Origin: Neomelitea salexigens DSM 19753
GTDB taxonomy: Bacteria > Pseudomonadota > Gammaproteobacteria > Pseudomonadales > Spongiibacteraceae
Reading direction: 5' to 3'
DNA length: 63,190 nt
Assembly (NCBI RefSeq): GCF_000422345.1
Contig: NZ_AULP01000014.1
Span: 1-63,190 of the forward strand
Notes under the pieces: model-generated
Database searches by the model: none
Told to the model about the DNA's origin: nothing
The model's input: only the letters and a program-made list of their open reading frames with translations
Program-made: the position numbers and the translations under genes
Part shown: positions 1 through 63,190 of the stretch, one piece after another
How positions within the stretch are numbered: the first letter of the stretch is position 1
How the letters are laid out: every line of letters starts with the position of its first letter

Positions 1-271
1 GGTGGCTTGCGAAGTACGCCGCGGCTTTTTTTAACAGGTCACGCTCTTCAGTAACGCGCTTCAAGTCCTTCTGTAGACGTCGGATCTCCGCAGCATCATC
101 GGACTCCTTGCGATGCGCTTCTGAGTTAGGGCCGTAACGCTTAATCCATGCGTAAAGGCTATGAGTTGTTGTGCCTAGCCGTTGGGCCACATCGGCTACG
201 CTGTGACCCGATACCGTGACCTGCTTAACCGCTTCAATCTTGAACTCTTCTGGATAACGCTGCTTGCTCAT
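1..271 (-). CDS. IS3-family transposase OrfA (helix-turn-helix), partial
   Basis: The reading frame starts at the ATG at 271 and runs off the left edge with no stop. The product begins MSKQRYPEEFKIEAVKQV, the standard OrfA (HTH_Tnp_1) opening: an HTH that binds the IS ends, followed by a leucine-zipper-like segment (RRLQKDLKRVTEERDLLKKA). Near the edge, at 26-32, is a run of seven A residues in the coding strand within the LLKKA codons. In IS3 elements this is the usual place for -1 frameshifting that makes the OrfAB transposase. OrfB itself lies outside the window here. Confidence 0.9.
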   Translation of the reverse strand, partial: MSKQRYPEEFKIEAVKQVTVSGHSVADVAQRLGTTTHSLYAWIKRYGPNSEAHRKESDDAAEIRRLQKDLKRVTEERDLLKKAAAYFASH

Positions 272-333
272 AAACACCTCTCTTTGTGCCATTTTCTATG
301 GCTAAAAGGTGTCTAGCAAACTGGGGGCGATTC
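1..333 (-). mobile_element. IS3-family insertion sequence, 5' end (partial)
   Basis: The element enters from the left window edge and ends at about 333, where the minus strand begins TGAATCGCCCCCAG, a typical IS3-group terminal inverted repeat starting with TGA. It carries the start of orfA. The terminal repeat partly matches the other IS3 end at 62837 (the shared CTxGxCAC block lies at the same distance from both tips), so the two partial elements may be copies of one IS. A target duplication cannot be tested because neither copy is complete. Confidence 0.85.
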
Positions 334-868
334 AGTCGTTTCTTAACTCGCTCATCACACATAACAGCCTGTTAGTACGGAACTCATCCTCATAATAATT
401 ATCGATAATTCACGACAATCGCCGATCTTGATTCGCTTAGACTTGCAACCTACTGAACTGGCGTTGAATTTTCTCAACTCAAACCGTGCCCGCCAGAGCA
501 ACGTGAACGCTTCACGAGAACAATGGCAAAGTACGCCAGGTGCGGGCTTGCTGGGGGTGTGCTTTAAGGAGGGCTTCAGATCCATGCCGTAGTCACTTAT
601 TGCTTCCATTCTTAAGTACGCGGTGGCGTTTTGCTGCGGCCTGCAGCGCCATAACCAGGTACTCACGCTGCATTGAGTATTCCACACTCTTTGGCGGCTT
701 GGAACCGGCGAATTATCGATGCGCTAACCGCCAAGCGTCTTTTTATTTATAAATTTAATTGGTGACCTCTGCGTTTTGCGGCGGGTTTGGTGCGACACCA
801 TGTCACATCCTCAGGCGTTGAGTCAGTCATTAGACTATTGCCGACATCTATAATTAGGCGATTTTTCT
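334..868. other. Intergenic region between IS3 end and copper-receptor gene; no supported gene
   Basis: This 535-base stretch has no convincing coding region. Two short open frames (355-687 minus, 540-752 plus) have composition unlike neighbouring proteins and no recognisable motif. A perfect 14-bp palindrome AATTATCGATAATT lies at 397-410. A TTGGCGG/CCGCCAA inverted repeat (691-697 and 728-734) is followed by a T-rich stretch. TATAAT at 849-854 is a candidate -10 for the gene at 869. The middle part may be decayed mobile DNA, but no family could be named. Confidence 0.5.
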
Positions 869-2887
869 GTGAAGAAGCAATGTTTACTGACGGCGTTCGC
901 GATGGCGCCCGCACTCGGTTTGGCCAACCACGACTTGGCCATTGAATTGGTTGAGGTGACGGCTGAGCGCGACCTGGACCCGACAGCGGATCAGATTTTT
1001 AGCGATGCGCCGCTCACCAAGCCGGTGCACGACGCCGGTGAGTTGCTGCGCTCGGTAACGGGCATGAGTGCCACGCGGCGCGGCGGTCGTGGCTTTGAGC
1101 CAATTATTCGCGGCCAGAGCCAGAACCGTTTGAATATTATTTCCGATGGCGCGTTTAACTACGGCGCCTGCCCCGGCCGCATGGACCCACCCACCACTTA
1201 TGTCGGCTTTGACAGTTTTGATCAGGTTTCGGTGATTAAGGGCAATCGCTCGGTGATTTACGGCGCTGGCGGCAGCGGCGGCACGCTGTTGTTTGAACAC
1301 CAGCGCCCGGAGTTTGATGAAAGCGGTTATCGCGGCAATGTTCGCCTTGGCTACACCGGCAACTCAGACCTGCGCAGCGCAGCGGTGGATTTTGCCGCAG
1401 GCAATGACCGCGGCTTCGTTCGCGTATTCGGCGAGAATATTGAATCGGACAACTACGATGATGGTGACGGCAACACCGTGTCGTCGGCCTTTGACTCCAA
1501 CAGCTTTGGCGTGATTGTGGGTGGCGATATCGGCAACCACTATCTTGAAGCCTCTCACGAAGTGGCCAATGAGGAAGACCTGTTCTATGCCGGGAACGGC
1601 ATGGACGCGCCCTATGCCGATTCCACCACCAGCCGCTTTAAGTGGGATTACAACGCCTCGATTGGCCCGGTAGATGCGCTGTCGCTGAACCTGTATCGCA
1701 GCGATGTTACGCACTTGATGGACAATTACACGCTACGCCCGCGCAATGCGATGCCCAACAGCATGGCAGCGCCCAGTTCATCTGACACCTGGGGCGGCCG
1801 TTTTATGGCCACGCTAAATGGCGACAACAGCGAATGGCGAGTGGGTATCGACCACCGCGCCAACGACCGCCGTGCCGACCTGTTTATGGATGCCGGCAAA
1901 GACGGCAGCTTCGATATGCTGGTGTCTCGCATGTGGCCCGATATTGAGCAGCGCCTAACGGGCCTGTTTGCCGAACTGGACTACGAGCTGAACGCGGTGG
2001 ATGAGCTTCGTGTAGGCGTGCGCTATGACCAATTCCGCTCAGAGGCTACCTCCAGCGAAAAACCCGCCGGCATGATGGGCGCGGCCACCCCCGCCAACCT
2101 TTATCAGGCTAACTACGGTACGCGCAGCAACAAGGCCACTACTAACGACCTGGGCTTGGTATTGGGCTGGGACCGCAAGCTGAGCGAAAGCACCTTGTTT
2201 AGCACCAACCTTAGCCGCTCGGTTCGCCACCCGGATGCCAGCGAGAACTTTATTGCCCGCAGCGCCATGGGCAAGAGCTGGGTGGGCAACCCCAATATCG
2301 ACCCGGAAATTCACCAGCAGCTAGACCTGACCTTGCTGTCTCGCCAGGGCGACAGCCACTGGTCGGCCACGGTGTACTGGGACGAAGTGACCGACTACAT
2401 CGAGCGCTACAATCGCGGCACTTCCACCCTGTACCGCAACACCAACGCCCAGTTGCGCGGCGTGGAATTGGAGGCGGGCAAACCACTGTTTGGCGGCGTA
2501 TCTGCGCGGGTGGGTATTGCCTATACCGAGGGTGAAGGCGACAACGGCGACCTGGCGACTATCTCGCCGCTGCAAGCCACCACCCATGTTGATTATCAGC
2601 GCGAAGACTGGTCGGTGGGCGTTCAGTGGATTGTTGCCGACCGTCAAAACCGTATTGATGTCGACAACGATGTACCGGAAGAAACTGCCGGTTTCGGTGT
2701 GGTGAATATCTACGGGAACTGGGAAGTGACCGACGCGCTATCGCTGGAAGCCGGTGTGGAAAACGTGGCGGATAAGAACTACGCCTACCACGTTAACACC
2801 GCCTCATCTGACCCCTTCGACCCAACGGCCGTTCGCGTGAACGAACCCGGACGCCAGTACTGGATCAAGGCGCGCTATCAATTCTAA
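869..2887 (+). CDS. TonB-dependent copper receptor (OprC/NosA-like)
   Basis: A 672-residue outer-membrane receptor with an N-terminal signal peptide, a plug domain (about 45-145) and a 22-strand-type barrel ending in aromatic YQF. The plug contains the GACPGRMDPPT segment; a Cys/Met-bearing CxxRMDPPT motif is characteristic of the OprC/NosA copper-receptor family, whereas siderophore receptors lack it. Its role would be energised uptake of copper or a copper complex. The start is a GTG with no clear Shine-Dalgarno, and a TATAAT lies only about 15 bases upstream, so the message may have a very short leader. A strong terminator follows. Family assignment is good; substrate is by homology. Confidence 0.85.
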   Translation: MKKQCLLTAFAMAPALGLANHDLAIELVEVTAERDLDPTADQIFSDAPLTKPVHDAGELLRSVTGMSATRRGGRGFEPIIRGQSQNRLNIISDGAFNYGACPGRMDPPTTYVGFDSFDQVSVIKGNRSVIYGAGGSGGTLLFEHQRPEFDESGYRGNVRLGYTGNSDLRSAAVDFAAGNDRGFVRVFGENIESDNYDDGDGNTVSSAFDSNSFGVIVGGDIGNHYLEASHEVANEEDLFYAGNGMDAPYADSTTSRFKWDYNASIGPVDALSLNLYRSDVTHLMDNYTLRPRNAMPNSMAAPSSSDTWGGRFMATLNGDNSEWRVGIDHRANDRRADLFMDAGKDGSFDMLVSRMWPDIEQRLTGLFAELDYELNAVDELRVGVRYDQFRSEATSSEKPAGMMGAATPANLYQANYGTRSNKATTNDLGLVLGWDRKLSESTLFSTNLSRSVRHPDASENFIARSAMGKSWVGNPNIDPEIHQQLDLTLLSRQGDSHWSATVYWDEVTDYIERYNRGTSTLYRNTNAQLRGVELEAGKPLFGGVSARVGIAYTEGEGDNGDLATISPLQATTHVDYQREDWSVGVQWIVADRQNRIDVDNDVPEETAGFGVVNIYGNWEVTDALSLEAGVENVADKNYAYHVNTASSDPFDPTAVRVNEPGRQYWIKARYQF

Positions 2888-2893
2888 CCCCTT

Positions 2894-2927
2894 CACCCGC
2901 TGGCATTGCGCCGCGGGTGCTTTTTTT
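2894..2927 (+). terminator. Rho-independent terminator of the copper-receptor gene
   Basis: Stem CACCCGC / GCGGGTG (2894-2900 and 2913-2919) with a 12-base loop, followed by seven T residues (2921-2927), starting 7 bases after the receptor stop codon. Confidence 0.85.
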
Positions 2928-2942
2928 GCCGCCGGAGCAACG

Positions 2943-3362
2943 CTACTTAGCAGCGTAGGCGGCAAATACTTCTTCGCCGGTCAACTTCTCGGTGACATTG
3001 GCAAACGCGTAGTAGGTTGGTTTTTGGTCGATGAAGATCTGCTTGCTAAATTGCCAGTCCACATCGCCAAACAAGCCCACCGGCAGAGCGTAATGATTGT
3101 CGGCCGTTAATCGATAAAACAGGTGGGTGCCGCACTGGCTGCAAAAGGCGCGCTCGGCCCACTCAGAAGACTGATAACGGCTGATATATTCCTCACCGCT
3201 GAACCGCACCTCGCCATCACACTCCACGGCCAATAGCGGCCCGCCGCCCCACTGGCGACACATGTCACAGTGGCAGGCATCGATATGCATAGAGGATGGA
3301 GTGGCAAACACCGACACCTTGCCACATAAACAACTGCCTTGTTGCTGCGTTTCACTGGCCAT
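2943..3362 (-). CDS. GFA (CENP-V) domain zinc-binding protein
   Basis: A 139-residue protein of the glutathione-dependent formaldehyde-activating (GFA/CENP-V) family. The family zinc ligands are all present: CLCGKV near the N-terminus, CHCDMC at about 50, and FCSQCGTHLF at about 95. Members bind zinc in a beta-tent fold; many have no known substrate, so true Gfa activity is not implied. The ATG at 3362 is preferred over the GTG at 3365 because an AGGAG lies at proper distance from the ATG. It precedes no obvious operon partner but is 24 bases downstream of the 3387-3818 gene on the same strand. Confidence 0.85.
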   Translation of the reverse strand: MASETQQQGSCLCGKVSVFATPSSMHIDACHCDMCRQWGGGPLLAVECDGEVRFSGEEYISRYQSSEWAERAFCSQCGTHLFYRLTADNHYALPVGLFGDVDWQFSKQIFIDQKPTYYAFANVTEKLTGEEVFAAYAAK

Positions 3363-3386
3363 CACACTCTCCTTTTTGGGGTAGTT

Positions 3387-3818
3387 TCACTGCTCGGTTG
3401 TCGCCTGTTCCAGTTGCGCCACCAGTTCGCTGACCGCCTCGGCAAACTTGCTGTCGTCGAGCTGTTCGCTCAGCTCACTGGCCTGCTGGGCATGCGTTAA
3501 CGCCCGCGCTATGTCTTGCTGCTCGGCAAACACTTCTGCCAGGGCGAAATTTAATGAGGCGATATATTCATCCAGGCCCGCGCGCTCGGCGCAGGCTAAG
3601 CCGGTTTCGTAGGCGGTAATGGCCTGCTCCACGTTGTTGGAAAAATCGCCCAAGGCCTCCCATTGCAGGGGGTGGTCGGCCTCGGTGTCGGCATTGTCTG
3701 CGCACAGCGCCTTTAAGGCCTGAAAGGCTTTGGCCTCGCCCTTGCGGTCGTTGCCCTCCGCGGCGCGCAGCAGATTTAGGGTGAGGCAGTGAATCTCATC
3801 GTATAACGGTGCAGACAT
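3387..3818 (-). CDS. TPR-like helical hypothetical protein
   Basis: A 143-residue, acidic, all-helical protein. The stretch from about 60 to 130 has the alternating small/large spacing of tetratricopeptide-like repeats (for example NNVEQAITAYETGLACAERAG and DIARALTHAQQASE). No signal peptide is seen, so it is probably cytoplasmic and acts in protein-protein contacts. The ATG at 3818 has AAAGGA 7 bases upstream and is preferred to the longer frame, which would add a proline-rich tail. It is likely co-transcribed with the GFA gene. Function unknown. Confidence 0.7.
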   Translation of the reverse strand: MSAPLYDEIHCLTLNLLRAAEGNDRKGEAKAFQALKALCADNADTEADHPLQWEALGDFSNNVEQAITAYETGLACAERAGLDEYIASLNFALAEVFAEQQDIARALTHAQQASELSEQLDDSKFAEAVSELVAQLEQATTEQ

Positions 3819-3998
3819 GAATATATCCTTTGGCGGCAGTTTGGCGCTGCCCGAAACTGAAGGTAGTGGCACTGCCAAGGTTTATAGCACGGTCGGTAGT
3901 GTGGCTAACAGCTTGGCCGACTCTGCCATTGGCGGGCCGCCACTTTGCCACCTACTATGGTCGCAGCCCACTAACGATAAAAACAGGGAGCCATCACC

Positions 3999-4760
3999 AT
4001 GCACAACATCGATCTCAGCGGCAAAGTCGCGTTAATTACCGGCGGCAGTCGCGGCCTGGGGCGCGCCATGAGCCTCGGCCTGGCGAAAGCCGGCGCCGAT
4101 ATTATTGTGGCCAGTCGCAAGCTGGAGGCCTGCGAAGCCGTTTGCGAGGAAGTGCGCGCCTGCGGCCGCCGCGCCGTGGCCATTGCTGCCCACGCTGGCG
4201 ACTGCGCCAGCCTCGACGCCTTAATCAGCCAAGCACTGGAGGCGATGGGCAAGGTGGATATTTTGATCAATAACGCTGGCATTAACCCCGCCTTTGGCGA
4301 GCTATCGGCACTGGAGCCCGCCATGTTCGACAAAATGGTGGATGTGAACCTGAAGGGGCCTTGGTATTTGGCTTCGCGGCTGGCGCCCCATATGGCGGAA
4401 AGCGGTGGCGGCAGCATTATTAATGTCATCTCTGTTAGCGGTTTAAAGCCCTCGGCACTGATGGGCTTTTACGCCACCACCAAAGCCGCACTGAATGCCA
4501 TGACAAAAGTGATGGCCGCCGAGTGGGCCGATAAGAACATTCGCGTTAACGCGCTGGCCCCCGGCACTTACCTGACCGACATGGTGAAAAACAGCTTCCA
4601 GGTACCGGGCTTTGAAGAGGCCACCCTGCAGAGCAATTTACAAAAACGTATTGCCGACGCGGACGAAATTCTTGGCCCGGTACTGTATTTGGCCAGCGAC
4701 CTAGGGCGCTACACCACGGGCAGTACCGTCGTCGCCGACGGCGGCTTTATGGTGCTGTAA
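3999..4760 (+). CDS. Short-chain dehydrogenase/reductase (SDR)
   Basis: A 253-residue classical SDR. TGGSRGLG at about 14 is the nucleotide-binding TGxxxGxG, NNAG lies at about 90, the catalytic Ser is in the SVSG segment at about 147, and Y-A-T-T-K at about 160 gives the Tyr and Lys. The C-terminal ADGGFMVL is typical of the FabG-like subgroup. It oxidises a hydroxy or reduces a keto group with NAD(P)H; the substrate is unknown. The enoyl-CoA hydratase gene starts 23 bases downstream, and the pair likely acts on the same acyl-CoA intermediate (inference). Confidence 0.9.
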   Translation: MHNIDLSGKVALITGGSRGLGRAMSLGLAKAGADIIVASRKLEACEAVCEEVRACGRRAVAIAAHAGDCASLDALISQALEAMGKVDILINNAGINPAFGELSALEPAMFDKMVDVNLKGPWYLASRLAPHMAESGGGSIINVISVSGLKPSALMGFYATTKAALNAMTKVMAAEWADKNIRVNALAPGTYLTDMVKNSFQVPGFEEATLQSNLQKRIADADEILGPVLYLASDLGRYTTGSTVVADGGFMVL

Positions 4761-4783
4761 AGCAGCGTAAAAGGATTAGCACG

Positions 4784-5617
4784 ATGAACAACTACCCCGA
4801 CTTTAACTGCCTGCGCATCACGCCACTGGAAAGCCAGGTCGTCGAGCTGCAACTGCACCGCCCGGAATCCCGCAATGCGCTGAGCTGGAAACTGATGCGC
4901 GAGCTAAAGGCCGCTTTGCACCTGCTTGACCAGGACAACCGCGTGCGGGTGATTATTCTCAGCGGCGCCGGCAAGTCCTTCTGTGCAGGCCTGGATTTAC
5001 TCGACCAAAACAACCCGGACAGCCTGCGCGACACCATTGGCGAGATCAAAGCCGGAAGCCGCGCCGGTATGCGCGCCCAGGAATACATGGCGGGTATTGC
5101 ACTGCTGATGCGCCGCATTCAGCAGCCGATTATTGCCGCCGTGCACGGCCACGCCTACGGTGGCGGACTAGCCTTGGCACTGGCCTGCGACCTGCGCATA
5201 GCGGCAAGCTCGGCGCGCTTTTGCAGCCAGTTTATTCGCCTGGGGGTTTCCGGTTGCGACTTTGGCGTGAGCTATACCCTGCCGCGCTTGATCGGTGCCA
5301 GTCGCGCCCACGACATGATGTTGACCGCCCGTGTTGTCGATGCCGAGCGCGCCGAGCAATGGGGCTTAGTCACCCGCCTGGCCAGCGATGACGCACTGAC
5401 CGAGGAAGCCCGGGCACTGGCGCGCTCGCTCACTGAATTCAGCCCCTATGGCTTGATTTCGACCAAGCAGGCAATGTGGGAAAACCTTAACGCCCAGTCA
5501 CTGCAGCAGGCGCTGCAACTGGAGAATCGCAATCAGATTTTGAACGGTTTAAGCGGGGATGTTGAAGAGGCAGCAGCGGCCTTTTTTGAAAAACGGCCGC
5601 CGCTCTTTGATGACTAG
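4784..5617 (+). CDS. Enoyl-CoA hydratase/isomerase family protein
   Basis: A 277-residue crotonase-fold protein. The oxyanion-hole motifs are KSFCAGLDL (about 65) and HGHAYGGGLALALACDL (about 120). The SGCDFGVSYTLPRLIG block resembles actinobacterial-type enoyl-CoA hydratases. It would hydrate a 2-enoyl-CoA or isomerise a related thioester in the cytoplasm. It forms a two-gene unit with the upstream SDR (23-base gap with AAAGGAT before the ATG) and is convergent with the MAPEG gene, whose stop is 8 bases away. Confidence 0.88.
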   Translation: MNNYPDFNCLRITPLESQVVELQLHRPESRNALSWKLMRELKAALHLLDQDNRVRVIILSGAGKSFCAGLDLLDQNNPDSLRDTIGEIKAGSRAGMRAQEYMAGIALLMRRIQQPIIAAVHGHAYGGGLALALACDLRIAASSARFCSQFIRLGVSGCDFGVSYTLPRLIGASRAHDMMLTARVVDAERAEQWGLVTRLASDDALTEEARALARSLTEFSPYGLISTKQAMWENLNAQSLQQALQLENRNQILNGLSGDVEEAAAAFFEKRPPLFDD

Positions 5618-5624
5618 GGTCGGC

Positions 5625-6032
5625 TTACATTACCCGCCAGCCCAACGCTTGAAACAGCACCTCAACCGCCAGCGCAATACCGCCCGCATAGGTGCCGAGT
5701 GCGCCGATAAACCGCATCGGGTTGGGGCGCGCCATGGTGCGCGTGGTGAGAATACCCAGCACAAATAGAATGCGGCAGGCGGTGACCACCACCATGGTCC
5801 ACATGACCCACAAGGCCATTTGCGCCTGACTGGCAATGTAGATCAACACCATCAGCGCGGGTGCGTATTCAACCGTGTTGGCGTGGGCGCGAATGGCTTT
5901 GTGCAGTGGGTCTTTCGGGTCGGTGGGGCAGCCGCTGCCACGCTTAGCCTTGGTGCGCGCAATACTGACGTTTAAACCCAGCACAAAACACAGCAGCCCC
6001 AGCACCGCGATGCAGATCATCGGAATATTCAT
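5625..6032 (-). CDS. MAPEG-family membrane protein
   Basis: A 135-residue protein with about four transmembrane helices and the MAPEG signature: an RA(H)xNTVEYAPALM segment at about 50 following a loop with polar residues, and a TRTMARPNPMRFIGALGTY segment near the C-terminus. MAPEG proteins include microsomal-type glutathione transferases and leukotriene synthases; bacterial members are mostly uncharacterised. It would sit in the inner membrane. It is followed in the same direction by nothing close; upstream, 48 bases away, is the SLC13 transporter gene end. Confidence 0.85.
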   Translation of the reverse strand: MNIPMICIAVLGLLCFVLGLNVSIARTKAKRGSGCPTDPKDPLHKAIRAHANTVEYAPALMVLIYIASQAQMALWVMWTMVVVTACRILFVLGILTTRTMARPNPMRFIGALGTYAGGIALAVEVLFQALGWRVM

Positions 6033-6080
6033 GTATACCTCGTTATCGTTGTTGTGAATGCGCGCGTCGTAATCGCTTTG

Positions 6081-7553
6081 CTAAGCCAGCCATAGCAGCG
6101 CGATAACACCGTAACTACACAGTGACACCAACGCAATACCCACCAAATTAAGGGCAAAGCCAGCACGCATCATATCGCGAATTTCCAACTCGCCACTGCC
6201 AAAAACAACCGCGTTAGGCGGGGTGGCCACGGGCATCATAAACGCGCAAGAGGCCGCCAAGGCAGCGGCGCAGCAAAACAGCAGAGGTGAGATTCCCTGG
6301 GCCACCGCCAGTGCACCGAGCAGTGGCAAAAACGCGGCCGTGGTGGCGGTGTTACTGGTTAGCTCGGTGAGGAAGATCATTACGCTCACTATCAACAGCA
6401 ATACCAGCGCCAGCGGCAGCGCCGCCAGTTGTTCAAAACGGCTGGCGATCCACTCTGCCAGCCCCGAGCTGCCAATCAGCGCCGCCAGCGCAAGCCCACC
6501 GCCGAACAACAGCAGTACACCCCAGGGTAGTTTTTCGGTGGTTTTCCAGTCCAGTAGTGCGCTGCCCGGCACACCGGAGCGAATCACAAACAAGCTCAGC
6601 GCCGCCGCCATTGCAATGCCGGTATCACTTAAGCCCGGCAGCAGTTGCTGGGCGAAGGGACGACCGATCCACGCCACAGCGGCGGCGCAAAATATAATGG
6701 CCACGCGGCGCTCGGCAGTGGTGATCGGCCCCATCTCAATCAGCGCCTGCCGGCTGATATCGGCATTGCTGTAGTCGGCAACGCCGCTAAAGTCACGGCG
6801 GCATAATAGCCGCCAGCAGATCGCTAACATAAGTAGCGACAGTGGCAGGGCCAGCCCCATCCACTGGGCAAAGCCCACCTCAATACCGTGACTATTTTGC
6901 AGGTAGGCAGCGAGCAAGGCATTGGGGGGCGTGCCAATCAGAGTAGCCATGCCGCCAATGCTGGCGCTGTAGGCAATGGCTAACAACAGCGCGATAGCGT
7001 AGTTACGTCTGGCCGCGCCCAGCGATTCCGGCAGCAGACCAATCACCGACATCGCTATCGGCAGCATCATTACCGAGGTGGCGGTATTGCTTACCCACAT
7101 ACTTAAAAAGCCAGTAGCGACCATAAAGCCGGCAATTTGCCGACGCGGCTCGGCGCCCACCCGGCACAGAATAATCAGCGCCAAACGCCGGTGCAGTTGC
7201 CAGCGCTGCATGGCCAAGCCGAGCATAAAACCGCCCATAAATAAAAACACAATGGGGTGGGCATAGGCCGCCGCCACCGCCTTGAGTGGCGACAGACCGA
7301 TGATCGGTGCTAACAGCAGTGGCAGCAGCGCCGTAGCGGGAATGGCAATGGCCTCGGTGCCCCACCACAGCGCCATCCACAGTGCTAGCGCCGCACACAG
7401 CCAGGCGGAGTCGCTCATCCCTGCTGGTGCAGGCAACAGCATCGCGCCAACCAGCAAGCCAGGGCCGAGTACCAGCGCAACGCGGCGCAGGGTGCTGGCA
7501 GGCGATGGGGTATCAGCAGGTTGACTCGGCACTGGCGGAATCCATGGCGACAA
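6081..7553 (-). CDS. SLC13/DASS-family anion (dicarboxylate) transporter
   Basis: A protein of about 490 residues with roughly 11-12 transmembrane segments. It has both substrate/sodium hairpin motifs of the DASS family: WVSNTATSVMMLP at about 155 and ELTSNTATTAAFLP at about 395, each with the SNT triad, plus IGTPPNA and VATPPNAVVF. These transporters import succinate-like dicarboxylates or sulfate with sodium. The start is uncertain: the first codon of the open frame is a TTG without a ribosome site and the first helix begins near residue 24, so the true start may lie a little downstream. Confidence 0.85.
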   Translation of the reverse strand: MSPWIPPVPSQPADTPSPASTLRRVALVLGPGLLVGAMLLPAPAGMSDSAWLCAALALWMALWWGTEAIAIPATALLPLLLAPIIGLSPLKAVAAAYAHPIVFLFMGGFMLGLAMQRWQLHRRLALIILCRVGAEPRRQIAGFMVATGFLSMWVSNTATSVMMLPIAMSVIGLLPESLGAARRNYAIALLLAIAYSASIGGMATLIGTPPNALLAAYLQNSHGIEVGFAQWMGLALPLSLLMLAICWRLLCRRDFSGVADYSNADISRQALIEMGPITTAERRVAIIFCAAAVAWIGRPFAQQLLPGLSDTGIAMAAALSLFVIRSGVPGSALLDWKTTEKLPWGVLLLFGGGLALAALIGSSGLAEWIASRFEQLAALPLALVLLLIVSVMIFLTELTSNTATTAAFLPLLGALAVAQGISPLLFCCAAALAASCAFMMPVATPPNAVVFGSGELEIRDMMRAGFALNLVGIALVSLCSYGVIALLWLA

Positions 7554-7712
7554 AACAAAGGCTTATAGTAACGGCCTGCCGCCACTTCCACTACCGCCCA
7601 GCGCGTGCCATGTTCAAGATAGAAAATCGGTGCCTCGAACAACTCTCGTAAGCCACTACCCAAGCCCCACTTCAATAGCTATGCTCTGAGCAGCTTTATA
7701 GGAGAAGACACC

Positions 7713-8372
7713 ATGCAACGCGATGCCATGCTGGCGTTTCGAGAGCGCTACCGCCGCGACATCAGCCCCTACTATTCCGGCTGGCTGCACATGCTCAGTG
7801 TGGCAGCGATGGGTTTGGCCGTGATCGCCTACGCCGTGATGCAAACTGAGCAGCCCTCGCCTGCCGAGTACCTGGCGCTGCCGATTACCTTAATACTGGT
7901 GAACTTTGCCGAGTACTACGCCCATCGCTGGCTGGGACACCGTAAAACCCGGCTGGGCGGATTATTTTACAAACGTCACACGGGCGATCATCACAGCTTT
8001 TTTCTGCACGACGATATGGACTACGCCAACTCGCGGGACTGGCGCGTGGTGTTGTTTCCCAGCTATTTGATCGTGGCGTTTACTGTCGGTTTGGCAATAC
8101 CCGGGGCGCTGGTGTTAAGCCAGATTGCCAGCCCGAACATTGCCTACCTTTATGTCATTGCTGCGATTGGCGGCTATCTGTTGTACGAGGTGTTGCACTT
8201 TAGCTATCACATTCCCGAGGGCGCTGCGGCGGAACGGGTATTTGCCTGCATTCCCGGCTGGCGATCACTGCGGCACAGCCACCGTGTTCACCACCGGCGC
8301 GACAAAATGGCAGCGTGCAATTTTAATATCACGCTGCCCATTTTTGACTACCTGCTAAAAACGCGGCAATAG
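7713..8372 (+). CDS. Fatty-acid hydroxylase / sterol desaturase superfamily protein
   Basis: A 219-residue membrane protein with the histidine clusters of the FA-hydroxylase (ERG3-like) di-iron family: AHRWLGH, KRHTGDHH, LHFSYH and RHSHRVHHRRD, arranged between hydrophobic helices. The final LPIFDYLL motif is also typical. Such enzymes use a membrane di-iron centre and O2 to hydroxylate or desaturate lipids; the substrate here is unknown. It has a good ribosome site (GGAG 8 bases before the ATG) and stands alone. Confidence 0.85.
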   Translation: MQRDAMLAFRERYRRDISPYYSGWLHMLSVAAMGLAVIAYAVMQTEQPSPAEYLALPITLILVNFAEYYAHRWLGHRKTRLGGLFYKRHTGDHHSFFLHDDMDYANSRDWRVVLFPSYLIVAFTVGLAIPGALVLSQIASPNIAYLYVIAAIGGYLLYEVLHFSYHIPEGAAAERVFACIPGWRSLRHSHRVHHRRDKMAACNFNITLPIFDYLLKTRQ

Positions 8373-8390
8373 GCGGGCGTTGCGCCCGCC
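8372..8390. terminator. Stem-loop between convergent genes (possible bidirectional terminator)
   Basis: Perfect 8-bp stem GGCGGGCG / CGCCCGCC with a TTG loop, between the hydroxylase-like gene and the convergent outer-membrane protein gene. No long T run follows on either strand, so the call is moderate. Confidence 0.55.
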
Positions 8391-8395
8391 AACGT

Positions 8396-8938
8396 TTAGA
8401 AGTTGCGGCTGAAGCCGATGCTCAGGCCGTCCATTTCCAGCTCGTCTTTATCGGTGTAGCGGATTTGCTCAACCGTAATAGCCAGCAAGTCACTTACCTC
8501 AAATGCCACACCCAAACCGTAGGAAACACTGTCGCGCTCTTCGCTAACCGTTTCGCGACCAAGGCGCTGTGCCACCGAGGCATTGAACTTGGTGTGTGAC
8601 GCGCCTAGCAGAGCGTAGGGGTAAATGCTGTCGGTAATCGGAAGCCCGACCTTCAGGTAGGCACCGAGCAGTTGCTTAAGCTCAGTCTGAACCGCCGTGC
8701 CGTCGACGTTAACACTGTCATCGCCCAGCCCCATACCGGCGCGAACCTCGGCCGCTAGATAGTCGTTAAATTCCATGCCATAGCGCAAAAAGGCAAACGC
8801 CGGCTCCGCTTCTTCACCGCTTTCAGATACGGTGAATTGTCCCGCCGCGGCGCCAAAATAACGGTCTTCTTCAGCAAGCGCCGGGCACGCTGCAGCAATA
8901 CCGCTTGCCAGAACCAGAGCAGAAAATGTGTTACGCAT
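8396..8938 (-). CDS. Outer-membrane beta-barrel protein (OmpA-like/Opa-like barrel)
   Basis: A 180-residue protein with a signal peptide cleaved after ALAEE-region residues 20-23, followed by alternating amphipathic strands and a C-terminal phenylalanine (SIGFSRNF), the signal for BAM-dependent outer-membrane insertion. The AYLKVGLP...SIYPYALLGASHTKF block is typical of the small 8-stranded porin-family barrel (OMP_b-brl). Function is unknown; no peptidoglycan-binding OmpA domain is present. Confidence 0.85.
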   Translation of the reverse strand: MRNTFSALVLASGIAAACPALAEEDRYFGAAAGQFTVSESGEEAEPAFAFLRYGMEFNDYLAAEVRAGMGLGDDSVNVDGTAVQTELKQLLGAYLKVGLPITDSIYPYALLGASHTKFNASVAQRLGRETVSEERDSVSYGLGVAFEVSDLLAITVEQIRYTDKDELEMDGLSIGFSRNF

Positions 8939-9206
8939 GGTGTTTTCCTTCTACATCGCTAGGGAATGAGCACGCTGCCCGGTCGCTTATGCGGCACGTG
9001 ATACACGCAGCGCGTCACCGACAGACAGCAAATTTGTCGGGCACGATATAGATTGAAAAAGCGGATCGCAAGGGAAAAACGGCCAAATTCTACCGCATTA
9101 TTTATGTCGCGATCATACATACATTTTACGCATTCAGCGCAGCAATAATTAGTATTGAAACGGTGAATCAATGCGCGGAAAAAACCGGATTTTTTAGCGA
9201 AAAATG

Positions 9207-9803
9207 CTAGTCACTCAGTTCAATTTCCAAACTGTCGAGCAGGCTAAGCGCTTCGTAGCGACTAAATTTTGCGCCGCTGATGCGATTGTGAAAAATATCA
9301 ATGTGATAATTCTGCGCATCGCGAAAATCTGCACGCTCAAGAATGGTTTTTGAAAACTGCGCACCGCTTAAATCGCTGCGTTGAAAACTGGCCTGACTCA
9401 GATCTGCCTCGCGAAAATCTGCGCGACAGGCCCGGCAGTCTTCCACGACCAATTCCGGTAACTGCAGGCCGTAAAACGAGGCGTCGTCTAACAGGCACTG
9501 AAAGAACTGCACCGGCGCGGCAAACAATACCCGTGGCCAGGAAACTTTCGACCAATCCACGCCGCGCATTTTGCAGTCGCGAAACAGGCTGTCTGAAAAC
9601 TTGCTGTAGCCAAGGTCCAGTAAGTTGAGGTCGCACTGTTCAAATTCGCAGTCGACAAAATTGCAGCGCTGAAAACTGGCCTGAGAGAAATTGCACTGTT
9701 TGAAGTAACAGCCCTCAAACTCCACACCCTCGATGCATTGATCCTGCATCTCAAGCTCAGAGAAGGTCTCTGAGTAGTAGCTGCTGTCGGTAAAGGCGGT
9801 CAT
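9207..9803 (-). CDS. Pentapeptide-repeat protein, Qnr-like
   Basis: A 198-residue protein built of A(D/N)LxX-type pentapeptides (CNFSQASFQRCNFVDCEF; ADFREADLSQASFQRSDLSG). It has two coils separated by a short non-repeat segment and a C-terminal tail ending EALSLLDSLEIELSD, the architecture of Qnr/MfpA-type right-handed quadrilateral beta helices that mimic DNA and bind gyrase. Qnr proteins are near 215 residues, so this is slightly short. Many chromosomal homologues have no resistance role, so this is a structural, not functional, call. Confidence 0.8.
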   Translation of the reverse strand: MTAFTDSSYYSETFSELEMQDQCIEGVEFEGCYFKQCNFSQASFQRCNFVDCEFEQCDLNLLDLGYSKFSDSLFRDCKMRGVDWSKVSWPRVLFAAPVQFFQCLLDDASFYGLQLPELVVEDCRACRADFREADLSQASFQRSDLSGAQFSKTILERADFRDAQNYHIDIFHNRISGAKFSRYEALSLLDSLEIELSD

Positions 9804-9875
9804 TGCGGCGCTCGTCTGGTGAAAGTGGAGGACAATGCTGCCCTGCTACCCACGGCATCACAAGGCACAAACGGC

Positions 9876-10274
9876 TTATTGCAGTTTTAATAGGGCAAAG
9901 AAGCCCTGCGGGTTATGGCTAAACGCGACGCTGAGCATGTAGAGAAAGACCAGCGCCGCCAACGCGGCGAAAACGGCCTTTTGCGCGGGGCTGCGACCGC
10001 GCTTTATCGCGACACTGCCCAGAACGATGTACAGCAGCAAGGCCGAAAGCTTTGCCGCCAGCCAAGGGGTTTGCTGCGGCCAGGCACTGAGCATAATCAT
10101 CAGGCTGACACCCAGCGCCAGCAGGCAGGTGTCGAGCACATGGGGCAACACCCGCACCCACCGCCGCTGCATCATAGGCGAGGCACGCAGTGACCACGTG
10201 GCGCGCAGCAAAAAGAATGCAAAGCTGCTCAGCGCCGCGCTGATGTGAAGTGCCTTGATCAGTGAGTAATCCAT
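9876..10274 (-). CDS. SirB2-family inner-membrane protein
   Basis: A 132-residue protein with four hydrophobic helices and the SirB pattern: ALHISAALSSFAFFLLRATW near the N-terminus, RVLPHVLDTCLL at about 40, and KLSALLLYIVLGSVAIKRG at about 75. SirB family members are small integral membrane proteins of unknown biochemical role. The start at 10274 has GGAGGG about 10 bases upstream; the longer frame adds an Arg-rich stretch and is rejected. It follows the 10297-10686 gene by 22 bases, probably in one transcript. Confidence 0.85.
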   Translation of the reverse strand: MDYSLIKALHISAALSSFAFFLLRATWSLRASPMMQRRWVRVLPHVLDTCLLALGVSLMIMLSAWPQQTPWLAAKLSALLLYIVLGSVAIKRGRSPAQKAVFAALAALVFLYMLSVAFSHNPQGFFALLKLQ

Positions 10275-10296
10275 ATTGACTTGCCCTCCACGCAGC

Positions 10297-10686
10297 CTAG
10301 GGCTCCGCCGCCTCATAGTGTTGGCGGAAGCGGCGCTTGGCGGCCAATTTATCGCTGGCGCATTTCAGCATTTGCGCATCTGACTGGATGTCTTCGCACT
10401 CGGCGGGTGGTTGATACCACGCCGTAAACGCCGCCGTGAATGCCTGCTCGCGCTGCTGGGCTCGACGCTGCATGTCGGTCAAACCCTCGGTTGTTTGGCC
10501 CGCATCACCTCTGGGGCTTTGCACCAGCGCCTGGTGACGAACGCTTTTCTCGCTGCGTTGTTGGCCTGTTGGTGTGGGCGTTACCGCGCCGGGGGAGGTA
10601 TCAGCGCCGCGCCCGAGGTAAAGCGCTCCCGCAGCAACAAGAATGGCCGTAGCAATCAAGTAAGCTGTTTTTCGCGCAATGATCAT
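10297..10686 (-). CDS. Hypothetical protein with N-terminal membrane anchor
   Basis: A 129-residue protein beginning MIIARKTAYLIATAILVAAG, a signal-anchor helix, followed by a polar Ser/Gln/Arg-rich linker and a C-terminal helical region with two cysteines (PPAECEDIQ, MLKCASDK). It is predicted to be tethered on the periplasmic side. The ATG at 10686 is chosen because it places the hydrophobic helix at the N-terminus and has GGGTGGG upstream. It likely shares a transcript with the SirB2 gene. No family recognised. Confidence 0.6.
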   Translation of the reverse strand: MIIARKTAYLIATAILVAAGALYLGRGADTSPGAVTPTPTGQQRSEKSVRHQALVQSPRGDAGQTTEGLTDMQRRAQQREQAFTAAFTAWYQPPAECEDIQSDAQMLKCASDKLAAKRRFRQHYEAAEP

Positions 10687-10769
10687 TTGCCCACCCCGAC
10701 ACCGTGCTGCGCTTAGTGAAACCCAGAACGCACAGCGCCTCAATAGGCGTGACGGAGAAAATGGCAGGC

Positions 10770-10798
10770 AAAAAAAGGCCAGCGGGGTCAGCGCTGGC
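10770..10798 (-). terminator. Rho-independent terminator at the end of the P450/TonB operon
   Basis: On the minus strand the stem GCCAGCG / CGCTGGC (10792-10798 and 10778-10784) is followed by seven T residues (A run at 10770-10776). It lies 38 bases after the stop of the 10836-11261 gene. Confidence 0.85.
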
Positions 10799-10835
10799 AA
10801 AGGTCACACTGGAGTGGAGGGGTGGTTATCGCCGC

Positions 10836-11261
10836 TTACAGCGGCGCGTTAACCAAGGGAATATCAAACGGAATAGCGAGGTTGGGGCCAATGATGGTGC
10901 CGCCCTCAAAGAACAAATAGTTGGGGGTGTTGCCGGGGTCAGTCATCAGCACATCCAACACCGGCACAAATTGAGCAGTGATTGGCCCGCCGAGGCCGCC
11001 CAGCGTATCCATAGGGCCATTTTCATTGGTGAGCACTTCCATGCCCACACCGATTAACAGGTCCATATTCTGCAAACCGCGTGGCAGCACGCCGGCATCG
11101 GTCAGCGGCATGATCACGGGATCGAGTGCAGACAGCGACGGCGCCCCGCCACCGATCGGCAAGATCGCCAACAGGCCCTGCTGCGCTTGCGCCGATGCGC
11201 TGGCAACACACAGTGTGACGCCAGCGAGCAAACCCGCAAGGTGAGTAGTTAACGTTTTCAT
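10836..11261 (-). CDS. Small secreted protein downstream of TonB receptor
   Basis: A 141-residue protein with a clear signal peptide (MKTLTTHLAGLLAGVTLCVASASAQA-type, cleaved near 26). The mature part is neutral, rich in Gly, Pro, Leu and Ile, nearly without Lys or Arg (PIGGGAPSLSALDPVIMPLTD). The ATG at 11261 has AGAGGAA 5 bases upstream. It is the last gene of the leftward operon. A similarly sized, similarly composed exported protein follows the TonB receptor of the second P450 locus (50338-50751). It may help capture a hydrophobic substrate at or outside the outer membrane (inference). No family recognised. Confidence 0.65.
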   Translation of the reverse strand: MKTLTTHLAGLLAGVTLCVASASAQAQQGLLAILPIGGGAPSLSALDPVIMPLTDAGVLPRGLQNMDLLIGVGMEVLTNENGPMDTLGGLGGPITAQFVPVLDVLMTDPGNTPNYLFFEGGTIIGPNLAIPFDIPLVNAPL

Positions 11262-11289
11262 AGCGATTCCTCTTGTTATTGGATGATGG

Positions 11290-11321
11290 AAAAATCCGGG
11301 ATGTGCAAGCAGGGATCCCGG
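11290..11321 (-). terminator. Possible attenuating terminator after TonB receptor gene
   Basis: Inverted repeat CCGGGAT / ATCCCGG (11296-11302 and 11315-11321) with five T residues on the minus strand (11290-11294). It lies between the receptor and the small secreted protein gene, so it would lower rather than abolish expression of the latter. Confidence 0.55.
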
Positions 11322-11356
11322 CAAAACGCTAGTTGGGCACACGCCCTACAACATGC

Positions 11357-13723
11357 TTAGAACAAGGTGTCGAAGTCCCACTTCAGCTTCACGCCATAGG
11401 TTTTGGGTGGCGCCAGTGTTTCGGTGCGGCCAAAGTCCTGCTGAATAATGGCTTGGGCATATTCTTTGTCTTTGGCATTGCGAACAAAGCCGGTGATTTG
11501 AATGCCCAGTGGGTCGTAGAAATAGGACAGGCGCGCATCCCACAGCTCGTACTGATCCTGCTCGTAGTGGGGAGAGTTTTGTGCGGTGGTGTTAAAGCCG
11601 CTGTTGAAGTAGTAATCCACACCCACTTCAAACGCGCCCCAATCGCCGGCGTGAATAAACTGATTCAACGACAAGCTTGAGGTCAAACGCGGTGTGCGCA
11701 CAATGCGGTTACCCGAGAAGTCGCGCGAGGTATCCCCTAGCAGACTGTCGGGGCCGAAGTACAAGCCGGTATCGTCGTCAAAACCCGCACCGTCTTTGTA
11801 CTCGGTGTAGTACGCATCGAGGTAGGTCGCGCCGCCGGTGATTACCAGCCCTTCATTCCAGTTGGGCATTGGCTGCCACTGGAAGTCCACTTCAGCACCT
11901 TCAATTTCGGCGGTTCCGGCGTTGCGGAAACTCACAATACCGCCCGACGGAATGGCCACCAAGGCGGTCAGTAGTCCCTCTGTTTTGGTTTTAAACACTG
12001 CGCCGTTCAAACGCAGCGCGCCATCGAGCAGGTCAGATTTAAAGCCGAGCTCAAAGGCGGTAACTTCCTCGCGCTCCACCGGATTCGGGTCGGTGAAGAA
12101 ATTCACGATATTGTAAGTCGGGCTCTTATAGCCGCGCTGCGCCGAGGCGAAAATTTGCAGATTTTCAGTGGGGAAAAGCTGCACAGCCAAACGCGGCGAC
12201 AAGGTTTTTTCTTCCAGATCGGGCGCGCTGAAATCCGCCAGGCGAATATTCTGCGACTGATCACCCGACTTGTAGTACTCGTTGGGCGGGTTGCCCACCA
12301 GCGGGTTCACCACATCGAGGTAGCTATTCGTAATACCGCGAGTCTCTTCCTGGTAGCGCACACCGGCGGTCAGGTTCAGCCAGCTGGTGGTAAACCACGT
12401 CGCCTGCATATAGGCCGAGTTGGACTCGGTAGTAAGAATACCGCCATTACCCAGCACCACATCCGGGCTTTGGTTGATAATGGGGCCGAGGATTGGCTCG
12501 AGTAAATCAGGCAGTGGCAAGCCCACCAGGTTCGTCGCTAAGCCGAGTGGGTTAAGCGTTAGGTACAAGCTGCCGAAACCGCCCTCGCCTTCCAAACGGT
12601 ACAAGCCCGCTACCCATTCAACATGCTCAGATAACCAGGTGTCTTCGTTAGAAAGCACCTGCAATTCGTAGGTTTTCTGGTTGTTGAACTGGTCGGCGCT
12701 GTAGAAGTAGGCCTCCGACGTTTCGGTGGAGTCCAGGTCATAGTGAGCTTCATCAACATCGGCGTAGTTTTCAGAGTAGATGAACTTCACATCCACCGGG
12801 CCCGGCAGCCACTCAAAAATACCACCGTAAAGCTCGTTCATGGTGGAGTTACCACCGAGCTTGTTGTTGTGCCAGACACGGTCGCGCTCGTCGGGCTCAA
12901 CACCGGCCAACAACACGGGCGATGGCCGCGTGTTTTCCTGCGACAGTGAGTTACTGGTGAACTGGTTGCCGTAGGAACCGATCAGGGTGGCGTTAAAGGT
13001 GTCGCTGATATCCCAGCGAATTTTTACCCGCGCGCCTTCGGCAAATTCGTCGCGCATTGGCCCCGGCTCACCGAACACTTCGTTGCGGCCGTAGAGGTCC
13101 TGATGACTTTTAAACAGCGATACCGTGGCACCGATGCTGTCGGTAATTGGCATACCCATATACAACTGGTAGGACTCGGCATTGTAGTTACCGAACTCCG
13201 TTTTCAGAGTGCCGACAAACTCCTCCGGCGGATCTTCAGTCACGATACTAATCGCACCACCCGTCGCGTTGCGACCAAACAGGGTTCCCTGTGGCCCCTT
13301 AAGTACTTCTACCCGCTGAACAGCGCCGAGGGTGTCTTGCTTACCCTGACTGGGGCCGATGTTAATACCGTCTATATAGGTAGCAATACTCGGGTCGGCG
13401 TTCGGTAGAAAGGCATCCGTTCCCACACCGCGCAGGTAAATAACCGTGTAGCCATAGGCGTAGGTAAAGGTCAGCCCCGGTGTGATTTTTTGCAGGTCGG
13501 CCGTCGCTTCTATACCGAAGGCATCGAGTTTATCCGCGCCGAAGGCGCTGATCATAATAGGAATGTCTTGCGAATCTTCTTCACGCTTTTGCGCCGTCAC
13601 CATGACCTCTTCCAACAGGCGACTACCACGCGTTGTATTGCCTTCTGCAGCCTGTGTTGATTGCGCGGCGGTAACCGCGGCAACCAACAGCGACAAGGCC
13701 AGTTTTCTGGGCTGTTGTTTCAT
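11357..13723 (-). CDS. TonB-dependent receptor
   Basis: A 788-residue outer-membrane receptor: signal peptide to about 25, TonB box region LLEEVMVTAQKR at about 37, plug domain with VEVLKGPQGTLFGRNATGG at about 140, then the barrel ending KLKWDFDTLF. It is of the large proteobacterial group (FecA/CirA-like plug) common in hydrocarbon and steroid degraders. It sits in the catabolic operon 57 bases after the 13781-14161 gene and is therefore likely to import that pathway's substrate. Substrate unknown. Confidence 0.88.
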   Translation of the reverse strand: MKQQPRKLALSLLVAAVTAAQSTQAAEGNTTRGSRLLEEVMVTAQKREEDSQDIPIMISAFGADKLDAFGIEATADLQKITPGLTFTYAYGYTVIYLRGVGTDAFLPNADPSIATYIDGINIGPSQGKQDTLGAVQRVEVLKGPQGTLFGRNATGGAISIVTEDPPEEFVGTLKTEFGNYNAESYQLYMGMPITDSIGATVSLFKSHQDLYGRNEVFGEPGPMRDEFAEGARVKIRWDISDTFNATLIGSYGNQFTSNSLSQENTRPSPVLLAGVEPDERDRVWHNNKLGGNSTMNELYGGIFEWLPGPVDVKFIYSENYADVDEAHYDLDSTETSEAYFYSADQFNNQKTYELQVLSNEDTWLSEHVEWVAGLYRLEGEGGFGSLYLTLNPLGLATNLVGLPLPDLLEPILGPIINQSPDVVLGNGGILTTESNSAYMQATWFTTSWLNLTAGVRYQEETRGITNSYLDVVNPLVGNPPNEYYKSGDQSQNIRLADFSAPDLEEKTLSPRLAVQLFPTENLQIFASAQRGYKSPTYNIVNFFTDPNPVEREEVTAFELGFKSDLLDGALRLNGAVFKTKTEGLLTALVAIPSGGIVSFRNAGTAEIEGAEVDFQWQPMPNWNEGLVITGGATYLDAYYTEYKDGAGFDDDTGLYFGPDSLLGDTSRDFSGNRIVRTPRLTSSLSLNQFIHAGDWGAFEVGVDYYFNSGFNTTAQNSPHYEQDQYELWDARLSYFYDPLGIQITGFVRNAKDKEYAQAIIQQDFGRTETLAPPKTYGVKLKWDFDTLF

Positions 13724-13780
13724 TTTTCATTCACCCTAGTTATTTTTTTATCGTTAGTTAATTTGCAATTCGAGCCGGTG

Positions 13781-14161
13781 TTAACGTCGGCGCAAACTAC
13801 TTAGCAGTAACAGCAGTGCGCCTGCATCCATTAACGCCAACACAAGAAACAGCGGCGACAGTCCACACGCATAGGCGTAGAACAGCCACATGGCCGCCAG
13901 TGCCTTAACCAGTGCACTGCGAGCAACGACGACGCGACTATCGTCTATGCTCAGGCGCAAATAACTTAATCCAAACCCCAGTACACCCATCAAACCAACA
14001 AACGCATTGATTGCCAGTGCCGAGTTACCCTGATAGACCTCGGTATTACCGAAGGAAAATATCAGCGTCAGTAGCTGCGCGTTCACCCATGGCGCAGCAA
14101 GCACAAGGAACAGACCTAAGTCAGCGTGGTAAACCAGGCGATGGCGGTTTTCAAAGCTCAC
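13781..14161 (-). CDS. Small membrane protein of the P450 operon
   Basis: A 126-residue protein with about four hydrophobic helices (LGLFLVLAAPWVNAQLLTLIF; AFVGLMGVLGFGLSYLRL). The GTG start at 14161 has a perfect AGGAGG 6 bases upstream, both inside the end of the preceding gene, and overlaps its stop by 11 bases, which indicates translational coupling. This beats the upstream TTG at 14179. No family recognised; a role in transport or membrane attachment of the pathway is only a guess. Confidence 0.65.
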   Translation of the reverse strand: MSFENRHRLVYHADLGLFLVLAAPWVNAQLLTLIFSFGNTEVYQGNSALAINAFVGLMGVLGFGLSYLRLSIDDSRVVVARSALVKALAAMWLFYAYACGLSPLFLVLALMDAGALLLLLSSLRRR

Positions 14162-14546
14162 GAAATGCCTCCTGAGCAACCGCCGTATTCATAAAGTCGC
14201 GGAAGTGTTTCCACTTGCCGTCCTGCAAATGAATAACGTGAACGAAGGGAGATTTTATCTCGCGACCGTCGCGCTTGGTGGTTAAACGCAGCTTACCAAC
14301 CACGACAACGTGATCCCCTTCACAGATAAACTGGTCGGCGTCAAACACATGAATATCCACCGACGACAGCACCGTATCGAAGAAGCCGCGACACTCAGCC
14401 AAACCCTCGTAGTGACCGGCATAGGGAATCACTTCCGGGCCGTAGAAATCGATGACGCACTGCTCGTGCAGCAACTCGACAATGCCGTCGACATCGTGAG
14501 CGCCAAAGCGCGCAAAGATTTCCTGGGTGACCTCAAGATTATTCAT
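14151..14546 (-). CDS. SnoaL-like / NTF2-fold protein
   Basis: A 131-residue protein of the nuclear-transport-factor-2 superfamily (SnoaL-like): an N-terminal helix, EIFARFGAHDVDGIVELLHEQC, a curved sheet (SPFVHVIHLQDGKW) and HYEGLAECRGFF. Family members are isomerases, hydratases, cyclases or dehydratases with a hydrophobic pocket. The ATG at 14546 has AAGGAG 6 bases upstream. It lies 10 bases after the ferredoxin gene within the operon, so it may act on a P450 or crotonase product (inference). Confidence 0.8.
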   Translation of the reverse strand: MNNLEVTQEIFARFGAHDVDGIVELLHEQCVIDFYGPEVIPYAGHYEGLAECRGFFDTVLSSVDIHVFDADQFICEGDHVVVVGKLRLTTKRDGREIKSPFVHVIHLQDGKWKHFRDFMNTAVAQEAFREL

Positions 14547-14556
14547 TATTATCTCC

Positions 14557-14859
14557 TTATTCAGCGGGGGCGATTTCAATATTGAGCTCGTTAATGTCTT
14601 GCGCCGCTTCCAACTGGCACAGTAGTCGGCTGTTTTCACGGTAGTGAATCAGGCCTTCCAATACTTCTTGTTCGGCGTCCTGCACGGGCGCAACAGCGTC
14701 GGGCTTATCGACATACACGTGGCAGGTGGCACAGGAACAACAGCCGCCACACAGGGCGTCGATCTTCATTTGCGATGACAGCTCGTCAAACAACTCCTGA
14801 AAATCCTCCACCAGGTATTCGCCGCTCTGCTGCTGGCGATCTTTTACATCTACTCTCAT
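14557..14859 (-). CDS. 2Fe-2S ferredoxin (adrenodoxin/putidaredoxin type)
   Basis: A 100-residue ferredoxin with the C-x5-C-x2-C...C ligand pattern: CGGCCSCATC at about 37-46 and LLC at about 80, plus the HVYVDKP segment. It would pass electrons to the P450 encoded two genes upstream. Its ATG shares one base with the stop of the crotonase gene (TAATG). The usual N-terminal strand is shorter and more acidic than in putidaredoxin. No ferredoxin reductase is in this operon; the one at 48586-49818 could serve it. Confidence 0.88.
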   Translation of the reverse strand: MRVDVKDRQQQSGEYLVEDFQELFDELSSQMKIDALCGGCCSCATCHVYVDKPDAVAPVQDAEQEVLEGLIHYRENSRLLCQLEAAQDINELNIEIAPAE

Positions 14860-15689
14860 TACTCAACCTCTCCGTACAGCGGGCGATAGCTCATTGGCTG
14901 GTGTTGACGCTGGGCATCAATGGCTTCGCTAATTTCACTGCTTGTGTACATACCGGCATTCCAGGTGGCGGACATCGCCAGCGATGACGAGAAGTGCATA
15001 TCGCGACCTTCTATCAAGGTGCGCTTCACACCACTTAAGGCCAGCGGCGACAGGTTTAATAAACGCTTTGCCATTGCCTGTGCGGTGGCGTCCAATTCCT
15101 CGGGGGCGCTAGGTGCGGCACTCAGCAATTGCAATTGCTTGGCCTCGGCGGCGTCGATACGTTCGCCGGTCAGCGACAGGCGCGCCGATGCCGATTCACC
15201 ACAGAGGTAGGTCAGGCGCTGGATGGTGCCCAGGTCGCACATAATGCCGATGTTGGTTTCATGGATAGAGAAGAACGCGCTGCTGTCGGCCAGGCGCAGA
15301 TCGCAGGCCGCGAATATCGCCAGCGAGCCACCAATGCAAGCGCCGCGCGCCACACCAATAACCGGCATCGGCAGCGCTTCAAGACGGCTGATAACCGCCT
15401 GCAAATACAGCACCTTTTCTCGTACCCAATGGTTGTAGCGGGCGGGATCATCGCCTTTGCTCACATTGAGTTCGGCCAGGTAATCCACATTCATACCACC
15501 GCCGAAATGGCGGCCTTTGGCATCCAGTATCAGCACTCGGCAGCCGCGATCTTGCTTGAGCTCACACAACAGTGCGTCAAGCTCCTGCCAAAACAAGCGG
15601 TTATAGGCATTGCCCTTGCACTGGGTATCCAGCGTGAGGCGGTAAAGACCGCCCTCAGTGCTCAGGGAAAAATTCTGCCAGTCGCTCAT
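14859..15689 (-). CDS. Crotonase-family protein, dienoyl-CoA-isomerase-like
   Basis: A 276-residue crotonase. Oxyanion-hole segments are RHFGGGMNVDYL (about 60) and GACIGGSLAIFAACDL. The catalytic region reads HETNIGIMCDLGTIQRL: the Glu and Asp are 8 residues apart and followed by GTxQRL, matching the Glu196/Asp204 arrangement of delta3,5-delta2,4-dienoyl-CoA isomerases and differing from simple hydratases. It would act on an acyl-CoA derived from the operon's substrate. Its start overlaps the P450 stop by 4 bases. Confidence 0.85.
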   Translation of the reverse strand: MSDWQNFSLSTEGGLYRLTLDTQCKGNAYNRLFWQELDALLCELKQDRGCRVLILDAKGRHFGGGMNVDYLAELNVSKGDDPARYNHWVREKVLYLQAVISRLEALPMPVIGVARGACIGGSLAIFAACDLRLADSSAFFSIHETNIGIMCDLGTIQRLTYLCGESASARLSLTGERIDAAEAKQLQLLSAAPSAPEELDATAQAMAKRLLNLSPLALSGVKRTLIEGRDMHFSSSLAMSATWNAGMYTSSEISEAIDAQRQHQPMSYRPLYGEVE

Positions 15690-16945
15690 GCCTCGGCCTC
15701 CGTGAACAGGCGCACAGGTAATGAGGCAAAACCGTAGGCCAACAAGCCGCCGGACTGACGGCGTGAATCATCCAGTGAGCCACCAATACCTGCGCACGTA
15801 TCCAGCAACGTGTTGAGCAGAATTTCGCCCTCTACCCGCGCCAGCGGCGCACCCAGGCAGTGGTGAATACCTCGGCCAAAGGTCAGGTGACGGGAAATAT
15901 TGGGGCGGTTGATAATGAATTTTTCAGGCTCGGGGAACATGCTTTCATCGTGGTTGGCCGCGGCCATAAAGAAAGCGATCCACTCACCGGCCTTAATTGG
16001 CTGCCCGGCAATTTCGCAGTCTTCTTTCACGACCCGGAACAGACGCTGCGGCGGGCCATCACGACGCAGGCACTCCTCCATAAACGGACGAATTAAGCTG
16101 CGATCCTGCTTGAGCTTGCCGAACCATGACTTGTCTTCCAGCAGCACGCCCATCAGGTTGCCGAGGAAGTAGGTAGTGGTTTCTGCACCGGCCACAACCA
16201 GCGTAATGCAGAACAACACCACTTCGTCTTTGGTCAGCACATCGCCATCGCACTCGGCTCGAATAAAGGCCGACATCAAATCATCCGGCACCTCTTCGCC
16301 GTTGGCGATCGCGCGGTCGCGCAGTTCGACCTTATTCACAAAGTAATGGAACAGCTCTTCGTTACAGGCCAGGCGCTGCTCGGGGGTAAAGTCTGACGAC
16401 ACCATAAAGGCGTTGGCCCAGTTGACGAGCTTTTTGTAGTCTTCTCTCGGCAAACCGAACAGATAGGTCATAACCAGTGCGGGAATCACACCAGCGACCG
16501 CTTCCATGTAGTCGACTTCCTTGCCCTGAATGCCGCCAATGATTCCGGCGACATCGGCGCGCAGACGATCGACGATATCATCGTGAATGCGTTTCGGCGT
16601 AAAGGCCGCCTTGGCCAGATTACGCAGTGAGGTATGGCGTGGCCGGTCGTGATTCACCAGCATCAAGCTCGGGGCGCTGGAGTTTGCCTGCATTGGGTCT
16701 TCTGATGAAAACAGGTCGGCGTTTTTCAATACAAAATCGACGTCGTTATAGCGGGTCACCACCCAGGCCGGAAACGGTGTATCCACACCCGGTACCGTGC
16801 CGGGAGGGAAGTCTCGCAAACCAAATACCAAGCCCAGCTCGCGAAGTTGCTTGTAAACCGGATAGGGGTTTTGGATACATTCAGGCGACAACATATTGTC
16901 GAGAATGTCGGCCGCATTTTGCGGCGCAGCAGTGATAGCGCTCAT
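15686..16945 (-). CDS. Cytochrome P450
   Basis: A 419-residue soluble bacterial P450. The heme-ligand loop is FGRGIHHCLGAPLAR (about 355), the I-helix oxygen-binding motif is AGAETTT (about 250) and the ExxR is in FMEECLRRD. It would hydroxylate or epoxidise the pathway substrate using the adjacent ferredoxin. The ATG at 16945 overlaps the aldehyde dehydrogenase stop as ATGA and is preferred to the GTG 6 bases upstream. The substrate is not evident; terpenoid, aromatic or steroid compounds are typical for this operon type. Confidence 0.92.
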   Translation of the reverse strand: MSAITAAPQNAADILDNMLSPECIQNPYPVYKQLRELGLVFGLRDFPPGTVPGVDTPFPAWVVTRYNDVDFVLKNADLFSSEDPMQANSSAPSLMLVNHDRPRHTSLRNLAKAAFTPKRIHDDIVDRLRADVAGIIGGIQGKEVDYMEAVAGVIPALVMTYLFGLPREDYKKLVNWANAFMVSSDFTPEQRLACNEELFHYFVNKVELRDRAIANGEEVPDDLMSAFIRAECDGDVLTKDEVVLFCITLVVAGAETTTYFLGNLMGVLLEDKSWFGKLKQDRSLIRPFMEECLRRDGPPQRLFRVVKEDCEIAGQPIKAGEWIAFFMAAANHDESMFPEPEKFIINRPNISRHLTFGRGIHHCLGAPLARVEGEILLNTLLDTCAGIGGSLDDSRRQSGGLLAYGFASLPVRLFTEAEA

Positions 16946-18324
16946 AGCCACCTCATCATCTTATTTATTGTTGAGAAAAGGCCGGTAAATGGCGGTGTCA
17001 CCATTGCAGCCACGTCGAGAATTGGCGCGTGGAACTCTGCGCGCGCATGGGAGAATTCGCGGAAACCGTCAATGCCCCGGTAACGACCCATTCCGGAGTT
17101 GCCGACGCCGCCAAATGGCAGATCGTCGTTGGCGTACTGAAACACCACATCGTTTTTTACCAGCGCGCCGGAGCGGGTCGATTCGCGCAACTGGGTAAAT
17201 TCATCGTGGCTGCGGCCAAAGTAGTAAGACACCAGCGGCGATTCCCGATGCCGAAGGTCATCTACCATGTCGCTAAAGTCGTCGTGGGTATTCACCAACA
17301 GCACGGGGCCAAAAATTTCCTCACGCTGGATCAGCGCATCTTCGCCGGGGTTTACTACCAGGGTCAGCGCATAGGGGGAGCCATCTACCGCCAGATGGTG
17401 AATGCTGCCGCCGTAGAACTCGGCATCTTCGCAGAGCCGTTGCAGGCGCTGGCGGTGGTTGTCGTTGATCACCTGCACGGCATCGCGGCCGGTATTGCCG
17501 TCCATCGCGTGCAGCGCACGGCGCAGCTCGGCGATAAGGCGCGGTAATTGCTCGTCGGCGATCATCAAATAGTCGGGGGCAATGCACACCTGCCCGGCAT
17601 TGAAGAACTTACCGAAGATGAGTTTTTCCGCGAGCTCACTCAAGTTGGTGCCGCGCCCGGCAATCACGGGTGACTTGCCGCCCAGCTCCAACGTAAGCGG
17701 CGTTAACTTTTCGGATGCATCGCGCATTATCGATTTGGCAATGCGTTCGCCGCCGGTGTAGATCAAGTGATTAAAAGGCAGGTTAACGAAGGCGCGGGCC
17801 AGTTCGGCATCACCGCAGGCAACATTAACTTCCTGGGGTGAAAACCACTTCTCAACCCCTTCGCTCAGTACCTCAGCGCAACGCGGAGTCAGCTCCGAGG
17901 GCTTGATAAAGGCAACGTTGCCCGCGGCCAGGGCGCTCACCAGTGGCGACAGCGCCAGGTTCACCGGAAAATTCCAGGGGCTAACGATGCCCACCACGCC
18001 CTTGGGCTGAAAGTGAACGCGTGCGCGACCACCGCCCATACGCAAGCTCAAATCGGCGGCGCGACGCTGTGGCTGCATCCAAAAACCAAGGTTATCCAGC
18101 GCATGATTCACCGACTTGATGGTTGTGGTGATATCGGCAAAGCGCGTCTGGTCTGCTGAGCGATAGCCAAAGTCTTCCGACAGGGCCTCGCAAAAGCGGG
18201 TCTCGTTCTCTAACAAAAGCTGCTTTAGGCGACGCAAACGATCTCGGCGTTGTGCCGCGCAGGGGTGTGGCAAAGCCAAGGCCCCTTCGCGCAGGCCAGC
18301 GAAAGCCTGGTTAAGCGAAGACAT
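16942..18324 (-). CDS. Aldehyde dehydrogenase, coniferyl-aldehyde-dehydrogenase-like
   Basis: A 460-residue ALDH of the short class-3-like group that includes coniferyl aldehyde dehydrogenase. Visible are SPWNFPVNLALSPLVSALAAGN (NAD site), ELGGKSP (general-base Glu), GQVCIAPD (catalytic Cys, about 250) and EEIFGPVL. It oxidises an aldehyde to the acid in the cytoplasm. It is the first gene of the leftward operon, behind the promoter/palindrome at 18366-18406. The start could also be the GTG at 18330; neither has a clearly better ribosome site. Confidence 0.88.
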   Translation of the reverse strand: MSSLNQAFAGLREGALALPHPCAAQRRDRLRRLKQLLLENETRFCEALSEDFGYRSADQTRFADITTTIKSVNHALDNLGFWMQPQRRAADLSLRMGGGRARVHFQPKGVVGIVSPWNFPVNLALSPLVSALAAGNVAFIKPSELTPRCAEVLSEGVEKWFSPQEVNVACGDAELARAFVNLPFNHLIYTGGERIAKSIMRDASEKLTPLTLELGGKSPVIAGRGTNLSELAEKLIFGKFFNAGQVCIAPDYLMIADEQLPRLIAELRRALHAMDGNTGRDAVQVINDNHRQRLQRLCEDAEFYGGSIHHLAVDGSPYALTLVVNPGEDALIQREEIFGPVLLVNTHDDFSDMVDDLRHRESPLVSYYFGRSHDEFTQLRESTRSGALVKNDVVFQYANDDLPFGGVGNSGMGRYRGIDGFREFSHARAEFHAPILDVAAMVTPPFTGLFSTINKMMRWL

Positions 18325-18365
18325 ATCCACCTGAATATCCGTCTCTGTTTGTTATTGTTGGGGCG

Positions 18366-18406
18366 ATATTATTTTCTTTTGGAAATAGTGTCAACTCGAC
18401 ACTATT
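18366..18406 (-). promoter_or_regulatory. Promoter and operator palindrome of the P450 operon
   Basis: On the minus strand a TTGACA -35 (18389-18394) and a TAATAT -10 (18366-18371) are separated by exactly 17 bases, pointing toward the aldehyde dehydrogenase gene. The -35 lies inside a perfect palindrome AATAGTGTC-N5-GACACTATT (18384-18406). A repressor bound here would block RNA polymerase; the divergent MarR-like gene at 18501 is the obvious candidate (inference). Confidence 0.75.
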
Positions 18407-18440
18407 AATTATTTAACAATATTTCTATTGCTTATTATTC

Positions 18441-18469
18441 TTGACATAAATTGTTTCGAGGAAGAGAAT
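18441..18469 (+). promoter_or_regulatory. Candidate promoter of the MarR-like regulator gene
   Basis: TTGACA at 18441-18446 and GAGAAT at 18464-18469 with a 17-base spacer, giving a predicted start about 25 bases before the regulator's ribosome site GGAGG (18491-18495). The -10 match is only 4 of 6. Confidence 0.5.
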
Positions 18470-18500
18470 GCCCTTATAAATCAGCAGGTTGGAGGTCAGC

Positions 18501-19016
18501 TTGGACAAGGAATGGCAAAAATTTGAAGATGTGCCGGCCAACAGCAGCAATGCACCGAGGATGTTTTTGGATTATTTCTATCCGATTCACTTCTCTATAG
18601 GCATGCGAATAGAAGCCGGCCTGATGAGCTGTGGCCAGCTGGATAGACACCAAACCGTGATTATGTGGATTCTGCGCTCAGAGATGCAGCGCAGCGGTAA
18701 GCCGTCGATTAATCGCAAAGAAATTGTGCGGCTGATGACCAACTGGTATGACATTACCAGCAGCAGTGTCTCCAAGGCCCTTCGCGCACTCGCGAAAGCC
18801 CCTTTGGAGTACATCGAGCTAACCGAAGACCCCAATTCCGGGCGCGAAAAACTGATCACCATGACGCCCGCGGGCAAGCAGCACTGCGAGGATATGATCG
18901 CCAGTGCCTGCGAGGTGATTCGCAATATCACCGACAACTTCAACGACGACGAGAACCGCATGGGCGTGTATATGTTTATGCGAATGGATGAAGAGTTCTC
19001 CAAGGTAAGAACCTAG
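18501..19016 (+). CDS. MarR-like winged-helix transcriptional regulator
   Basis: A 171-residue protein with a winged-helix core: INRKEIVRLMTNWYDITSSSVSKALRALAKAP gives the recognition helix, and SGREKLITMTPAGKQHCEDMI gives the wing and the dimerisation helix typical of MarR regulators. The TTG start at 18501 has GGAGG exactly 5 bases upstream and is better than the TTG at 18489, which overlaps that site. Divergent from the P450 operon and separated from it by the palindrome, it probably represses the operon until a substrate-derived ligand binds. Confidence 0.8.
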   Translation: MDKEWQKFEDVPANSSNAPRMFLDYFYPIHFSIGMRIEAGLMSCGQLDRHQTVIMWILRSEMQRSGKPSINRKEIVRLMTNWYDITSSSVSKALRALAKAPLEYIELTEDPNSGREKLITMTPAGKQHCEDMIASACEVIRNITDNFNDDENRMGVYMFMRMDEEFSKVRT

Positions 19017-19077
19017 AAAATCTCCCGAACGACCTACTCCGTAGTAAGCGTTTTATGCATTTCTAATCGGAGTTACT

Positions 19078-19488
19078 GTGTTCACCATTGCCTGCCGCAC
19101 ACTGCTACCCGCCTGGGGCCTTCTCGGCGCAGCGGCCTGCTTGTGGCTGCCCTCTGACTCGCTGCTCGCCATCACGCCCTGGGTATGCGGCGTATTGCTC
19201 AGCCTGATCGGCCTGGTGCTGGCGGTGGCCATTAAGCCCTACTTTCGCAGTCGTTCTTTATTTCACAAACCCTATACCACCGTCGCCATCGCCGCAGCGC
19301 TCTCGCCCATAGCCGCCATTGCCTTCGCCATGAATGTGCAGGCAACCCTCTCCCAGCACGGGATTCGCGATATCGCAGTTTTAGTTTGGCTGTTGAGTTC
19401 ACTGGGCCTGGTGCTATCGACCCTGGTCGCCCGGCTGCTGTGGGCAGTTCACCCCTCCCAATCCGGGGATTTCAGCGGCGGGGAATAA
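19078..19488 (+). CDS. Small integral membrane protein, unknown
   Basis: A 136-residue hydrophobic protein with four predicted helices (first two at about 5-25 and 30-50, then about 65-85 and 100-120), with few charged residues except a KPYFRSRSLFHKPY loop. The GTG start has GGAG 5 bases upstream. It follows the regulator gene by 61 bases and overlaps the convergent thioesterase gene by 17 bases. No family recognised. Confidence 0.65.
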   Translation: MFTIACRTLLPAWGLLGAAACLWLPSDSLLAITPWVCGVLLSLIGLVLAVAIKPYFRSRSLFHKPYTTVAIAAALSPIAAIAFAMNVQATLSQHGIRDIAVLVWLLSSLGLVLSTLVARLLWAVHPSQSGDFSGGE

Positions 19489-19846
19489 TGGCGAAGTTGC
19501 CGTTGGCCTGCGCCAATAGCTTATCGCCGCAGTAGAGTCGCGACTCAAGGTTAGCAAGGCTGCGCCCACGATTAACCAAAGCCGTTACACAGCGCACGGT
19601 GCCAGCCGTTGCTGGGCGAAAGTAGTTAATTTTGATTTCCACAGTGGCGCAGTACTCGTCTGCCGCCAAACCGGGGTACACCGCCGCCCCCATGCCAGTG
19701 TCAGCCAGCGCATACAGCACGGCGCCGTGCACCACCTGATGGGGGTTCATGTGGCGGGCGGGGTCCAAGGTGAGTTCACATTCGCTGTAGCCGTCGCGCT
19801 GCTCCAGCACCTGCAAACCGATATGTTCTGCAAAGGGGTGTTCCAT
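19472..19846 (-). CDS. PaaI-like hotdog-fold thioesterase
   Basis: A 124-residue hotdog protein (4HBT). The signature HMNPHQVVHGAVLYALADTGMGAAVY lies at about 30, with the active-site Asn/His-Gly and Asp residues of PaaI-type acyl-CoA thioesterases, followed by VEIKINYFRPATAG. It would hydrolyse an aryl- or acyl-CoA that accumulates when catabolism stalls. It is convergent with, and overlaps, the small membrane protein gene at 19078. Confidence 0.88.
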   Translation of the reverse strand: MEHPFAEHIGLQVLEQRDGYSECELTLDPARHMNPHQVVHGAVLYALADTGMGAAVYPGLAADEYCATVEIKINYFRPATAGTVRCVTALVNRGRSLANLESRLYCGDKLLAQANGNFAIIPRR

Positions 19847-19861
19847 TACCGCATGCTCCCG

Positions 19862-20320
19862 CTAAAGTGGCCCGTTCATGTGTCGAGCCAGGTAGTCCTC
19901 AACGCTGCCCGCCGGGTTTGCCAATACCGTTTCCACCCAGGCGTCGCGCTCAAAGGCCATCAGTTTCATATCCCACACACAGGCGATTAAACCTGAGGGC
20001 GTGGTATAGCGAAAGGCCGTTGGGTCTTCCAGTGGTGCCACGTACACGTGGTGGTGAAGCTCATTTTCATCGGCCCACCAATCAACGAAGACAAAGTGCG
20101 CGGTTTTACCCTGATGAACGCCGACATAACCCACGTGATAGTGAGCACTAACATCGGCGCTCTCTGCCAGTCTATCTGCAGTTAGCTGTTTTGCTGCGCG
20201 CAACAACTGCGGCTGGATTGGCGCGCCGCCATAGCGAATGCCATAGGCCTTCATGCGCCAATCCCCAAGCTGCCATGTCTCCAGATACTGGCAGTCGCGG
20301 GCTTCATAGGGGGCGATCAT
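19862..20320 (-). CDS. Conserved-looking hypothetical protein
   Basis: A 152-residue soluble protein with no signal peptide. It contains many aromatic and His residues (HYHVGYVGVHQG; FVDWWADENELHHHVYVAPL) and LIACVWDMKLMAFERDAWV, consistent with a compact alpha/beta fold. Its ATG overlaps the stop of the coiled-coil gene as ATGA, so it is translationally coupled to it. It is followed 15 bases later by the thioesterase gene. No family could be named. Confidence 0.6.
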   Translation of the reverse strand: MIAPYEARDCQYLETWQLGDWRMKAYGIRYGGAPIQPQLLRAAKQLTADRLAESADVSAHYHVGYVGVHQGKTAHFVFVDWWADENELHHHVYVAPLEDPTAFRYTTPSGLIACVWDMKLMAFERDAWVETVLANPAGSVEDYLARHMNGPL

Positions 20321-21315
20321 TGGTGGGAGACCTCAAAGCCAACCACTCGGCCCTGCTTGTAGAGGGTTTTCGCGGTTTCCGCGTCGAAGCACGCGGTGCG
20401 TGTTCCGCCCTGATAACCGCAGATGAAGCTGTCCCAGTCGGGGCTGCTGGCGGTGCCAGAAAAAGACACCTGGCCCGCACGAGGGATTGCTGGGTCGATT
20501 TCCACATAACCAAAGGCATCGCCATTTTGGATTTTCAGCCATAGGGTGAAGTCGCTCGGCAGGCAGTCATCTTCTGCGCCGCCCTTCTGCCATTTGTAGT
20601 CGCCTTTCACCAAGGGCTCACCAAAGAAGTGGCTCACCTCGTAGGCCACCTTCAACGAGGCCACTTGGCACGCGCCAACGGAAAAGTTCTGCTTGGTTAG
20701 CGTTCCCTCACAATCACAATTCGCCTTCTCGGCGGTGTTCATGCGGCCACTGTTAATACTGCCTGAGCGCGGCTTGGGCCGCGCCGCTTCTGCTGCGCGC
20801 TTGGCGGCTTCACGCTCGCGTGCCTGCGCGGCCTCCTGCTGTTGCAGGGCTTGCTGTTGGGCTTGTTGCTCTCGGCGACGCTGCTCCGCTTCGCGGCGTG
20901 CCTGCTCTGCCGCTCGGGCAGCTTCCTGGCGCGCTATTGCGGCTTCTCGTTGGCGTTGTTCATACGCCGCTTTTTGCTCGGCGTACTGGGCCTGCTTCAT
21001 TGCGATTTGCGCTCGCTGTTCTTCCTGGCGACGCTTTTGTTCGGCGTTGTAGGCCGCAACCTGCTGTTGAATTTCGCGATTTTGCTGCTCAAGTTGCACG
21101 CGGGTTTCTGCCAAACGGCGCAGCGCGGGGTCTTTAATTTGGTAAGTGCCCTGAGCAGCCTGTTGCTGCATTTGCGCCAGGCGCGTGCCCTTGCCATCGT
21201 CTACCCAAATATCACCAACGGCCGCTCCCATCACATCCAGCGAGTTTTCGATGGGAATATCGGCACTGCCGGCAATGGCGCCAATCGCCACTGTGGCGAA
21301 GATTTTGCCGAACAT
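20317..21315 (-). CDS. Coiled-coil protein, probably the C-terminal part of the ankyrin lipoprotein
   Basis: As an independent frame it gives 332 residues: a Gly/Ala-rich hydrophobic segment (FATVAIGAIAGSADIP), a long Gln/Glu/Arg/Ala coiled coil (about 45-175), then a Cys-containing globular domain (CDCEGTL, GACQVAS, FICGYQG, TACFD). Its ATG has no ribosome site. The same frame stays open for 22 codons upstream (TTAYIQQYGGQTNSYKK...), right up to an A6 run (T6 at 21381-21386) at the end of the ankyrin repeats of the upstream gene. This fits one protein of about 865 residues separated by a -1 shift. Function unknown. Confidence 0.6.
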   Translation of the reverse strand: MFGKIFATVAIGAIAGSADIPIENSLDVMGAAVGDIWVDDGKGTRLAQMQQQAAQGTYQIKDPALRRLAETRVQLEQQNREIQQQVAAYNAEQKRRQEEQRAQIAMKQAQYAEQKAAYEQRQREAAIARQEAARAAEQARREAEQRRREQQAQQQALQQQEAAQAREREAAKRAAEAARPKPRSGSINSGRMNTAEKANCDCEGTLTKQNFSVGACQVASLKVAYEVSHFFGEPLVKGDYKWQKGGAEDDCLPSDFTLWLKIQNGDAFGYVEIDPAIPRAGQVSFSGTASSPDWDSFICGYQGGTRTACFDAETAKTLYKQGRVVGFEVSHQ

Positions 21316-22913
21316 ATCGCCACTGTTGGACTTTTTATAGGAGTTGGTCTGGCCACCGTATTGCTGAATATAGGCTGTGGTTTTTTGTAGCCATGATGCA
21401 TGGCAATATCCAGCGCCGAATCATTGTCTTTGTCGCGCAGGTTGGGGTTGGCGCCATAGGACAGCAGGGTTTTTACGGTGTCGTAGTAACCTTTGTCGGC
21501 GGCAAGATGCAACGCGTAATAGCCATCACAGCGCGCATTAACATCGGCGCCCGCCACCGCCAGCATCTTGATAATATCGCTTGCGGCCTTCTTACCGGAC
21601 GTCGCCGCAAAGTAAACCGCTGTAGAGCCGCGCTTACTTCGTTGATTCACATCAGCACCGGCCGCCACCAACTCACGAACCACGTCGGTATGGCCTCTTT
21701 CCGCTGCCGTATGTAGGGGGCTCCACTCGCCCTTGCCATTGCGTGTATCAGTATTCGCACCCGCCGCCAGAAGAAGTCGAACCACTTCTTCATAGCCGTC
21801 ATAGCTGGCCAAATAGAGTGGCGAAAAGCCTTCCGTATCGGTTATCTCAACATCGGCACCGGCCGCCAGCAGGCGTTTTACCGGGCCAGCATGGCCGTTA
21901 TTTGCCGCGTTGAATAAGGCGGTTTCAAATTCATTGTCATTGCCCAGATTTACATCGGCGCCTGCTGCCAATAGCAGGCCAACCTGCTCGTCGCGGTTCC
22001 AGCCCGACGCGAGATACAGGGGGCTGTAATCGTCGGGGGTTTTCTTATCCACCTCGGCACCTGCCAGCAACAGGGACTCAACAATCCCTGCATCCGCGCC
22101 CTGACGCGCCGCTCGTGTCAGCGGTGTCCACTTGCCGCGGATATTGGGGTCGCTACCGGCAGCCAGCAACATATCCACGACTTTTTGCTGCTCACTGTGC
22201 AAAAAGGCTTCATTAACACCGTTTACACCGCGATGAGAGGCGGCCACCGGACCGAGTCGGGTCGCACTCTGCCAGCCACTTTTTTGGTGCCAGTTGCGGC
22301 GCTCAACGCCGAAGTACAGCGCGTTGTAACCAGCCACAACGCCATTGCTCACGACCTCAACATCGGCGCCGCGCACCAGCAGCAAGCGCACCAATTCGCT
22401 GTACTTGTTATGAGCGGCCAACATCAGGGGGGTATAGCCAGTCACTTGCACGTCGGGGTCGGCACCGGCATCCATCAGCTGGCGCGCGGCCTCGACATTA
22501 TTCATGCTCACCGCGGCCCACAGTGGCGTTTTACCAAATGCGTTGGCCTGATTGGGGTCGCCACCACTGCGCAGCAGAGCCGCCACCATGTCAGCACTAT
22601 TGGCACTGGCACCCGCGGCCGCAATCAGGGCATTTTCCTGGCTTTCGCCCATTTCCACATTGGGGTTCGCACCGGCATCAAGCAAACGCGTCACTACCGC
22701 CAATCGGCCGCTTTGTGCTGCGCGGTGCAGGGCGGTGTAGCCCATGCCATCGCGCTCATCGACCGCACCACCCTCGGCAAGGTAGCTGTCGATAAAGGCC
22801 ATATCGCCTTGGTTTGCAGCGGTGGTGTAGTCCGAGAAGCTGGCACAGGCGGAGAGCAGTGCAAAGCACAGGGCGAGTAAGCCTTTGGAGAACAAAGTAT
22901 TTATGCGAGTCAT
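21231..22913 (-). CDS. Ankyrin-repeat lipoprotein (3' end apparently frameshifted)
   Basis: The product has a lipoprotein signal peptide with lipobox LLSAC (Cys at about 23) followed by roughly a dozen ankyrin repeats (TPLxxAAxxGHxxVVxxLLxAGADxN) to about residue 511. After the A6 run at 21381-21386 the last 50 residues (21231-21380) turn into a Pro/Ser/Thr stretch unlike the rest and overlap the 20317-21315 frame, so they are probably an out-of-frame artefact. GGGAG precedes the ATG at 22913. It is likely an envelope protein mediating protein contacts; partner unknown. Confidence 0.75.
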   Translation of the reverse strand: MTRINTLFSKGLLALCFALLSACASFSDYTTAANQGDMAFIDSYLAEGGAVDERDGMGYTALHRAAQSGRLAVVTRLLDAGANPNVEMGESQENALIAAAGASANSADMVAALLRSGGDPNQANAFGKTPLWAAVSMNNVEAARQLMDAGADPDVQVTGYTPLMLAAHNKYSELVRLLLVRGADVEVVSNGVVAGYNALYFGVERRNWHQKSGWQSATRLGPVAASHRGVNGVNEAFLHSEQQKVVDMLLAAGSDPNIRGKWTPLTRAARQGADAGIVESLLLAGAEVDKKTPDDYSPLYLASGWNRDEQVGLLLAAGADVNLGNDNEFETALFNAANNGHAGPVKRLLAAGADVEITDTEGFSPLYLASYDGYEEVVRLLLAAGANTDTRNGKGEWSPLHTAAERGHTDVVRELVAAGADVNQRSKRGSTAVYFAATSGKKAASDIIKMLAVAGADVNARCDGYYALHLAADKGYYDTVKTLLSYGANPNLRDKDNDSALDIAMHHGYKKPQPIFSNTVARPTPIKSPTVAICSAKSSPQWRLAPLPAVPIFPSKTRWM

Positions 22914-23046
22914 GGCGGCTCCCAGAGAAAGTTTTCAGCGGCGCGAATCATCTTAGCAGCGCTCAACGGCAGATGAATCCCCAATTTAGAGGGCGGCCCA
23001 ACAACCGTTTGGTCAACTCGCGGCCCCTCGGCTCTGTTCACAGCCG

Positions 23047-23085
23047 CTATTGATAGACCCTATTCACAGACCCTATTGATAGACC
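23047..23085. repeat. Three tandem copies of a 13-bp unit
   Basis: CTATTGATAGACC at 23047-23059, CTATTCACAGACC at 23060-23072 and CTATTGATAGACC at 23073-23085, directly abutting. Copies 1 and 3 are identical and copy 2 differs at 3 positions. Confidence 0.9.
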
Positions 23086-23155
23086 CGGCCACTCTCCTCT
23101 TAAGCAAGCAATACCCATACCCGATCTGGGAAATGTCACCTCCCTCTTTTCTTTA

Positions 23156-23173
23156 GACATGTTATAACATATC
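23156..23173. promoter_or_regulatory. Zur-type operator 1
   Basis: GACATGTTATAACATATC: 8 of 9 positions per half are symmetric, around the perfect core ATGTTATAACAT. It matches the gammaproteobacterial Zur consensus (RNATGTTATAxxATAACATnY type). The box at 29787 shares ATGTTATA(A/T)CATA. All genes downstream belong to known zinc-starvation families, so Zur repression under zinc sufficiency is expected. Confidence 0.85.
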
Positions 23174-23297
23174 ATTTTGTCCGAATTACTCACTGGCAGA
23201 ACCCGTTTTGTTTGTCCGGCGTTGCAGAACACCACGACGAAAACAATGGGTGACGGCAACAGGCTGATAGGCGTGACCACTGCGGAGGCGCGATAAT

Positions 23298-23951
23298 ATG
23301 GCTATTCCACTGCAAACATCGATGCCCGAGGTATACACCGTAACCGGAGACAGCGCGGAAATATTCGGCGATATCTACCGAGCCGACGTCAATATGGCGG
23401 TTTGGCAGCGCGCCGTTAGCCCGGCGCTGAGCACCGAGTGCGACGCCTTACTAACAGAAGGCCGCTTTCGCGGCTGCAGCCTCTCGTTGCCAACAAGCCA
23501 GCTCGGTACACTGAGCGAGGCCGAGCCGGTATTGCAAGCGTATCCGGCATTAAGCAGCGACATCCAACTTCTGGCCGATATGTTTAGCCTGCTATTTGAA
23601 CTGGACGCCGTCGGCCTGCGACTCACCCCGCTGAACGGCAAAATGTGCCCCAAGTTCCACACCGACAACGTGGCTTGTCGGCTGGTAACCAGCTACAGCG
23701 GCCCCGGCACCCAATGGCTGCCACACCACTGCGTAGACCGCAGAAAATTGGGCGCGGGTAGCCGCGGCTTCAGCGAAGCCGATAGCGGTTTGTATCCCGC
23801 GGCAAGCGACATCAATACCTTGCAAACACACCATGTGGCCCTGCTAAAAGGCGAAAACTGGGAGGGGAACGAAGGCGCTGGCCTGGTTCACCGTTCACCC
23901 GCCGTCGCGCCGGGCCAACAGCGATTACTGTTAACTCTCGACTTTTTATAA
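23298..23951 (+). CDS. DUF1826 protein of the Zur operon
   Basis: A 217-residue cytoplasmic protein of the DUF1826 family, recognised by the AVWQRAVSP start region, the GLRLTPLNGKMCPKFHTDNVACRLV segment and the GxGxVHRSPAV and RLLLTLDF ends. The family is repeatedly found beside COG0523 zinc GTPases. HTDN, HHC and VHRSP supply potential metal ligands, suggesting a metal-binding or 2-oxoglutarate-oxygenase-like jelly roll (inference). GGAGG precedes the ATG. It is the first gene after Zur box 1. Confidence 0.85.
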   Translation: MAIPLQTSMPEVYTVTGDSAEIFGDIYRADVNMAVWQRAVSPALSTECDALLTEGRFRGCSLSLPTSQLGTLSEAEPVLQAYPALSSDIQLLADMFSLLFELDAVGLRLTPLNGKMCPKFHTDNVACRLVTSYSGPGTQWLPHHCVDRRKLGAGSRGFSEADSGLYPAASDINTLQTHHVALLKGENWEGNEGAGLVHRSPAVAPGQQRLLLTLDFL

Positions 23952-23994
23952 GCCTGAACATACAGGCAAAACCCAATACCAATAGGAGCGGACA

Positions 23995-26436
23995 ATGAAA
24001 GTAGTTTTGGGGCACTGCACCCTGATCGGTATTTCGGGGCTGGCGCTGTCCAGCGCCGCCCATGCGTTGACCGGCCAGGTCAGCGATACCCAGGGTAACC
24101 CTGTCTACGGGGCAACCATTGATGCGGTGGGTGGCAAACAAACCGCCAGCACGTCTGCCGATGGCCGCTTTAATTTGGAAACGGGTGCGGGGCTTCCCGA
24201 AGAAATTCATATCACTGCCCCCGGCTTCAGTCACCAGACTCTGCACCTGGATGCCGGCAGCGACGAGCTGACCATCACCCTGCGGCGCTCCCCCATAGAA
24301 CAAGTCGATGTCGTCGGCCTGCCCCTGCATATCTCGGTGATGGAATCCGCTCAGCCGGTTACCGTGGTTAGCGGTGAAGAGCTGCGTCGCAAACAGGCTT
24401 CCACCCTCGGCGAAACGCTTAAAAACGAAGTGGGTGTTCACTCCAGCTACTTCGGCCCGGTATCCAGCACCCCGATTATTCGCGGCCTTAATGGCCCCCG
24501 CGTTTTGATTACCCAGAACAGCCTGGATGTCAGCGACGCATCCCGGGTTGGCCCGGACCATGTCGTGGCTACTGAGGCGATGACCGCCCAGCAAATTGAA
24601 ATTCTGCGCGGCCCTGCCACCTTGTTTTACGGCTCTGGAGCCATAGGCGGCGTCGTCAACATCGTCGATGATCGCGTGCCCTCCTCCAGCGAGCCGACCG
24701 GCGCCTTTTCACTTGGCCACAATACCGTCGCCGACGAAAACGAGGCATCTCTGGCCTTCACTGGCGGCAATGCGTTCTTCGCTTTTCATGTTGATGGCTT
24801 CTGGCGCGAGGGCAACGACTACGAGATTCCCGGCATCGCTGTTCTGGAAACCGAAGAAGAGCACGAGGAAGAAGGTCACGAGGAGCACCGCGAAGGTGTG
24901 CTTGAAAACAGCGCATCAGAGAGCGAGGGCTTCAATATTGGTGGTAGCTTACTGCTGGACAACGGCTATGTGGGTGTTTCCTACGGTCGCCTTGAGCGCC
25001 TGAATGGCGTACCCGGCCACAGTCATGGCGAGCACGAAGAGGAAGGCCATGAAGACGCTCACGAAGACGAGCACCATAACGAAGAGCACCACGAGGAAGA
25101 AGGCGTGCTCTCCGACCTTACACAAGATCGCTGGCAGCTGATCAGCGAGCTGTCGTTGGACAACGCGCTGCTGAGCGGTATTAACACCCGCCTTGGCTAC
25201 ACCGACTATCAGCACGCGGAAATTGAAGACGGCGAAACCGGCACGATATTTAAGAATGAAACCCTGCAAGCCCGCATCGATTTATTGTTGCAGGAGTTTT
25301 CCGGCTGGAAAGGCGCACTGTCATTTGAAGCCAAAAGTACTGACTTCGAGGCGATCGGCGAAGAAGCCTTTACCCCACCGAGCCGCACCGACAGTTTTGC
25401 CATTTCGGTGATGCAAGAAAAGCACATTGGCAACTTCCTCTGGCAATTGGGCGCACGCGTCGAGCAGGTCAGCATAGAGGCAGACCCCATTGAGTGGGAG
25501 GAGCATCACCACAGCGAAGAAGCGATGCCAGAAGAGCATGGCGACGAGCTGCTGCACTTCGACGACCTTGAGTTCACCCCCTACAGTTTTTCAGCAGGAG
25601 TGGTCTGGGACTTCGCGCCCGATTACAACGCTGGTATCTCGCTTACCCATGCCCAACGCGCACCCAGTGCAGCGGAGTTATTCTCATATGGGCCGCATAT
25701 CGCTAGCGGCAATTTTGAAGTGGGCGCCCTGCTGCGCTTGCACGAGGGCGATGAGCCACACTTCCACTATAGCGACAGCGCTGAGGAGGAAATTTCTAAC
25801 AATATCGACCTCAGCCTGCGTAAGCACACCGGGAATGTCGCTTGGGTATTAAACGTGTTCTACAACCAGGTGGAGAATTTTTACTACGAGCGCAACACCG
25901 GCCTGAGCAGTGAAGATATTGAAGGTCATGAGCATGAAGAACACGACGCCGGTGCCGAAGACGAGCATGACCACGACCACGGTGGCTTGCCCCTCTACGT
26001 ATTCGAGCAGGCCGATGCGACGCTCTACGGCATGGAAGCTCAGCTGGCATGGCAACTCGCATCTCCCTTTAAACTGAGCCTATGGGCAGACCGCACCTGG
26101 GGCGAACTCGACGACGGCGGTGACCTGCCCCGCATTCCGCCCGCGCGACTCGGCAGCCAGTTGGCCTACAGCAGCAATGGTTGGGATGCCGCGATCAGCG
26201 CCACACGCTACCTGCAGCAAGATCAGATCGCGGAACTGGAAACCGTAACCGACGCCTACACCATAATCGATGCGGAGCTCGCCTATACCTTCGCGGTATA
26301 CCCCGGCGATGTCACCGTCTACGTGAAAGGCAACAACCTGACCGACGAAGAAGCGCGCGTGCACTCCTCCTTCCTGAAGGATCGCGCACCACTGCCAGGG
26401 CGCGGCTTTAGCCTCGGCGTTCGGGGTAGCTTCTAA
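23995..26436 (+). CDS. znuD: ZnuD-like TonB-dependent zinc receptor with His/Glu-rich loops
   Basis: An 813-residue receptor. After the signal peptide comes a carboxypeptidase-regulatory-like domain (LTGQVSDTQGNPVYGATI..., about 25-100), then a plug with PIIRGLNGPRVLI and QIEILRGPATLFYGSGAIGG, then the barrel ending LGVRGSF. Four extracellular-type insertions are packed with His, Glu and Asp (for example EEEHEEEGHEEH; HSHGEHEEEGHED; DEHDHDHGG), the hallmark of ZnuD-like zinc receptors, where such loops bind zinc. It lies behind DUF1826 with AGGAG before the ATG. Substrate zinc is well supported by context. Confidence 0.9.
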   Translation: MKVVLGHCTLIGISGLALSSAAHALTGQVSDTQGNPVYGATIDAVGGKQTASTSADGRFNLETGAGLPEEIHITAPGFSHQTLHLDAGSDELTITLRRSPIEQVDVVGLPLHISVMESAQPVTVVSGEELRRKQASTLGETLKNEVGVHSSYFGPVSSTPIIRGLNGPRVLITQNSLDVSDASRVGPDHVVATEAMTAQQIEILRGPATLFYGSGAIGGVVNIVDDRVPSSSEPTGAFSLGHNTVADENEASLAFTGGNAFFAFHVDGFWREGNDYEIPGIAVLETEEEHEEEGHEEHREGVLENSASESEGFNIGGSLLLDNGYVGVSYGRLERLNGVPGHSHGEHEEEGHEDAHEDEHHNEEHHEEEGVLSDLTQDRWQLISELSLDNALLSGINTRLGYTDYQHAEIEDGETGTIFKNETLQARIDLLLQEFSGWKGALSFEAKSTDFEAIGEEAFTPPSRTDSFAISVMQEKHIGNFLWQLGARVEQVSIEADPIEWEEHHHSEEAMPEEHGDELLHFDDLEFTPYSFSAGVVWDFAPDYNAGISLTHAQRAPSAAELFSYGPHIASGNFEVGALLRLHEGDEPHFHYSDSAEEEISNNIDLSLRKHTGNVAWVLNVFYNQVENFYYERNTGLSSEDIEGHEHEEHDAGAEDEHDHDHGGLPLYVFEQADATLYGMEAQLAWQLASPFKLSLWADRTWGELDDGGDLPRIPPARLGSQLAYSSNGWDAAISATRYLQQDQIAELETVTDAYTIIDAELAYTFAVYPGDVTVYVKGNNLTDEEARVHSSFLKDRAPLPGRGFSLGVRGSF

Positions 26437-26988
26437 GTGAGGCCAAGGGGCTCCCGGTTAGCAACACGCGTGGCGAGATACACCCCGTATCTCGCCATTG
26501 CTGCCTGCGCCCTATCGGCTAGTCCGCTCCATGCACAGCATCACCGTGCCCACGTTCACGGCGTGGCGGAACTGCAACTACTACAAGATGGCGAAATGCT
26601 GAGCATTGAGCTGCGCTCGCCAGCGCTGAACATCTTAGGATTTGAACACCCGGTAGAGCACGCCGACTACTTGCAGGCCGCCGAGCAAGCGCGGGCAAAA
26701 CTGTCTGACAGCGGTTCACTTTTTCGCTTAGAAGGCGGGGCTTGCCAACTCGCAACGGTGTCGATCGACATCGCGGGCTCGTCAAACGACAGCGCCCATC
26801 AGCGTCACAACGATGTTGTCGCAAGCTATGTATATCAGTGCAAGCGCGCAGGGACATTGCAGTCGCTTTCTACCAGCATCCAACGCGTCTTTCCCAGCAT
26901 ACATTCGCTGAACGCTCAGTGGGTACTGAATCATCGTCAGGGAGCGGCCAACATAAACCACAACCAACAACACATTGTATTTAAGTAG
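26437..26988 (+). CDS. DUF2796 / ZrgA-like zinc-binding periplasmic protein
   Basis: A 183-residue exported protein. After a signal peptide (hydrophobic stretch about 18-33) comes QHHRAHVHGVAELQLLQDG, the DUF2796 opening in which the His cluster is expected to bind zinc. Further family features are SPALNILGFEHPVEHADY and a C-terminal VLNHRQGAANINHNQQHI. DUF2796 proteins (ZrgA in Vibrio) act with the Zrg ABC proteins in zinc uptake. The GTG start follows the receptor stop directly, with only GGGG about 10 bases upstream, so translation may be coupled. Confidence 0.85.
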   Translation: MRPRGSRLATRVARYTPYLAIAACALSASPLHAQHHRAHVHGVAELQLLQDGEMLSIELRSPALNILGFEHPVEHADYLQAAEQARAKLSDSGSLFRLEGGACQLATVSIDIAGSSNDSAHQRHNDVVASYVYQCKRAGTLQSLSTSIQRVFPSIHSLNAQWVLNHRQGAANINHNQQHIVFK

Positions 26989-27048
26989 CCCCACCTACGA
27001 TGTGGCGAGGGAATACGAAATACCTCTACCCGTGATTTTGGAGACCAT

Positions 27049-27444
27049 GTGAAGACACCCGCTGTCAGCTTGGATAAAACGGCCATTGGCCTTTCTTTAT
27101 TTTGCGCCATACATTGCCTGTTATTACCTGTAGCACTGGTAATGGCACCAACGCTGGCTGCCTCCGGTTTTGCCAGCGAAGCCTTCCACCAATGGCTACT
27201 TATCGCCGTGTTGCCGATCAGTGTGGTGGCGCTTGGCCTTGGCTGCCGTCGGCATCACAATTTCAGCACCTTGCGCTGGGGTATTCCCGGCTTGTTGATT
27301 CTTTCCTTCACCGCGCTGTGGGGCCACGACCTACTGGGCGAAACCGGGGAAAAACTGGCATCGCTACTGGGCGCGTCACTTATTGCTGTCGGGCACTGGA
27401 TAAATCATCGACTCTGCCAGCAACAGAACTGCCCCTGCGAGTAA
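27049..27444 (+). CDS. MerC-family membrane protein with Cys-rich tail
   Basis: A 131-residue protein with about four helices. The first helix carries [11 protein letters not shown], the CxxxC/H metal site of MerC mercury transporters, and the C-terminus ends [10 protein letters not shown], giving three more cysteines. There are no mer genes nearby; its position in a Zur-controlled operon suggests that it moves or buffers zinc across the inner membrane (inference). The GTG start has GGAG 5 bases upstream. The hisI-like gene begins 4 bases after its stop. Confidence 0.8.
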
Positions 27445-27448
27445 ACTG

Positions 27449-27862
27449 ATGGAGAACCGCTATTTTCGGTCTATTGAGAACTCTGCCAAAGGCACTGAGT
27501 TTCCGCTGGACACCTTATTGGCAGAGCTATCGTTTAACCGCGATGGCTTGCTGCCGGTGATCGCCCAGGATCACGTCAGCCGCGAGGTGTTGATGATGGC
27601 CTGGATGAATCGCGAGGCGTTAGAGCACACCTTGGCAAGCGGCAACGTCACTTACTGGTCGCGCTCACGCGCTCAGCTTTGGCGCAAGGGCGAAACCAGT
27701 GGCAATCACCAGCGCCTGGTCAAGCTGCGCATCGATTGCGACGGAGACACCCTGCTGTGCGACGTTGAGCAAGTCGGCCCCGCCTGTCATACCGGCCGAT
27801 CCAACTGTTTTTATTTATCTGTTGATCGCCACAGAAATAGCGTCACTCTCGATGGTGAGTAA
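27449..27862 (+). CDS. hisI: Phosphoribosyl-AMP cyclohydrolase (Zur-linked HisI paralogue)
   Basis: A 137-residue cyclohydrolase that opens the adenine ring of PR-AMP in histidine synthesis. All metal-site residues are visible: DCDGD (Mg/Zn ligands, about 98-102), CHTGRSNC (two more Cys) and [19 protein letters not shown]. Housekeeping HisI is a zinc enzyme encoded with other his genes; a lone copy in a Zur operon fits the known practice of keeping backup copies of zinc enzymes for starvation. Whether this copy binds a different metal cannot be seen, since the Cys ligands are kept. Confidence 0.88.
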
Positions 27863-27903
27863 GACTTTCCCGCTGCAAAAACCACTCATAACGGGAGCAA
27901 CGT

Positions 27904-28077
27904 ATGAACACGCAAACTAACTCCCCCAACGGGGCCAACGCGCAATCTTGCTGCAGCACTAGTAGCTGCTGCCCCAGCCAACCCAGCCGCCGCGCCCAAC
28001 CCAAGGTTGGCCGCAACGACCCCTGCCCCTGCGGCAATGGACGTAAATTCAAAAAATGCTGCGGTCGGTCTTTGTAG
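27904..28077 (+). CDS. SEC-C motif mini-protein
   Basis: A 57-residue protein. The C-terminal [19 protein letters not shown] is a textbook SEC-C motif (CxC...CC), a zinc-binding tail also found on SecA. The N-terminal half has two further Cys pairs ([12 protein letters not shown]), giving eight cysteines in total. GGGAG lies 6 bases before the ATG, and the spacing (41 bases from hisI, 36 to the GTPase gene) fits the operon. A small zinc-binding protein made under zinc starvation could be a zinc chaperone or delivery partner for the next gene (inference). Confidence 0.88.
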
Positions 28078-28113
28078 CGACGGCCCGATGATAACCCGCC
28101 ATAAAGGTATGTA

Positions 28114-29151
28114 ATGAGTTCCCGCAAAGAAAAACTGAGCGCTATCCCCACGAATGTCATTACTGGCTTTCTCGGCGTGGGCAAGTCCACCGCCATTCTT
28201 CATTTGCTTCAGCAAAAACCCGCCGATGAACGCTGGGCGGTACTGGTCAATGAATTTGGTGAAATCGGTATCGACGGCAGTGTATTAGGCGGCCGCGAGT
28301 CGGAGGACTCCGGTGTATTCATCAGCGAAGTACCCGGCGGCTGTATGTGTTGTGCAGCGGGGCTGCCCATGCAGATCGCGATGAATCGACTGCTGTCCCG
28401 CTCTCGTCCCCATCGACTCATTATCGAGCCCACCGGCCTCGGCCACCCCAAAGAGGTGTTGGCGGTGTTGTCTGCCGACCACTATAAAGACCTGCTCGAT
28501 CTTCGCGCCACTGTCACCCTGGTAGATGCGCGCAAAGTCAGTGATGAACGCTACACCCAGCACCCGACATTTTTACAGCAATTAGCGATTGCCGACGTGA
28601 TTGTTGCCAACAAGGCCGACCAATACCAGGCCGAGGACTTTCCTGCCCTGTTGAGCTTTCTTGAAGCAGACATCGGGCTGGACGCGAAGTCGGTCTTTCA
28701 AGTGAGCCACGGTGAATTGGCGCTGGAATGGCTGGCAGCGCCGGCCCGCGAACATCAGCTCCCCCATCACCACCATCATCACCATGAAGCCGAAGCGGCG
28801 GTTATCGACCCGGAAATACCCGAGGCGGGCTATCTCAGTATCGACAATCAGGGCGAGGGCTTCTTTAGTCGCGGCTGGATATTCAAGCCGGAGTGGACCT
28901 TCAACAGTCAGCAGCTTTATGACTTGCTGCTGGGTATTAACGCGGAGCGCCTAAAAGGCGTGTTTATTACTGACCGAGGTATCACCGCCTACAACAAAGC
29001 CGACGACGTACTAACAGAGGTGCCGCTTGATGAATGTATGGACAGCCGCGTGGAATGCATTAGCGCCGACCCAGCCGTATTTGAGGGCATGGAAGCCGCG
29101 CTGTTGAACTGCGTTATTGAGCAGGCCCCGTCAACGCTTTACTCAGTATAG
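28114..29151 (+). CDS. COG0523 zinc-chaperone GTPase (CobW/ZigA-like)
   Basis: A 345-residue G3E GTPase. Walker A is GFLGVGKST, followed by VNEFGEIGIDG, the CxCC metal motif GGCMCCAAG, EPTGLGHP and NKADQ for guanine. A His run (HHHHHHHEAE) joins the GTPase to the CobW C-terminal domain. Zur-regulated members of this subfamily insert zinc into client enzymes under starvation. It closes the rightward Zur operon. Its end overlaps the convergent DUF3299 gene by 13 bases. Confidence 0.9.
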   Translation: MSSRKEKLSAIPTNVITGFLGVGKSTAILHLLQQKPADERWAVLVNEFGEIGIDGSVLGGRESEDSGVFISEVPGGCMCCAAGLPMQIAMNRLLSRSRPHRLIIEPTGLGHPKEVLAVLSADHYKDLLDLRATVTLVDARKVSDERYTQHPTFLQQLAIADVIVANKADQYQAEDFPALLSFLEADIGLDAKSVFQVSHGELALEWLAAPAREHQLPHHHHHHHEAEAAVIDPEIPEAGYLSIDNQGEGFFSRGWIFKPEWTFNSQQLYDLLLGINAERLKGVFITDRGITAYNKADDVLTEVPLDECMDSRVECISADPAVFEGMEAALLNCVIEQAPSTLYSV

Positions 29152-29711
29152 GGCGCCACCCTTTCGACCTTTATCGAGTAAGCGGAGGTCGCGGTGTCGT
29201 TCTCGGTGAGGCTGGTCGTCAGTAGGCCGGAGATCCAATACGGATCGTAAAGCGACTCCAGGACAAAACCCTTGTCGTACTCGGCATAGATAATTTGATT
29301 CGGCGGGGGCGGCGGTACGTGAATACAGGCGCCAAAATACGGGACTAAGAAAAAGCGCGTTACGTGTTTTTCCGTGGCGCCAAATTCAAGGGGCACGATA
29401 AACCCCGGCACCCGCAGTGACTGACCATCAAATTCCGGCCGAACCCTGGTCGAGCTGAGCGCACGCTGATAGGCACTGTCATTCGCCTGCTTAACCGCTG
29501 AATACACTTGGCTGGCAATCCGGTCTTCTTCGGAGCCGTCTTCAATCTCATTGAGATACTCAGGCGGGTTCAGCAGCGCATCCAGATCGTCCGCTGTCAT
29601 GAGATCCGTCCATTCTATGGTGCGGTAGTCCTTCGCCAGAGCGGCATTGGGCGCCAACAACCCGGGCAGCAGCAGTAGCGCCGCGAGCATCTTTATCAAG
29701 GTGTTTATCAA
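29139..29711 (-). CDS. DUF3299 (ZrgE-like) exported protein
   Basis: A 190-residue periplasmic protein of the DUF3299 family: signal peptide MINTLIKMLAALLLLPGLL..., then TIEWTDLMTADDLDALLNPPEYL, RVPGFIVPLEF, and FFLVPYFGACIHVPPPPPNQIIY, the family signature with a Cys-His pair. It accompanies DUF2796 and the ABC genes in Zrg-type zinc systems of Vibrio and Pseudomonas. The start is TTG at 29711 with GGAG 5 bases upstream; longer reading adds a non-signal, Pro/Arg-rich prefix. It is divergent from the ABC genes across Zur box 2. Confidence 0.88.
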   Translation of the reverse strand: MINTLIKMLAALLLLPGLLAPNAALAKDYRTIEWTDLMTADDLDALLNPPEYLNEIEDGSEEDRIASQVYSAVKQANDSAYQRALSSTRVRPEFDGQSLRVPGFIVPLEFGATEKHVTRFFLVPYFGACIHVPPPPPNQIIYAEYDKGFVLESLYDPYWISGLLTTSLTENDTATSAYSIKVERVAPYTE

Positions 29712-29786
29712 AGTAACTCCGAAGCTCGGCCCCGGCCGCGCAGTGCGCGGCAACCGCAGGCCAATGTGGCGAGATATCTCACAAAA

Positions 29787-29806
29787 GAAATGTTATATCA
29801 TAGTTT
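29787..29806. promoter_or_regulatory. Zur-type operator 2
   Basis: GAAATGTTATATCATAGTTT, sharing ATGTTATA(A/T)CATA with the box at 23156. It lies 29 bases before the ABC ATPase start and 75 bases before the divergent DUF3299 start, so it could control both. Confidence 0.8.
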
Positions 29807-29834
29807 GCCAAACGATCAGAACCGGAGTCAGGCC

Positions 29835-30503
29835 TTGCTCGTGACGATTGACGATCTGCGTTTTCACTACCGCGCCGATCACGCCACCATTCTTAATATT
29901 CCTCACTGGCAACTCGCCAGCGGTGAGCAGGTGTTCCTGCACGGCCCCTCCGGTACTGGCAAGTCGACCCTGCTAAATCTGATCGCCGGCGTATTATTAC
30001 CGAGCCAGGGCCGCATCGAGATACTCGGTAACAACACCGCACAACTTAGCAGCCGCCAACGCGATACGCTGCGCGCCAAACATATCGGTGTGGTCTTTCA
30101 ACAGTTTAATCTCATTCCCTTTCTTAGTGCGGTAGACAATATCAAGCTTGCCGGGCATTTTGCCGGCAACAAAAACACCACCACCCGCGCCAAAGCGTTG
30201 CTGGCCGCACTGGGTTTGGCGGAGTCCGATCAGCACCGCGCCACGGGCCGCCTGAGTATTGGTCAGCAACAACGCATTGCCATAGCTCGGGCGCTAATCA
30301 ACCAGCCCGAGCTATTAATTGTGGACGAGCCCACCTCGGCGCTGGATAAAAAAAATGCCGATAAGTTTATGGGGCTATTAATGGAGCAATTGAGCGAGGG
30401 CGATACCGCGCTGATTTTTGTCAGTCACGACCCGCGTTTGGCCAAACCCTTTGATCGCGTGGAGTCGCTGCTCGATATCAACCGCGCCGAGGTTGCACTG
30501 TAA
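29835..30503 (+). CDS. ABC transporter ATP-binding protein (Zrg-type zinc system)
   Basis: A 222-residue ATPase of the MacB/LolD group: Walker A GPSGTGKST, Q-loop FQQFNLIPF, signature LSIGQQQRIAIARAL (Gly-for-Ser order kept as SIGQQ), Walker B LLIVDEPTS and a switch His in FVSHD. It energises the permease encoded next (TAATG overlap). The TTG start at 29835 has GGAG 7 bases upstream; a longer frame would put Zur box 2 inside the gene and is rejected. Confidence 0.88.
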   Translation: MLVTIDDLRFHYRADHATILNIPHWQLASGEQVFLHGPSGTGKSTLLNLIAGVLLPSQGRIEILGNNTAQLSSRQRDTLRAKHIGVVFQQFNLIPFLSAVDNIKLAGHFAGNKNTTTRAKALLAALGLAESDQHRATGRLSIGQQQRIAIARALINQPELLIVDEPTSALDKKNADKFMGLLMEQLSEGDTALIFVSHDPRLAKPFDRVESLLDINRAEVAL

Positions 30504-31753
30504 TGCTAGTACGCCTCGCCATCGCCAGTTTGTGGAATCGAAAAGGGTCAGCCCTGCTTACCCTATTGGCCATCTCCGTTAGCGTATTCGTATTGCTGGG
30601 CGTGGAGCTGGTACGCGGCCAGGCGAAAAGCAGCTTTTATAATACGGTTTCCGGCATTGATCTTATCGTGGGTGCGCGCACCGGCGACATCAACCTTCTT
30701 CTTTACTCGGTGTTCCACCTCGGCAACGCCACCAACACTATTTCCTGGGAAAGCTATCGGCAGATTGCCGACAAGCCCGAAGTGGCCTGGAGCATTCCCA
30801 TCGCGCAGGGAGACTCACACAAAGGCTATCGGGTTATGGGCACCAGCAGCGACTACTTTCAGCACTTTCGCTACGGCCAAAAACAGCCGCTGACTTTTGC
30901 AGAAGGCAGTGCCTTTGCCGACACCTTCGATCTGGTGCTAGGCAGTGAGGTCGCTAAAAAATTGGGTTACACGCTTGGCGACAAGGTTGTTCTGGCCCAT
31001 GGTCTCGGTCGCACCAGTTTCAGCAAACACAGCGACAAGCCCTTTACCGTGGTGGGCATTCTAAAGGCCACCGGCACCCCCGTAGACCAAACGCTGACCG
31101 TTAGCCTCGAAGGGATCGAAGCAATTCATCTGGGCTGGCAAAACGGTGTTCAATTGCCCCGCCACCTGAATGCACATCACTCACCGCAGCATGTTGACCT
31201 GCCCCCCGAGAGCATCACCGCCTTTATGGTGGGGCTGCAATCTAAAATGGCCACCTTCTCGCTACAGCGACAAATTAATGGCTTTCAAACGGAGCCACTG
31301 CTGGCCATTTTGCCCGGGGTAACCCTCAGTCAGCTCTGGCAGTTAATGTCGGTGATGGAAAATACCCTGCGGCTGATTTCCGCGCTGGTGTTTTTTGCTG
31401 CGCTGCTTGGCCTGGCGGCGATGCTGCTTGCCAGCATTCGCGAGCGCCAGCAGGAAATTGCCGTTATGCGCGCTATTGGCGCGCCGCCGTGGTTTTTGCT
31501 GCTATTAATTGAAGGCGAGGCCACGCTGATTGCGCTGAGCGGTTTTGTGCTGGCAAGCGGTGCGTTGACGGCGACTACCGCGCTGGCCGCGCCGCTACTG
31601 GCAGAGAAATTCAGTTTGTTTATCGACTATGCGCTACTGGCAAAACCCGCCGCTATCGTATTAGCGCTATTACTATTAAGCACCGCCATTATTGCGCTGA
31701 TTCCCGGCATCAGCGCCTATCGCCGCGCCCTGCACCAGCAGCTGTGCCGCTAG
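30503..31753 (+). CDS. FtsX/MacB-type ABC permease (Zrg-type zinc system)
   Basis: A 416-residue permease: N-terminal helix (about 5-30), a large periplasmic MacB_PCD domain (about 35-270) containing VVLAHGLGRTSFSKHSDKPF and a His-rich HLNAHHSPQHVDLP loop, then three C-terminal helices with the FtsX signature (IRERQQEIAVMRAIGAPPWF). Unlike classical importers it belongs to the mechanotransmission class. Its partner set here (DUF2796, DUF3299, ATPase) is the Zrg zinc set. It starts at the ATPase stop. Confidence 0.88.
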   Translation: MLVRLAIASLWNRKGSALLTLLAISVSVFVLLGVELVRGQAKSSFYNTVSGIDLIVGARTGDINLLLYSVFHLGNATNTISWESYRQIADKPEVAWSIPIAQGDSHKGYRVMGTSSDYFQHFRYGQKQPLTFAEGSAFADTFDLVLGSEVAKKLGYTLGDKVVLAHGLGRTSFSKHSDKPFTVVGILKATGTPVDQTLTVSLEGIEAIHLGWQNGVQLPRHLNAHHSPQHVDLPPESITAFMVGLQSKMATFSLQRQINGFQTEPLLAILPGVTLSQLWQLMSVMENTLRLISALVFFAALLGLAAMLLASIRERQQEIAVMRAIGAPPWFLLLLIEGEATLIALSGFVLASGALTATTALAAPLLAEKFSLFIDYALLAKPAAIVLALLLLSTAIIALIPGISAYRRALHQQLCR

Positions 31754-31789
31754 GGTAGCTTACGCCGCAGACTATTACAGGATTCGCCC

Positions 31790-33562
31790 ATGATCGACTA
31801 TGAGCCCAGTCACCTCGAGCTACTCTTCTGGCAAACCCTGTCACTCATTGCGGCGGCGTGTCTTTTTACACCCCTCATGAAAAAGCTAGGCCTGGGCACC
31901 ATTCTCGGTTATCTGCTCGCAGGCATCGTGGTAAATCTCGCTTACGCCGGCAATTTTTCTGAGCACCCGGAAGAGCTGCTGCATTTTTCTGAGTTTGGTG
32001 TCGTACTCTTCCTATTCGTCATTGGTTTAGAGCTCAAGCCACAAACACTGTGGCAAATGCGCAGCGATATTTTTGGCCTCGGCCTCGCTCAAATGTTGGG
32101 ATGCGGGGCACTATTGGCCACTGCTGCGGCACTGTTCGGCATCGCTCCCAGCGCTGCGCTCATAGTCGGGCTAGGGCTAGCGCTATCATCGACCGCCATC
32201 GTGATGACACAACTTGATGAGCGCCGCGAACGCAACACCCTCCACGGCCGCAAGTCTTTTAGTATTCTGCTTTTTCAAGACCTGGCCATTGTGCCTTTAC
32301 TCCTATTGGCGACGCTTCTCGCGCCCACCGATGAATCTCTCAGCCTTGCCGACAGCGCGACAAATGTAGGAGTCGCGCTAGTGGCAATTATCCTGCTCAT
32401 ATTGGCTGGCCGTTATTTACTTAGCCCAATGTTCAGCTTGCTATCCAAGTCGGGCGTTCCAGAAATTATGACCGCTACGGCGCTCGGTATTGTCATCGCC
32501 GCAGCCCTACTTATGGATGTAGCGGGTATGTCCTATGCGATGGGTAGCTTTATCGCCGGCGTCATGTTGGCGGAGTCCTCCTATCGCCACGAAATCGAGG
32601 CCGATATTGAACCGTTTCGCGGTCTGTTTTTAGGGTTGTTTTTTATGGCAGTAGGGCTGTCCCTGGATATTCAAACCATCCTGGATAACGCGCTAATTAT
32701 TGTCGCCGCAGCGCCCTTGGCAATGATGCTAAAAGCGATTGCTCTTTATGCGATAACACGCTTGTTTGGTAACGAGCACAACACCTCAGTGCGAACGGCT
32801 CTGGGCTTGTCTCAACACGGTGAATTCGGCTTCGTGTTATTCGCTGCAGCCGCGGGGACAGGCCTGCTTGGCGCGGAACTAACATCGATTCTTATCAGTA
32901 TTATTTCTGTATCAATGGCGCTGTCTGGACTGACAGACAAATTACTACCGCGAATGCTTCGCCAGCAGAAAGGCAGTGACCCCGAAGAGGATTACTCAGA
33001 TGCCGTTGGTAGTATCCTGGTTATCGGGTTTGGGCGCTTTGGTCAGATAGTGTCGCAACCGCTATTTGCCAACGGCCTTCAGGTCATTACTCTTGATAAT
33101 AATACTCGCCGTATTGAAGACGCCCAGCGCTTTGGTTTTCGTGTGCATTTCGGCGATGGCAACCGCAGAGAAATTCTTCGGGCAGCGGGCATAGCGAACG
33201 TAAAAGCCGTTGTTGTCGCCACCGACGACCCTCAGTGCAATAGCCGCATAGTGGAACTCGTAAAAAAGGAGAACCCAGAGGCGCAGATCTATGTGCGCTC
33301 CTATGATCGTCTGCACTCCATCGAGTTGAACGCGTTGAAAGCTGACTTCAGTGTGCGCGAGTGCTTTGAGTCAGCACTGGCTCTTAGTCGACAAACGCTG
33401 ATTGGTATGGGCACCGACGAAACCCTCGCCAACCGAATTATCACCGACATACGACGCCTAGACTTGGATCGACTCCGCCAGCAAGTGGAGGACGGCATTA
33501 TGGCGGGAAGCGACAAGCTGCATATTAAACCGGTGCAGCCAGAGCCGCTGAAACTGGACTGA
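31790..33562 (+). CDS. Kef-type monovalent cation:proton antiporter (CPA2)
   Basis: A 590-residue protein with 12 or so helices of the CPA2 exchanger domain (GLGTILGYLLAGIVV; FLFVIGLELKP; GLALSSTAIVMTQL) and a C-terminal TrkA-N domain (ILVIGFGRFGQIV, about 405; DNNTRRIE; GDGNRREILRAAGI). KefB/KefC homologues exchange K+ for H+ with nucleotide or glutathione control. It starts 36 bases after the ABC permease with no terminator between, so it may be co-expressed with the zinc system; the link is otherwise unexplained. Confidence 0.9.
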   Translation: MIDYEPSHLELLFWQTLSLIAAACLFTPLMKKLGLGTILGYLLAGIVVNLAYAGNFSEHPEELLHFSEFGVVLFLFVIGLELKPQTLWQMRSDIFGLGLAQMLGCGALLATAAALFGIAPSAALIVGLGLALSSTAIVMTQLDERRERNTLHGRKSFSILLFQDLAIVPLLLLATLLAPTDESLSLADSATNVGVALVAIILLILAGRYLLSPMFSLLSKSGVPEIMTATALGIVIAAALLMDVAGMSYAMGSFIAGVMLAESSYRHEIEADIEPFRGLFLGLFFMAVGLSLDIQTILDNALIIVAAAPLAMMLKAIALYAITRLFGNEHNTSVRTALGLSQHGEFGFVLFAAAAGTGLLGAELTSILISIISVSMALSGLTDKLLPRMLRQQKGSDPEEDYSDAVGSILVIGFGRFGQIVSQPLFANGLQVITLDNNTRRIEDAQRFGFRVHFGDGNRREILRAAGIANVKAVVVATDDPQCNSRIVELVKKENPEAQIYVRSYDRLHSIELNALKADFSVRECFESALALSRQTLIGMGTDETLANRIITDIRRLDLDRLRQQVEDGIMAGSDKLHIKPVQPEPLKLD

Positions 33563-33681
33563 ACGAAACACCGGCAACGAATTTCGCTGACAGGTCGTTG
33601 GCAGTGGTGGCAACTAGCGTGAAGTTCGAGGGCCAGCAAATCAGAACGCTTTGATAGGTGGCCTTCAAAAATAGCTGATCT

Positions 33682-34539
33682 TTACAGCTGCGGAATGATC
33701 TTTGAGAACTTGCTAATCATCGGCATAACAATTTCCGGCTTGTTCCAGTTTTCCATGCCCACACCGATGTTCACGCGGCTGATGCCCATATCGCGATAGC
33801 GCTTCAGCAAATCGACACTAAGCTCGCCCATGGCCACCATGGTGATGTCTATTTGATCGGGGTCGCGGCCGTTGTCGCGCACGGCTTGGCGAAATTGGGC
33901 AATACCCTCACCGACATCAGGCATCACCACATCCACCGGCATCCAACCATCGGCCCATTCGGCAGCGTGTTTAATGCCCAGCGGCCCCATCGCGCCGAAC
34001 AGAAACTTCGGGCCGCCCGCCTGCACGGGCTTGGGCTCAAACCACACGGGATCGAAGTCAATCATGTCGCCGTGATATTCCGGCGCGGGATCGCGAAACA
34101 AGGCGCGTGTCGCTTGAACGGTTTCGCGCAAGCCGCTGTAGCGTTTCTTCCAGGGCAGTGAGGTGGCGTTGGTAAATTCCTCTTCGTTCCAACCAACCCC
34201 GGTGCCAATAATCACACGGCCACCCGACAACCTATCCAGAGTGGCAATGGTTTTGGCCTGGGAGAGCAATTCGCGCTCCATAAGCAAGGCGATGCCAGTA
34301 CCCAGCTTTAGCGTTGTGGTCGCTGAAGCGGCTTCCATTAAAGAAATATAGGGGTCCATCATTTCTTTGTAGGGTTCGGGCAACTCACCACCGGGCGGAT
34401 AGGGCGTTTTCCGCGACATGGGAATATGACTGTGCTCGCCATACCAAAGTGAGTCAAAGCCGGCATCTTCCACAATGCGCGCCAACTCCGCTGGGCGTTG
34501 GTCGTGCACGGTGTTCATTGAGGTAAAGCCTAGTTGCAT
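33682..34539 (-). CDS. LLM-class (luciferase-like, F420/FMN) oxidoreductase
   Basis: A 285-residue TIM-barrel flavin oxidoreductase of the TIGR03619 group: ARIVEDAGFDSLWYGEHSHIP near the N-terminus, LKLGTGIALLMERELLSQAKTIATLD, and RVIIGTGVGWNEEEF. Members use FMN or F420; cofactor and substrate cannot be read from sequence, and this lineage may lack F420. It lies in the same direction as the TonB receptor gene upstream but a strong terminator intervenes, so it likely has its own promoter. Confidence 0.88.
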   Translation of the reverse strand: MQLGFTSMNTVHDQRPAELARIVEDAGFDSLWYGEHSHIPMSRKTPYPPGGELPEPYKEMMDPYISLMEAASATTTLKLGTGIALLMERELLSQAKTIATLDRLSGGRVIIGTGVGWNEEEFTNATSLPWKKRYSGLRETVQATRALFRDPAPEYHGDMIDFDPVWFEPKPVQAGGPKFLFGAMGPLGIKHAAEWADGWMPVDVVMPDVGEGIAQFRQAVRDNGRDPDQIDITMVAMGELSVDLLKRYRDMGISRVNIGVGMENWNKPEIVMPMISKFSKIIPQL

Positions 34540-34739
34540 CGCAATTCTCCATTATTATTTGGCGCAGCTATTATTGAGCTCAGCTATGGAGCTCGGGTAT
34601 GGGCGGCCATTCCTGATCTGCTTACGGCACTGTATTTTCGATGGTGAAGACCGTCAAACCTTTAAGGGCCTTGCAGCGCCGAAATACGCCGGGGGCGCAG
34701 ATTCTTAAACTGCCACACGGCTGCGTTTCACCAAGGCAT

Positions 34740-34761
34740 AAAAAAGCCGCCCGCAGGCGGC
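34740..34761 (-). terminator. Rho-independent terminator of the TonB receptor gene
   Basis: Minus-strand stem GCCGCC-TGCG-GGCGGC (34746-34761) followed by six T residues (34740-34745), 20 bases after the receptor stop. Confidence 0.92.
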
Positions 34762-34781
34762 GAAGGGTGATGGGTGGGAGA

Positions 34782-37202
34782 TTAGTAGCGGTAAATCAGG
34801 TCGAGGCCATAGCTGCGTGGCTCGCCCCACAATACCGAGCGGTCGGATTGCGGCTGATTGTCGATGGCAGTAATCGCGTACTCCTCGTCGGTGAGGTTTT
34901 TACCCCAGGCCGCAACACTGAGGTTGCCACCCGCAAAGGGCATGTCGCTCACACCGAAGCGCGCATTCCACACACCGTAGGCTTCCAGGCGAGTGTTTTT
35001 CACATTCTCTGCCCGCGAACCGCCGTTGCGCTCATCCATGTAGTTGTAGCTCAGGTTCAACGAGGTGCGGCCCCAGTCGGCATCGGCCAGTGTCCAATCC
35101 GCCGCCGCGGTATAGGACTGCTCCGGCGCCGCGAAGAAGACAAACTCGTCACTCACATCTTTACCCGATACGTCTTTGGCTTTAGTCACCTCGGCATCCA
35201 GGTAGGCGTAGTTGAGCATCAGCAGCAGATTGCGTGTTGCCATGAAGGTGATATCGGCTTCAAAGCCCTGCATTTCCGCTTCACCGGCGTTGGTGATCTT
35301 GGTGTCCGCGACGGTGCCCGCCAGAATAAAGTTCAGCTGCATATCGCTGTATACGCTGCGGAAGATATCGGCGTTAATCCGCAGGCGGCGATCCATCAGC
35401 TCGCTCTTAATACCCAGCTCCATTGATCGCACTTTTTCTTCATCAAAGCCTTCGGCAAAACCAAAGCCGTAATTCACGCCATCGCTGGCTGGCCCCTGAT
35501 TGCCGTCGCGCTGCGGATCGCGGGTGTTAAAGCCGCCGCTCTTATAGGCCTCGTTGATTTTGCCGTAGATATTCACGGTGTCGCTCAGGTCATACTCGGC
35601 AACAAAGCTGAACGAGTTATCGGTGAAATCCTTCTCCGCTTTTACGTTGTCGAACTGACGCGAGGGGTCGGTCTCATCAATGGTGCCCCAAGGCAAATCC
35701 ATTACCAAACCGTACAGCTCAATAATATTCAGGTCGGTTTGGTTCTTAACTGCCGCGCGCTTGTCACGGGAGTGGCGCGCACCGAAGGTCAGGTGCAGGC
35801 GATCCTCCATGATGGCCGGTGTCCAGGTGGCCTGACCAAACAGCGCCAGCGCTTCGTTGTCGATCTTGTAATGCTGCGACAGCAAGTTAACCGCATGCGT
35901 ACGGAAAGGCACACCGGGCACGCGTGCATCAGCGCTTAGCTGATGGTGTAACGGCGAGTTGTCTTCAATGGCCGATTCGCTGAAGTAATAAGCGCCGGTC
36001 AAAAACTCTACACGGCCATCAGCCGCATCACCGCTAAATTGTAGCTCGTGGGAACGCTGGCGCTGGGTAACCAGCGGTTTTACCAGATCCGTTGGGCCGC
36101 CGTTTACCTTGTCGGTTGCCTGGCCGTCGTAGCCGTGGCTGTCCAAACGGAATTCCGTAGAGCCCGCACCTCCGCCAAGATCTGCGTAGGAGGAGTCGCT
36201 AAGCTCGCGGTAGGCACCAATGTACTTAAACTCGCCGGCATCAAAATTCGCCGTCAGCGTGATGGCATGGCCGGTGATTTCGGTATTGGACTCTTCCAGC
36301 GGCATACCGGTTGCGAGTGAGTCCAAGCGTTTTTTACTGAATACACTTTGCTCCGCGGCGTGCTCTTTTATCGGCTCAGCCTGCCCCTTATCACCCAGAG
36401 GCGGAGTCACCGACTGATACATGGAGTTGTAGTAATCCAGCTCCGAATGGTCGTAGGCGTAGTCCAGGGTCAGACTGTCGTTGATATCCCAACGCACATC
36501 CATGCGGTAGCCCTGGACTTTGCGATCGCCAAAATCGCCACCCGGCCCCGTGTTCTCCACAAAGCCATCTTGCTCGGTATGCAAGAAGGCCAACTTCGCT
36601 GCCAGGGTATCGGTGATCGGAATATTGGCAGAGGTTTTCGAGGTAAGCAGGTAGCGATCACCCACAGTGAATTTTTGCTCGAATTCGAAGGCGTCGGTAT
36701 TCGGTCGCTTGCTAACCAGGTTGATGGCGCCACCGGTCGTGTTGCGGCCATAGAGTGTGCCCTGTGGGCCACGCAAAATCTCGATGCGCTCCAGGTCGGC
36801 TACGTCCAGCGCGGTGCCTGTAGAGCGAGCGATGTACACACCGTCCATGTAGATGCCCACCGGCGGATCTTGGGTGATTTGCGCATCGGAAATACCGATA
36901 CCACGAATAAAAATACGCAGGGTCGCATTGTTAATGGGGAAGGGTTCAATACTCATGCTCGGCACATTGGCACCGATATCAGCAAGGCTGTTGATGCCCT
37001 TGTTTTCCAGTGCTTGTTGGCCAAACGCGGTTAGCGAAATGGGCGCGTCTTGCAGTGACTCGGCTTTTTTCTGCGCCGTGACGACAACCTCTTCCAATGC
37101 GTAACGCTGGGTGTCGCCGGGTTGTGCCACGGCCATTGGCGCGGCCAGCAATGCCACTAGCGACAACCATCCCTTATCATTTTCGTTAGATTTCACTTTC
37201 AC
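34782..37202 (-). CDS. TonB-dependent receptor
   Basis: An 806-residue outer-membrane receptor: signal peptide (LVALLAAPMAVAQP), TonB box YALEEVVVTAQKK at about 36, plug with IRGIGISDAQ and RIEILRGPQGTLYGRNTTGG, and a barrel ending GLDLIYRY. It belongs to the same broad group as the receptors at 11357 and 50789. It stands alone between a terminator and the arsenic operon. Its substrate is unknown; the neighbouring LLM oxidoreductase may be functionally related (weak inference). Confidence 0.88.
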   Translation of the reverse strand: MKVKSNENDKGWLSLVALLAAPMAVAQPGDTQRYALEEVVVTAQKKAESLQDAPISLTAFGQQALENKGINSLADIGANVPSMSIEPFPINNATLRIFIRGIGISDAQITQDPPVGIYMDGVYIARSTGTALDVADLERIEILRGPQGTLYGRNTTGGAINLVSKRPNTDAFEFEQKFTVGDRYLLTSKTSANIPITDTLAAKLAFLHTEQDGFVENTGPGGDFGDRKVQGYRMDVRWDINDSLTLDYAYDHSELDYYNSMYQSVTPPLGDKGQAEPIKEHAAEQSVFSKKRLDSLATGMPLEESNTEITGHAITLTANFDAGEFKYIGAYRELSDSSYADLGGGAGSTEFRLDSHGYDGQATDKVNGGPTDLVKPLVTQRQRSHELQFSGDAADGRVEFLTGAYYFSESAIEDNSPLHHQLSADARVPGVPFRTHAVNLLSQHYKIDNEALALFGQATWTPAIMEDRLHLTFGARHSRDKRAAVKNQTDLNIIELYGLVMDLPWGTIDETDPSRQFDNVKAEKDFTDNSFSFVAEYDLSDTVNIYGKINEAYKSGGFNTRDPQRDGNQGPASDGVNYGFGFAEGFDEEKVRSMELGIKSELMDRRLRINADIFRSVYSDMQLNFILAGTVADTKITNAGEAEMQGFEADITFMATRNLLLMLNYAYLDAEVTKAKDVSGKDVSDEFVFFAAPEQSYTAAADWTLADADWGRTSLNLSYNYMDERNGGSRAENVKNTRLEAYGVWNARFGVSDMPFAGGNLSVAAWGKNLTDEEYAITAIDNQPQSDRSVLWGEPRSYGLDLIYRY

Positions 37203-37573
37203 TCTCCCTGCCAGTATTTTGTCAGTGGGTTGTTAAACTTTTAATTTTTATGGATTTTTGCTTTTGCAGCGGCGCACAAGTTAATAATCTGTAACCCCTG
37301 ATGGGATACGTAGTTACCGCAGCGATAGCAAAAGTGCTGAGTAATAGCAGACGCTAACAATCGTGAACTAGTGCGAAATGGCGGGCTTTTATCACGAAAA
37401 CTCGAGTTACTGCACTGTAACCGAGTCGTACTACGCAAAAGGAAAACACCCAAGTTAAGGCGAATTTATAAAAATAATTTTCCCCCGTCTTCGACTGGTT
37501 CAACTATTCAACTCTTATTTGCCTCTTCCTGAACCAAAAACTTGTGCCGAAAACTGACCGCTCAAATTCGCCA
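37203..37573. other. Intergenic region upstream of the arsenic operon and TonB receptor
   Basis: About 370 bases without a supported gene, between divergent genes. It becomes very A+T rich toward its right end. A GTTAC-TGCACT-GTAAC inverted repeat lies near 37404-37420. Promoters for both flanking genes should be here, but no convincing -35/-10 pair was found apart from the TATATAT within the operator at 37574-37605. Confidence 0.5.
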
Positions 37574-37605
37574 AACTATATATATGGAATTTCATATATA
37601 TAGTT
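37574..37605. promoter_or_regulatory. Putative ArsR operator (perfect palindrome, 13-bp arms)
   Basis: Arms AACTATATATATG (37574-37586) and CATATATATAGTT (37593-37605) around a 6-base spacer. The left arm's TATATAT can serve as the -10 region of the ars promoter, so bound ArsR would block transcription. It lies 40 bases before the gene encoding the ArsR-domain protein. Confidence 0.7.
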
Positions 37606-37645
37606 GTTAGTATATGACCACGTCATCTCTCAACTTGAGATTCCC

Positions 37646-38374
37646 ATGAAAGTACTGTTTCTGTGCACGGGGAATTCCGTGCGCTCGCAAATGGCCGAAG
37701 CGGTGCTTCGCCACCAGGCAGTCGAAGGCACAGAGGTCTTTAGTGCTGGCACTGCGCCGCAGGCCATCGATCCGAGAACGCTGTCCACCCTCGCCGAGGC
37801 TGGAGTGTCCACGGCTGGGCTGTCGTCAAAGCCAGTGGAGGACTTCGCCGATCAGCATTTTGACTATGTCATTACGCTCTGCGACAAGGCGCACAATGCC
37901 TGTCAGCAGTGGCCAGGCGCTGGTGTTGTCATGGCCTGGGATTTTCCAGACCCAAAAGCCAGCGACCAGCCCCAGGCCTTCGCTCACACCCTGCAGGAAA
38001 TCAGCGAACGCATTCGGCTGTTTTTATTGGTGAACAGCAAAACGGTCAGCGCACCGCCGCTCAGTCCGGTGGACTTTTTTAAGGCCTTGGCGGATGACAC
38101 CCGTTTGCTGTCGATGCTGTTAATTACCGATCGTGGCGAGCTCTGCGTGTGCGACCTGATGGAAGCGCTTAACGAGTCGCAACCCAAGATCTCCCGTCAT
38201 CTCGCGCAGCTGCGAAAGCGCGGCATTCTTCAGGACCGTCGGCAGGGGCAATGGGTGTACTACCAACTGCATCCGGCACTGCCTGAGTGGGCCCACGACA
38301 TACTCAAGGTCACCCTCAGCAACAATGCCAACTACCTAAAAAGCCGCCTGGAAGAGCTGTCTTCCCAGAGCTAA
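37646..38374 (+). CDS. Fused arsenate reductase (LMW-PTP fold) and ArsR repressor
   Basis: A 242-residue two-domain protein. Residues 1-135 form a low-molecular-weight phosphatase-type domain with the P-loop CTGNSVRS (Cys 7), VITLCDKAHNACQQWP and AWDFPDPKAS. Residues about 145-242 form an ArsR/SmtB winged helix (FFKALADDTRLLSMLLI; ELCVCDLMEAL with the As(III)-binding Cys pair; QPKISRHLAQLRKRGIL). Arsenite release from the repressor would turn on the operon; the fused domain may reduce arsenate. The ATG at 37646 aligns with the family start, though the ribosome site is weak. Confidence 0.88.
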   Translation: MKVLFLCTGNSVRSQMAEAVLRHQAVEGTEVFSAGTAPQAIDPRTLSTLAEAGVSTAGLSSKPVEDFADQHFDYVITLCDKAHNACQQWPGAGVVMAWDFPDPKASDQPQAFAHTLQEISERIRLFLLVNSKTVSAPPLSPVDFFKALADDTRLLSMLLITDRGELCVCDLMEALNESQPKISRHLAQLRKRGILQDRRQGQWVYYQLHPALPEWAHDILKVTLSNNANYLKSRLEELSSQS

Positions 38375-38390
38375 TTGCCACGAGGCTACT

Positions 38391-38855
38391 ATGAAAATTT
38401 TATATATCTGCACCCACAACCGCTGTCGCAGCATCCTCTCCGAGGCGATCACTCGCCACCTTGCCAGCGACCTTATCGAGGCCCGCAGTGCCGGCAGCCA
38501 GCCCGCTGGTGAAGTGCACCCCAACTCACTAAAAGCCCTGCGCGCCGCCGGTATTGATACCAGCGGCCTACAGAGCCAGTCCTGGAACGAGCTGGAGAGC
38601 TTTGCCCCCGACCTGGTGGTTACCGTTTGCGATTCGGCCGCTGGTGAGTCCTGCCCGCTGTGGTTCGGCAAGGCATTGAAAGTGCACTGGGGCCTGGAAG
38701 ACCCGTCGAAACTCACTGGCACAGAGGAAGAGATTGACGCGGCATTCCGCGCCAGCATTGCGCTGATCAGTGAGCGCGTAGCGGCGCTCAAAACCATTGC
38801 CACCCTCGACAAATCTGAGTGGGCGGCCGCGTTGGCAGACCTGGGAGCAAAGTAA
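38391..38855 (+). CDS. arsC: Arsenate reductase ArsC (LMW-PTP/thioredoxin-coupled type)
   Basis: A 154-residue arsenate reductase with the P-loop CTHNRCRS at Cys 7, the [14 protein letters not shown] segment holding resolving-cysteine candidates, and [16 protein letters not shown]. It reduces As(V) to As(III) for export by Acr3. This is the second phosphatase-fold domain of the operon after the ArsC-ArsR fusion. The stop overlaps the arsH start (TAATG). Confidence 0.9.
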
Positions 38856-39574
38856 TGAGTCTTGATGATATGTCTCTGCCCAATGTGGACGACAGCCAGT
38901 TCGCCAGTCCGAGCACAGCGCAATTTAATGCGAACTATTCCCGCCACAAGCCGCGTTTTCTTCTGCTGTATGGCTCGCTGCGCGAGCGCTCCTTTAGCCG
39001 CTTAGTGGTCGAAGAATGCGCGCGACTGCTTAGCCATATGGGCGGCGAAGTGCGTATCTTCAACCCCGAGGGCCTGCCACTGCCTGACGGCGCTGACGAG
39101 AATCACCCCAAGGTGAAAGAGCTGCGTGAACTGGCCATCTGGTCGGAGGGGCAAGTGTGGTGCTCTCCCGAACGCCACGGCGCGATGACCGGCATTATGA
39201 AGGCGCAGATCGACTGGATCCCGCTCTCACAGGGCGCGGTGCGCCCCACCCAAGGCAAAACCCTGGCGGTGATGCAGGTGGAAGGTGGCTCCCAGTCTTT
39301 TAATGTGGTGAATCAACTGCGGGTGCTGGGCCGCTGGATGCGGATGATCACCATCCCCAACCAGTCATCGGTGGCCAAGGCCTTTCTCGAGTTCGACGAC
39401 AATAACCGCATGAAGCCCTCCAGCTATTACAACCGCATTGTGGATGTCATGGAGGAGCTAATGAAATTTACCCTGCTCACCCGCGATAACAGCGCCTACC
39501 TGGTCGACCGCTATTCCGAGCGCGTGGAAAGCGCCGAAAAATTAATGGAACGCGTTAACCAACGCTCTATTTAA
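38855..39574 (+). CDS. arsH: Organoarsenical oxidase / NADPH:FMN oxidoreductase ArsH
   Basis: A 239-residue flavodoxin-fold protein with ArsH signatures: [21 protein letters not shown] (FMN phosphate loop), [22 protein letters not shown], and [18 protein letters not shown]. ArsH oxidises trivalent organoarsenicals with NADPH and FMN. The ATG at 38855 shares its A with the arsC stop; a longer frame starting inside arsC is rejected. Confidence 0.93.
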
Positions 39575-39608
39575 GCCGCAATTAAGTTGTAATCAAGAGA
39601 GACAAATC

Positions 39609-40628
39609 ATGGGATTTTTTGAGCGCTATCTTTCGCTTTGGGTTGGGCTGTGTATTGCCGCCGGTGTTGTGGTGGGCAATACCATCCCCGGAGTATTTGC
39701 ACAGGTTGCCGCCCTGGAGCTTGCCCACGTTAACCTGGTGGTGGCGGTGCTGATCTGGCTGATGATCTACCCAATGATGATTCAGATCGACTTCGCCTCA
39801 CTAAAAGACGTGGGTAAAAAACCCAAGGGTCTGCTACTAACACTCACCGTTAACTGGCTCATCAAGCCCTTTACCATGGCTATGCTGGGCTGGCTGTTTT
39901 TCAAGGTGATATTTGCTGACTGGGTAGACCCTCAGTCCGCCGGGGAGTACATCGCCGGGATGATTTTACTCGGCGTTGCGCCCTGCACCGCGATGGTATT
40001 TGTCTGGAGTCAGCTCACCAAAGGTGACGCCAACTACACCCTGGTGCAGGTATCGATCAACGACATTATTATGATCTTCGCCTTCGCGCCGATTACCGCG
40101 TTTTTACTTGGCATCAGCGATATTCAAGTGCCTTGGGAAACGCTGCTGCTGTCGGTGGTGCTGTATGTGGTACTACCGCTGATCGCCGGCGCCATTACCC
40201 GTCACCGCCTGGACAGCGCCAATGACCACAGCCGCCTGAATAACTTTGTTGCCACGCTAAAACCCTGGTCGATTATCGGCCTGCTGGCAACCGTGGTACT
40301 GCTGTTTGGTTTTCAGGCAGAAACCATTATCGCCAAACCTCTGGTGATCGCGTTAATCGCTGTTCCCCTGCTGATACAAACCTACGGCATCTTTGCCATC
40401 GCCTACTTTGCCGCCAAGCAATTAAAGTTGCCGCACAATGTCGCCGCCCCCGCCTGCATGATTGGCACCTCCAACTTCTTCGAGCTGGCAGTGGCCGTGG
40501 CTATCTCACTGTTTGGCCTGCATTCTGGTGCCGCCCTCGCCACAGTGGTTGGGGTGTTAGTAGAAGTGCCGGTAATGCTGTCGCTAGTGTGGTTTGCGAA
40601 TCGCACCCGCCACTGGTTTGCGCACTAA
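39609..40628 (+). CDS. acr3: Arsenite efflux permease Acr3
   Basis: A 339-residue inner-membrane protein with ten helices of the Acr3/BASS family. The conserved Cys lies in [24 protein letters not shown] (about 123), the site required for As(OH)3 transport, and a discontinuous-helix Glu lies in [14 protein letters not shown]. It exports arsenite by proton antiport, without ArsA. It ends the ars operon, 34 bases after arsH. Confidence 0.93.
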
Positions 40629-40696
40629 GACAACGCGCTTTGCTCGCAGATAAAAAGTGTTGGGGAAACTGAACGGAGAGAAATGAGTACAGAATT

Positions 40697-40723
40697 CACC
40701 GGCGGCTATTGCAGCCGCCGGTG
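40697..40723. terminator. Stem-loop between convergent acr3 and thiolase genes
   Basis: Perfect 11-bp stem CACCGGCGGCT / AGCCGCCGGTG with a 5-base loop. No T run follows on either strand, so it may act as a bidirectional but non-canonical terminator. Confidence 0.6.
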
Positions 40724-40732
40724 TTGAAAGGC

Positions 40733-41914
40733 TTATACGCGCTCGAAGATAACCGCGATACCCTGACCACCACCAATACACATGGTGACCAGCGCATATT
40801 TACCGCCAGTGCGCTGCAGTTCGTAGATCGCCTTAGTGGCAATGAACGCGCCAGAGCAGCCGACTGGGTGACCCAGTGCAATGGCACCACCGTTGGGGTT
40901 GGTCTTGCTCAAATCCAGATCCAGACCTTTAGCCACTGCCAGGGCCTGCGCAGCGAAGGCTTCGTTAGATTCGATCACGTCCATATCGGCAATCGACAAA
41001 CCAGCCTTGGCCAGCGCTTTCGTCGATGCCGGAATCGGGCCTTCACCCATAATATGGTTAGGCACACCCGCTACCGCGTAAGACACCATACGCGCGATGG
41101 GCTTCTGACCCGCTTTCTCAGCAGCTTGTGCAGAGGCCAATACCATAAAGGCAGCGCCATCGTTCAGGCCTGAAGCATTGCCAGCAGTTACGGTGCCATC
41201 CTTTTTAAAGGCGGGGCGGAGCTTGCCCAGTGTTTCTGTGGTAGTGCCAGGCTTCACGTGCTCGTCGGTATCGAATACCACTTCACCCTTGCGGGTTTTC
41301 AGCGTCACCGGCGCGATTTGCTCTTTGAAGTAACCCGCTTCAATGGCAGCGGCCGCGCGACGGTGAGACTCGGCGGCAAAGGCGTCTTGCTCTTCGCGGC
41401 TGATCTCCCATTTGTCTGCCAGATTTTCAGCGGTAATACCCATGTGGCCAACGCCGAAGGGGTCGGTCAACGCCGAGGTCATCGCGTCGAGCATTTCCAC
41501 ATTGCCCATGCGCGCACCGTTGCGCATGGTGGGCGACAAGTAAGCGCTGCGCGACATGACTTCCACACCACCGCCAATACCGTAGTCGCAATCGCCCAAC
41601 ATAATGTTTTGCGCAGTGGTAACAATGGCTTGCAGGCCCGAGCTACAAAGGCGGTTTACACCCATCGCCACGGAATCCATTGGCAGGCCAGCCTGAATTG
41701 ACGCCACACGCGCCACGTAGGCATAGCGAGAGTCAGTGGGAATACAATTACCCACTGTCACGTAGTTAATGTTCTGAGGATCAACAGAAGAGCGATCAAT
41801 GGCCGCCTTCATAATCTGGCCGCCCAACTCATGGGGCTCGATACCGCTCAGGCCACCACCGTAAGTCCCAATGCCCGAACGGGCCGCGCTCAATACAACA
41901 ACATCTTGGGTCAT
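40733..41914 (-). CDS. Acetyl-CoA acyltransferase (thiolase)
   Basis: A 393-residue thiolase. The nucleophile Cys lies in NRLCSSGLQA (about 89), the catalytic His in GGAIALGHPVGCSG (about 350), and the second Cys in MCIGGGQG (about 380). The length and the absence of a FadA-like insertion suggest the biosynthetic/BktB-PhaA group, which makes or cleaves beta-ketoacyl-CoA. It stands alone, preceded by AGGAG and a region with an 11-bp-arm inverted repeat. Confidence 0.92.
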   Translation of the reverse strand: MTQDVVVLSAARSGIGTYGGGLSGIEPHELGGQIMKAAIDRSSVDPQNINYVTVGNCIPTDSRYAYVARVASIQAGLPMDSVAMGVNRLCSSGLQAIVTTAQNIMLGDCDYGIGGGVEVMSRSAYLSPTMRNGARMGNVEMLDAMTSALTDPFGVGHMGITAENLADKWEISREEQDAFAAESHRRAAAAIEAGYFKEQIAPVTLKTRKGEVVFDTDEHVKPGTTTETLGKLRPAFKKDGTVTAGNASGLNDGAAFMVLASAQAAEKAGQKPIARMVSYAVAGVPNHIMGEGPIPASTKALAKAGLSIADMDVIESNEAFAAQALAVAKGLDLDLSKTNPNGGAIALGHPVGCSGAFIATKAIYELQRTGGKYALVTMCIGGGQGIAVIFERV

Positions 41915-42012
41915 GAAATTCTCTCCTGTTTAGTCAACGGTAGCGTACAGGCCCCACCAGCACTGCGCCAGGGCGTCGCAAGGTAGGCGCTACTATAACG
42001 AGTACCGACATC

Positions 42013-42052
42013 AATACAATAAACAGAGGAAATCCCTACCATTTATTGTATT
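42013..42052. repeat. Inverted repeat upstream of the thiolase gene
   Basis: Perfect 11-bp arms AATACAATAAA (42013-42023) and TTTATTGTATT (42042-42052) with an 18-base spacer, about 100 bases upstream of the thiolase start. It could be a transcription-factor site or a cruciform; there is no T run to suggest termination. Confidence 0.6.
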
Positions 42053-42129
42053 TATCTAACTGTGGTGAATACAGCCTACCAACGCCAAGGCCGCTCAGAA
42101 AAACAACAACTTAGGCGGTGGGCCAAACG

Positions 42130-42411
42130 CTATTTATCCACACTTTTTTGTAAGGGCAGAAAAAGGGCATCCACCGCTTTTGAATAAAACGCCCTGAACA
42201 GTATTAGGGCAAAGAGTAAAAATCCGGTCTCTGGCTTACCCACACTGAAAAAGTAAGCGCAGAGCAACGCCAGAACCAGTGATAGCGCCACCGTATAAAA
42301 CCTCCCCACTTCCACCCCGGCCTGACAGCGTGGACAGCGATGCAAGACGCCCACTTTAAAGTCTTGCGGGGCGATGCACGTCTCTTTGCAATGTGGGCAT
42401 CTTCTTTTCAT
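42130..42411 (-). CDS. Small zinc-ribbon membrane protein
   Basis: A 93-residue protein with an N-terminal zinc ribbon (CPHCKETC at about 5 and CPRCQAG at about 27) followed by two transmembrane helices (ALSLVLALLCAYFF; GFLLFALILFRAFY). It is probably an inner-membrane protein with a cytoplasmic zinc knuckle. The ATG at 42411 has AGG about 6 bases upstream; the upstream extension lacks support. Function unknown. Confidence 0.65.
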   Translation of the reverse strand: MKRRCPHCKETCIAPQDFKVGVLHRCPRCQAGVEVGRFYTVALSLVLALLCAYFFSVGKPETGFLLFALILFRAFYSKAVDALFLPLQKSVDK

Positions 42412-42513
42412 AGCGGCCTGTAAAACACCTAGTGAATATGAAAAAGCAGTGTGACTCCAACCCACTGCACGGCCGGGTCACCGCGCCGTGAACGAGAGCG
42501 CCGCTAAGGGCGC

Positions 42514-44343
42514 TTACTCCACCGTTACCGACTTGGCGAGGTTTCTCGGCTGATCGACATCGGTGCCTTTTAAAATCGCCACATGGTAGCTCAGCAGTTG
42601 CAGGGGGATGGTGTACAAAATCGGTGCGACGATATCGCTGACATGGGGCAGCTCAATAATCTGCAAGCTGGGCTCGGGGCTAAAGCCGGCGGCTTTGTCA
42701 GCGAAAACAAAGAGCTGTCCGCCGCGCGCCTGCACTTCTTGAAGATTGGATTTCAGCTTTTCCAGCAGCTCGTCGTTGGGGGCCACAGCGATAACCGGCA
42801 TATCGCTGTCCACCAGCGCCAGCGGGCCGTGTTTAAGCTCGCCAGCGGGATAACTTTCGGCGTGGATGTAGGAAATTTCCTTCAGCTTAAGCGCGCCTTC
42901 CATCGCCACCGGCCACTGCGCACCGCGCCCCAGGAATAAGGCGTGGTGCTTGTCGGCAAAGGCTTCTGACATTTGCTGGATCGCGGCATCCAGGGTCAGG
43001 GTTTCGTCAAGTCGAGCGGGCAGTTGGTGCAAGGCGGCAACAATGCTTTGCTCTTCCTCTTCGGTGAGGTCGTGGTGGCGACCCAGCGCCACAGTAAGCA
43101 GCAACAGTGCCACCAACTGGGTGGTGAAGGCCTTGGTCGATGCCACACCGATTTCCGGGCCGGCCTCGGTCATTAAATAGAGATCGGACTCGCGTACCAG
43201 CGAGCTGAGCGCCACATTGCAGATGGTGAGGCTGGCGCTGTAACCAAGGGTTTTGGCCAGCCGCAGGGCGGCCAGCGTATCGGCCGTTTCGCCGGACTGG
43301 CTGATGGTGACGAACAGGGTGTTTTCCTGCACTTTGAATTTGCGGTAGCGAAACTCGCTGGCAACTTCGACCCGGCAAGGCACACCGGCGATGCCTTCGA
43401 TCCAATACTTGGCGACCATACCGGCGTGGTAGCTGGTGCCGCAGGCCACGATCTGCACCGAGGACACCGACTGTAAAATTTCGTGGGCTCGCGGCCCCAT
43501 GGCTTCGGCCAATACTTTTTTGCTGCCCAGTCGCCCCGCCAAGGATCGCTGAATCACGGTGGGCTGCTCGTAGATTTCCTTGAGCATGTAGTGGCGGTAT
43601 TGACCCTTGTCAGCGGATTCTGCCGCGGTATCGATCTGGCTGACGTCGCGGGTGACCGGCTCCAAGTCGGCATTCCAAATGCGGTAGTGACCAACGGTCA
43701 CTTCGGCAATATCGCCCTCTTCCAGATACACAAAGCGATCGGTCACCTGGCGCAGCGCCAGTTGGTCAGAGGCGATAAAGTTCTCGCCAATACCCATGCC
43801 AATCACCAGCGGGCTGCCCTTGCGCGCACACACCAGTTTGTCGGGTTGGTCGGCGTGGATAACCGCCAGGCCATAGGCCCCCTCCAACTCCGTTACCGCC
43901 AGCTTGACCGCGCCGAGCAGGTCGCGCTGCTGTTGGTAATAGTGGTGGACCAAATGCACGATGGTTTCGGTGTCGGTGGCCGATAAAAAGGTATAGCCCA
44001 GCGCGTTGAGTTTACTGCGCAGCGCTTCGTGGTTTTCGATAATGCCGTTGTGTACCAGCGACAGCTTGCCGGAATTGTGGGGGTGGGCATTGGCTTCCGA
44101 GGGTTCGCCGTGGGTGGCCCAGCGGGTGTGGGCAATGCCAGTGTGGCCCGGCAGCGGCTGCTCGCCCAGCGCCTGTGCCAGCGCCTCGACTTTACCCACA
44201 CGCTTGCGGCAGTCGTTGTCGCCATTGGCTGAGATAACCGCCATACCGGCTGAGTCGTAGCCCCGGTATTCCAGGCGACGCAAGCCCTCTAGCAGAATTC
44301 CAGCAACTTCTCGTTGGGCAACAGCACCGACGATTCCACACAT
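42514..44343 (-). CDS. glmS: Glutamine-fructose-6-phosphate aminotransferase GlmS
   Basis: A 609-residue enzyme of full family length. The N-terminal glutaminase starts MCGIVGAV (nucleophile Cys 2) with RWATHGEP and HNGIIENH; two SIS domains follow ([54 protein letters not shown]) and the C-terminus ends [13 protein letters not shown]. It makes glucosamine-6-phosphate for cell-wall synthesis. It lies 26 bases downstream of glmU, presumably in one operon, as is common. Confidence 0.97.
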
Positions 44344-44369
44344 ATTCGAGCCCTAATAAATAGTAGCGA

Positions 44370-45731
44370 TCAGGATGTTTTAACGGGCCGCTTCCAGCCC
44401 TTGATATTGCGTTGGCGGCCACGGGCAACGCCCAGTTCGCCGTCGGCGACATTTCCGGTGATGGTTGAGCCCGCCGCCACCGTCGCGCCCTCGCCCACCG
44501 ACACCGGCGCGACCAGCGCGGTATTGGAGCCAACAAAGGCGCCGTCGCCAATCTCGGTGCGCGACTTGTTCACTCCATCATAGTTGCAGGTAATGGTTCC
44601 CGCACCAATATTTACGCCCGCACCAAGGCTGGCATCGCCAACATAGCTGAGGTGATTGATTTTGCTGCCCTCGCCCACCTGCGCGTTTTTGGTTTCCACA
44701 AAATTGCCAATGCGCGCCGTATCGGCCAGCACAGTGCCAGGACGCAAACGCGCAAAGGGGCCAATGGTGCACTGCTGACCGACCACCGCATCTTCTAACA
44801 CCGAGTTGGCCTTGATGACCGTACCCGCCGCCACGCGACTGTTGCTGATCACACAGTTGGGGCCGATCTCGACGCCATCACCCAGCTTGACCTCGCCTTC
44901 AAACACGCAGTTCACATCAATGCTGACATCCTGACCAATGGTCAGCGCACCGCGCACATCAATACGTTGGGCATCGGCCAGAGTCGCGCCGTCAGTCATT
45001 AACTGCTCGGCGATCAAACGCTGGTACTGGCGCTCCAGCGCATTGAGTTGCAGGCGATTGTTCACGCCCTCCACTTCCCACAGCGCCTCGGGCTGAGCCA
45101 CGTCAACGGCAACTCCCGCCGCCACCGCCATGGCAATAATATCTGTTAGGTAGTACTCGCCCTGCGCATTGTCGGCGGACAGCGCAGGCAGCCACTCCCG
45201 TAAATACTTGGCTGGCAGAGCCATCATGCCGGTGTTCACTTCCCGAACGGCCAATTGCTCGGGGCTGGCATCTTTTTGCTCAACAATGGCCTGCACCGCA
45301 CCGTCGGCATTGCGAATAATGCGGCCATAACCAGTGGGGTCGTCCAGCGTGGCGGTGAGCAGCACCAGGTTGTCGCGGCAGCGGGCAACCATGGCCTGCA
45401 AGGTTTCGGGGCGCACCAGCGGCACGTCGCCGTAGGTAATCAACACCGTGGCATCCTCGGCTACCGCGGCCAAGCCCTGAGCCACCGCGTGGCCGGTGCC
45501 CTTCTGCTCTGCCTGCAAGGCCCACTGTAAATTGGGGTGCGAAACCCCGGCCTTCACTTGCTCGGCGCCGTGTCCCACCACCACATGAATAGCGGCCGGA
45601 TCAGTTTGCGCAGCCGCATCAATGGCGTGCTGCAACATCGGCTTACCCGCCAATGGGTGCAACACTTTGGGTAAGGCCGAACGCATACGAGTACCCTGAC
45701 CCGCTGCAAGGATAATGACTTCTAAAGACAC
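44370..45731 (-). CDS. glmU: Bifunctional UDP-GlcNAc pyrophosphorylase / GlcN-1-P acetyltransferase GlmU
   Basis: A 453-residue bifunctional enzyme. The N-terminal uridylyltransferase starts SLEVIILAAGQGTRMRSALPKVLHPLAGKPM, with GTGHAVAQG and TYGDVPL; the C-terminal left-handed beta-helix acetyltransferase has RLRPGTVL, NFVETKNA and NYDGVNKSRTEIGDG. The GTG at 45731 has AAGGG 7 bases upstream and gives the usual family N-terminus; 20 extra residues are possible but unlikely. The ATP synthase genes that often sit upstream are absent. Confidence 0.96.
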   Translation of the reverse strand: MSLEVIILAAGQGTRMRSALPKVLHPLAGKPMLQHAIDAAAQTDPAAIHVVVGHGAEQVKAGVSHPNLQWALQAEQKGTGHAVAQGLAAVAEDATVLITYGDVPLVRPETLQAMVARCRDNLVLLTATLDDPTGYGRIIRNADGAVQAIVEQKDASPEQLAVREVNTGMMALPAKYLREWLPALSADNAQGEYYLTDIIAMAVAAGVAVDVAQPEALWEVEGVNNRLQLNALERQYQRLIAEQLMTDGATLADAQRIDVRGALTIGQDVSIDVNCVFEGEVKLGDGVEIGPNCVISNSRVAAGTVIKANSVLEDAVVGQQCTIGPFARLRPGTVLADTARIGNFVETKNAQVGEGSKINHLSYVGDASLGAGVNIGAGTITCNYDGVNKSRTEIGDGAFVGSNTALVAPVSVGEGATVAAGSTITGNVADGELGVARGRQRNIKGWKRPVKTS

Positions 45732-45872
45732 CGATGATCCCTTCAATACCGTGGCAACAGGAGAATGGTAACGAATGCCGCCCACCGCCACCAGCGTGGC
45801 GAACGTAAGTACTTGCTATAAATGGAAAAGCTGACCACTGCCGCCGAACATGGGTGGGTAAAGCGGGTTGTG

Positions 45873-46307
45873 TTAACGCTGTGCTTCAGCGCGGCGAACC
45901 AGACCGCGAGTCATACCCTGAAAGCCGCGCGCCAAGTGCTTGCCCAATAACAGGCGCACCAGCGGTGACAATGCGCCGCGCAGGATAAACACCGATTCAT
46001 AGCGGCAGCTGTTGTTATCCAACGCGGTTAGGCGGTGCTGGCGCGAACTGGACAGCAAGCCCAGCGGCAATTGAATACCGTACTCCAGGTATTCAGCCGC
46101 CGTGTTCGCAAGGATAGTTTCGGTTTGCGAAATACAGCGCGAAGGCAGCAGTTGTACCTGCATGACGATAGGCTCGCCCACAACAAAGCTGGATTCGCAG
46201 GCCACGATAAACGGATTCCACTCGGCGTAGTGGGCGGTATCGAGTAGAACCTGCCAGACTTTTTCGGCCGGGGCCGCCACGGTTTCGGTAAAGCGAATTT
46301 CAAACAT
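45873..46307 (-). CDS. SRPBCC (START-like) family protein
   Basis: A 144-residue protein of the polyketide-cyclase/START fold: FTETVAAPAEKVWQVLLDTAHYAEWNPFIV near the N-terminus, central strands ending CRYESVFILRG, and a C-terminal helix LLLGKHLARGFQGMTRGL. The fold binds hydrophobic ligands; no catalytic function can be assigned. The start at 46307 matches the fold's first strand. It follows the spermidine-synthase-like gene by 20 bases, probably in one unit. Confidence 0.83.
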   Translation of the reverse strand: MFEIRFTETVAAPAEKVWQVLLDTAHYAEWNPFIVACESSFVVGEPIVMQVQLLPSRCISQTETILANTAAEYLEYGIQLPLGLLSSSRQHRLTALDNNSCRYESVFILRGALSPLVRLLLGKHLARGFQGMTRGLVRRAEAQR

Positions 46308-46327
46308 ATTGCTGCCCTGGTTAACGA

Positions 46328-47056
46328 CTATTCGGCCGCCACGGTGCACACATACACTGAGTTGGTGGACTCGGTATTTTGGAAGGGGTTGTAAAACGAC
46401 ACCACATGGGACGCCACGCTGGCGAATACGCTGCCGAGCAGCGCTTCAAATTCAGCGTCGGGCAGATTTTGCGACCACATGGCAAACACGCCACCGGGCT
46501 TGATCTGGCTAGCCATTAGGGAGAGGTTTTGCGTGGTATAAAAACCGGCGTTGGCGGCGTTGAGAAACTCCGACGGCGAGTGATCGATATCCAATAATAT
46601 GGCGTCGAAACGCTTGCCGGGCACCGCCGGGTCAAAGCCAAGCTCGGGCTGAGTGGCCAGCTCAAAAAAGCTGCCCAGCACATAGTGGTTGCGGCTATCG
46701 GCGTTGAGTATTTTACCCAGCGGCACTTTTTCATCGCGGTGCCAGCCGATCACCGTGTCCAGCGCCTCCACGATAAACAACTCATCAATGCGCGCGTCTT
46801 CCAGGGCTTTAACGGCGGTGTAACCAAGGCCCAGGCCGCCCACCACCACGCTGAGGTTTTCGCCCTGCACAGCGGCTAAGCCCAGGGTCGACAGGGCTTC
46901 CTCGGCATCGTAAAACATGCTCGACATCAGAAACTCGTCGCCCAGCTTTACCTCGTAAATATCGCGCTCACCCAGTGCGGGAATGCGCCGCCGACGCAGG
47001 GAAATTTCACCCAGGGCAGAGTCCTGGCTGTCGATTTCTTCAAACATTAGCGACAC
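46328..47056 (-). CDS. Spermidine-synthase-like protein
   Basis: A 242-residue Rossmann-fold protein related to spermidine synthases: VVVGGLGLGYTAVKALED at about 70 (SAM-like glycine loop), FIVEALDTVIGWHR, and DAILLDIDHSPSEFL (equivalent of the GG-D motif region). The aminopropyltransferase Asp pair is not clearly present, so true polyamine synthesis is doubtful. The start is GTG at 47056 (GGAAG 8 bases upstream) or ATG at 47047. Confidence 0.78.
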   Translation of the reverse strand: MSLMFEEIDSQDSALGEISLRRRRIPALGERDIYEVKLGDEFLMSSMFYDAEEALSTLGLAAVQGENLSVVVGGLGLGYTAVKALEDARIDELFIVEALDTVIGWHRDEKVPLGKILNADSRNHYVLGSFFELATQPELGFDPAVPGKRFDAILLDIDHSPSEFLNAANAGFYTTQNLSLMASQIKPGGVFAMWSQNLPDAEFEALLGSVFASVASHVVSFYNPFQNTESTNSVYVCTVAAE

Positions 47057-47116
47057 GGTGATGCTTCCTTATTCAGTCTGTTGCGGTGCGCCGACCATCA
47101 TACGCAATATTGGTCG

Positions 47117-48412
47117 CTACAGCTCGTCGCCTGAGGGCGCCAGACCATTGCCGCGGTAGCTTTGCTCGCTGTCGCCAATACGCACCAGGCTGTCGTGCAA
47201 ATACGACAAATGCGGATGGCCGCCAAGCAGGGTCAACAGCGCCTGAGTATTGTTGTTTAGGTAGTACTCCATCCATGCCAGCGAGTAGTTCGCGGCAATT
47301 TCGCGTCCCCAGGTTGAGGTGGGCAGCAAGGGATAATTAGTGTGCTGCGCATGACTGGCTGCCTCGGCAACAATAAAGGCGCGGTCGCTGCTCAGGCTGT
47401 CGTAGAGCGGGCGCACCACGGCGGGGTTCACAAACGGCAGTGGCGCAATGGGGCCATCGTGATCGCCGGTTTGGATCATCACCGGTACCGGGCTGGCGGT
47501 GACCGACTCGAATACTGGCGCCGCCGCCACAACCGCGCGAACGCGAACCGGGTTGGGCTCGGCGGCATCGGCGGCCTCTTGTTCCTGCACGCGCAGCGCC
47601 GCAGCCGCGCCCATGCTATGGCCAATCACGCCCAGCCGGTCGGCATCCAACGCGGCGGCCACGGGAGAGTCTTCAAACAAGTAGCGAATGGCGTCTTGGG
47701 CATCGTGCAGATTATTGTCTGGGTCGGACTCGCCGGCATCATCCGAGCGGCCCTGGCCGCTGAAGTCGAAGGCGAACACCACATAGCCATTATCGGCGAA
47801 CAGGCGGTGCCACCAACGATACATGGCGGTGTTGGTGTTTAAGCCCTGCAGGGCAACAATCACCGGGAACGGCCCCTGCGTAGGCGGTACCAAACCCTGT
47901 TTGGGCAGCACGATTTCGCCGTGCAGACGGGTGCCGTAGCGGTTATTAAATTCCACCGGCACCAGCGCCACATTGGGGTTTTCGTAAGGGTGACCGTACC
48001 AGTGGTAAGCGTGCTCAATGCGCGAGCCATCCTGCCCCTGTGCCAGGGTTGATCGCACCATGTGCTCGACAATCACCGGGTCGCTAATATCGTTAATGGT
48101 GTAGCCCAGGGCAACGGGGTCGAACAGGCGGGCGGCGACATCGCGTGGCAGGGCCGCTGACAGCAGCGACAAATTAGTGATCAATGGCGCCAATTCCTCG
48201 GGCGCAGCCGGGGGGTCTTCACCGGGTTGCGAGGCCGGCCACACCCGAAGGCTGTTGCCTGAACCTGCACTACCGCTATTACTACTACTGCTGCCACCGC
48301 AGGCTACAAGGGAAAGAATGAGTAAAGGAACAACCAAACCACGAAGAAGCTGTTTTTTCCAACACACGAGTTGGAAACACGTGTTGACAATACGGTAACT
48401 GGAGACGCTCAT
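47117..48412 (-). CDS. Alpha/beta-hydrolase lipoprotein
   Basis: A 431-residue exported hydrolase. A hydrophobic segment ends in lipobox LSLVAC followed by GGSSSSNSGSAGSG, a flexible linker. The hydrolase core has VIVALQGLNTNTAMYRWW (oxyanion region), nucleophile elbow GVIGHSMGAAAA, TGDHDGPI (acid region) and ASHAQHTNYP (His). It resembles dienelactone/PAF-acetylhydrolase-type esterases tethered to the envelope. The N-terminal stretch before the lipobox is unusually long, so the start may be downstream. Confidence 0.8.
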   Translation of the reverse strand: MSVSSYRIVNTCFQLVCWKKQLLRGLVVPLLILSLVACGGSSSSNSGSAGSGNSLRVWPASQPGEDPPAAPEELAPLITNLSLLSAALPRDVAARLFDPVALGYTINDISDPVIVEHMVRSTLAQGQDGSRIEHAYHWYGHPYENPNVALVPVEFNNRYGTRLHGEIVLPKQGLVPPTQGPFPVIVALQGLNTNTAMYRWWHRLFADNGYVVFAFDFSGQGRSDDAGESDPDNNLHDAQDAIRYLFEDSPVAAALDADRLGVIGHSMGAAAALRVQEQEAADAAEPNPVRVRAVVAAAPVFESVTASPVPVMIQTGDHDGPIAPLPFVNPAVVRPLYDSLSSDRAFIVAEAASHAQHTNYPLLPTSTWGREIAANYSLAWMEYYLNNNTQALLTLLGGHPHLSYLHDSLVRIGDSEQSYRGNGLAPSGDEL

Positions 48413-48547
48413 AGAAACTGCCAAGAAATGCACATGGAATTACACATTGTACACAACGCGGCGTAGTTATTGGGCATACCGAAAATGGAAAGCATCTCGC
48501 TGGCTTTCGATCAACATACGAAGAAGGGTAATTTCTCCCGACACCGA

Positions 48548-48571
48548 AGGGCGACATCAAGATAGCGCCCT
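48548..48571 (-). terminator. Weak stem-loop after the ferredoxin reductase gene
   Basis: AGGGCG / CGCCCT arms (48548-48553 and 48566-48571), 15 bases downstream of the reductase stop on the minus strand. There is no clear T run, so it is only a candidate terminator. Confidence 0.35.
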
Positions 48572-48585
48572 ATTTCACACGGACA

Positions 48586-49818
48586 CTATCTAGGGTCGAA
48601 AAATACGTCTTTTAGATCAACTGTTTCATCCACTACCTTTAATGGATCCGCCGTTTTTCCCTCACTTAAAAATCGCTTGGCCAATAAAAATGCCTTAGGT
48701 TGGTTTATCGCATCCACAGCCAAAAGTGTATCGCCACTAAAATAGAAAGCAGCGAAGCTGCGACCACTTTTCGGATCACCACGTAAGACCACCTTGTCAA
48801 AACCAGCGCAAGATCCGGCAATCTGCAGTTTTACATCGTATTGATCAGACCAAAACCACGGCAAGGCACGATATGGCTGATACTTACCACATATTGTCCT
48901 TGCAGCAACCCTGGCCTGATCATTGGCATTTTGCACTGACTCCAAACGCAGGGTGGTTTTATAGATCGGATTGTAATGGAGGGTGCAATCACCCGCGGCA
49001 ACGATATCCTCATCACTGGTTTGGGCAAACTCATCTACAACAATGCCATTGTCCACATCTAGTCCAGCCTCTTCTGCAAGCCCAGTCGCCGGGGAAACCC
49101 CTATACCAACCAATACCAGGTCGGCCGGAATGTAACTGCCATCGGCCAGTTGAACGCCGGTCACAGAGCCTTCCCCCGCGACTCTATCAATGGACACATC
49201 TGTGAGTACCCGAGTGCCCTCTTCGCGATGCACCCTGGCATAGAATTCGGAGATCTCTGGCGATGTCACTCGAGCCAGTACTCGCGGCAATGCCTCTAGT
49301 ACTGTCACGTCCATGCCAACGGCCCTTAACGACGCTGCAGCCTCAAGGCCAATATAGCCACCACCGATAACGACCGCTGACCGCCCATTGCCAATATACT
49401 TACGAATTTCATGAACATCTTGAAGGTCACGCAGGTAACACACTCCCGGCAAATGAATGCCTGGAAGTTTAATTCTCCGTACGCTGGCACCGGTAGTTAA
49501 GGCCAGCTTGCTATATGACAGCTCACGCCCGTCTTCGAGAGCTATTTTTTTATCCACGCGGTCAATTTTTAGTACACGCGCCCCAAGCACCACATCAATG
49601 TCAGCCTTCTTATAAAAATCGGCTGGACGAATTAATATTTCGCTACCCTCTTTTTCACCATTCAAAGCACTCTTTGAAAGTGGCGGCCGATGATACGGCA
49701 GGGATTCTTCGGCGCTAATAAGAGATATTTTGCCAGACCAACCTTCCTGCCTTAGTGACGCAGCCAGGGTCGCACCCGCGTGGCTACCGCCAATAATCAA
49801 GCAATTATCTACAGACAT
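48586..49818 (-). CDS. FAD-dependent ferredoxin reductase (putidaredoxin-reductase type)
   Basis: A 410-residue reductase: FAD loop LIIGGSHAGATLAASLR, YHRPPLSK, NAD loop VVIGGGYIGLEAAASL at about 150, VLVGIGVSPATGLAEEAGL and AAGDCTLHYN. It passes electrons from NADH to a 2Fe-2S ferredoxin for a P450, matching rhodocoxin and CYP153 reductases. The ATG at 49818 has GGGGG 5 bases upstream. It ends the leftward arm of the CYP153 locus, 13 bases after the isomerase-like gene, and probably serves the ferredoxin at 54800. Confidence 0.92.
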   Translation of the reverse strand: MSVDNCLIIGGSHAGATLAASLRQEGWSGKISLISAEESLPYHRPPLSKSALNGEKEGSEILIRPADFYKKADIDVVLGARVLKIDRVDKKIALEDGRELSYSKLALTTGASVRRIKLPGIHLPGVCYLRDLQDVHEIRKYIGNGRSAVVIGGGYIGLEAAASLRAVGMDVTVLEALPRVLARVTSPEISEFYARVHREEGTRVLTDVSIDRVAGEGSVTGVQLADGSYIPADLVLVGIGVSPATGLAEEAGLDVDNGIVVDEFAQTSDEDIVAAGDCTLHYNPIYKTTLRLESVQNANDQARVAARTICGKYQPYRALPWFWSDQYDVKLQIAGSCAGFDKVVLRGDPKSGRSFAAFYFSGDTLLAVDAINQPKAFLLAKRFLSEGKTADPLKVVDETVDLKDVFFDPR

Positions 49819-49831
49819 AGGTACCCCCAAT

Positions 49832-50311
49832 TTAAAAGCGATTGCCGGGCTTAGAGAGCAACACGATGACTACCACATATATCAATGAGACAGCTCCCAA
49901 TAACGCGGGAAAGAAAGCCAGTGCACCTGACAGCGATGCCGCACCCAGCGCGTTGCTTTGCAGTGTAAGGCCATGATTCGGGGCGAACATGCCAAATACA
50001 TAGAAGCAAAAATTCCCCCAAATGGCGATTGAGCATCCTAAAAATATTTTTCTGCTTGAATCGCCATCTACGCCCAACAATCTAACCGACGAGCCTATAG
50101 ATATCGCCATTAATGCATTCATAAGCATTCCAGTATGTACCGTTCTCCAGCCCTCGGTCGTGCCAGGAATGTCAACGGGAATGTGTAAGGGAATCGGACT
50201 AAGCGAAACCCCACCTATCATTGAAAAAATTAGCGTAAACCCAGAAATTAAAGCGACTAGCAGCGCCCAAAAACCTTGCCGAACCAGCCGGCAGCTGTAA
50301 AAATCAGTCAT
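49832..50311 (-). CDS. Styrene-oxide-isomerase (StyC)-like membrane protein
   Basis: A 159-residue protein with four transmembrane helices. It strongly resembles styrene oxide isomerase: IPGTTEGWRTVHTGMLMNALM corresponds to the StyC segment VPGSPEGWARAHSGPALNGMM, and NFCFYVFGMFAPNHGLTL to NVGFYLFSNFSPNRGLTF (StyC recalled from memory). The residues I recall as His58 (heme-b ligand), Asn64 and Tyr103 in StyC fall here at His59, Asn65 and Tyr104. Known members use ferric heme for epoxide-to-aldehyde (Meinwald) isomerisation. It lies between a secreted-protein gene and the ferredoxin reductase gene. Substrate unknown. Confidence 0.78.
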   Translation of the reverse strand: MTDFYSCRLVRQGFWALLVALISGFTLIFSMIGGVSLSPIPLHIPVDIPGTTEGWRTVHTGMLMNALMAISIGSSVRLLGVDGDSSRKIFLGCSIAIWGNFCFYVFGMFAPNHGLTLQSNALGAASLSGALAFFPALLGAVSLIYVVVIVLLSKPGNRF

Positions 50312-50337
50312 GCCAACATCTCATTATTTACGCTTAT

Positions 50338-50751
50338 TCAAAAAAATAATTCATTGATAGAAATTACGTTGACCAGAGCATCGGGGGGCAACAGTAGCTC
50401 AATAATGAACAAGGGGTCAGTTGCCGGAAGCGACTCACTAGCTGCAAGGTTTTGGTTTCCAAGGACTACCGCAACCAGCCCCTCGCTAATCCTCAGCGAC
50501 TCATCAACACCTCTAATAACCGGTATGCCTCTGCCGTCAACAACAGGGAGGTCTTCCACCAAAACGAGGTCACTTAACACCGGGATATCGCGGCCAATAA
50601 ACAACCCATCTACCTGGGACAAAACACCCACCGGTATTAAGGAGCCCAGCGAACCGCCACTGACGACAGGAATACCCATACTACTCGCAGAATTTGCTGA
50701 ACTTAGTAAAAAAATTGTTATAAGCGTATAAATATAATTTTTTATTTTCAT
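50338..50751 (-). CDS. Small secreted protein of the CYP153 locus
   Basis: A 137-residue protein with a signal peptide (IYTLITIFLLSSANSASS). The mature part is rich in Val, Ile, Leu, Gly and Asp and has no Lys (DIPVLSDLVLVEDLPVVDG; GLVAVVLGNQNLAASES). It begins 37 bases after the TonB receptor gene and precedes the isomerase-like gene by 26 bases. Length, export and composition parallel the 10836-11261 protein, also next to a TonB receptor in a P450 operon. No family recognised; substrate capture is a guess. Confidence 0.65.
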   Translation of the reverse strand: MKIKNYIYTLITIFLLSSANSASSMGIPVVSGGSLGSLIPVGVLSQVDGLFIGRDIPVLSDLVLVEDLPVVDGRGIPVIRGVDESLRISEGLVAVVLGNQNLAASESLPATDPLFIIELLLPPDALVNVISINELFF

Positions 50752-50788
50752 TTTTATAACCCTATTATCAAATCATAATAAATCGATT

Positions 50789-53290
50789 TTAGTAACGATA
50801 TGTCATTTCTAAACCGTAGGTTGCCGGCGCGCCCTGTTGGTAATAATCGAACCCGAAACCAGCCTGCAGATTAATCGCGTAACTATCGTATTTAGTTTCA
50901 GTGATGTTTTTTCCCCAAATAGCAATAGTGTAGTCGTCATTGGAACTAAACCAGGTAAACCGCGCATTGTATATTGCGTAGGCATCCTGCTTTATATTTT
51001 CGTAGCCAATTTTGTCGTTGTAAGCGCTATACCATTGGTCGTCTTGGTAATTACCATTCAGATTCATACTCAGGTAGCCAGCGTTATTGCTGAATATTTC
51101 CCAATCGATTGATACGTTTGCGCTGATCTTGGGTGCTGAAATCAACTCATTACCAGAGAGATCCACAACATCATCGTCATCGTTAACCGTTTGCACGTTT
51201 GATAGTTCCAGTTCGGTATATTCCGTCTCAAGAATTCCCATACCTAGCTGGACGGTAAGCGCTTCCGTCATCGCGAAAAACATTTCAGATTCAAAGCCAA
51301 TGATCTTAGAACCACCCGCGTTTTCAAGAAAGTTAGACACCCCGACTACGTTGATAAATTGTTGGTTGGTGTAGTCGTAGTAAAAGAACGCGCTATTGAT
51401 GCGAGCGCGCCGATCCCAAAAGTCAGCTTTAATGCCTATTTCATAAGCATCCAGGAATTCAGGAGCGGCATAGGCGTCTTCAAATTCACGCTCTTCGTAA
51501 TACACGCCAGCATTGAAGTTCCCCGCTCTGAAGCCTTTGCTATATGAGCCATATACCATCAGGGAATCATTCAGACGGTAGTCCATACCTATTTTTCCGG
51601 TCCATTCTTTTTCGTGAGCACTCAGCGGGGTCGCTGACTCCTCGGTGTAGGGACCGTGGGTATAGCCAGTTTGTGCCGTTAGCAAAAGGTCATTCACACT
51701 TATTTCTCCGGCGAGGAGCTCTTGTATCAACACCCCAGGCTCAAAGGGGCTTTGCCCCGCTACATTTGCTGGAATGAAGATATTATCAACACCCGTATTA
51801 TTCCCTGGAACGTAGGTACCCCTGGGCGATCCGTCATAGCCCACGCGTGAGATATTTAAATAGGGGAGGTCTATCTTGTCGTCGGTATAGCGTACGCCGA
51901 AATCGATACCAAAGTCCGCGGTGACGTTCCAACGCATCTGCGAATAGAGTGCAAAGCTCTCTTTCTCAGTTTCCATTTTTTGGTCGAGCGCACCAAAATC
52001 CAGTAGATATGGATAGTAACCCCCAACCCCTGGGAAGGTAGCTGCTACACGCGTATCCGGCGGCGTTTCATACAATCGATAAACGTTGTTTAGCTGTTGA
52101 TCTTCGAACTGGTAGTAAGCGCCCGCTATCAGATCAAAATCCTCTTTAAACGTCGTCGATATCCGTAGATCTTGGCTAAATGCCTGGGTAGCGACCGCCC
52201 AATCGATTTCGAGAAGCCCATCAGGACTACCATCTACATTTTGCTGTTGCGCATAATCATTGTCGGTGTAAGACGTAACCGAGGTAACCGTAAAGGCATC
52301 ATGGATATAATCTATTTTATGCACGTACTGGTCTAAATTAACCACTAAAGCACCAGTGTAGTTATCCTCAACCTCGTAATAGTCTAAGCCCCTCGCAGGC
52401 CGGGAGTAGCCGGTATTGTCGATATATCCATTGTTAGGCTGATCGTAGACACCGACCCCAGACGTCTCTAACGCAGTCACCAATGCCGGATTATTTGCCA
52501 ACCTGCCACGCGGTTCATTGCGACTGGGGCTACCCAAGGCGTCGTTTCTTGCCTTGGTATACTTGAAGACCATATTGATATGATCTGTCATATCATAGTT
52601 AAGTACTAGGCGCGCACCCTGGAAATCCTGCTGAGATAGATCAGGTCCGCCAAGCGCATTTTTATAATAGCCGTCGCGACGCGAATAAGAGTAAGCAAGC
52701 CTCGCAGCCAGCTTATTTTTGACTAACGTACCCTCTACACCGTAATCGCCTTTATGGCTGTTGTAGTTCCCAACTCCCTGCTTAGCATCGAAGTGAAGAC
52801 CATCGTCGATCTGCGGAGTTTTCGTAACAATATTGATAGCTCCACCCGTAGTATTCTTGCCGTACAGTGTTCCTTGAGGACCGCGCAATACCTCCAACCG
52901 AGCTACGTCAAAAAAACTCATCCCATGGGTATACACGGCACCCATATATGCTTCGTCGTTATACACACCTATTGGGCTTGCTTGGTTTGAGCTGTAGTCC
53001 GACATGCTAACGCCGCGAACCGAAAAAATCGGCTGTACTTCTCCGTAAGGGCCACTAACTTGCATATTTGGCACCTGGGCCGATATGTCATTAGCGCTAG
53101 AAAATCCAAATTTTTCCAGTTGATTCTCCGACATACCGGTAATTGCGATTGGTGTGTCTTGCGTGCTCTCAGATTTTTTCTGAGCTGTAACAATCACCTC
53201 CTCGAGCATAGGAGCAGCGACTGCTGTACTCCCAACACTAAGCAGACCAATACTAATAGCACTGCCTAGCAATAACTTCCGCGACTCCAT
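50789..53290 (-). CDS. TonB-dependent receptor of the CYP153 locus
   Basis: An 833-residue receptor: signal peptide (LLLGSAISIGLLSVGSTAVAA), TonB box MLEEVIVTAQKK, plug with FSVRGVSMSDYSSNQ and RLEVLRGPQGTLYGKNTTGG, barrel ending GLEMTYRY. It begins the leftward arm and presumably imports a hydrophobic or poorly soluble compound oxidised by the P450. The ATG at 53290 has GGGAG upstream; the 6-codon longer frame starts at a TTG inside that region. Confidence 0.9.
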   Translation of the reverse strand: MESRKLLLGSAISIGLLSVGSTAVAAPMLEEVIVTAQKKSESTQDTPIAITGMSENQLEKFGFSSANDISAQVPNMQVSGPYGEVQPIFSVRGVSMSDYSSNQASPIGVYNDEAYMGAVYTHGMSFFDVARLEVLRGPQGTLYGKNTTGGAINIVTKTPQIDDGLHFDAKQGVGNYNSHKGDYGVEGTLVKNKLAARLAYSYSRRDGYYKNALGGPDLSQQDFQGARLVLNYDMTDHINMVFKYTKARNDALGSPSRNEPRGRLANNPALVTALETSGVGVYDQPNNGYIDNTGYSRPARGLDYYEVEDNYTGALVVNLDQYVHKIDYIHDAFTVTSVTSYTDNDYAQQQNVDGSPDGLLEIDWAVATQAFSQDLRISTTFKEDFDLIAGAYYQFEDQQLNNVYRLYETPPDTRVAATFPGVGGYYPYLLDFGALDQKMETEKESFALYSQMRWNVTADFGIDFGVRYTDDKIDLPYLNISRVGYDGSPRGTYVPGNNTGVDNIFIPANVAGQSPFEPGVLIQELLAGEISVNDLLLTAQTGYTHGPYTEESATPLSAHEKEWTGKIGMDYRLNDSLMVYGSYSKGFRAGNFNAGVYYEEREFEDAYAAPEFLDAYEIGIKADFWDRRARINSAFFYYDYTNQQFINVVGVSNFLENAGGSKIIGFESEMFFAMTEALTVQLGMGILETEYTELELSNVQTVNDDDDVVDLSGNELISAPKISANVSIDWEIFSNNAGYLSMNLNGNYQDDQWYSAYNDKIGYENIKQDAYAIYNARFTWFSSNDDYTIAIWGKNITETKYDSYAINLQAGFGFDYYQQGAPATYGLEMTYRY

Positions 53291-53333
53291 TATTATTATC
53301 TCCCGCAACTTTAGATATTATGATTTATAACCT

Positions 53334-53354
53334 CACGCAAGATACGCTTGTGCG
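53334..53354. promoter_or_regulatory. Imperfect palindrome between the receptor and AraC-type regulator genes
   Basis: CACGCAAG-ATACG-CTTGTGCG, 6 of 8 positions symmetric, in the 249-base divergent gap and 44 bases upstream of the receptor start. It could be a regulator site. No comparable copy was found before the ferredoxin gene. Confidence 0.3.
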
Positions 53355-53539
53355 TTTATGAATAGCCGCCATTATTATTCAAATCAGGTCAAGCTATTGC
53401 CCGTCACCAAAGGTACTTACACGATAACTACCAAAGCGGGCATCACCGCCATATCGGTAAATCACAATCCTCTGGACTCTTTAACGCTCAGTGTTTATAT
53501 TCATTTCCCGCCATCCGCAGAAAAATAGACACGATAATA

Positions 53540-54568
53540 ATGACGACAGCAACGCTCCTCCCTATCGATGGTTCAACCTTCTCTATCTCCTTACTGGACT
53601 TAGGAGAAAATTTTTTTGAACACAGAAAAGTAGATGTAAAAAATTTATACGACCGCTGCGAGATCACAGCCGATCAGATTAACCGTAGCGATAGCTATAT
53701 TTCAGGCTGGCAACTACGCGAGATGCTCCGCAGCTGTCGAGACATCGCCATTCCGGGCCAACCACTTTCCGTCTTACTTTCGGAGTTTGCGCCGATAACG
53801 GTACCTGGCGGTATGTTTGGATTAGCATCCTTCACAGCCAAAACAGTGGATCAGGCACTGAAATTAATGGTTGACTACTCACATACCGTAATGCCCGCAT
53901 ATCACTTCGAAAGAATTGATAGCGGCGGAAAGTGCCACATAGTTATGCGTCCGGTCATCGATTTTGGTGATGTACAGCATTACTTAGATGAGGTTGTTGC
54001 AGGCTATTTTTTAAACCTGCGATATTTTTGTAATTTGCCTTTGCCTGCCCCAAGAATTCATCTGACTCATTGCATTGAAAATGATATTTCCCGGTATGAA
54101 TATCATTTCAAAGCGACCTTTGCTTTCTCAAAGCGCATTATTGAGGTAATTTTCGACAACCATCATCTAATTCAACACCTTCACACCCATAACCAATCCA
54201 CGTTTGAGCAGGTCTACGCTAGTTTAAAAACCGCTACCCCACCGTCCACGACGTCATTATCCAGTAAAGTAAAAAACCTTCTTCGGCAACGACTCACTAA
54301 GGGCTTATCGATACATATCGCTCCTATTGCCGAACAAATGCATTATTCAGAGCGCACGCTCGCGCGCCACCTACAGAGCGAAAACACATCATTTCTTGAA
54401 TTAAAACAACAAGTTTCGATCGAACATGCGAAGTTTTTACTAGCCAGCACCGACGATCCAATTTGTAAAATATCGCACGCTTGTGGCTATAACAGCGACT
54501 CCAATTTTTCACGCGCCTTCAAAAATTTTACCGGCAAAACACCCAAGAGATTTCGTCAAGATCAATAG
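53540..54568 (+). CDS. AraC-family transcriptional activator
   Basis: A 342-residue regulator. The N-terminal domain (about 20-205) is of the OruR/Arabinose-binding type (VPGGMFGLASFTAKTVDQALKLMVDYSHTVMP). The C-terminal AraC DNA-binding region has two HTHs: IAPIAEQMHYSERTLARHLQSENTSFLEL and the CGYNSDSNFSRAFKNFTGKTPKRFR signature. AraC regulators of this type activate alkane CYP153 operons; here it lies between the two arms of the locus. Substrate-dependent activation of both is likely (inference). Confidence 0.9.
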   Translation: MTTATLLPIDGSTFSISLLDLGENFFEHRKVDVKNLYDRCEITADQINRSDSYISGWQLREMLRSCRDIAIPGQPLSVLLSEFAPITVPGGMFGLASFTAKTVDQALKLMVDYSHTVMPAYHFERIDSGGKCHIVMRPVIDFGDVQHYLDEVVAGYFLNLRYFCNLPLPAPRIHLTHCIENDISRYEYHFKATFAFSKRIIEVIFDNHHLIQHLHTHNQSTFEQVYASLKTATPPSTTSLSSKVKNLLRQRLTKGLSIHIAPIAEQMHYSERTLARHLQSENTSFLELKQQVSIEHAKFLLASTDDPICKISHACGYNSDSNFSRAFKNFTGKTPKRFRQDQ

Positions 54569-54799
54569 GCTTAAAACCGTTGATATTGCCTGCTCTCCTC
54601 CTTATATATTTCAAATACTTTATCCGTAGTCCAAATCGGCGCACAATTTTTCGTTCCATCCAGATAATTTCTCTCCTTGAGTTCCAACAGGCTGTGCATG
54701 CTGTCGTCTTATGAACAGGAATGGACTGAAAATGACAAGTCGTTCCAACCTATATTTCTTTCGACAATATCAGCATTACCCAAAATAAGGAGAACGACG

Positions 54800-55120
54800 T
54801 TGATTGAACTCACTTTCATTGAACATAACGGCGAAGTACATAACGTACGCGCTGCACCTGGTACCAATCTAATGCAGGCTGCGCTGGATAACAACGTCCC
54901 AGGTATTGATGCTGATTGTGGTGGTAGCTGTGCCTGCGGCACATGCCACGTTTTCATCGATACTAGCTGGATGGACAAAGCCGGCAAGCCCAGCGAATCG
55001 GAGTGTGCAATGCTGGAAATGACCCCAGAAAAAAACGAAATGTCCAGGTTAGCTTGCCAAATAACTGTTGAGACGCCTTTAAACGGATTGGTTGTAAAAC
55101 TTCCAGAATTTCAGATGTAG
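54800..55120 (+). CDS. 2Fe-2S ferredoxin (CYP153 redox partner)
   Basis: A 106-residue adrenodoxin/putidaredoxin-type ferredoxin: IELTFIEHNGEVHNVRAAPGTNLMQAA, cluster ligands C-x5-C-x2-C in CGGSCACGTCHVFI, and the fourth Cys in RLACQI. It shuttles electrons from the reductase to the P450 encoded 17 bases downstream. The TTG start at 54800 has AGGAG 7 bases upstream and fits the family length; an upstream ATG would add 41 residues without family character. Confidence 0.9.
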   Translation: MIELTFIEHNGEVHNVRAAPGTNLMQAALDNNVPGIDADCGGSCACGTCHVFIDTSWMDKAGKPSESECAMLEMTPEKNEMSRLACQITVETPLNGLVVKLPEFQM

Positions 55121-55137
55121 CTCATCAGGAGATAGTA

Positions 55138-56415
55138 ATGGCAAATCAGCTAGACCCACAAAATAATACCTTGCCGGATGCGACCAGTGTTCCCTTAGAT
55201 AGAATCGATCTCAGCGATCCGCGTCTTTATTCACAACACAGGTGGCCGGAATACTTCCGGCGCGTTCGTGACGAAGATCCTGTGCACTTTCTAGAGGACA
55301 GTCCATTCGGTCCCTTTTGGTCTATTACTCGTTTTGAGGATATCGTTGCCGTAGACACCAATCATGAGGTTTTCTCTGCTGAACCTTTTATTATGATCGG
55401 TGACCCGGAGCCCGACCTCCCGCTAGAAAATTTTATTGCGATGGACCCGCCAAAACACGACGTTCAGCGCGCAGCGGTTCAACCAGTCGTGGCGCCGCGG
55501 AATTTATCGGCAATGGAGGGCCTCATTCGCGAAAGAATCGGCGTGATCTTAGATAATCTGCCGCTCAATGAAAGCTTTGACTGGGTATCTCGAGTTTCCG
55601 TCGAGCTAACCTCGCAAATGCTGGCAACGATTTTTGACTTTCCTTATGAAGATCGTCATAAGTTGCCGTATTGGTCTGATATTGCCACAGGCGCCCCCGA
55701 ACTGTCGGGAGGCACCGCCGATAAAGAAGAGAGGAATGCGGCACTCCAAGATATGGCAGAAACGTTTTCGAAAATGTGGTTTCAGAAAGCGGCGCTAAGA
55801 GAAGCCGGACATGAACCCACCTTCGATTTAATTAGCTTAATGGAAGCTAATGCCGACACCAGAGATATGATCAATCGCCCTGCTGAGTTTCTTGGCAATT
55901 TAGGCCTGTTAATCGTCGGCGGCAATGATACAACTCGCAATTCGATCACAGGTAGTGTTCTAGCCATGAACATGTTTCCAGGTGAGCTCGAGAAACTTAA
56001 GCATAATCCGGATCTAATCCCCAGCATGGTTTCCGAGATTATTCGTTGGCAGACCCCCTTGTCCTATATGCGCCGCATAGCTAAATCTGACTTCAACCTC
56101 AATGGCAAATTGATCAAGAAAGGCGACAAGGTCGTTATGTGGTATATCTCCGGAAACCGCGATGAAAGAGTGATCGACAATCCTGATAAGGTAATTATTG
56201 ATCGGCCTCGAGTGCGTCAACACCTATCATTTGGTATGGGAATTCACCGCTGTATGGGTAATCGGCTTGGCGAGATGCAGCTTCGAATTACCTGGGAAGA
56301 GATACTCAAGCGATTCGATAATATAGAAGTTCTTAAACAGCCAGAGAGAGTACATTCAAATTTTGTGAATGGTTATGTAAATATGCAAGTTAAAGTGATT
56401 CCTAAAGCCTCGTAA
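55138..56415 (+). CDS. Cytochrome P450, CYP153-type alkane/alkene monooxygenase
   Basis: A 425-residue P450 with strong CYP153 features: ENFIAMDPPKHDVQR (about 100), LIVGGNDTTRNS (I helix), SEIIRWQTPLSYMRRIA (ExxR in EIIR) and the heme loop FGMGIHRCMGNRLGEMQLR (about 360). CYP153 enzymes hydroxylate terminal carbons of alkanes and several epoxidise terminal alkenes and styrene. Its own ferredoxin lies upstream and a GMC oxidoreductase downstream, as in known CYP153 operons. Exact substrate is unknown. Confidence 0.92.
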   Translation: MANQLDPQNNTLPDATSVPLDRIDLSDPRLYSQHRWPEYFRRVRDEDPVHFLEDSPFGPFWSITRFEDIVAVDTNHEVFSAEPFIMIGDPEPDLPLENFIAMDPPKHDVQRAAVQPVVAPRNLSAMEGLIRERIGVILDNLPLNESFDWVSRVSVELTSQMLATIFDFPYEDRHKLPYWSDIATGAPELSGGTADKEERNAALQDMAETFSKMWFQKAALREAGHEPTFDLISLMEANADTRDMINRPAEFLGNLGLLIVGGNDTTRNSITGSVLAMNMFPGELEKLKHNPDLIPSMVSEIIRWQTPLSYMRRIAKSDFNLNGKLIKKGDKVVMWYISGNRDERVIDNPDKVIIDRPRVRQHLSFGMGIHRCMGNRLGEMQLRITWEEILKRFDNIEVLKQPERVHSNFVNGYVNMQVKVIPKAS

Positions 56416-56525
56416 TTATTATAACTAATCACCCTCCCCTTACGCCTCTATGTGATCGGATCTGGCACGCTTATTATCACACAGGATTTTTCCTGAGAGG
56501 CTTTTTTACTATTTTGGCCGATATT

Positions 56526-58139
56526 ATGAATAAGTTCGATTATGACTATATTATCGTCGGTTCGGGTTTTGGTGGCAGTGTTAGCGCATATAGATTAAGC
56601 GAAAAAGGCTATAGTGTACTGGTCATCGAACAAGGAAAGCGATGGACTCCCGAGAATTTACCGTCGACGAACTGGAAAATTTGGTCTTACCTTTGGCAAC
56701 CAATACTAGGTTTGCACGGCTTTCTCCGGCTTCGTCTTTTTAAACATGTGATGGTCCTTCATGGCAATGCCGTAGGTGGAGGCTCTATCACCTATGCCCA
56801 AACTCTGCTTGTTCCCCCCGATTCAGTTTGGAATGATGGTGGCTGGTCGTCTCTTGATGATTGGCAGAATATCATGCCAGCGTACTATGCCATGGCCAAG
56901 AAAATGTTAGGCGTCACGCGCAATGAACGCGGAGCGGCGGCGGATGAAAAACTTCGGCAGATGGCAAAGGCGGCAGACGTAGAAGATAGCTTTTACTATA
57001 CCGATGTTGGCGTTTTCTTCGGAGAAAAGCACGACGCACCTGGCACTGAATATAGCGACCCTTATTTTGGCGGCAAGGGGCCCTCTCGCAATTCCTGTAT
57101 CGGTTGCGGTGGTTGTATGGTGGGCTGCCATTATAATGCGAAAAACAGCTTAGACAAAAACTACTTATACCTGGCTGAACATAATGGCGTTCAGTTGCTT
57201 CCTGAAACGCGTGTTGTGGATGTATCACCACTGGGCACCTCCGGTGACGGTGAAGAGGGCTATCGTGTAAAGACGGTTAACAGCTTTGCTTTTTTTTCAA
57301 AAAAACCGAAATTCTATACTGCGCGATCGGTAATTTTTTCAGCCTCATCCCTAGGTACGCAAAGCTTGTTATTTGATCTTAAAGACAAGGGCTCGCTACC
57401 GAATATTTCCTCTGACCTAGGTAATCGCGTTCGTACTAACTCAGAATCAATATTAGGAATTCGTTATCCCGGTACAGATGAGGACTTGTCAAAAGGTATC
57501 GCTATAGGTTCAGGTATCCACATAGATAAGAATACCCATATTGAAGCAGTTCGCTATCCCGACGGCTCCAACTTACTAAGCGGGCTTTTCACCGTATTGA
57601 CTGGTGGCCGACCCGGTGTTGTGCGAATTCTATATTGGCTCAAAGCAATAATAAAACTACTATGCACCCAGCCTATCAGTGGCTTGCGAAGTCTACTTCC
57701 ATGGCGATTTTCACGAGAGACCGTGATCTTTCTGGTTATGCAAACCATCGAAGGGCATATCAACATGCGCTGGAAACGTCGCTGGTATTGGCCCTTTTCT
57801 AAGAGCCTTAATAGTGAGGGGAAGCCTATCCCTACATTTATTCCGGAAGCCAATGATTTCACCGGCAAAGTCGCTCAGGCTACAGGGGGCATCGGACTAA
57901 GCTCATTATCGGAAATTGCATTTAACGTTCCTACGACCGCACATTGTATGGGCGGATGCGCCATGTCTGACTCACCCGAGACCGGCGTGATCGATGCAAA
58001 AAACCGCGTTTTTAATTATAAAAACCTCTACATCATCGACGGCTCTATGCTGTCCGCCAATCTAGGCGTCAACCCTAGTCTGACCATTACCGCTCTGGCA
58101 GAACGTGCCATGAGCTTCATTCCTAACAAAGTACAGTAG
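56526..58139 (+). CDS. GMC-family oxidoreductase (cholesterol-oxidase-like) with Cys-rich loop
   Basis: A 537-residue flavoprotein: FAD loop IIVGSGFGGSVSAYRL, LHGNAVGGGSITYA, and the C-terminal GMC region HCMGGCAMSDSPETGV...YIIDGSMLSANLGVNPSLTITALAERA. At about 190-210 a C-I-G-C-G-G-C-M-V-G-C segment looks like a 4Fe-4S motif and is seen in this GMC subgroup. It likely oxidises the alcohol formed by the P450, or another hydroxylated intermediate. No ribosome site is clear; the ATG at 56526 or a TTG 12 bases earlier may be the start. Confidence 0.85.
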   Translation: MNKFDYDYIIVGSGFGGSVSAYRLSEKGYSVLVIEQGKRWTPENLPSTNWKIWSYLWQPILGLHGFLRLRLFKHVMVLHGNAVGGGSITYAQTLLVPPDSVWNDGGWSSLDDWQNIMPAYYAMAKKMLGVTRNERGAAADEKLRQMAKAADVEDSFYYTDVGVFFGEKHDAPGTEYSDPYFGGKGPSRNSCIGCGGCMVGCHYNAKNSLDKNYLYLAEHNGVQLLPETRVVDVSPLGTSGDGEEGYRVKTVNSFAFFSKKPKFYTARSVIFSASSLGTQSLLFDLKDKGSLPNISSDLGNRVRTNSESILGIRYPGTDEDLSKGIAIGSGIHIDKNTHIEAVRYPDGSNLLSGLFTVLTGGRPGVVRILYWLKAIIKLLCTQPISGLRSLLPWRFSRETVIFLVMQTIEGHINMRWKRRWYWPFSKSLNSEGKPIPTFIPEANDFTGKVAQATGGIGLSSLSEIAFNVPTTAHCMGGCAMSDSPETGVIDAKNRVFNYKNLYIIDGSMLSANLGVNPSLTITALAERAMSFIPNKVQ

Positions 58140-58268
58140 ATTAAGAGGTGAAATATTTTTATTTAACCAAAGCGAAAGCTAAGTTTATAAACGCAACGGA
58201 TATGGTGGAGATTACCCGACTGTTCTCTTGGTTCGCAATGCTATGGCTGGCTAACCGGCCAGTCATAT

Positions 58269-58291
58269 AAAAGGGGCGGCCCAGGCCGCCC
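58269..58291 (-). terminator. Rho-independent terminator of the DUF1348 operon
   Basis: Stem GGGCGGCC / GGCCGCCC (58274-58281 and 58284-58291) with a 2-base loop. On the minus strand it is followed by CTTTTAT. It lies between the DUF1348 gene and the convergent GMC gene and could also act on the latter. Confidence 0.75.
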
Positions 58292-58303
58292 TTATCGCTA
58301 TCC

Positions 58304-58780
58304 TTACAGCCCCAGCTCGCTCAAGCCCGGGTGATCATCAGGGCGACGGCCCAGCGGCCAGTGGAACTTGCGCTCGGCCTCGCTAATCGCCATGTCATTA
58401 ATGCTGGCGTGGCGGTAGGCCATCAGGCCGCGCTCGTCGAACTGCCAGTTTTCATTGCCGTAGGAGCGATACCACTGACCGCCGTCGTCGCGCCATTCGT
58501 AGGCAAAGCGCACGGCAATGCGGTTGCCGCTGTGGGCCCACACTTCTTTAATCAGGCGATATTCCTGCTCGCGCTGCCATTTGTTAGCTAAGAACGCGAT
58601 GATTTCTGCGCGGCCCACCGGAAAGTCGGCGCGGTTTCGCCATTGAGAATCTTCAGTGTAGGCCAGCGCTATAGCCTCGGGGTTACGGCTGTTCCAGGCA
58701 TCTTCTGCCTTGCGGGTTTTCACTACCGCTTCTTCGTAGCTAAACGGGGGCAGCGGTGGGCGAGTATTGGGGTCGGTCAT
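58304..58780 (-). CDS. DUF1348 (NTF2-like) protein
   Basis: A 158-residue NTF2-fold protein of DUF1348, recognised by [43 protein letters not shown] and the [22 protein letters not shown] segment with [26 protein letters not shown] at the end. The family is widespread but has no established activity. The ATG at 58780 (third of three) has AAGGAA 6 bases upstream. It follows the PNPOx-like gene directly. Confidence 0.88.
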
Positions 58781-58816
58781 CATCATTTCCTTGTGCTTGG
58801 CTATTAGGGTTGGCAT

Positions 58817-59404
58817 TTACTGTTGGTTGGGGTTTACGCCGAGTTCGCGCAAGCGCTGCTCGACCATGCGCTCAATATCCGCGTCGGTATAACGGGGGGT
58901 AATGTGCTGGGGGCAGTTCCAGTCAAAGGCGGCAATGTGTATCAGCACCCCGCGCTCAATGCGGGCGCGGTAGTTCGGGTCCAGCAAGGCCTGTAAGCGC
59001 GCATCATCTGGGTCGACAAACTCCAGCCGCCCCGCCACTTTCAGCCGGCGGCGATTTGGGTAGTCCATCAAAAACAGCGACACGCGATTATTACTATGCA
59101 CGTTGCCAGCACTGATGTATTGGCGATTGCCACGGTAGTCGGCAAAGCCCAGCGTCGCCGCGTTCAACACTTTGATAAACCCCAGCGGGCCACCGCGATG
59201 CTGCACATAGGGCCAGCCCGACTCGCTAACGCTGGCCATATACAGGCTGTCGCGCTGACGAATAAATTGCGCCTCCTTGTCGCTGAGCAAATAGTTGTAG
59301 TCCTCGCCCTGCTCCATTCGCGCATAGGTGTCGCGGCTGCGGCCCCGGCTTTGCAGCGCTTTGGCGGCGGGGCTAAACATTAGCTTGGCGTAGCGGTGTC
59401 CCAT
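58817..59404 (-). CDS. Pyridoxamine-5'-phosphate-oxidase-like flavin-binding protein
   Basis: A 195-residue split-barrel flavoprotein-like protein: SDKEAQFIRQRDSLYMASVSESGWPYVQHRGGPLGFIKVL, ISAGNVHSNNRVSLFLMDYPNRRRLKVAGRLEFV and DWNCPQHITPRYT. This subgroup binds FMN or heme and is often linked to stress or thiol genes. It lies in a leftward unit (AhpD-like, PNPOx-like, DUF1348) divergent from a LysR regulator. Confidence 0.87.
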   Translation of the reverse strand: MGHRYAKLMFSPAAKALQSRGRSRDTYARMEQGEDYNYLLSDKEAQFIRQRDSLYMASVSESGWPYVQHRGGPLGFIKVLNAATLGFADYRGNRQYISAGNVHSNNRVSLFLMDYPNRRRLKVAGRLEFVDPDDARLQALLDPNYRARIERGVLIHIAAFDWNCPQHITPRYTDADIERMVEQRLRELGVNPNQQ

Positions 59405-59464
59405 GGTGCTGCCTCCGGTGGCCCCTTGCCCTCGACTGCCAAGGGGCCGTGGCTGGATAAACGC

Positions 59465-60019
59465 TTAGGCAGCGCCTCGGCTCAGACTCAGTTCTACCGT
59501 GGGAAAGTCGATCTCCACCTCGCTGGCCTTGCCGATGAAGTTGGTCAGAATGTTCATGCCAACGTGGGTGATAATCTCCACCACCTCCGCGTCGCTGTAG
59601 CCTGCGCTGTGCAGCTCGGCGATCTCGGCGGCGGTGACACTGCCACTGTGTTCGACCAGCGTATTGGCAAACTTCACTGCCACCGCGGCTTTGGCATCCT
59701 GGCTGCCACCGGCGCGATTGGCGGCAATTTCGTCGCCGTTCAAACCGGCCTTGCGACCGATGGCCGTGTGCGCCGACACGCAGTACTGGCAGGCATTTTG
59801 TTGGGCCACCGCCAGAGCGATGCGCTCGCGAGTAACCGGCGACAACTCGCCCTCACCGGCAATACCGTGCAGGCCGAGAAAGGCGCGCAGCGCCGCTGGG
59901 GAATTGGCAAAGACTTTCAGAAAATTTGGCACCATGCCCAGCTTTTGTTGAATCGCATCGAGCAACTCCTGCTGCTCGGCACTGGCGTTGTCATGGTCGA
60001 TAATAGGTAAACGGCTCAT
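59465..60019 (-). CDS. Carboxymuconolactone-decarboxylase / AhpD-like protein
   Basis: A 184-residue AhpD-fold protein with the redox motif CQYCVSAH (CxxC...H) at about 85 and the GMVPNFLKVFANSPAALRAFLG opening. Such proteins have thiol-based peroxidase activity or unknown roles. It is the first gene of the leftward unit and is divergent from the LysR gene, which probably regulates it. Confidence 0.88.
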   Translation of the reverse strand: MSRLPIIDHDNASAEQQELLDAIQQKLGMVPNFLKVFANSPAALRAFLGLHGIAGEGELSPVTRERIALAVAQQNACQYCVSAHTAIGRKAGLNGDEIAANRAGGSQDAKAAVAVKFANTLVEHSGSVTAAEIAELHSAGYSDAEVVEIITHVGMNILTNFIGKASEVEIDFPTVELSLSRGAA

Positions 60020-60126
60020 CGTGGCATCCTCAAGTAAGTGGTTTGGTGCAGCTACCGCCGTAACTGCCCGACACCGCTACCTTGCCGAATTTCACACAGA
60101 AGAAGAATCCGCGTACATTGCAATTC

Positions 60127-60149
60127 ATTATTACTTTAATCGGAATAAT
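60127..60149. promoter_or_regulatory. Candidate LysR-type binding site
   Basis: ATTATT-N11-AATAAT inverted repeat in the gap between the AhpD-like gene and the lysR gene, 13 bases before the LysR start. It has the general T-N11-A form; the proximity suggests autoregulation. Confidence 0.45.
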
Positions 60150-60162
60150 AGCGCGCGAGCTT

Positions 60163-61071
60163 ATGGATAAATTTCACTTGCTTAAGGTGTATGTGGCCGT
60201 TGCCGAGGCCGAGGGCTTTGCCGCCGCCGCGCGGCGTTTGGAGCTGTCGCCCCCCGCCGTTACCCGCGCCATTGCCGCACTTGAAGATAACCTTGGCGTA
60301 AAGCTGTTGCAGCGCAGCACCCGCTACGTGCGCACGACCGATATCGGCAGGCGTTATCTGGACGATGCCAAACGGATTCTTGCCGAACTGGAGGCCGCCG
60401 ACCACACCGCAAGCGGGATCAACACCGAGCCCCAGGGCCAGCTTACCGTCACCGCGCCCGTGCTGTTTGGGCGGCGCTTTATTACGCCCAGTATTGTTCG
60501 TTACCTGGAGCGCTATCCCAAAACCACGGTAAATGCGGTGTTTCTCGACCGCGTTGTTAACCTGCTGGAAGAAGGGATTGATGTCGGCATACGCATAGGC
60601 GAACTGCCGGATTCGTCGCTGCGCGGCCGCAAAGTCGGCAGCGTGCGTATGGTGGTCTGCGCCTCGCCGGACTACTTGCAGCGCTGCGGCCGCCCACAAC
60701 GCCCGGACGATTTGCGCAAGCACAGCTTGATCGCCTCACTGGCGGTTGGTGAAAACCAGCACTGGCACTTTCAAGCGCCGAACAAAGCCCGCGCGCAACA
60801 GCGCATTACTATTGCGCCGCGACTCACCGTCACAACGAATGATGCCGCCGTTGAAGCGGCCGTGAATGGTTTGGGGATTACCCGCGTATTGTCCTACCAA
60901 GTGGCCGACGAGGTCGCGGCAGGCAAGCTGGAAATACTGATGGAAGACTATCAACCGGCCGCCAAACCGATCACCATTCTCCACCGGGAAGATCGCAATC
61001 CAGCGGTAAAGGTTCGCGCCTTTATTGACATGTTAGCTAAAGAACTTGCAGGCCATTCAGCTCTGCATTAA
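60163..61071 (+). CDS. LysR-family transcriptional regulator
   Basis: A 302-residue LysR regulator: HTH FAAAARRLELSPPAVTRAIAALEDNLGVKLLQRSTR at the N-terminus, then the two-lobed substrate-binding domain. The start at 60163 is inferred from the family alignment (MDKFHLLKVYVAVAE); a 27-residue extension is rejected. It probably controls the divergent AhpD-like operon. Its stop overlaps the EamA gene's stop region by 4 bases. Confidence 0.9.
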   Translation: MDKFHLLKVYVAVAEAEGFAAAARRLELSPPAVTRAIAALEDNLGVKLLQRSTRYVRTTDIGRRYLDDAKRILAELEAADHTASGINTEPQGQLTVTAPVLFGRRFITPSIVRYLERYPKTTVNAVFLDRVVNLLEEGIDVGIRIGELPDSSLRGRKVGSVRMVVCASPDYLQRCGRPQRPDDLRKHSLIASLAVGENQHWHFQAPNKARAQQRITIAPRLTVTTNDAAVEAAVNGLGITRVLSYQVADEVAAGKLEILMEDYQPAAKPITILHREDRNPAVKVRAFIDMLAKELAGHSALH

Positions 61072-61973
61072 CGCGCTCGACCTTGTCTTCGTAGCGGCTG
61101 CAAGGCAATGATATTTCCGGCCAGCATTAATGTACCGCCCAATAGTATTGCCCAGTCAAAAGCCTCGGCGTACAGCACCACACCCAACAGCGCGATCAAT
61201 GGCAGACGCAAAAAGTCCAGCGTGACCACCACACTTACCTCGGCATAGTGCATGGCCTTACTCATGCAAAAATGTGCCGACAAGGCCATAAGGCCTATCA
61301 GCAATAGCCACCCCCACTGCTCGGAGTCAGGCCACTGCCAGTGGGCAATCGACAGGGCAAAACCAATGGGTAACTGCACCAAACACATATAAAAAATAAT
61401 CGTGAACGGCGAGTCGGCACCGCCGAGTGCTTTCGTGCAGGTGTGAGAAACGGCGTAGCCAATGGCCGCCGCCAACACAATAAGCGACGCGCTATCGACA
61501 ATGCTGTAGCCCGGCTGAACAATCGCCAACACACCCAGCAGGCCCATGACTATCGCCAATAATTTTCGGCGCGTTATCGCCTCGTTTAAGGCAACGGCAG
61601 CAATCAGCATCGTCCAAAACGGCACGGTAAATTCCAGCGCAAACACCTCGGCCAATGGCAGTAAACCAATGCCGACAAACCAACCGTACTGGCCGCCAAA
61701 GTGAAAAACATTGCGCAGCACATGCAAGCCCGGGCGCTGACTGCGCAGCCGCAGCGATGATGACGCTAAGTGATTTGAGCGGGAAAACCTGGCCACCAGC
61801 ATAATCAGTAACAAACACAGCAAACCGATAGCGCTGCGAAAAAACAGCTGCTGGTGTACGGCAATTTCGCCGCTCAGCTCACGCGCCGATATCGCCATTG
61901 TGCTGAACGACGCCAAGGCGCCAGCCATCCAGGCCGCCGCGCGGGGCGTTTGTTGATGATGAAATGCGTCCAC
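61068..61973 (-). CDS. EamA/DMT-family transporter
   Basis: A 301-residue membrane protein with ten helices arranged as two EamA repeats (residues about 15-150 and 160-290), including the FRSAIGLLCLLLIM and LPLAEVFALEFTVPFWTMLIAAVALNE segments. Substrate is unknown; amino acids, nucleosides or drug efflux are typical. It is convergent with the LysR gene. Confidence 0.88.
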   Translation of the reverse strand: MDAFHHQQTPRAAAWMAGALASFSTMAISARELSGEIAVHQQLFFRSAIGLLCLLLIMLVARFSRSNHLASSSLRLRSQRPGLHVLRNVFHFGGQYGWFVGIGLLPLAEVFALEFTVPFWTMLIAAVALNEAITRRKLLAIVMGLLGVLAIVQPGYSIVDSASLIVLAAAIGYAVSHTCTKALGGADSPFTIIFYMCLVQLPIGFALSIAHWQWPDSEQWGWLLLIGLMALSAHFCMSKAMHYAEVSVVVTLDFLRLPLIALLGVVLYAEAFDWAILLGGTLMLAGNIIALQPLRRQGRAR

Positions 61974-61989
61974 TGCCGTCTTTGCGTCC

Positions 61990-62715
61990 TTAGGTTAGCG
62001 GGGCAGTATATCGCGCTATTGCCGCAAGCTCTTCCTTACTCAACAAACGGCTTTCACCCAGGGCTAAGTCCGCCAAGGCTACCGGCCCCACCGACTCGCG
62101 ATGCAGTACCAACACCTCGTTATCAAAAGCGCCGAACATCCGCTTCACCTGGTGGTACTTACCCTCGGTAAGCGTTAGCCGCGCCGTAGTGGCCGACAGA
62201 ATCTGTAACTGCGCGGGCTGGGTGGTAATGCCCTCATAGGCAAAATAAACACCGCGCTGAAAGGCGTCGATATAGTCCTGGGAGAGCGGCGTGGCCACCT
62301 CCACCCAATACACCTTGGCGAGCTTCGTTTCCGGCAAACTGATACGCCGCGACCAGCCGCCGTCATTACTAAGCAACACCAAACCCGTGGTATTAAAATC
62401 CAAGCGACCGACGATATGCAGCTCCGCCTTGCGCGGGTGATCCAATAAATCAATCACTGTGCGATGGGAATCATCCTTCGTCGCGCTCACCACGCCCTTC
62501 GGCTTATTCAAGGCAATGTACAACGGCGTGTCTGCTTGCAGGCACAGCCCGTCCACCTCAACGCGACTAAAGCGATCAATACGTTGGTTAATCGACTGCG
62601 CCAGCTCCCCATCCACCACAATGCGCCCCTGCGCCAATAACAGCCGCGTATCCGACATTGCGAAGGCAGTATGCTGGCGGATAAAACGGTCGAGGCGAGT
62701 CGTGTTGGCAGTCAT
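61990..62715 (-). CDS. rsuA: 16S rRNA pseudouridine(516) synthase RsuA
   Basis: A 241-residue RsuA-family enzyme: S4 domain RLDRFIRQHTAFAMSDTRLLLAQGRIVVDGE, catalytic Asp in GRLDFNTTGL, and the C-terminal EGKYHQVKRMFGA and LHRESVGPVAL. It converts U516 of 16S rRNA to pseudouridine. It is followed by the EamA gene after 16 bases. The region between it and the IS at 62837 holds no supported gene. Confidence 0.88.
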   Translation of the reverse strand: MTANTTRLDRFIRQHTAFAMSDTRLLLAQGRIVVDGELAQSINQRIDRFSRVEVDGLCLQADTPLYIALNKPKGVVSATKDDSHRTVIDLLDHPRKAELHIVGRLDFNTTGLVLLSNDGGWSRRISLPETKLAKVYWVEVATPLSQDYIDAFQRGVYFAYEGITTQPAQLQILSATTARLTLTEGKYHQVKRMFGAFDNEVLVLHRESVGPVALADLALGESRLLSKEELAAIARYTAPLT

Positions 62716-62836
62716 TCACTTATTATGGAGGTAGATGGAGTTAGGTACACGCGTCTGCGAGAGCCGCGCGAATGTATATTATTGAACTTACGGAAATGAG
62801 ATAGGCGGGTGCTAAAAACTTCACCCTATTTACGCG

Positions 62837-63190
<354 letters not shown>

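Follow-up and report, generated by a model that had tools for sequence, protein, structure and literature searches.

The closest described systems are StyABCD, which includes the styrene oxide isomerase (SOI) StyC, and the CypR-controlled alkane clusters built around a CYP153 monooxygenase. In the SOI of Pseudomonas, according to the relevant sections of PMC11374702, H58 is the heme ligand and N64, D95, N99 and Y103 are functional residues; the N99A and Y103A mutants are inactive, N64A is impaired and D95A substantially impaired. In the Rhodococcus SOI, R111 possibly holds a heme propionate, and its equivalence to R112 follows the numbering adopted here. The known substrates of CYP153 enzymes include styrene, limonene and cyclohexene (review table in PMC8784404), and the part of PMC9112060 that deals with fatty-acid hydroxylation by CYP153A33 contains no epoxidation. 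In the open-access literature, judged mostly from listings, no report of a natural combination of an SOI with CYP153 or with proteins of family PF10118 was found; SOI and CYP153 occur together there in a review of artificial cascades. Nothing was found in the open-access literature on COG3687.

General organization of the locus

The window (the whole stretch of DNA analyzed; 63,190 nucleotides) is one entire contig of the source genome. An earlier note on this DNA had described eight genes of named families in two divergent arms, a description in which the ORF list and the Pfam/NCBIfam and PDB matches agree: all eight ORFs were confirmed at their coordinates within 48586–58139. The minus-strand arm encodes, in the order of transcription, a TonB-dependent receptor, a small secreted-type protein, a StyC-related membrane protein and a ferredoxin-NAD reductase (FdR), and the plus-strand arm an AraC-type regulator, a ferredoxin, a CYP153 enzyme and a GMC oxidase.

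In the minus-strand arm, the receptor (50789–53308; 839 aa; assigned with Pfam) is followed by the 137-aa small protein (50338–50751), which matches no Pfam family and has an N-terminus that, judged by eye, resembles a signal peptide; its homologues come after a TonB receptor in relatives. The SOI-family protein (159 aa; 49832–50311) and the FdR (48586–49830; Pyr_redox_2 and Reductase_C domains, Pfam/NCBIfam) complete the arm. The gaps between the listed ORFs are short (37, 26 and 1 bp), so the arm fits a single operon. The true start of the FdR may be the ATG at 49818, which would place it 13 bp from the SOI gene instead of the 1 bp of the listed ORF.

The plus-strand arm begins with the AraC-type gene (53540–54568; Arabinose_bd and HTH_18 domains), whose product scores 58.5 bits against the CypR alkane-regulator model NF053784, below its cut-off of 500. 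The 2Fe-2S ferredoxin (Pfam/NCBIfam) is listed as an ORF from 54677, and its start is probably the TTG at 54800 (54800–55120), since 106-aa versions occur in two relatives; the gene lies 17 bp upstream of the P450 gene and is its partner in the operon. The P450 (55138–56415) is matched over its whole length by CYP153 enzymes, which places it in this family; its best PDB match is 5fyf (1.7e-180, 603 bits, residues 11–423), followed by 3rwl, CYP153A7 (1.3e-148, 498 bits, residues 15–420), and its own genome contains no further match at E ≤ 1e-60. The arm ends with the GMC oxidoreductase (56514–58139; Pfam/NCBIfam), which passes the cut-off of the ChoxAB cholesterol oxidase model NF058674 (1008 bits against 850), a score that does not fix its substrate. 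Alcohol oxidation suits an oxidase of this type no less well than epoxide chemistry does.

The GC profile shifts near 48.4 and 58.2 kb, delimiting a low-GC island (48400–58200, without strand) in which the genes from FdR to GMC have 44–50% GC, compared with 57–61% in the five flanking genes measured. This composition is common to both arms, which look like one acquired island. The divergent intergenic region (53309–53539, 231 bp, without strand) contains position 53437, one breakpoint of a 9.3-kb block (53437–62738) that is inverted in the relative G063. The arms are not divergent there, so this layout is neither fixed nor essential. No repeats of note were found at the breakpoints, and a search for the empty insertion site in relatives matched the HYD gene alone, in three of them; comparison with relatives revealed no synteny that would date the insertion. 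The island encodes neither an aldehyde dehydrogenase (ALDH) nor a CoA ligase.

The SOI-family protein

In PDB, searched to E 10, the 159-aa protein had two distinct sequence matches, 30tw (4.8e-17) and 8pnu (5.1e-15), each of them a styrene oxide isomerase; in Pfam it matched no family with an E of 0.1 or less. Against the StyC equivalog model NF045734 it reached 91.3 bits (E 5.9e-26), missing the cut-off of 150, while a StyC of the same genus (L070) scored 250.3 bits. It is 100% identical to its counterpart in Spongiibacter marinus DSM 17750 (L020).

A tree was built from 52 SOI-family rows (62 less 7 duplicates and less 3 under 100 bits), two of them StyC reference sequences. The 159-aa protein falls in a separate 19-member clade (support 98/97) and the known StyC proteins in an 11-member clade (98/92); the tree program warned of long branches, two of the 19 clade rows among them. 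In Pseudomonas SOI numbering, the axial heme ligand H58 is histidine in 52/52 rows, and H58, N64, N99 and Y103 are all kept in 19/19 members of the window clade. Position 95, aspartate in the Pseudomonas enzyme, is alanine in all 19; position 112 is histidine in 15/19, the 159-aa protein included, and arginine in the other four. To judge from these residues, the active site is mostly kept and consistently changed, and the clade is a subfamily sister to StyC. The StyC-like character proposed in the earlier note thus stands as regards SOI homology, the heme ligand and N64, N99 and Y103, but the protein falls short of the StyC cut-off and groups apart from the StyC clade. Plain StyC identity is ruled out by the score (91 vs. 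150) and the separate clade.

A predicted model of the protein is poor (pLDDT 69); it contains four helices, its structural matches are unspecific, and hydropathy clearly exceeds 1.6 in two stretches only. Beyond the genus, few genomes carry an SOI relative: 6/369 of the class and 3/398 of the phylum sample (own genome included in both). A plasmid collection yielded five records, four annotated as StyC and one without annotation. A second SOI of the same genome lies on contig C8 with PF10118, ferredoxin and ALDH genes. Searches of the genome gave no match to StyA (a search run without positive control) and none to an epoxide hydrolase of the PF06441 type, which was matched in 1/14 control genomes.

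Linkage of CYP153 and SOI in the genus

The CYP153 search in 18 genomes of the genus gave 27 matches, one of them in the own genome; seven are close orthologues (at least 75% identity, window included), and 15 of the remaining 20 were examined for neighbors. An SOI of the window clade lies within about 10 kb of the CYP153 gene in 4/7 close orthologues (window, G063, G148:C2 and G195:C3), compared with 0/15 of the others in the stretches examined (about 9–10 kb on either side and less near contig ends, as for L112, L119 and L121). With the 10-kb limit chosen post hoc, Fisher's test gave p = 0.005, or 0.015 when the near-identical window and G063 were counted once, and random placement would link 3 or more of 6 with a probability of 6e-5. 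A less similar CYP153 gene (G148:C1:119558; 63%) has an SOI about 20 kb away.

In the stretches examined, no SOI accompanies the other three close orthologues. Clusters of TonB receptor, AraC-type gene, ferredoxin and CYP153 without an SOI in these stretches were found in G200, G192 (where the AraC match is 25% and on the opposite strand) and G197, and in the latter (G197:C24) a GMC gene is also adjacent. CYP153 therefore does not require an SOI. Among the loci examined, the SOI-FdR pair behind a TonB receptor was present in the window genome and G063 only.

PF10118 as the usual partner of the clade

The association of CYP153 with a StyC-like protein, central to the earlier note, is non-random inside the genus, but the commonest neighbor of the SOI clade is not CYP153: a PF10118 gene lies near the SOI in 15 of the 19 members, and some stretches (L036, L140, L149) are so short that a missing neighbor there says little. 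In several relatives the SOI of the window clade is accompanied by ALDH, acyl-CoA ligase, ferredoxin and PF10118 genes, and at several SOI loci the ALDH gene follows directly. Another SOI branch, which has lost N99 and Y103 and kept H58, is linked to PF10118 in 7/7 cases. The 18 genomes contain 63 PF10118 matches (62 above cut-off), the majority not near an SOI, so the association holds from the side of the SOI and not from that of PF10118. Three PF10118 genes occur in the own genome, none inside the window. The wider finding is the SOI-PF10118 association, and the CYP153 locus looks like one of its variants.

PF10118 proteins are annotated as metal-dependent hydrolases and are uncharacterized. 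The seven metal-ligand positions of AurF, CmlI and DnfA (E, ExxH, E, HxxxExxH), as given for their diiron signature in the relevant part of PMC9478400, are present in 65/65 PF10118 rows (59 distinct), and the predicted model adopts an R2/AurF/MMOH-like fold. Of five PF10118 proteins compared with the AurF model PF11583, one gave a match (12.8 bits, E 0.067, cut-off 29.6) and four gave none. Ligand pattern and predicted fold suggest that PF10118 is probably an AurF-like diiron oxygenase.

Proposed function and alternative explanations

We tentatively favor, at somewhat less than an even chance, the reading that the locus is an oxygenase plus epoxide-isomerase module in which CYP153 takes the place held by PF10118 in relatives, its activity and substrate being presumed. 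The island would serve the uptake and oxidation of a hydrophobic, possibly unsaturated hydrocarbon. Uptake would fall to the TonB receptor together with the small protein, the AraC-type regulator would sense the substrate or its product, and FdR and ferredoxin would deliver electrons to CYP153. This enzyme could hydroxylate a terminal methyl group, the alcohol then passing to the GMC oxidase, and on unsaturated substrates could also epoxidize the C=C bond. The 159-aa protein, as a putative membrane heme-b enzyme, would convert the epoxide into an aldehyde on ferric heme by a Meinwald rearrangement, so that the alcohol (GMC) and epoxide (SOI) routes would converge at the aldehyde. The SOI, here beside CYP153, would in relatives act near PF10118, the probable AurF-like diiron oxygenase. 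A route from alkene through epoxide to aldehyde, as outlined in the earlier note, is plausible. The ALDH at 16942, suggested there as the next enzyme for the presumed aldehyde, was rejected: its gene overlaps a different P450 gene (15686–16951) and is not specific to the locus.

The module reading draws on the SOI homology with H58, N64, N99 and Y103 invariant in the clade, the distance of 1 or 13 bp between SOI and FdR, the single low-GC block over both arms and the CYP153 linkage (4/7 vs. 0/15). It is also favored by the SOI-PF10118-ferredoxin-ALDH-acyl-CoA ligase loci of relatives, which follow a StyA-StyC-StyD logic, by the AurF-type ligands and R2/AurF/MMOH-like model of PF10118, and by the presence of styrene, limonene and cyclohexene in the CYP153 substrate table (PMC8784404). 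Against it stand the clade-wide change of D95 to alanine, the change of R112 to histidine and the StyC score below cut-off. The three of seven orthologues without an SOI, the post hoc 10-kb limit, the short control flanks and the 63% CYP153 about 20 kb from an SOI weaken the linkage argument. The poor SOI model and the island's lack of ALDH and CoA ligase genes also count against the module, and the window SOI could serve the second SOI-PF10118 system of the genome.

A plain alkane pathway from CYP153 to GMC with an add-on isomerase is a serious rival, possible if on the doubtful side: the locus would be an ordinary alkane hydroxylase cluster under AraC control (Fdx-CYP153-GMC, FdR, TonB), in which the SOI is a passenger, detoxifies stray epoxide or assists the PF10118 system. 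The SOI-free clusters of relatives, in one case with GMC, are consistent with it, as are the second SOI with PF10118 in the genome and the activation of a CYP153 fdx promoter with n-alkanes that PMC8784404 describes for a CypR-type AraC regulator. A passenger is harder to reconcile with an SOI gene 1–13 bp from FdR in the same low-GC block, a linkage that recurs in four of seven orthologues, and catalytic residues that are kept and not decayed.

It is less likely, indeed unlikely, that the SOI branch isomerizes no epoxides and uses its heme for something else, as a lyase or dehydratase, as an electron carrier or as the membrane anchor of an oxygenase. The alanine at position 95 in 19/19 would suit such a role, and in the PF10118-linked branch that kept H58 and lost N99 and Y103 (7/7) the heme site has outlasted the substrate site; a membrane-anchor role has also been proposed for SOI itself (PMC12502698). 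Conversely, N64, N99 and Y103 are invariant in 19/19 of the window clade, and an ALDH gene directly follows the SOI in several loci. A chance neighborhood, in which island insertion and later rearrangement joined unrelated hydrocarbon genes, is very improbable given the linkage statistics and the low GC common to both arms, even though the region does rearrange, as the inversion with respect to G063 shows, and no synteny dates the insertion.

Returning to the module reading, its extension is a further possibility, tentative and more doubtful than the reading itself: in a general two-step module for unsaturated hydrocarbons, a ferredoxin-fed oxygenase may make an epoxide that an SOI-fold heme protein of the membrane then turns into an aldehyde, with PF10118, as an AurF-like diiron enzyme, the usual oxygenase and CYP153 its replacement here. 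If such a branch of non-styrene SOIs, conserved and tied to oxygenases, is real, it would broaden SOI chemistry, give PF10118 a function and offer a testable route from alkene to aldehyde encoded by a handful of genes. With its SOI from a little-studied branch, the locus suggests an unexplored route for the degradation of unsaturated hydrocarbons.

Comparison with known systems

Like StyABCD of Pseudomonas sp. VLB120 (pSTY) and Rhodococcus opacus 1CP, the locus combines an oxygenase with a small SOI-family membrane protein in which H58, N64, N99 and Y103 are kept. Its oxygenase is a CYP153 enzyme with ferredoxin and FdR, whereas that of StyABCD is the flavin-dependent StyAB; its SOI has neither D95 nor R112, scores below the StyC cut-off and groups in a clade of its own, and the island contains no StyD. 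With the CypR-controlled fdx-CYP153 alkane clusters of Alcanivorax and Dietzia, as far as PMC8784404 describes them, it shares an AraC-type regulator adjoining Fdx-CYP153. Unlike these clusters, it carries an SOI gene that adjoins FdR and follows the genes for a TonB receptor and a small secreted-type protein, and its AraC protein falls below the CypR cut-off. The PF10118 proteins resemble the diiron N-oxygenases AurF, CmlI and DnfA in the seven-ligand signature (three His, four carboxylates) and the R2-like model, but constitute a separate Pfam family and have ferredoxin neighbors in part of the loci. The SOI-PF10118 loci of Spongiibacteraceae, Hydrocarboniphaga, Nevskia and Algiphilus, part of which include ferredoxin and ALDH, carry an SOI from the same 19-member clade as the window locus, which has CYP153 where those loci have the probable diiron protein.

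Genomic surroundings of the CYP153 cluster

Comparison of two closely related genomes showed that a 9.3-kb block (53437-62738 of the window) is inverted relative to the close relative G063 (stretches L123 and L031), with one of the breakpoints located in the intergenic region between the TonB receptor and AraC genes. The small secreted-type protein encoded at 50338-50751 has homologues 3' of a TonB receptor gene in several relatives (L104, L107, L111 and L120).

Outside the low-GC island, the window carries (i) a second P450 gene (15686-16951), overlapping the aldehyde dehydrogenase gene at 16942, and (ii) an alpha/beta hydrolase gene (47117-48433; Pfam PETase match, PF12740) just beyond the island, with relatives (~70%) in three other genomes, in differing surroundings. 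An enoyl-CoA hydratase-like gene follows the P450/aldehyde dehydrogenase overlap (region 14859-18330).

Styrene oxide isomerase (SOI) relatives in other loci

Genes of the unnamed, diiron-type family PF10118 adjoin or stand near SOI-family genes in L030 (14817-17858), L033 (7608-10612) and L026 (6868-8348), and this proximity spans several proteobacterial lineages. Four SOI relatives located beside PF10118 genes (L033, 7608-8126; L066, 228-746; L067, 1440-1925; L075, 9558-10115) keep H58 and have lost both N99 and Y103 (Pseudomonas SOI numbering); they are predicted to retain the heme site but to differ in the pocket. The SOI copy of L034 (G023:C6; 9961-10461) looks broken, its matches being split over two frames, one of which contains stops.

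Five loci (L069, L070, L071, L073 and L043) carry StyC and StyD-like genes and gave no tblastn match to StyA. L070 additionally carries genes for a PaaK-type AMP-ligase, a thiolase and an AraC protein, as well as for a 466-amino-acid protein assigned to no Pfam family, which could be the epoxidase of this locus and weakly matches the flavin monooxygenase ArsO.
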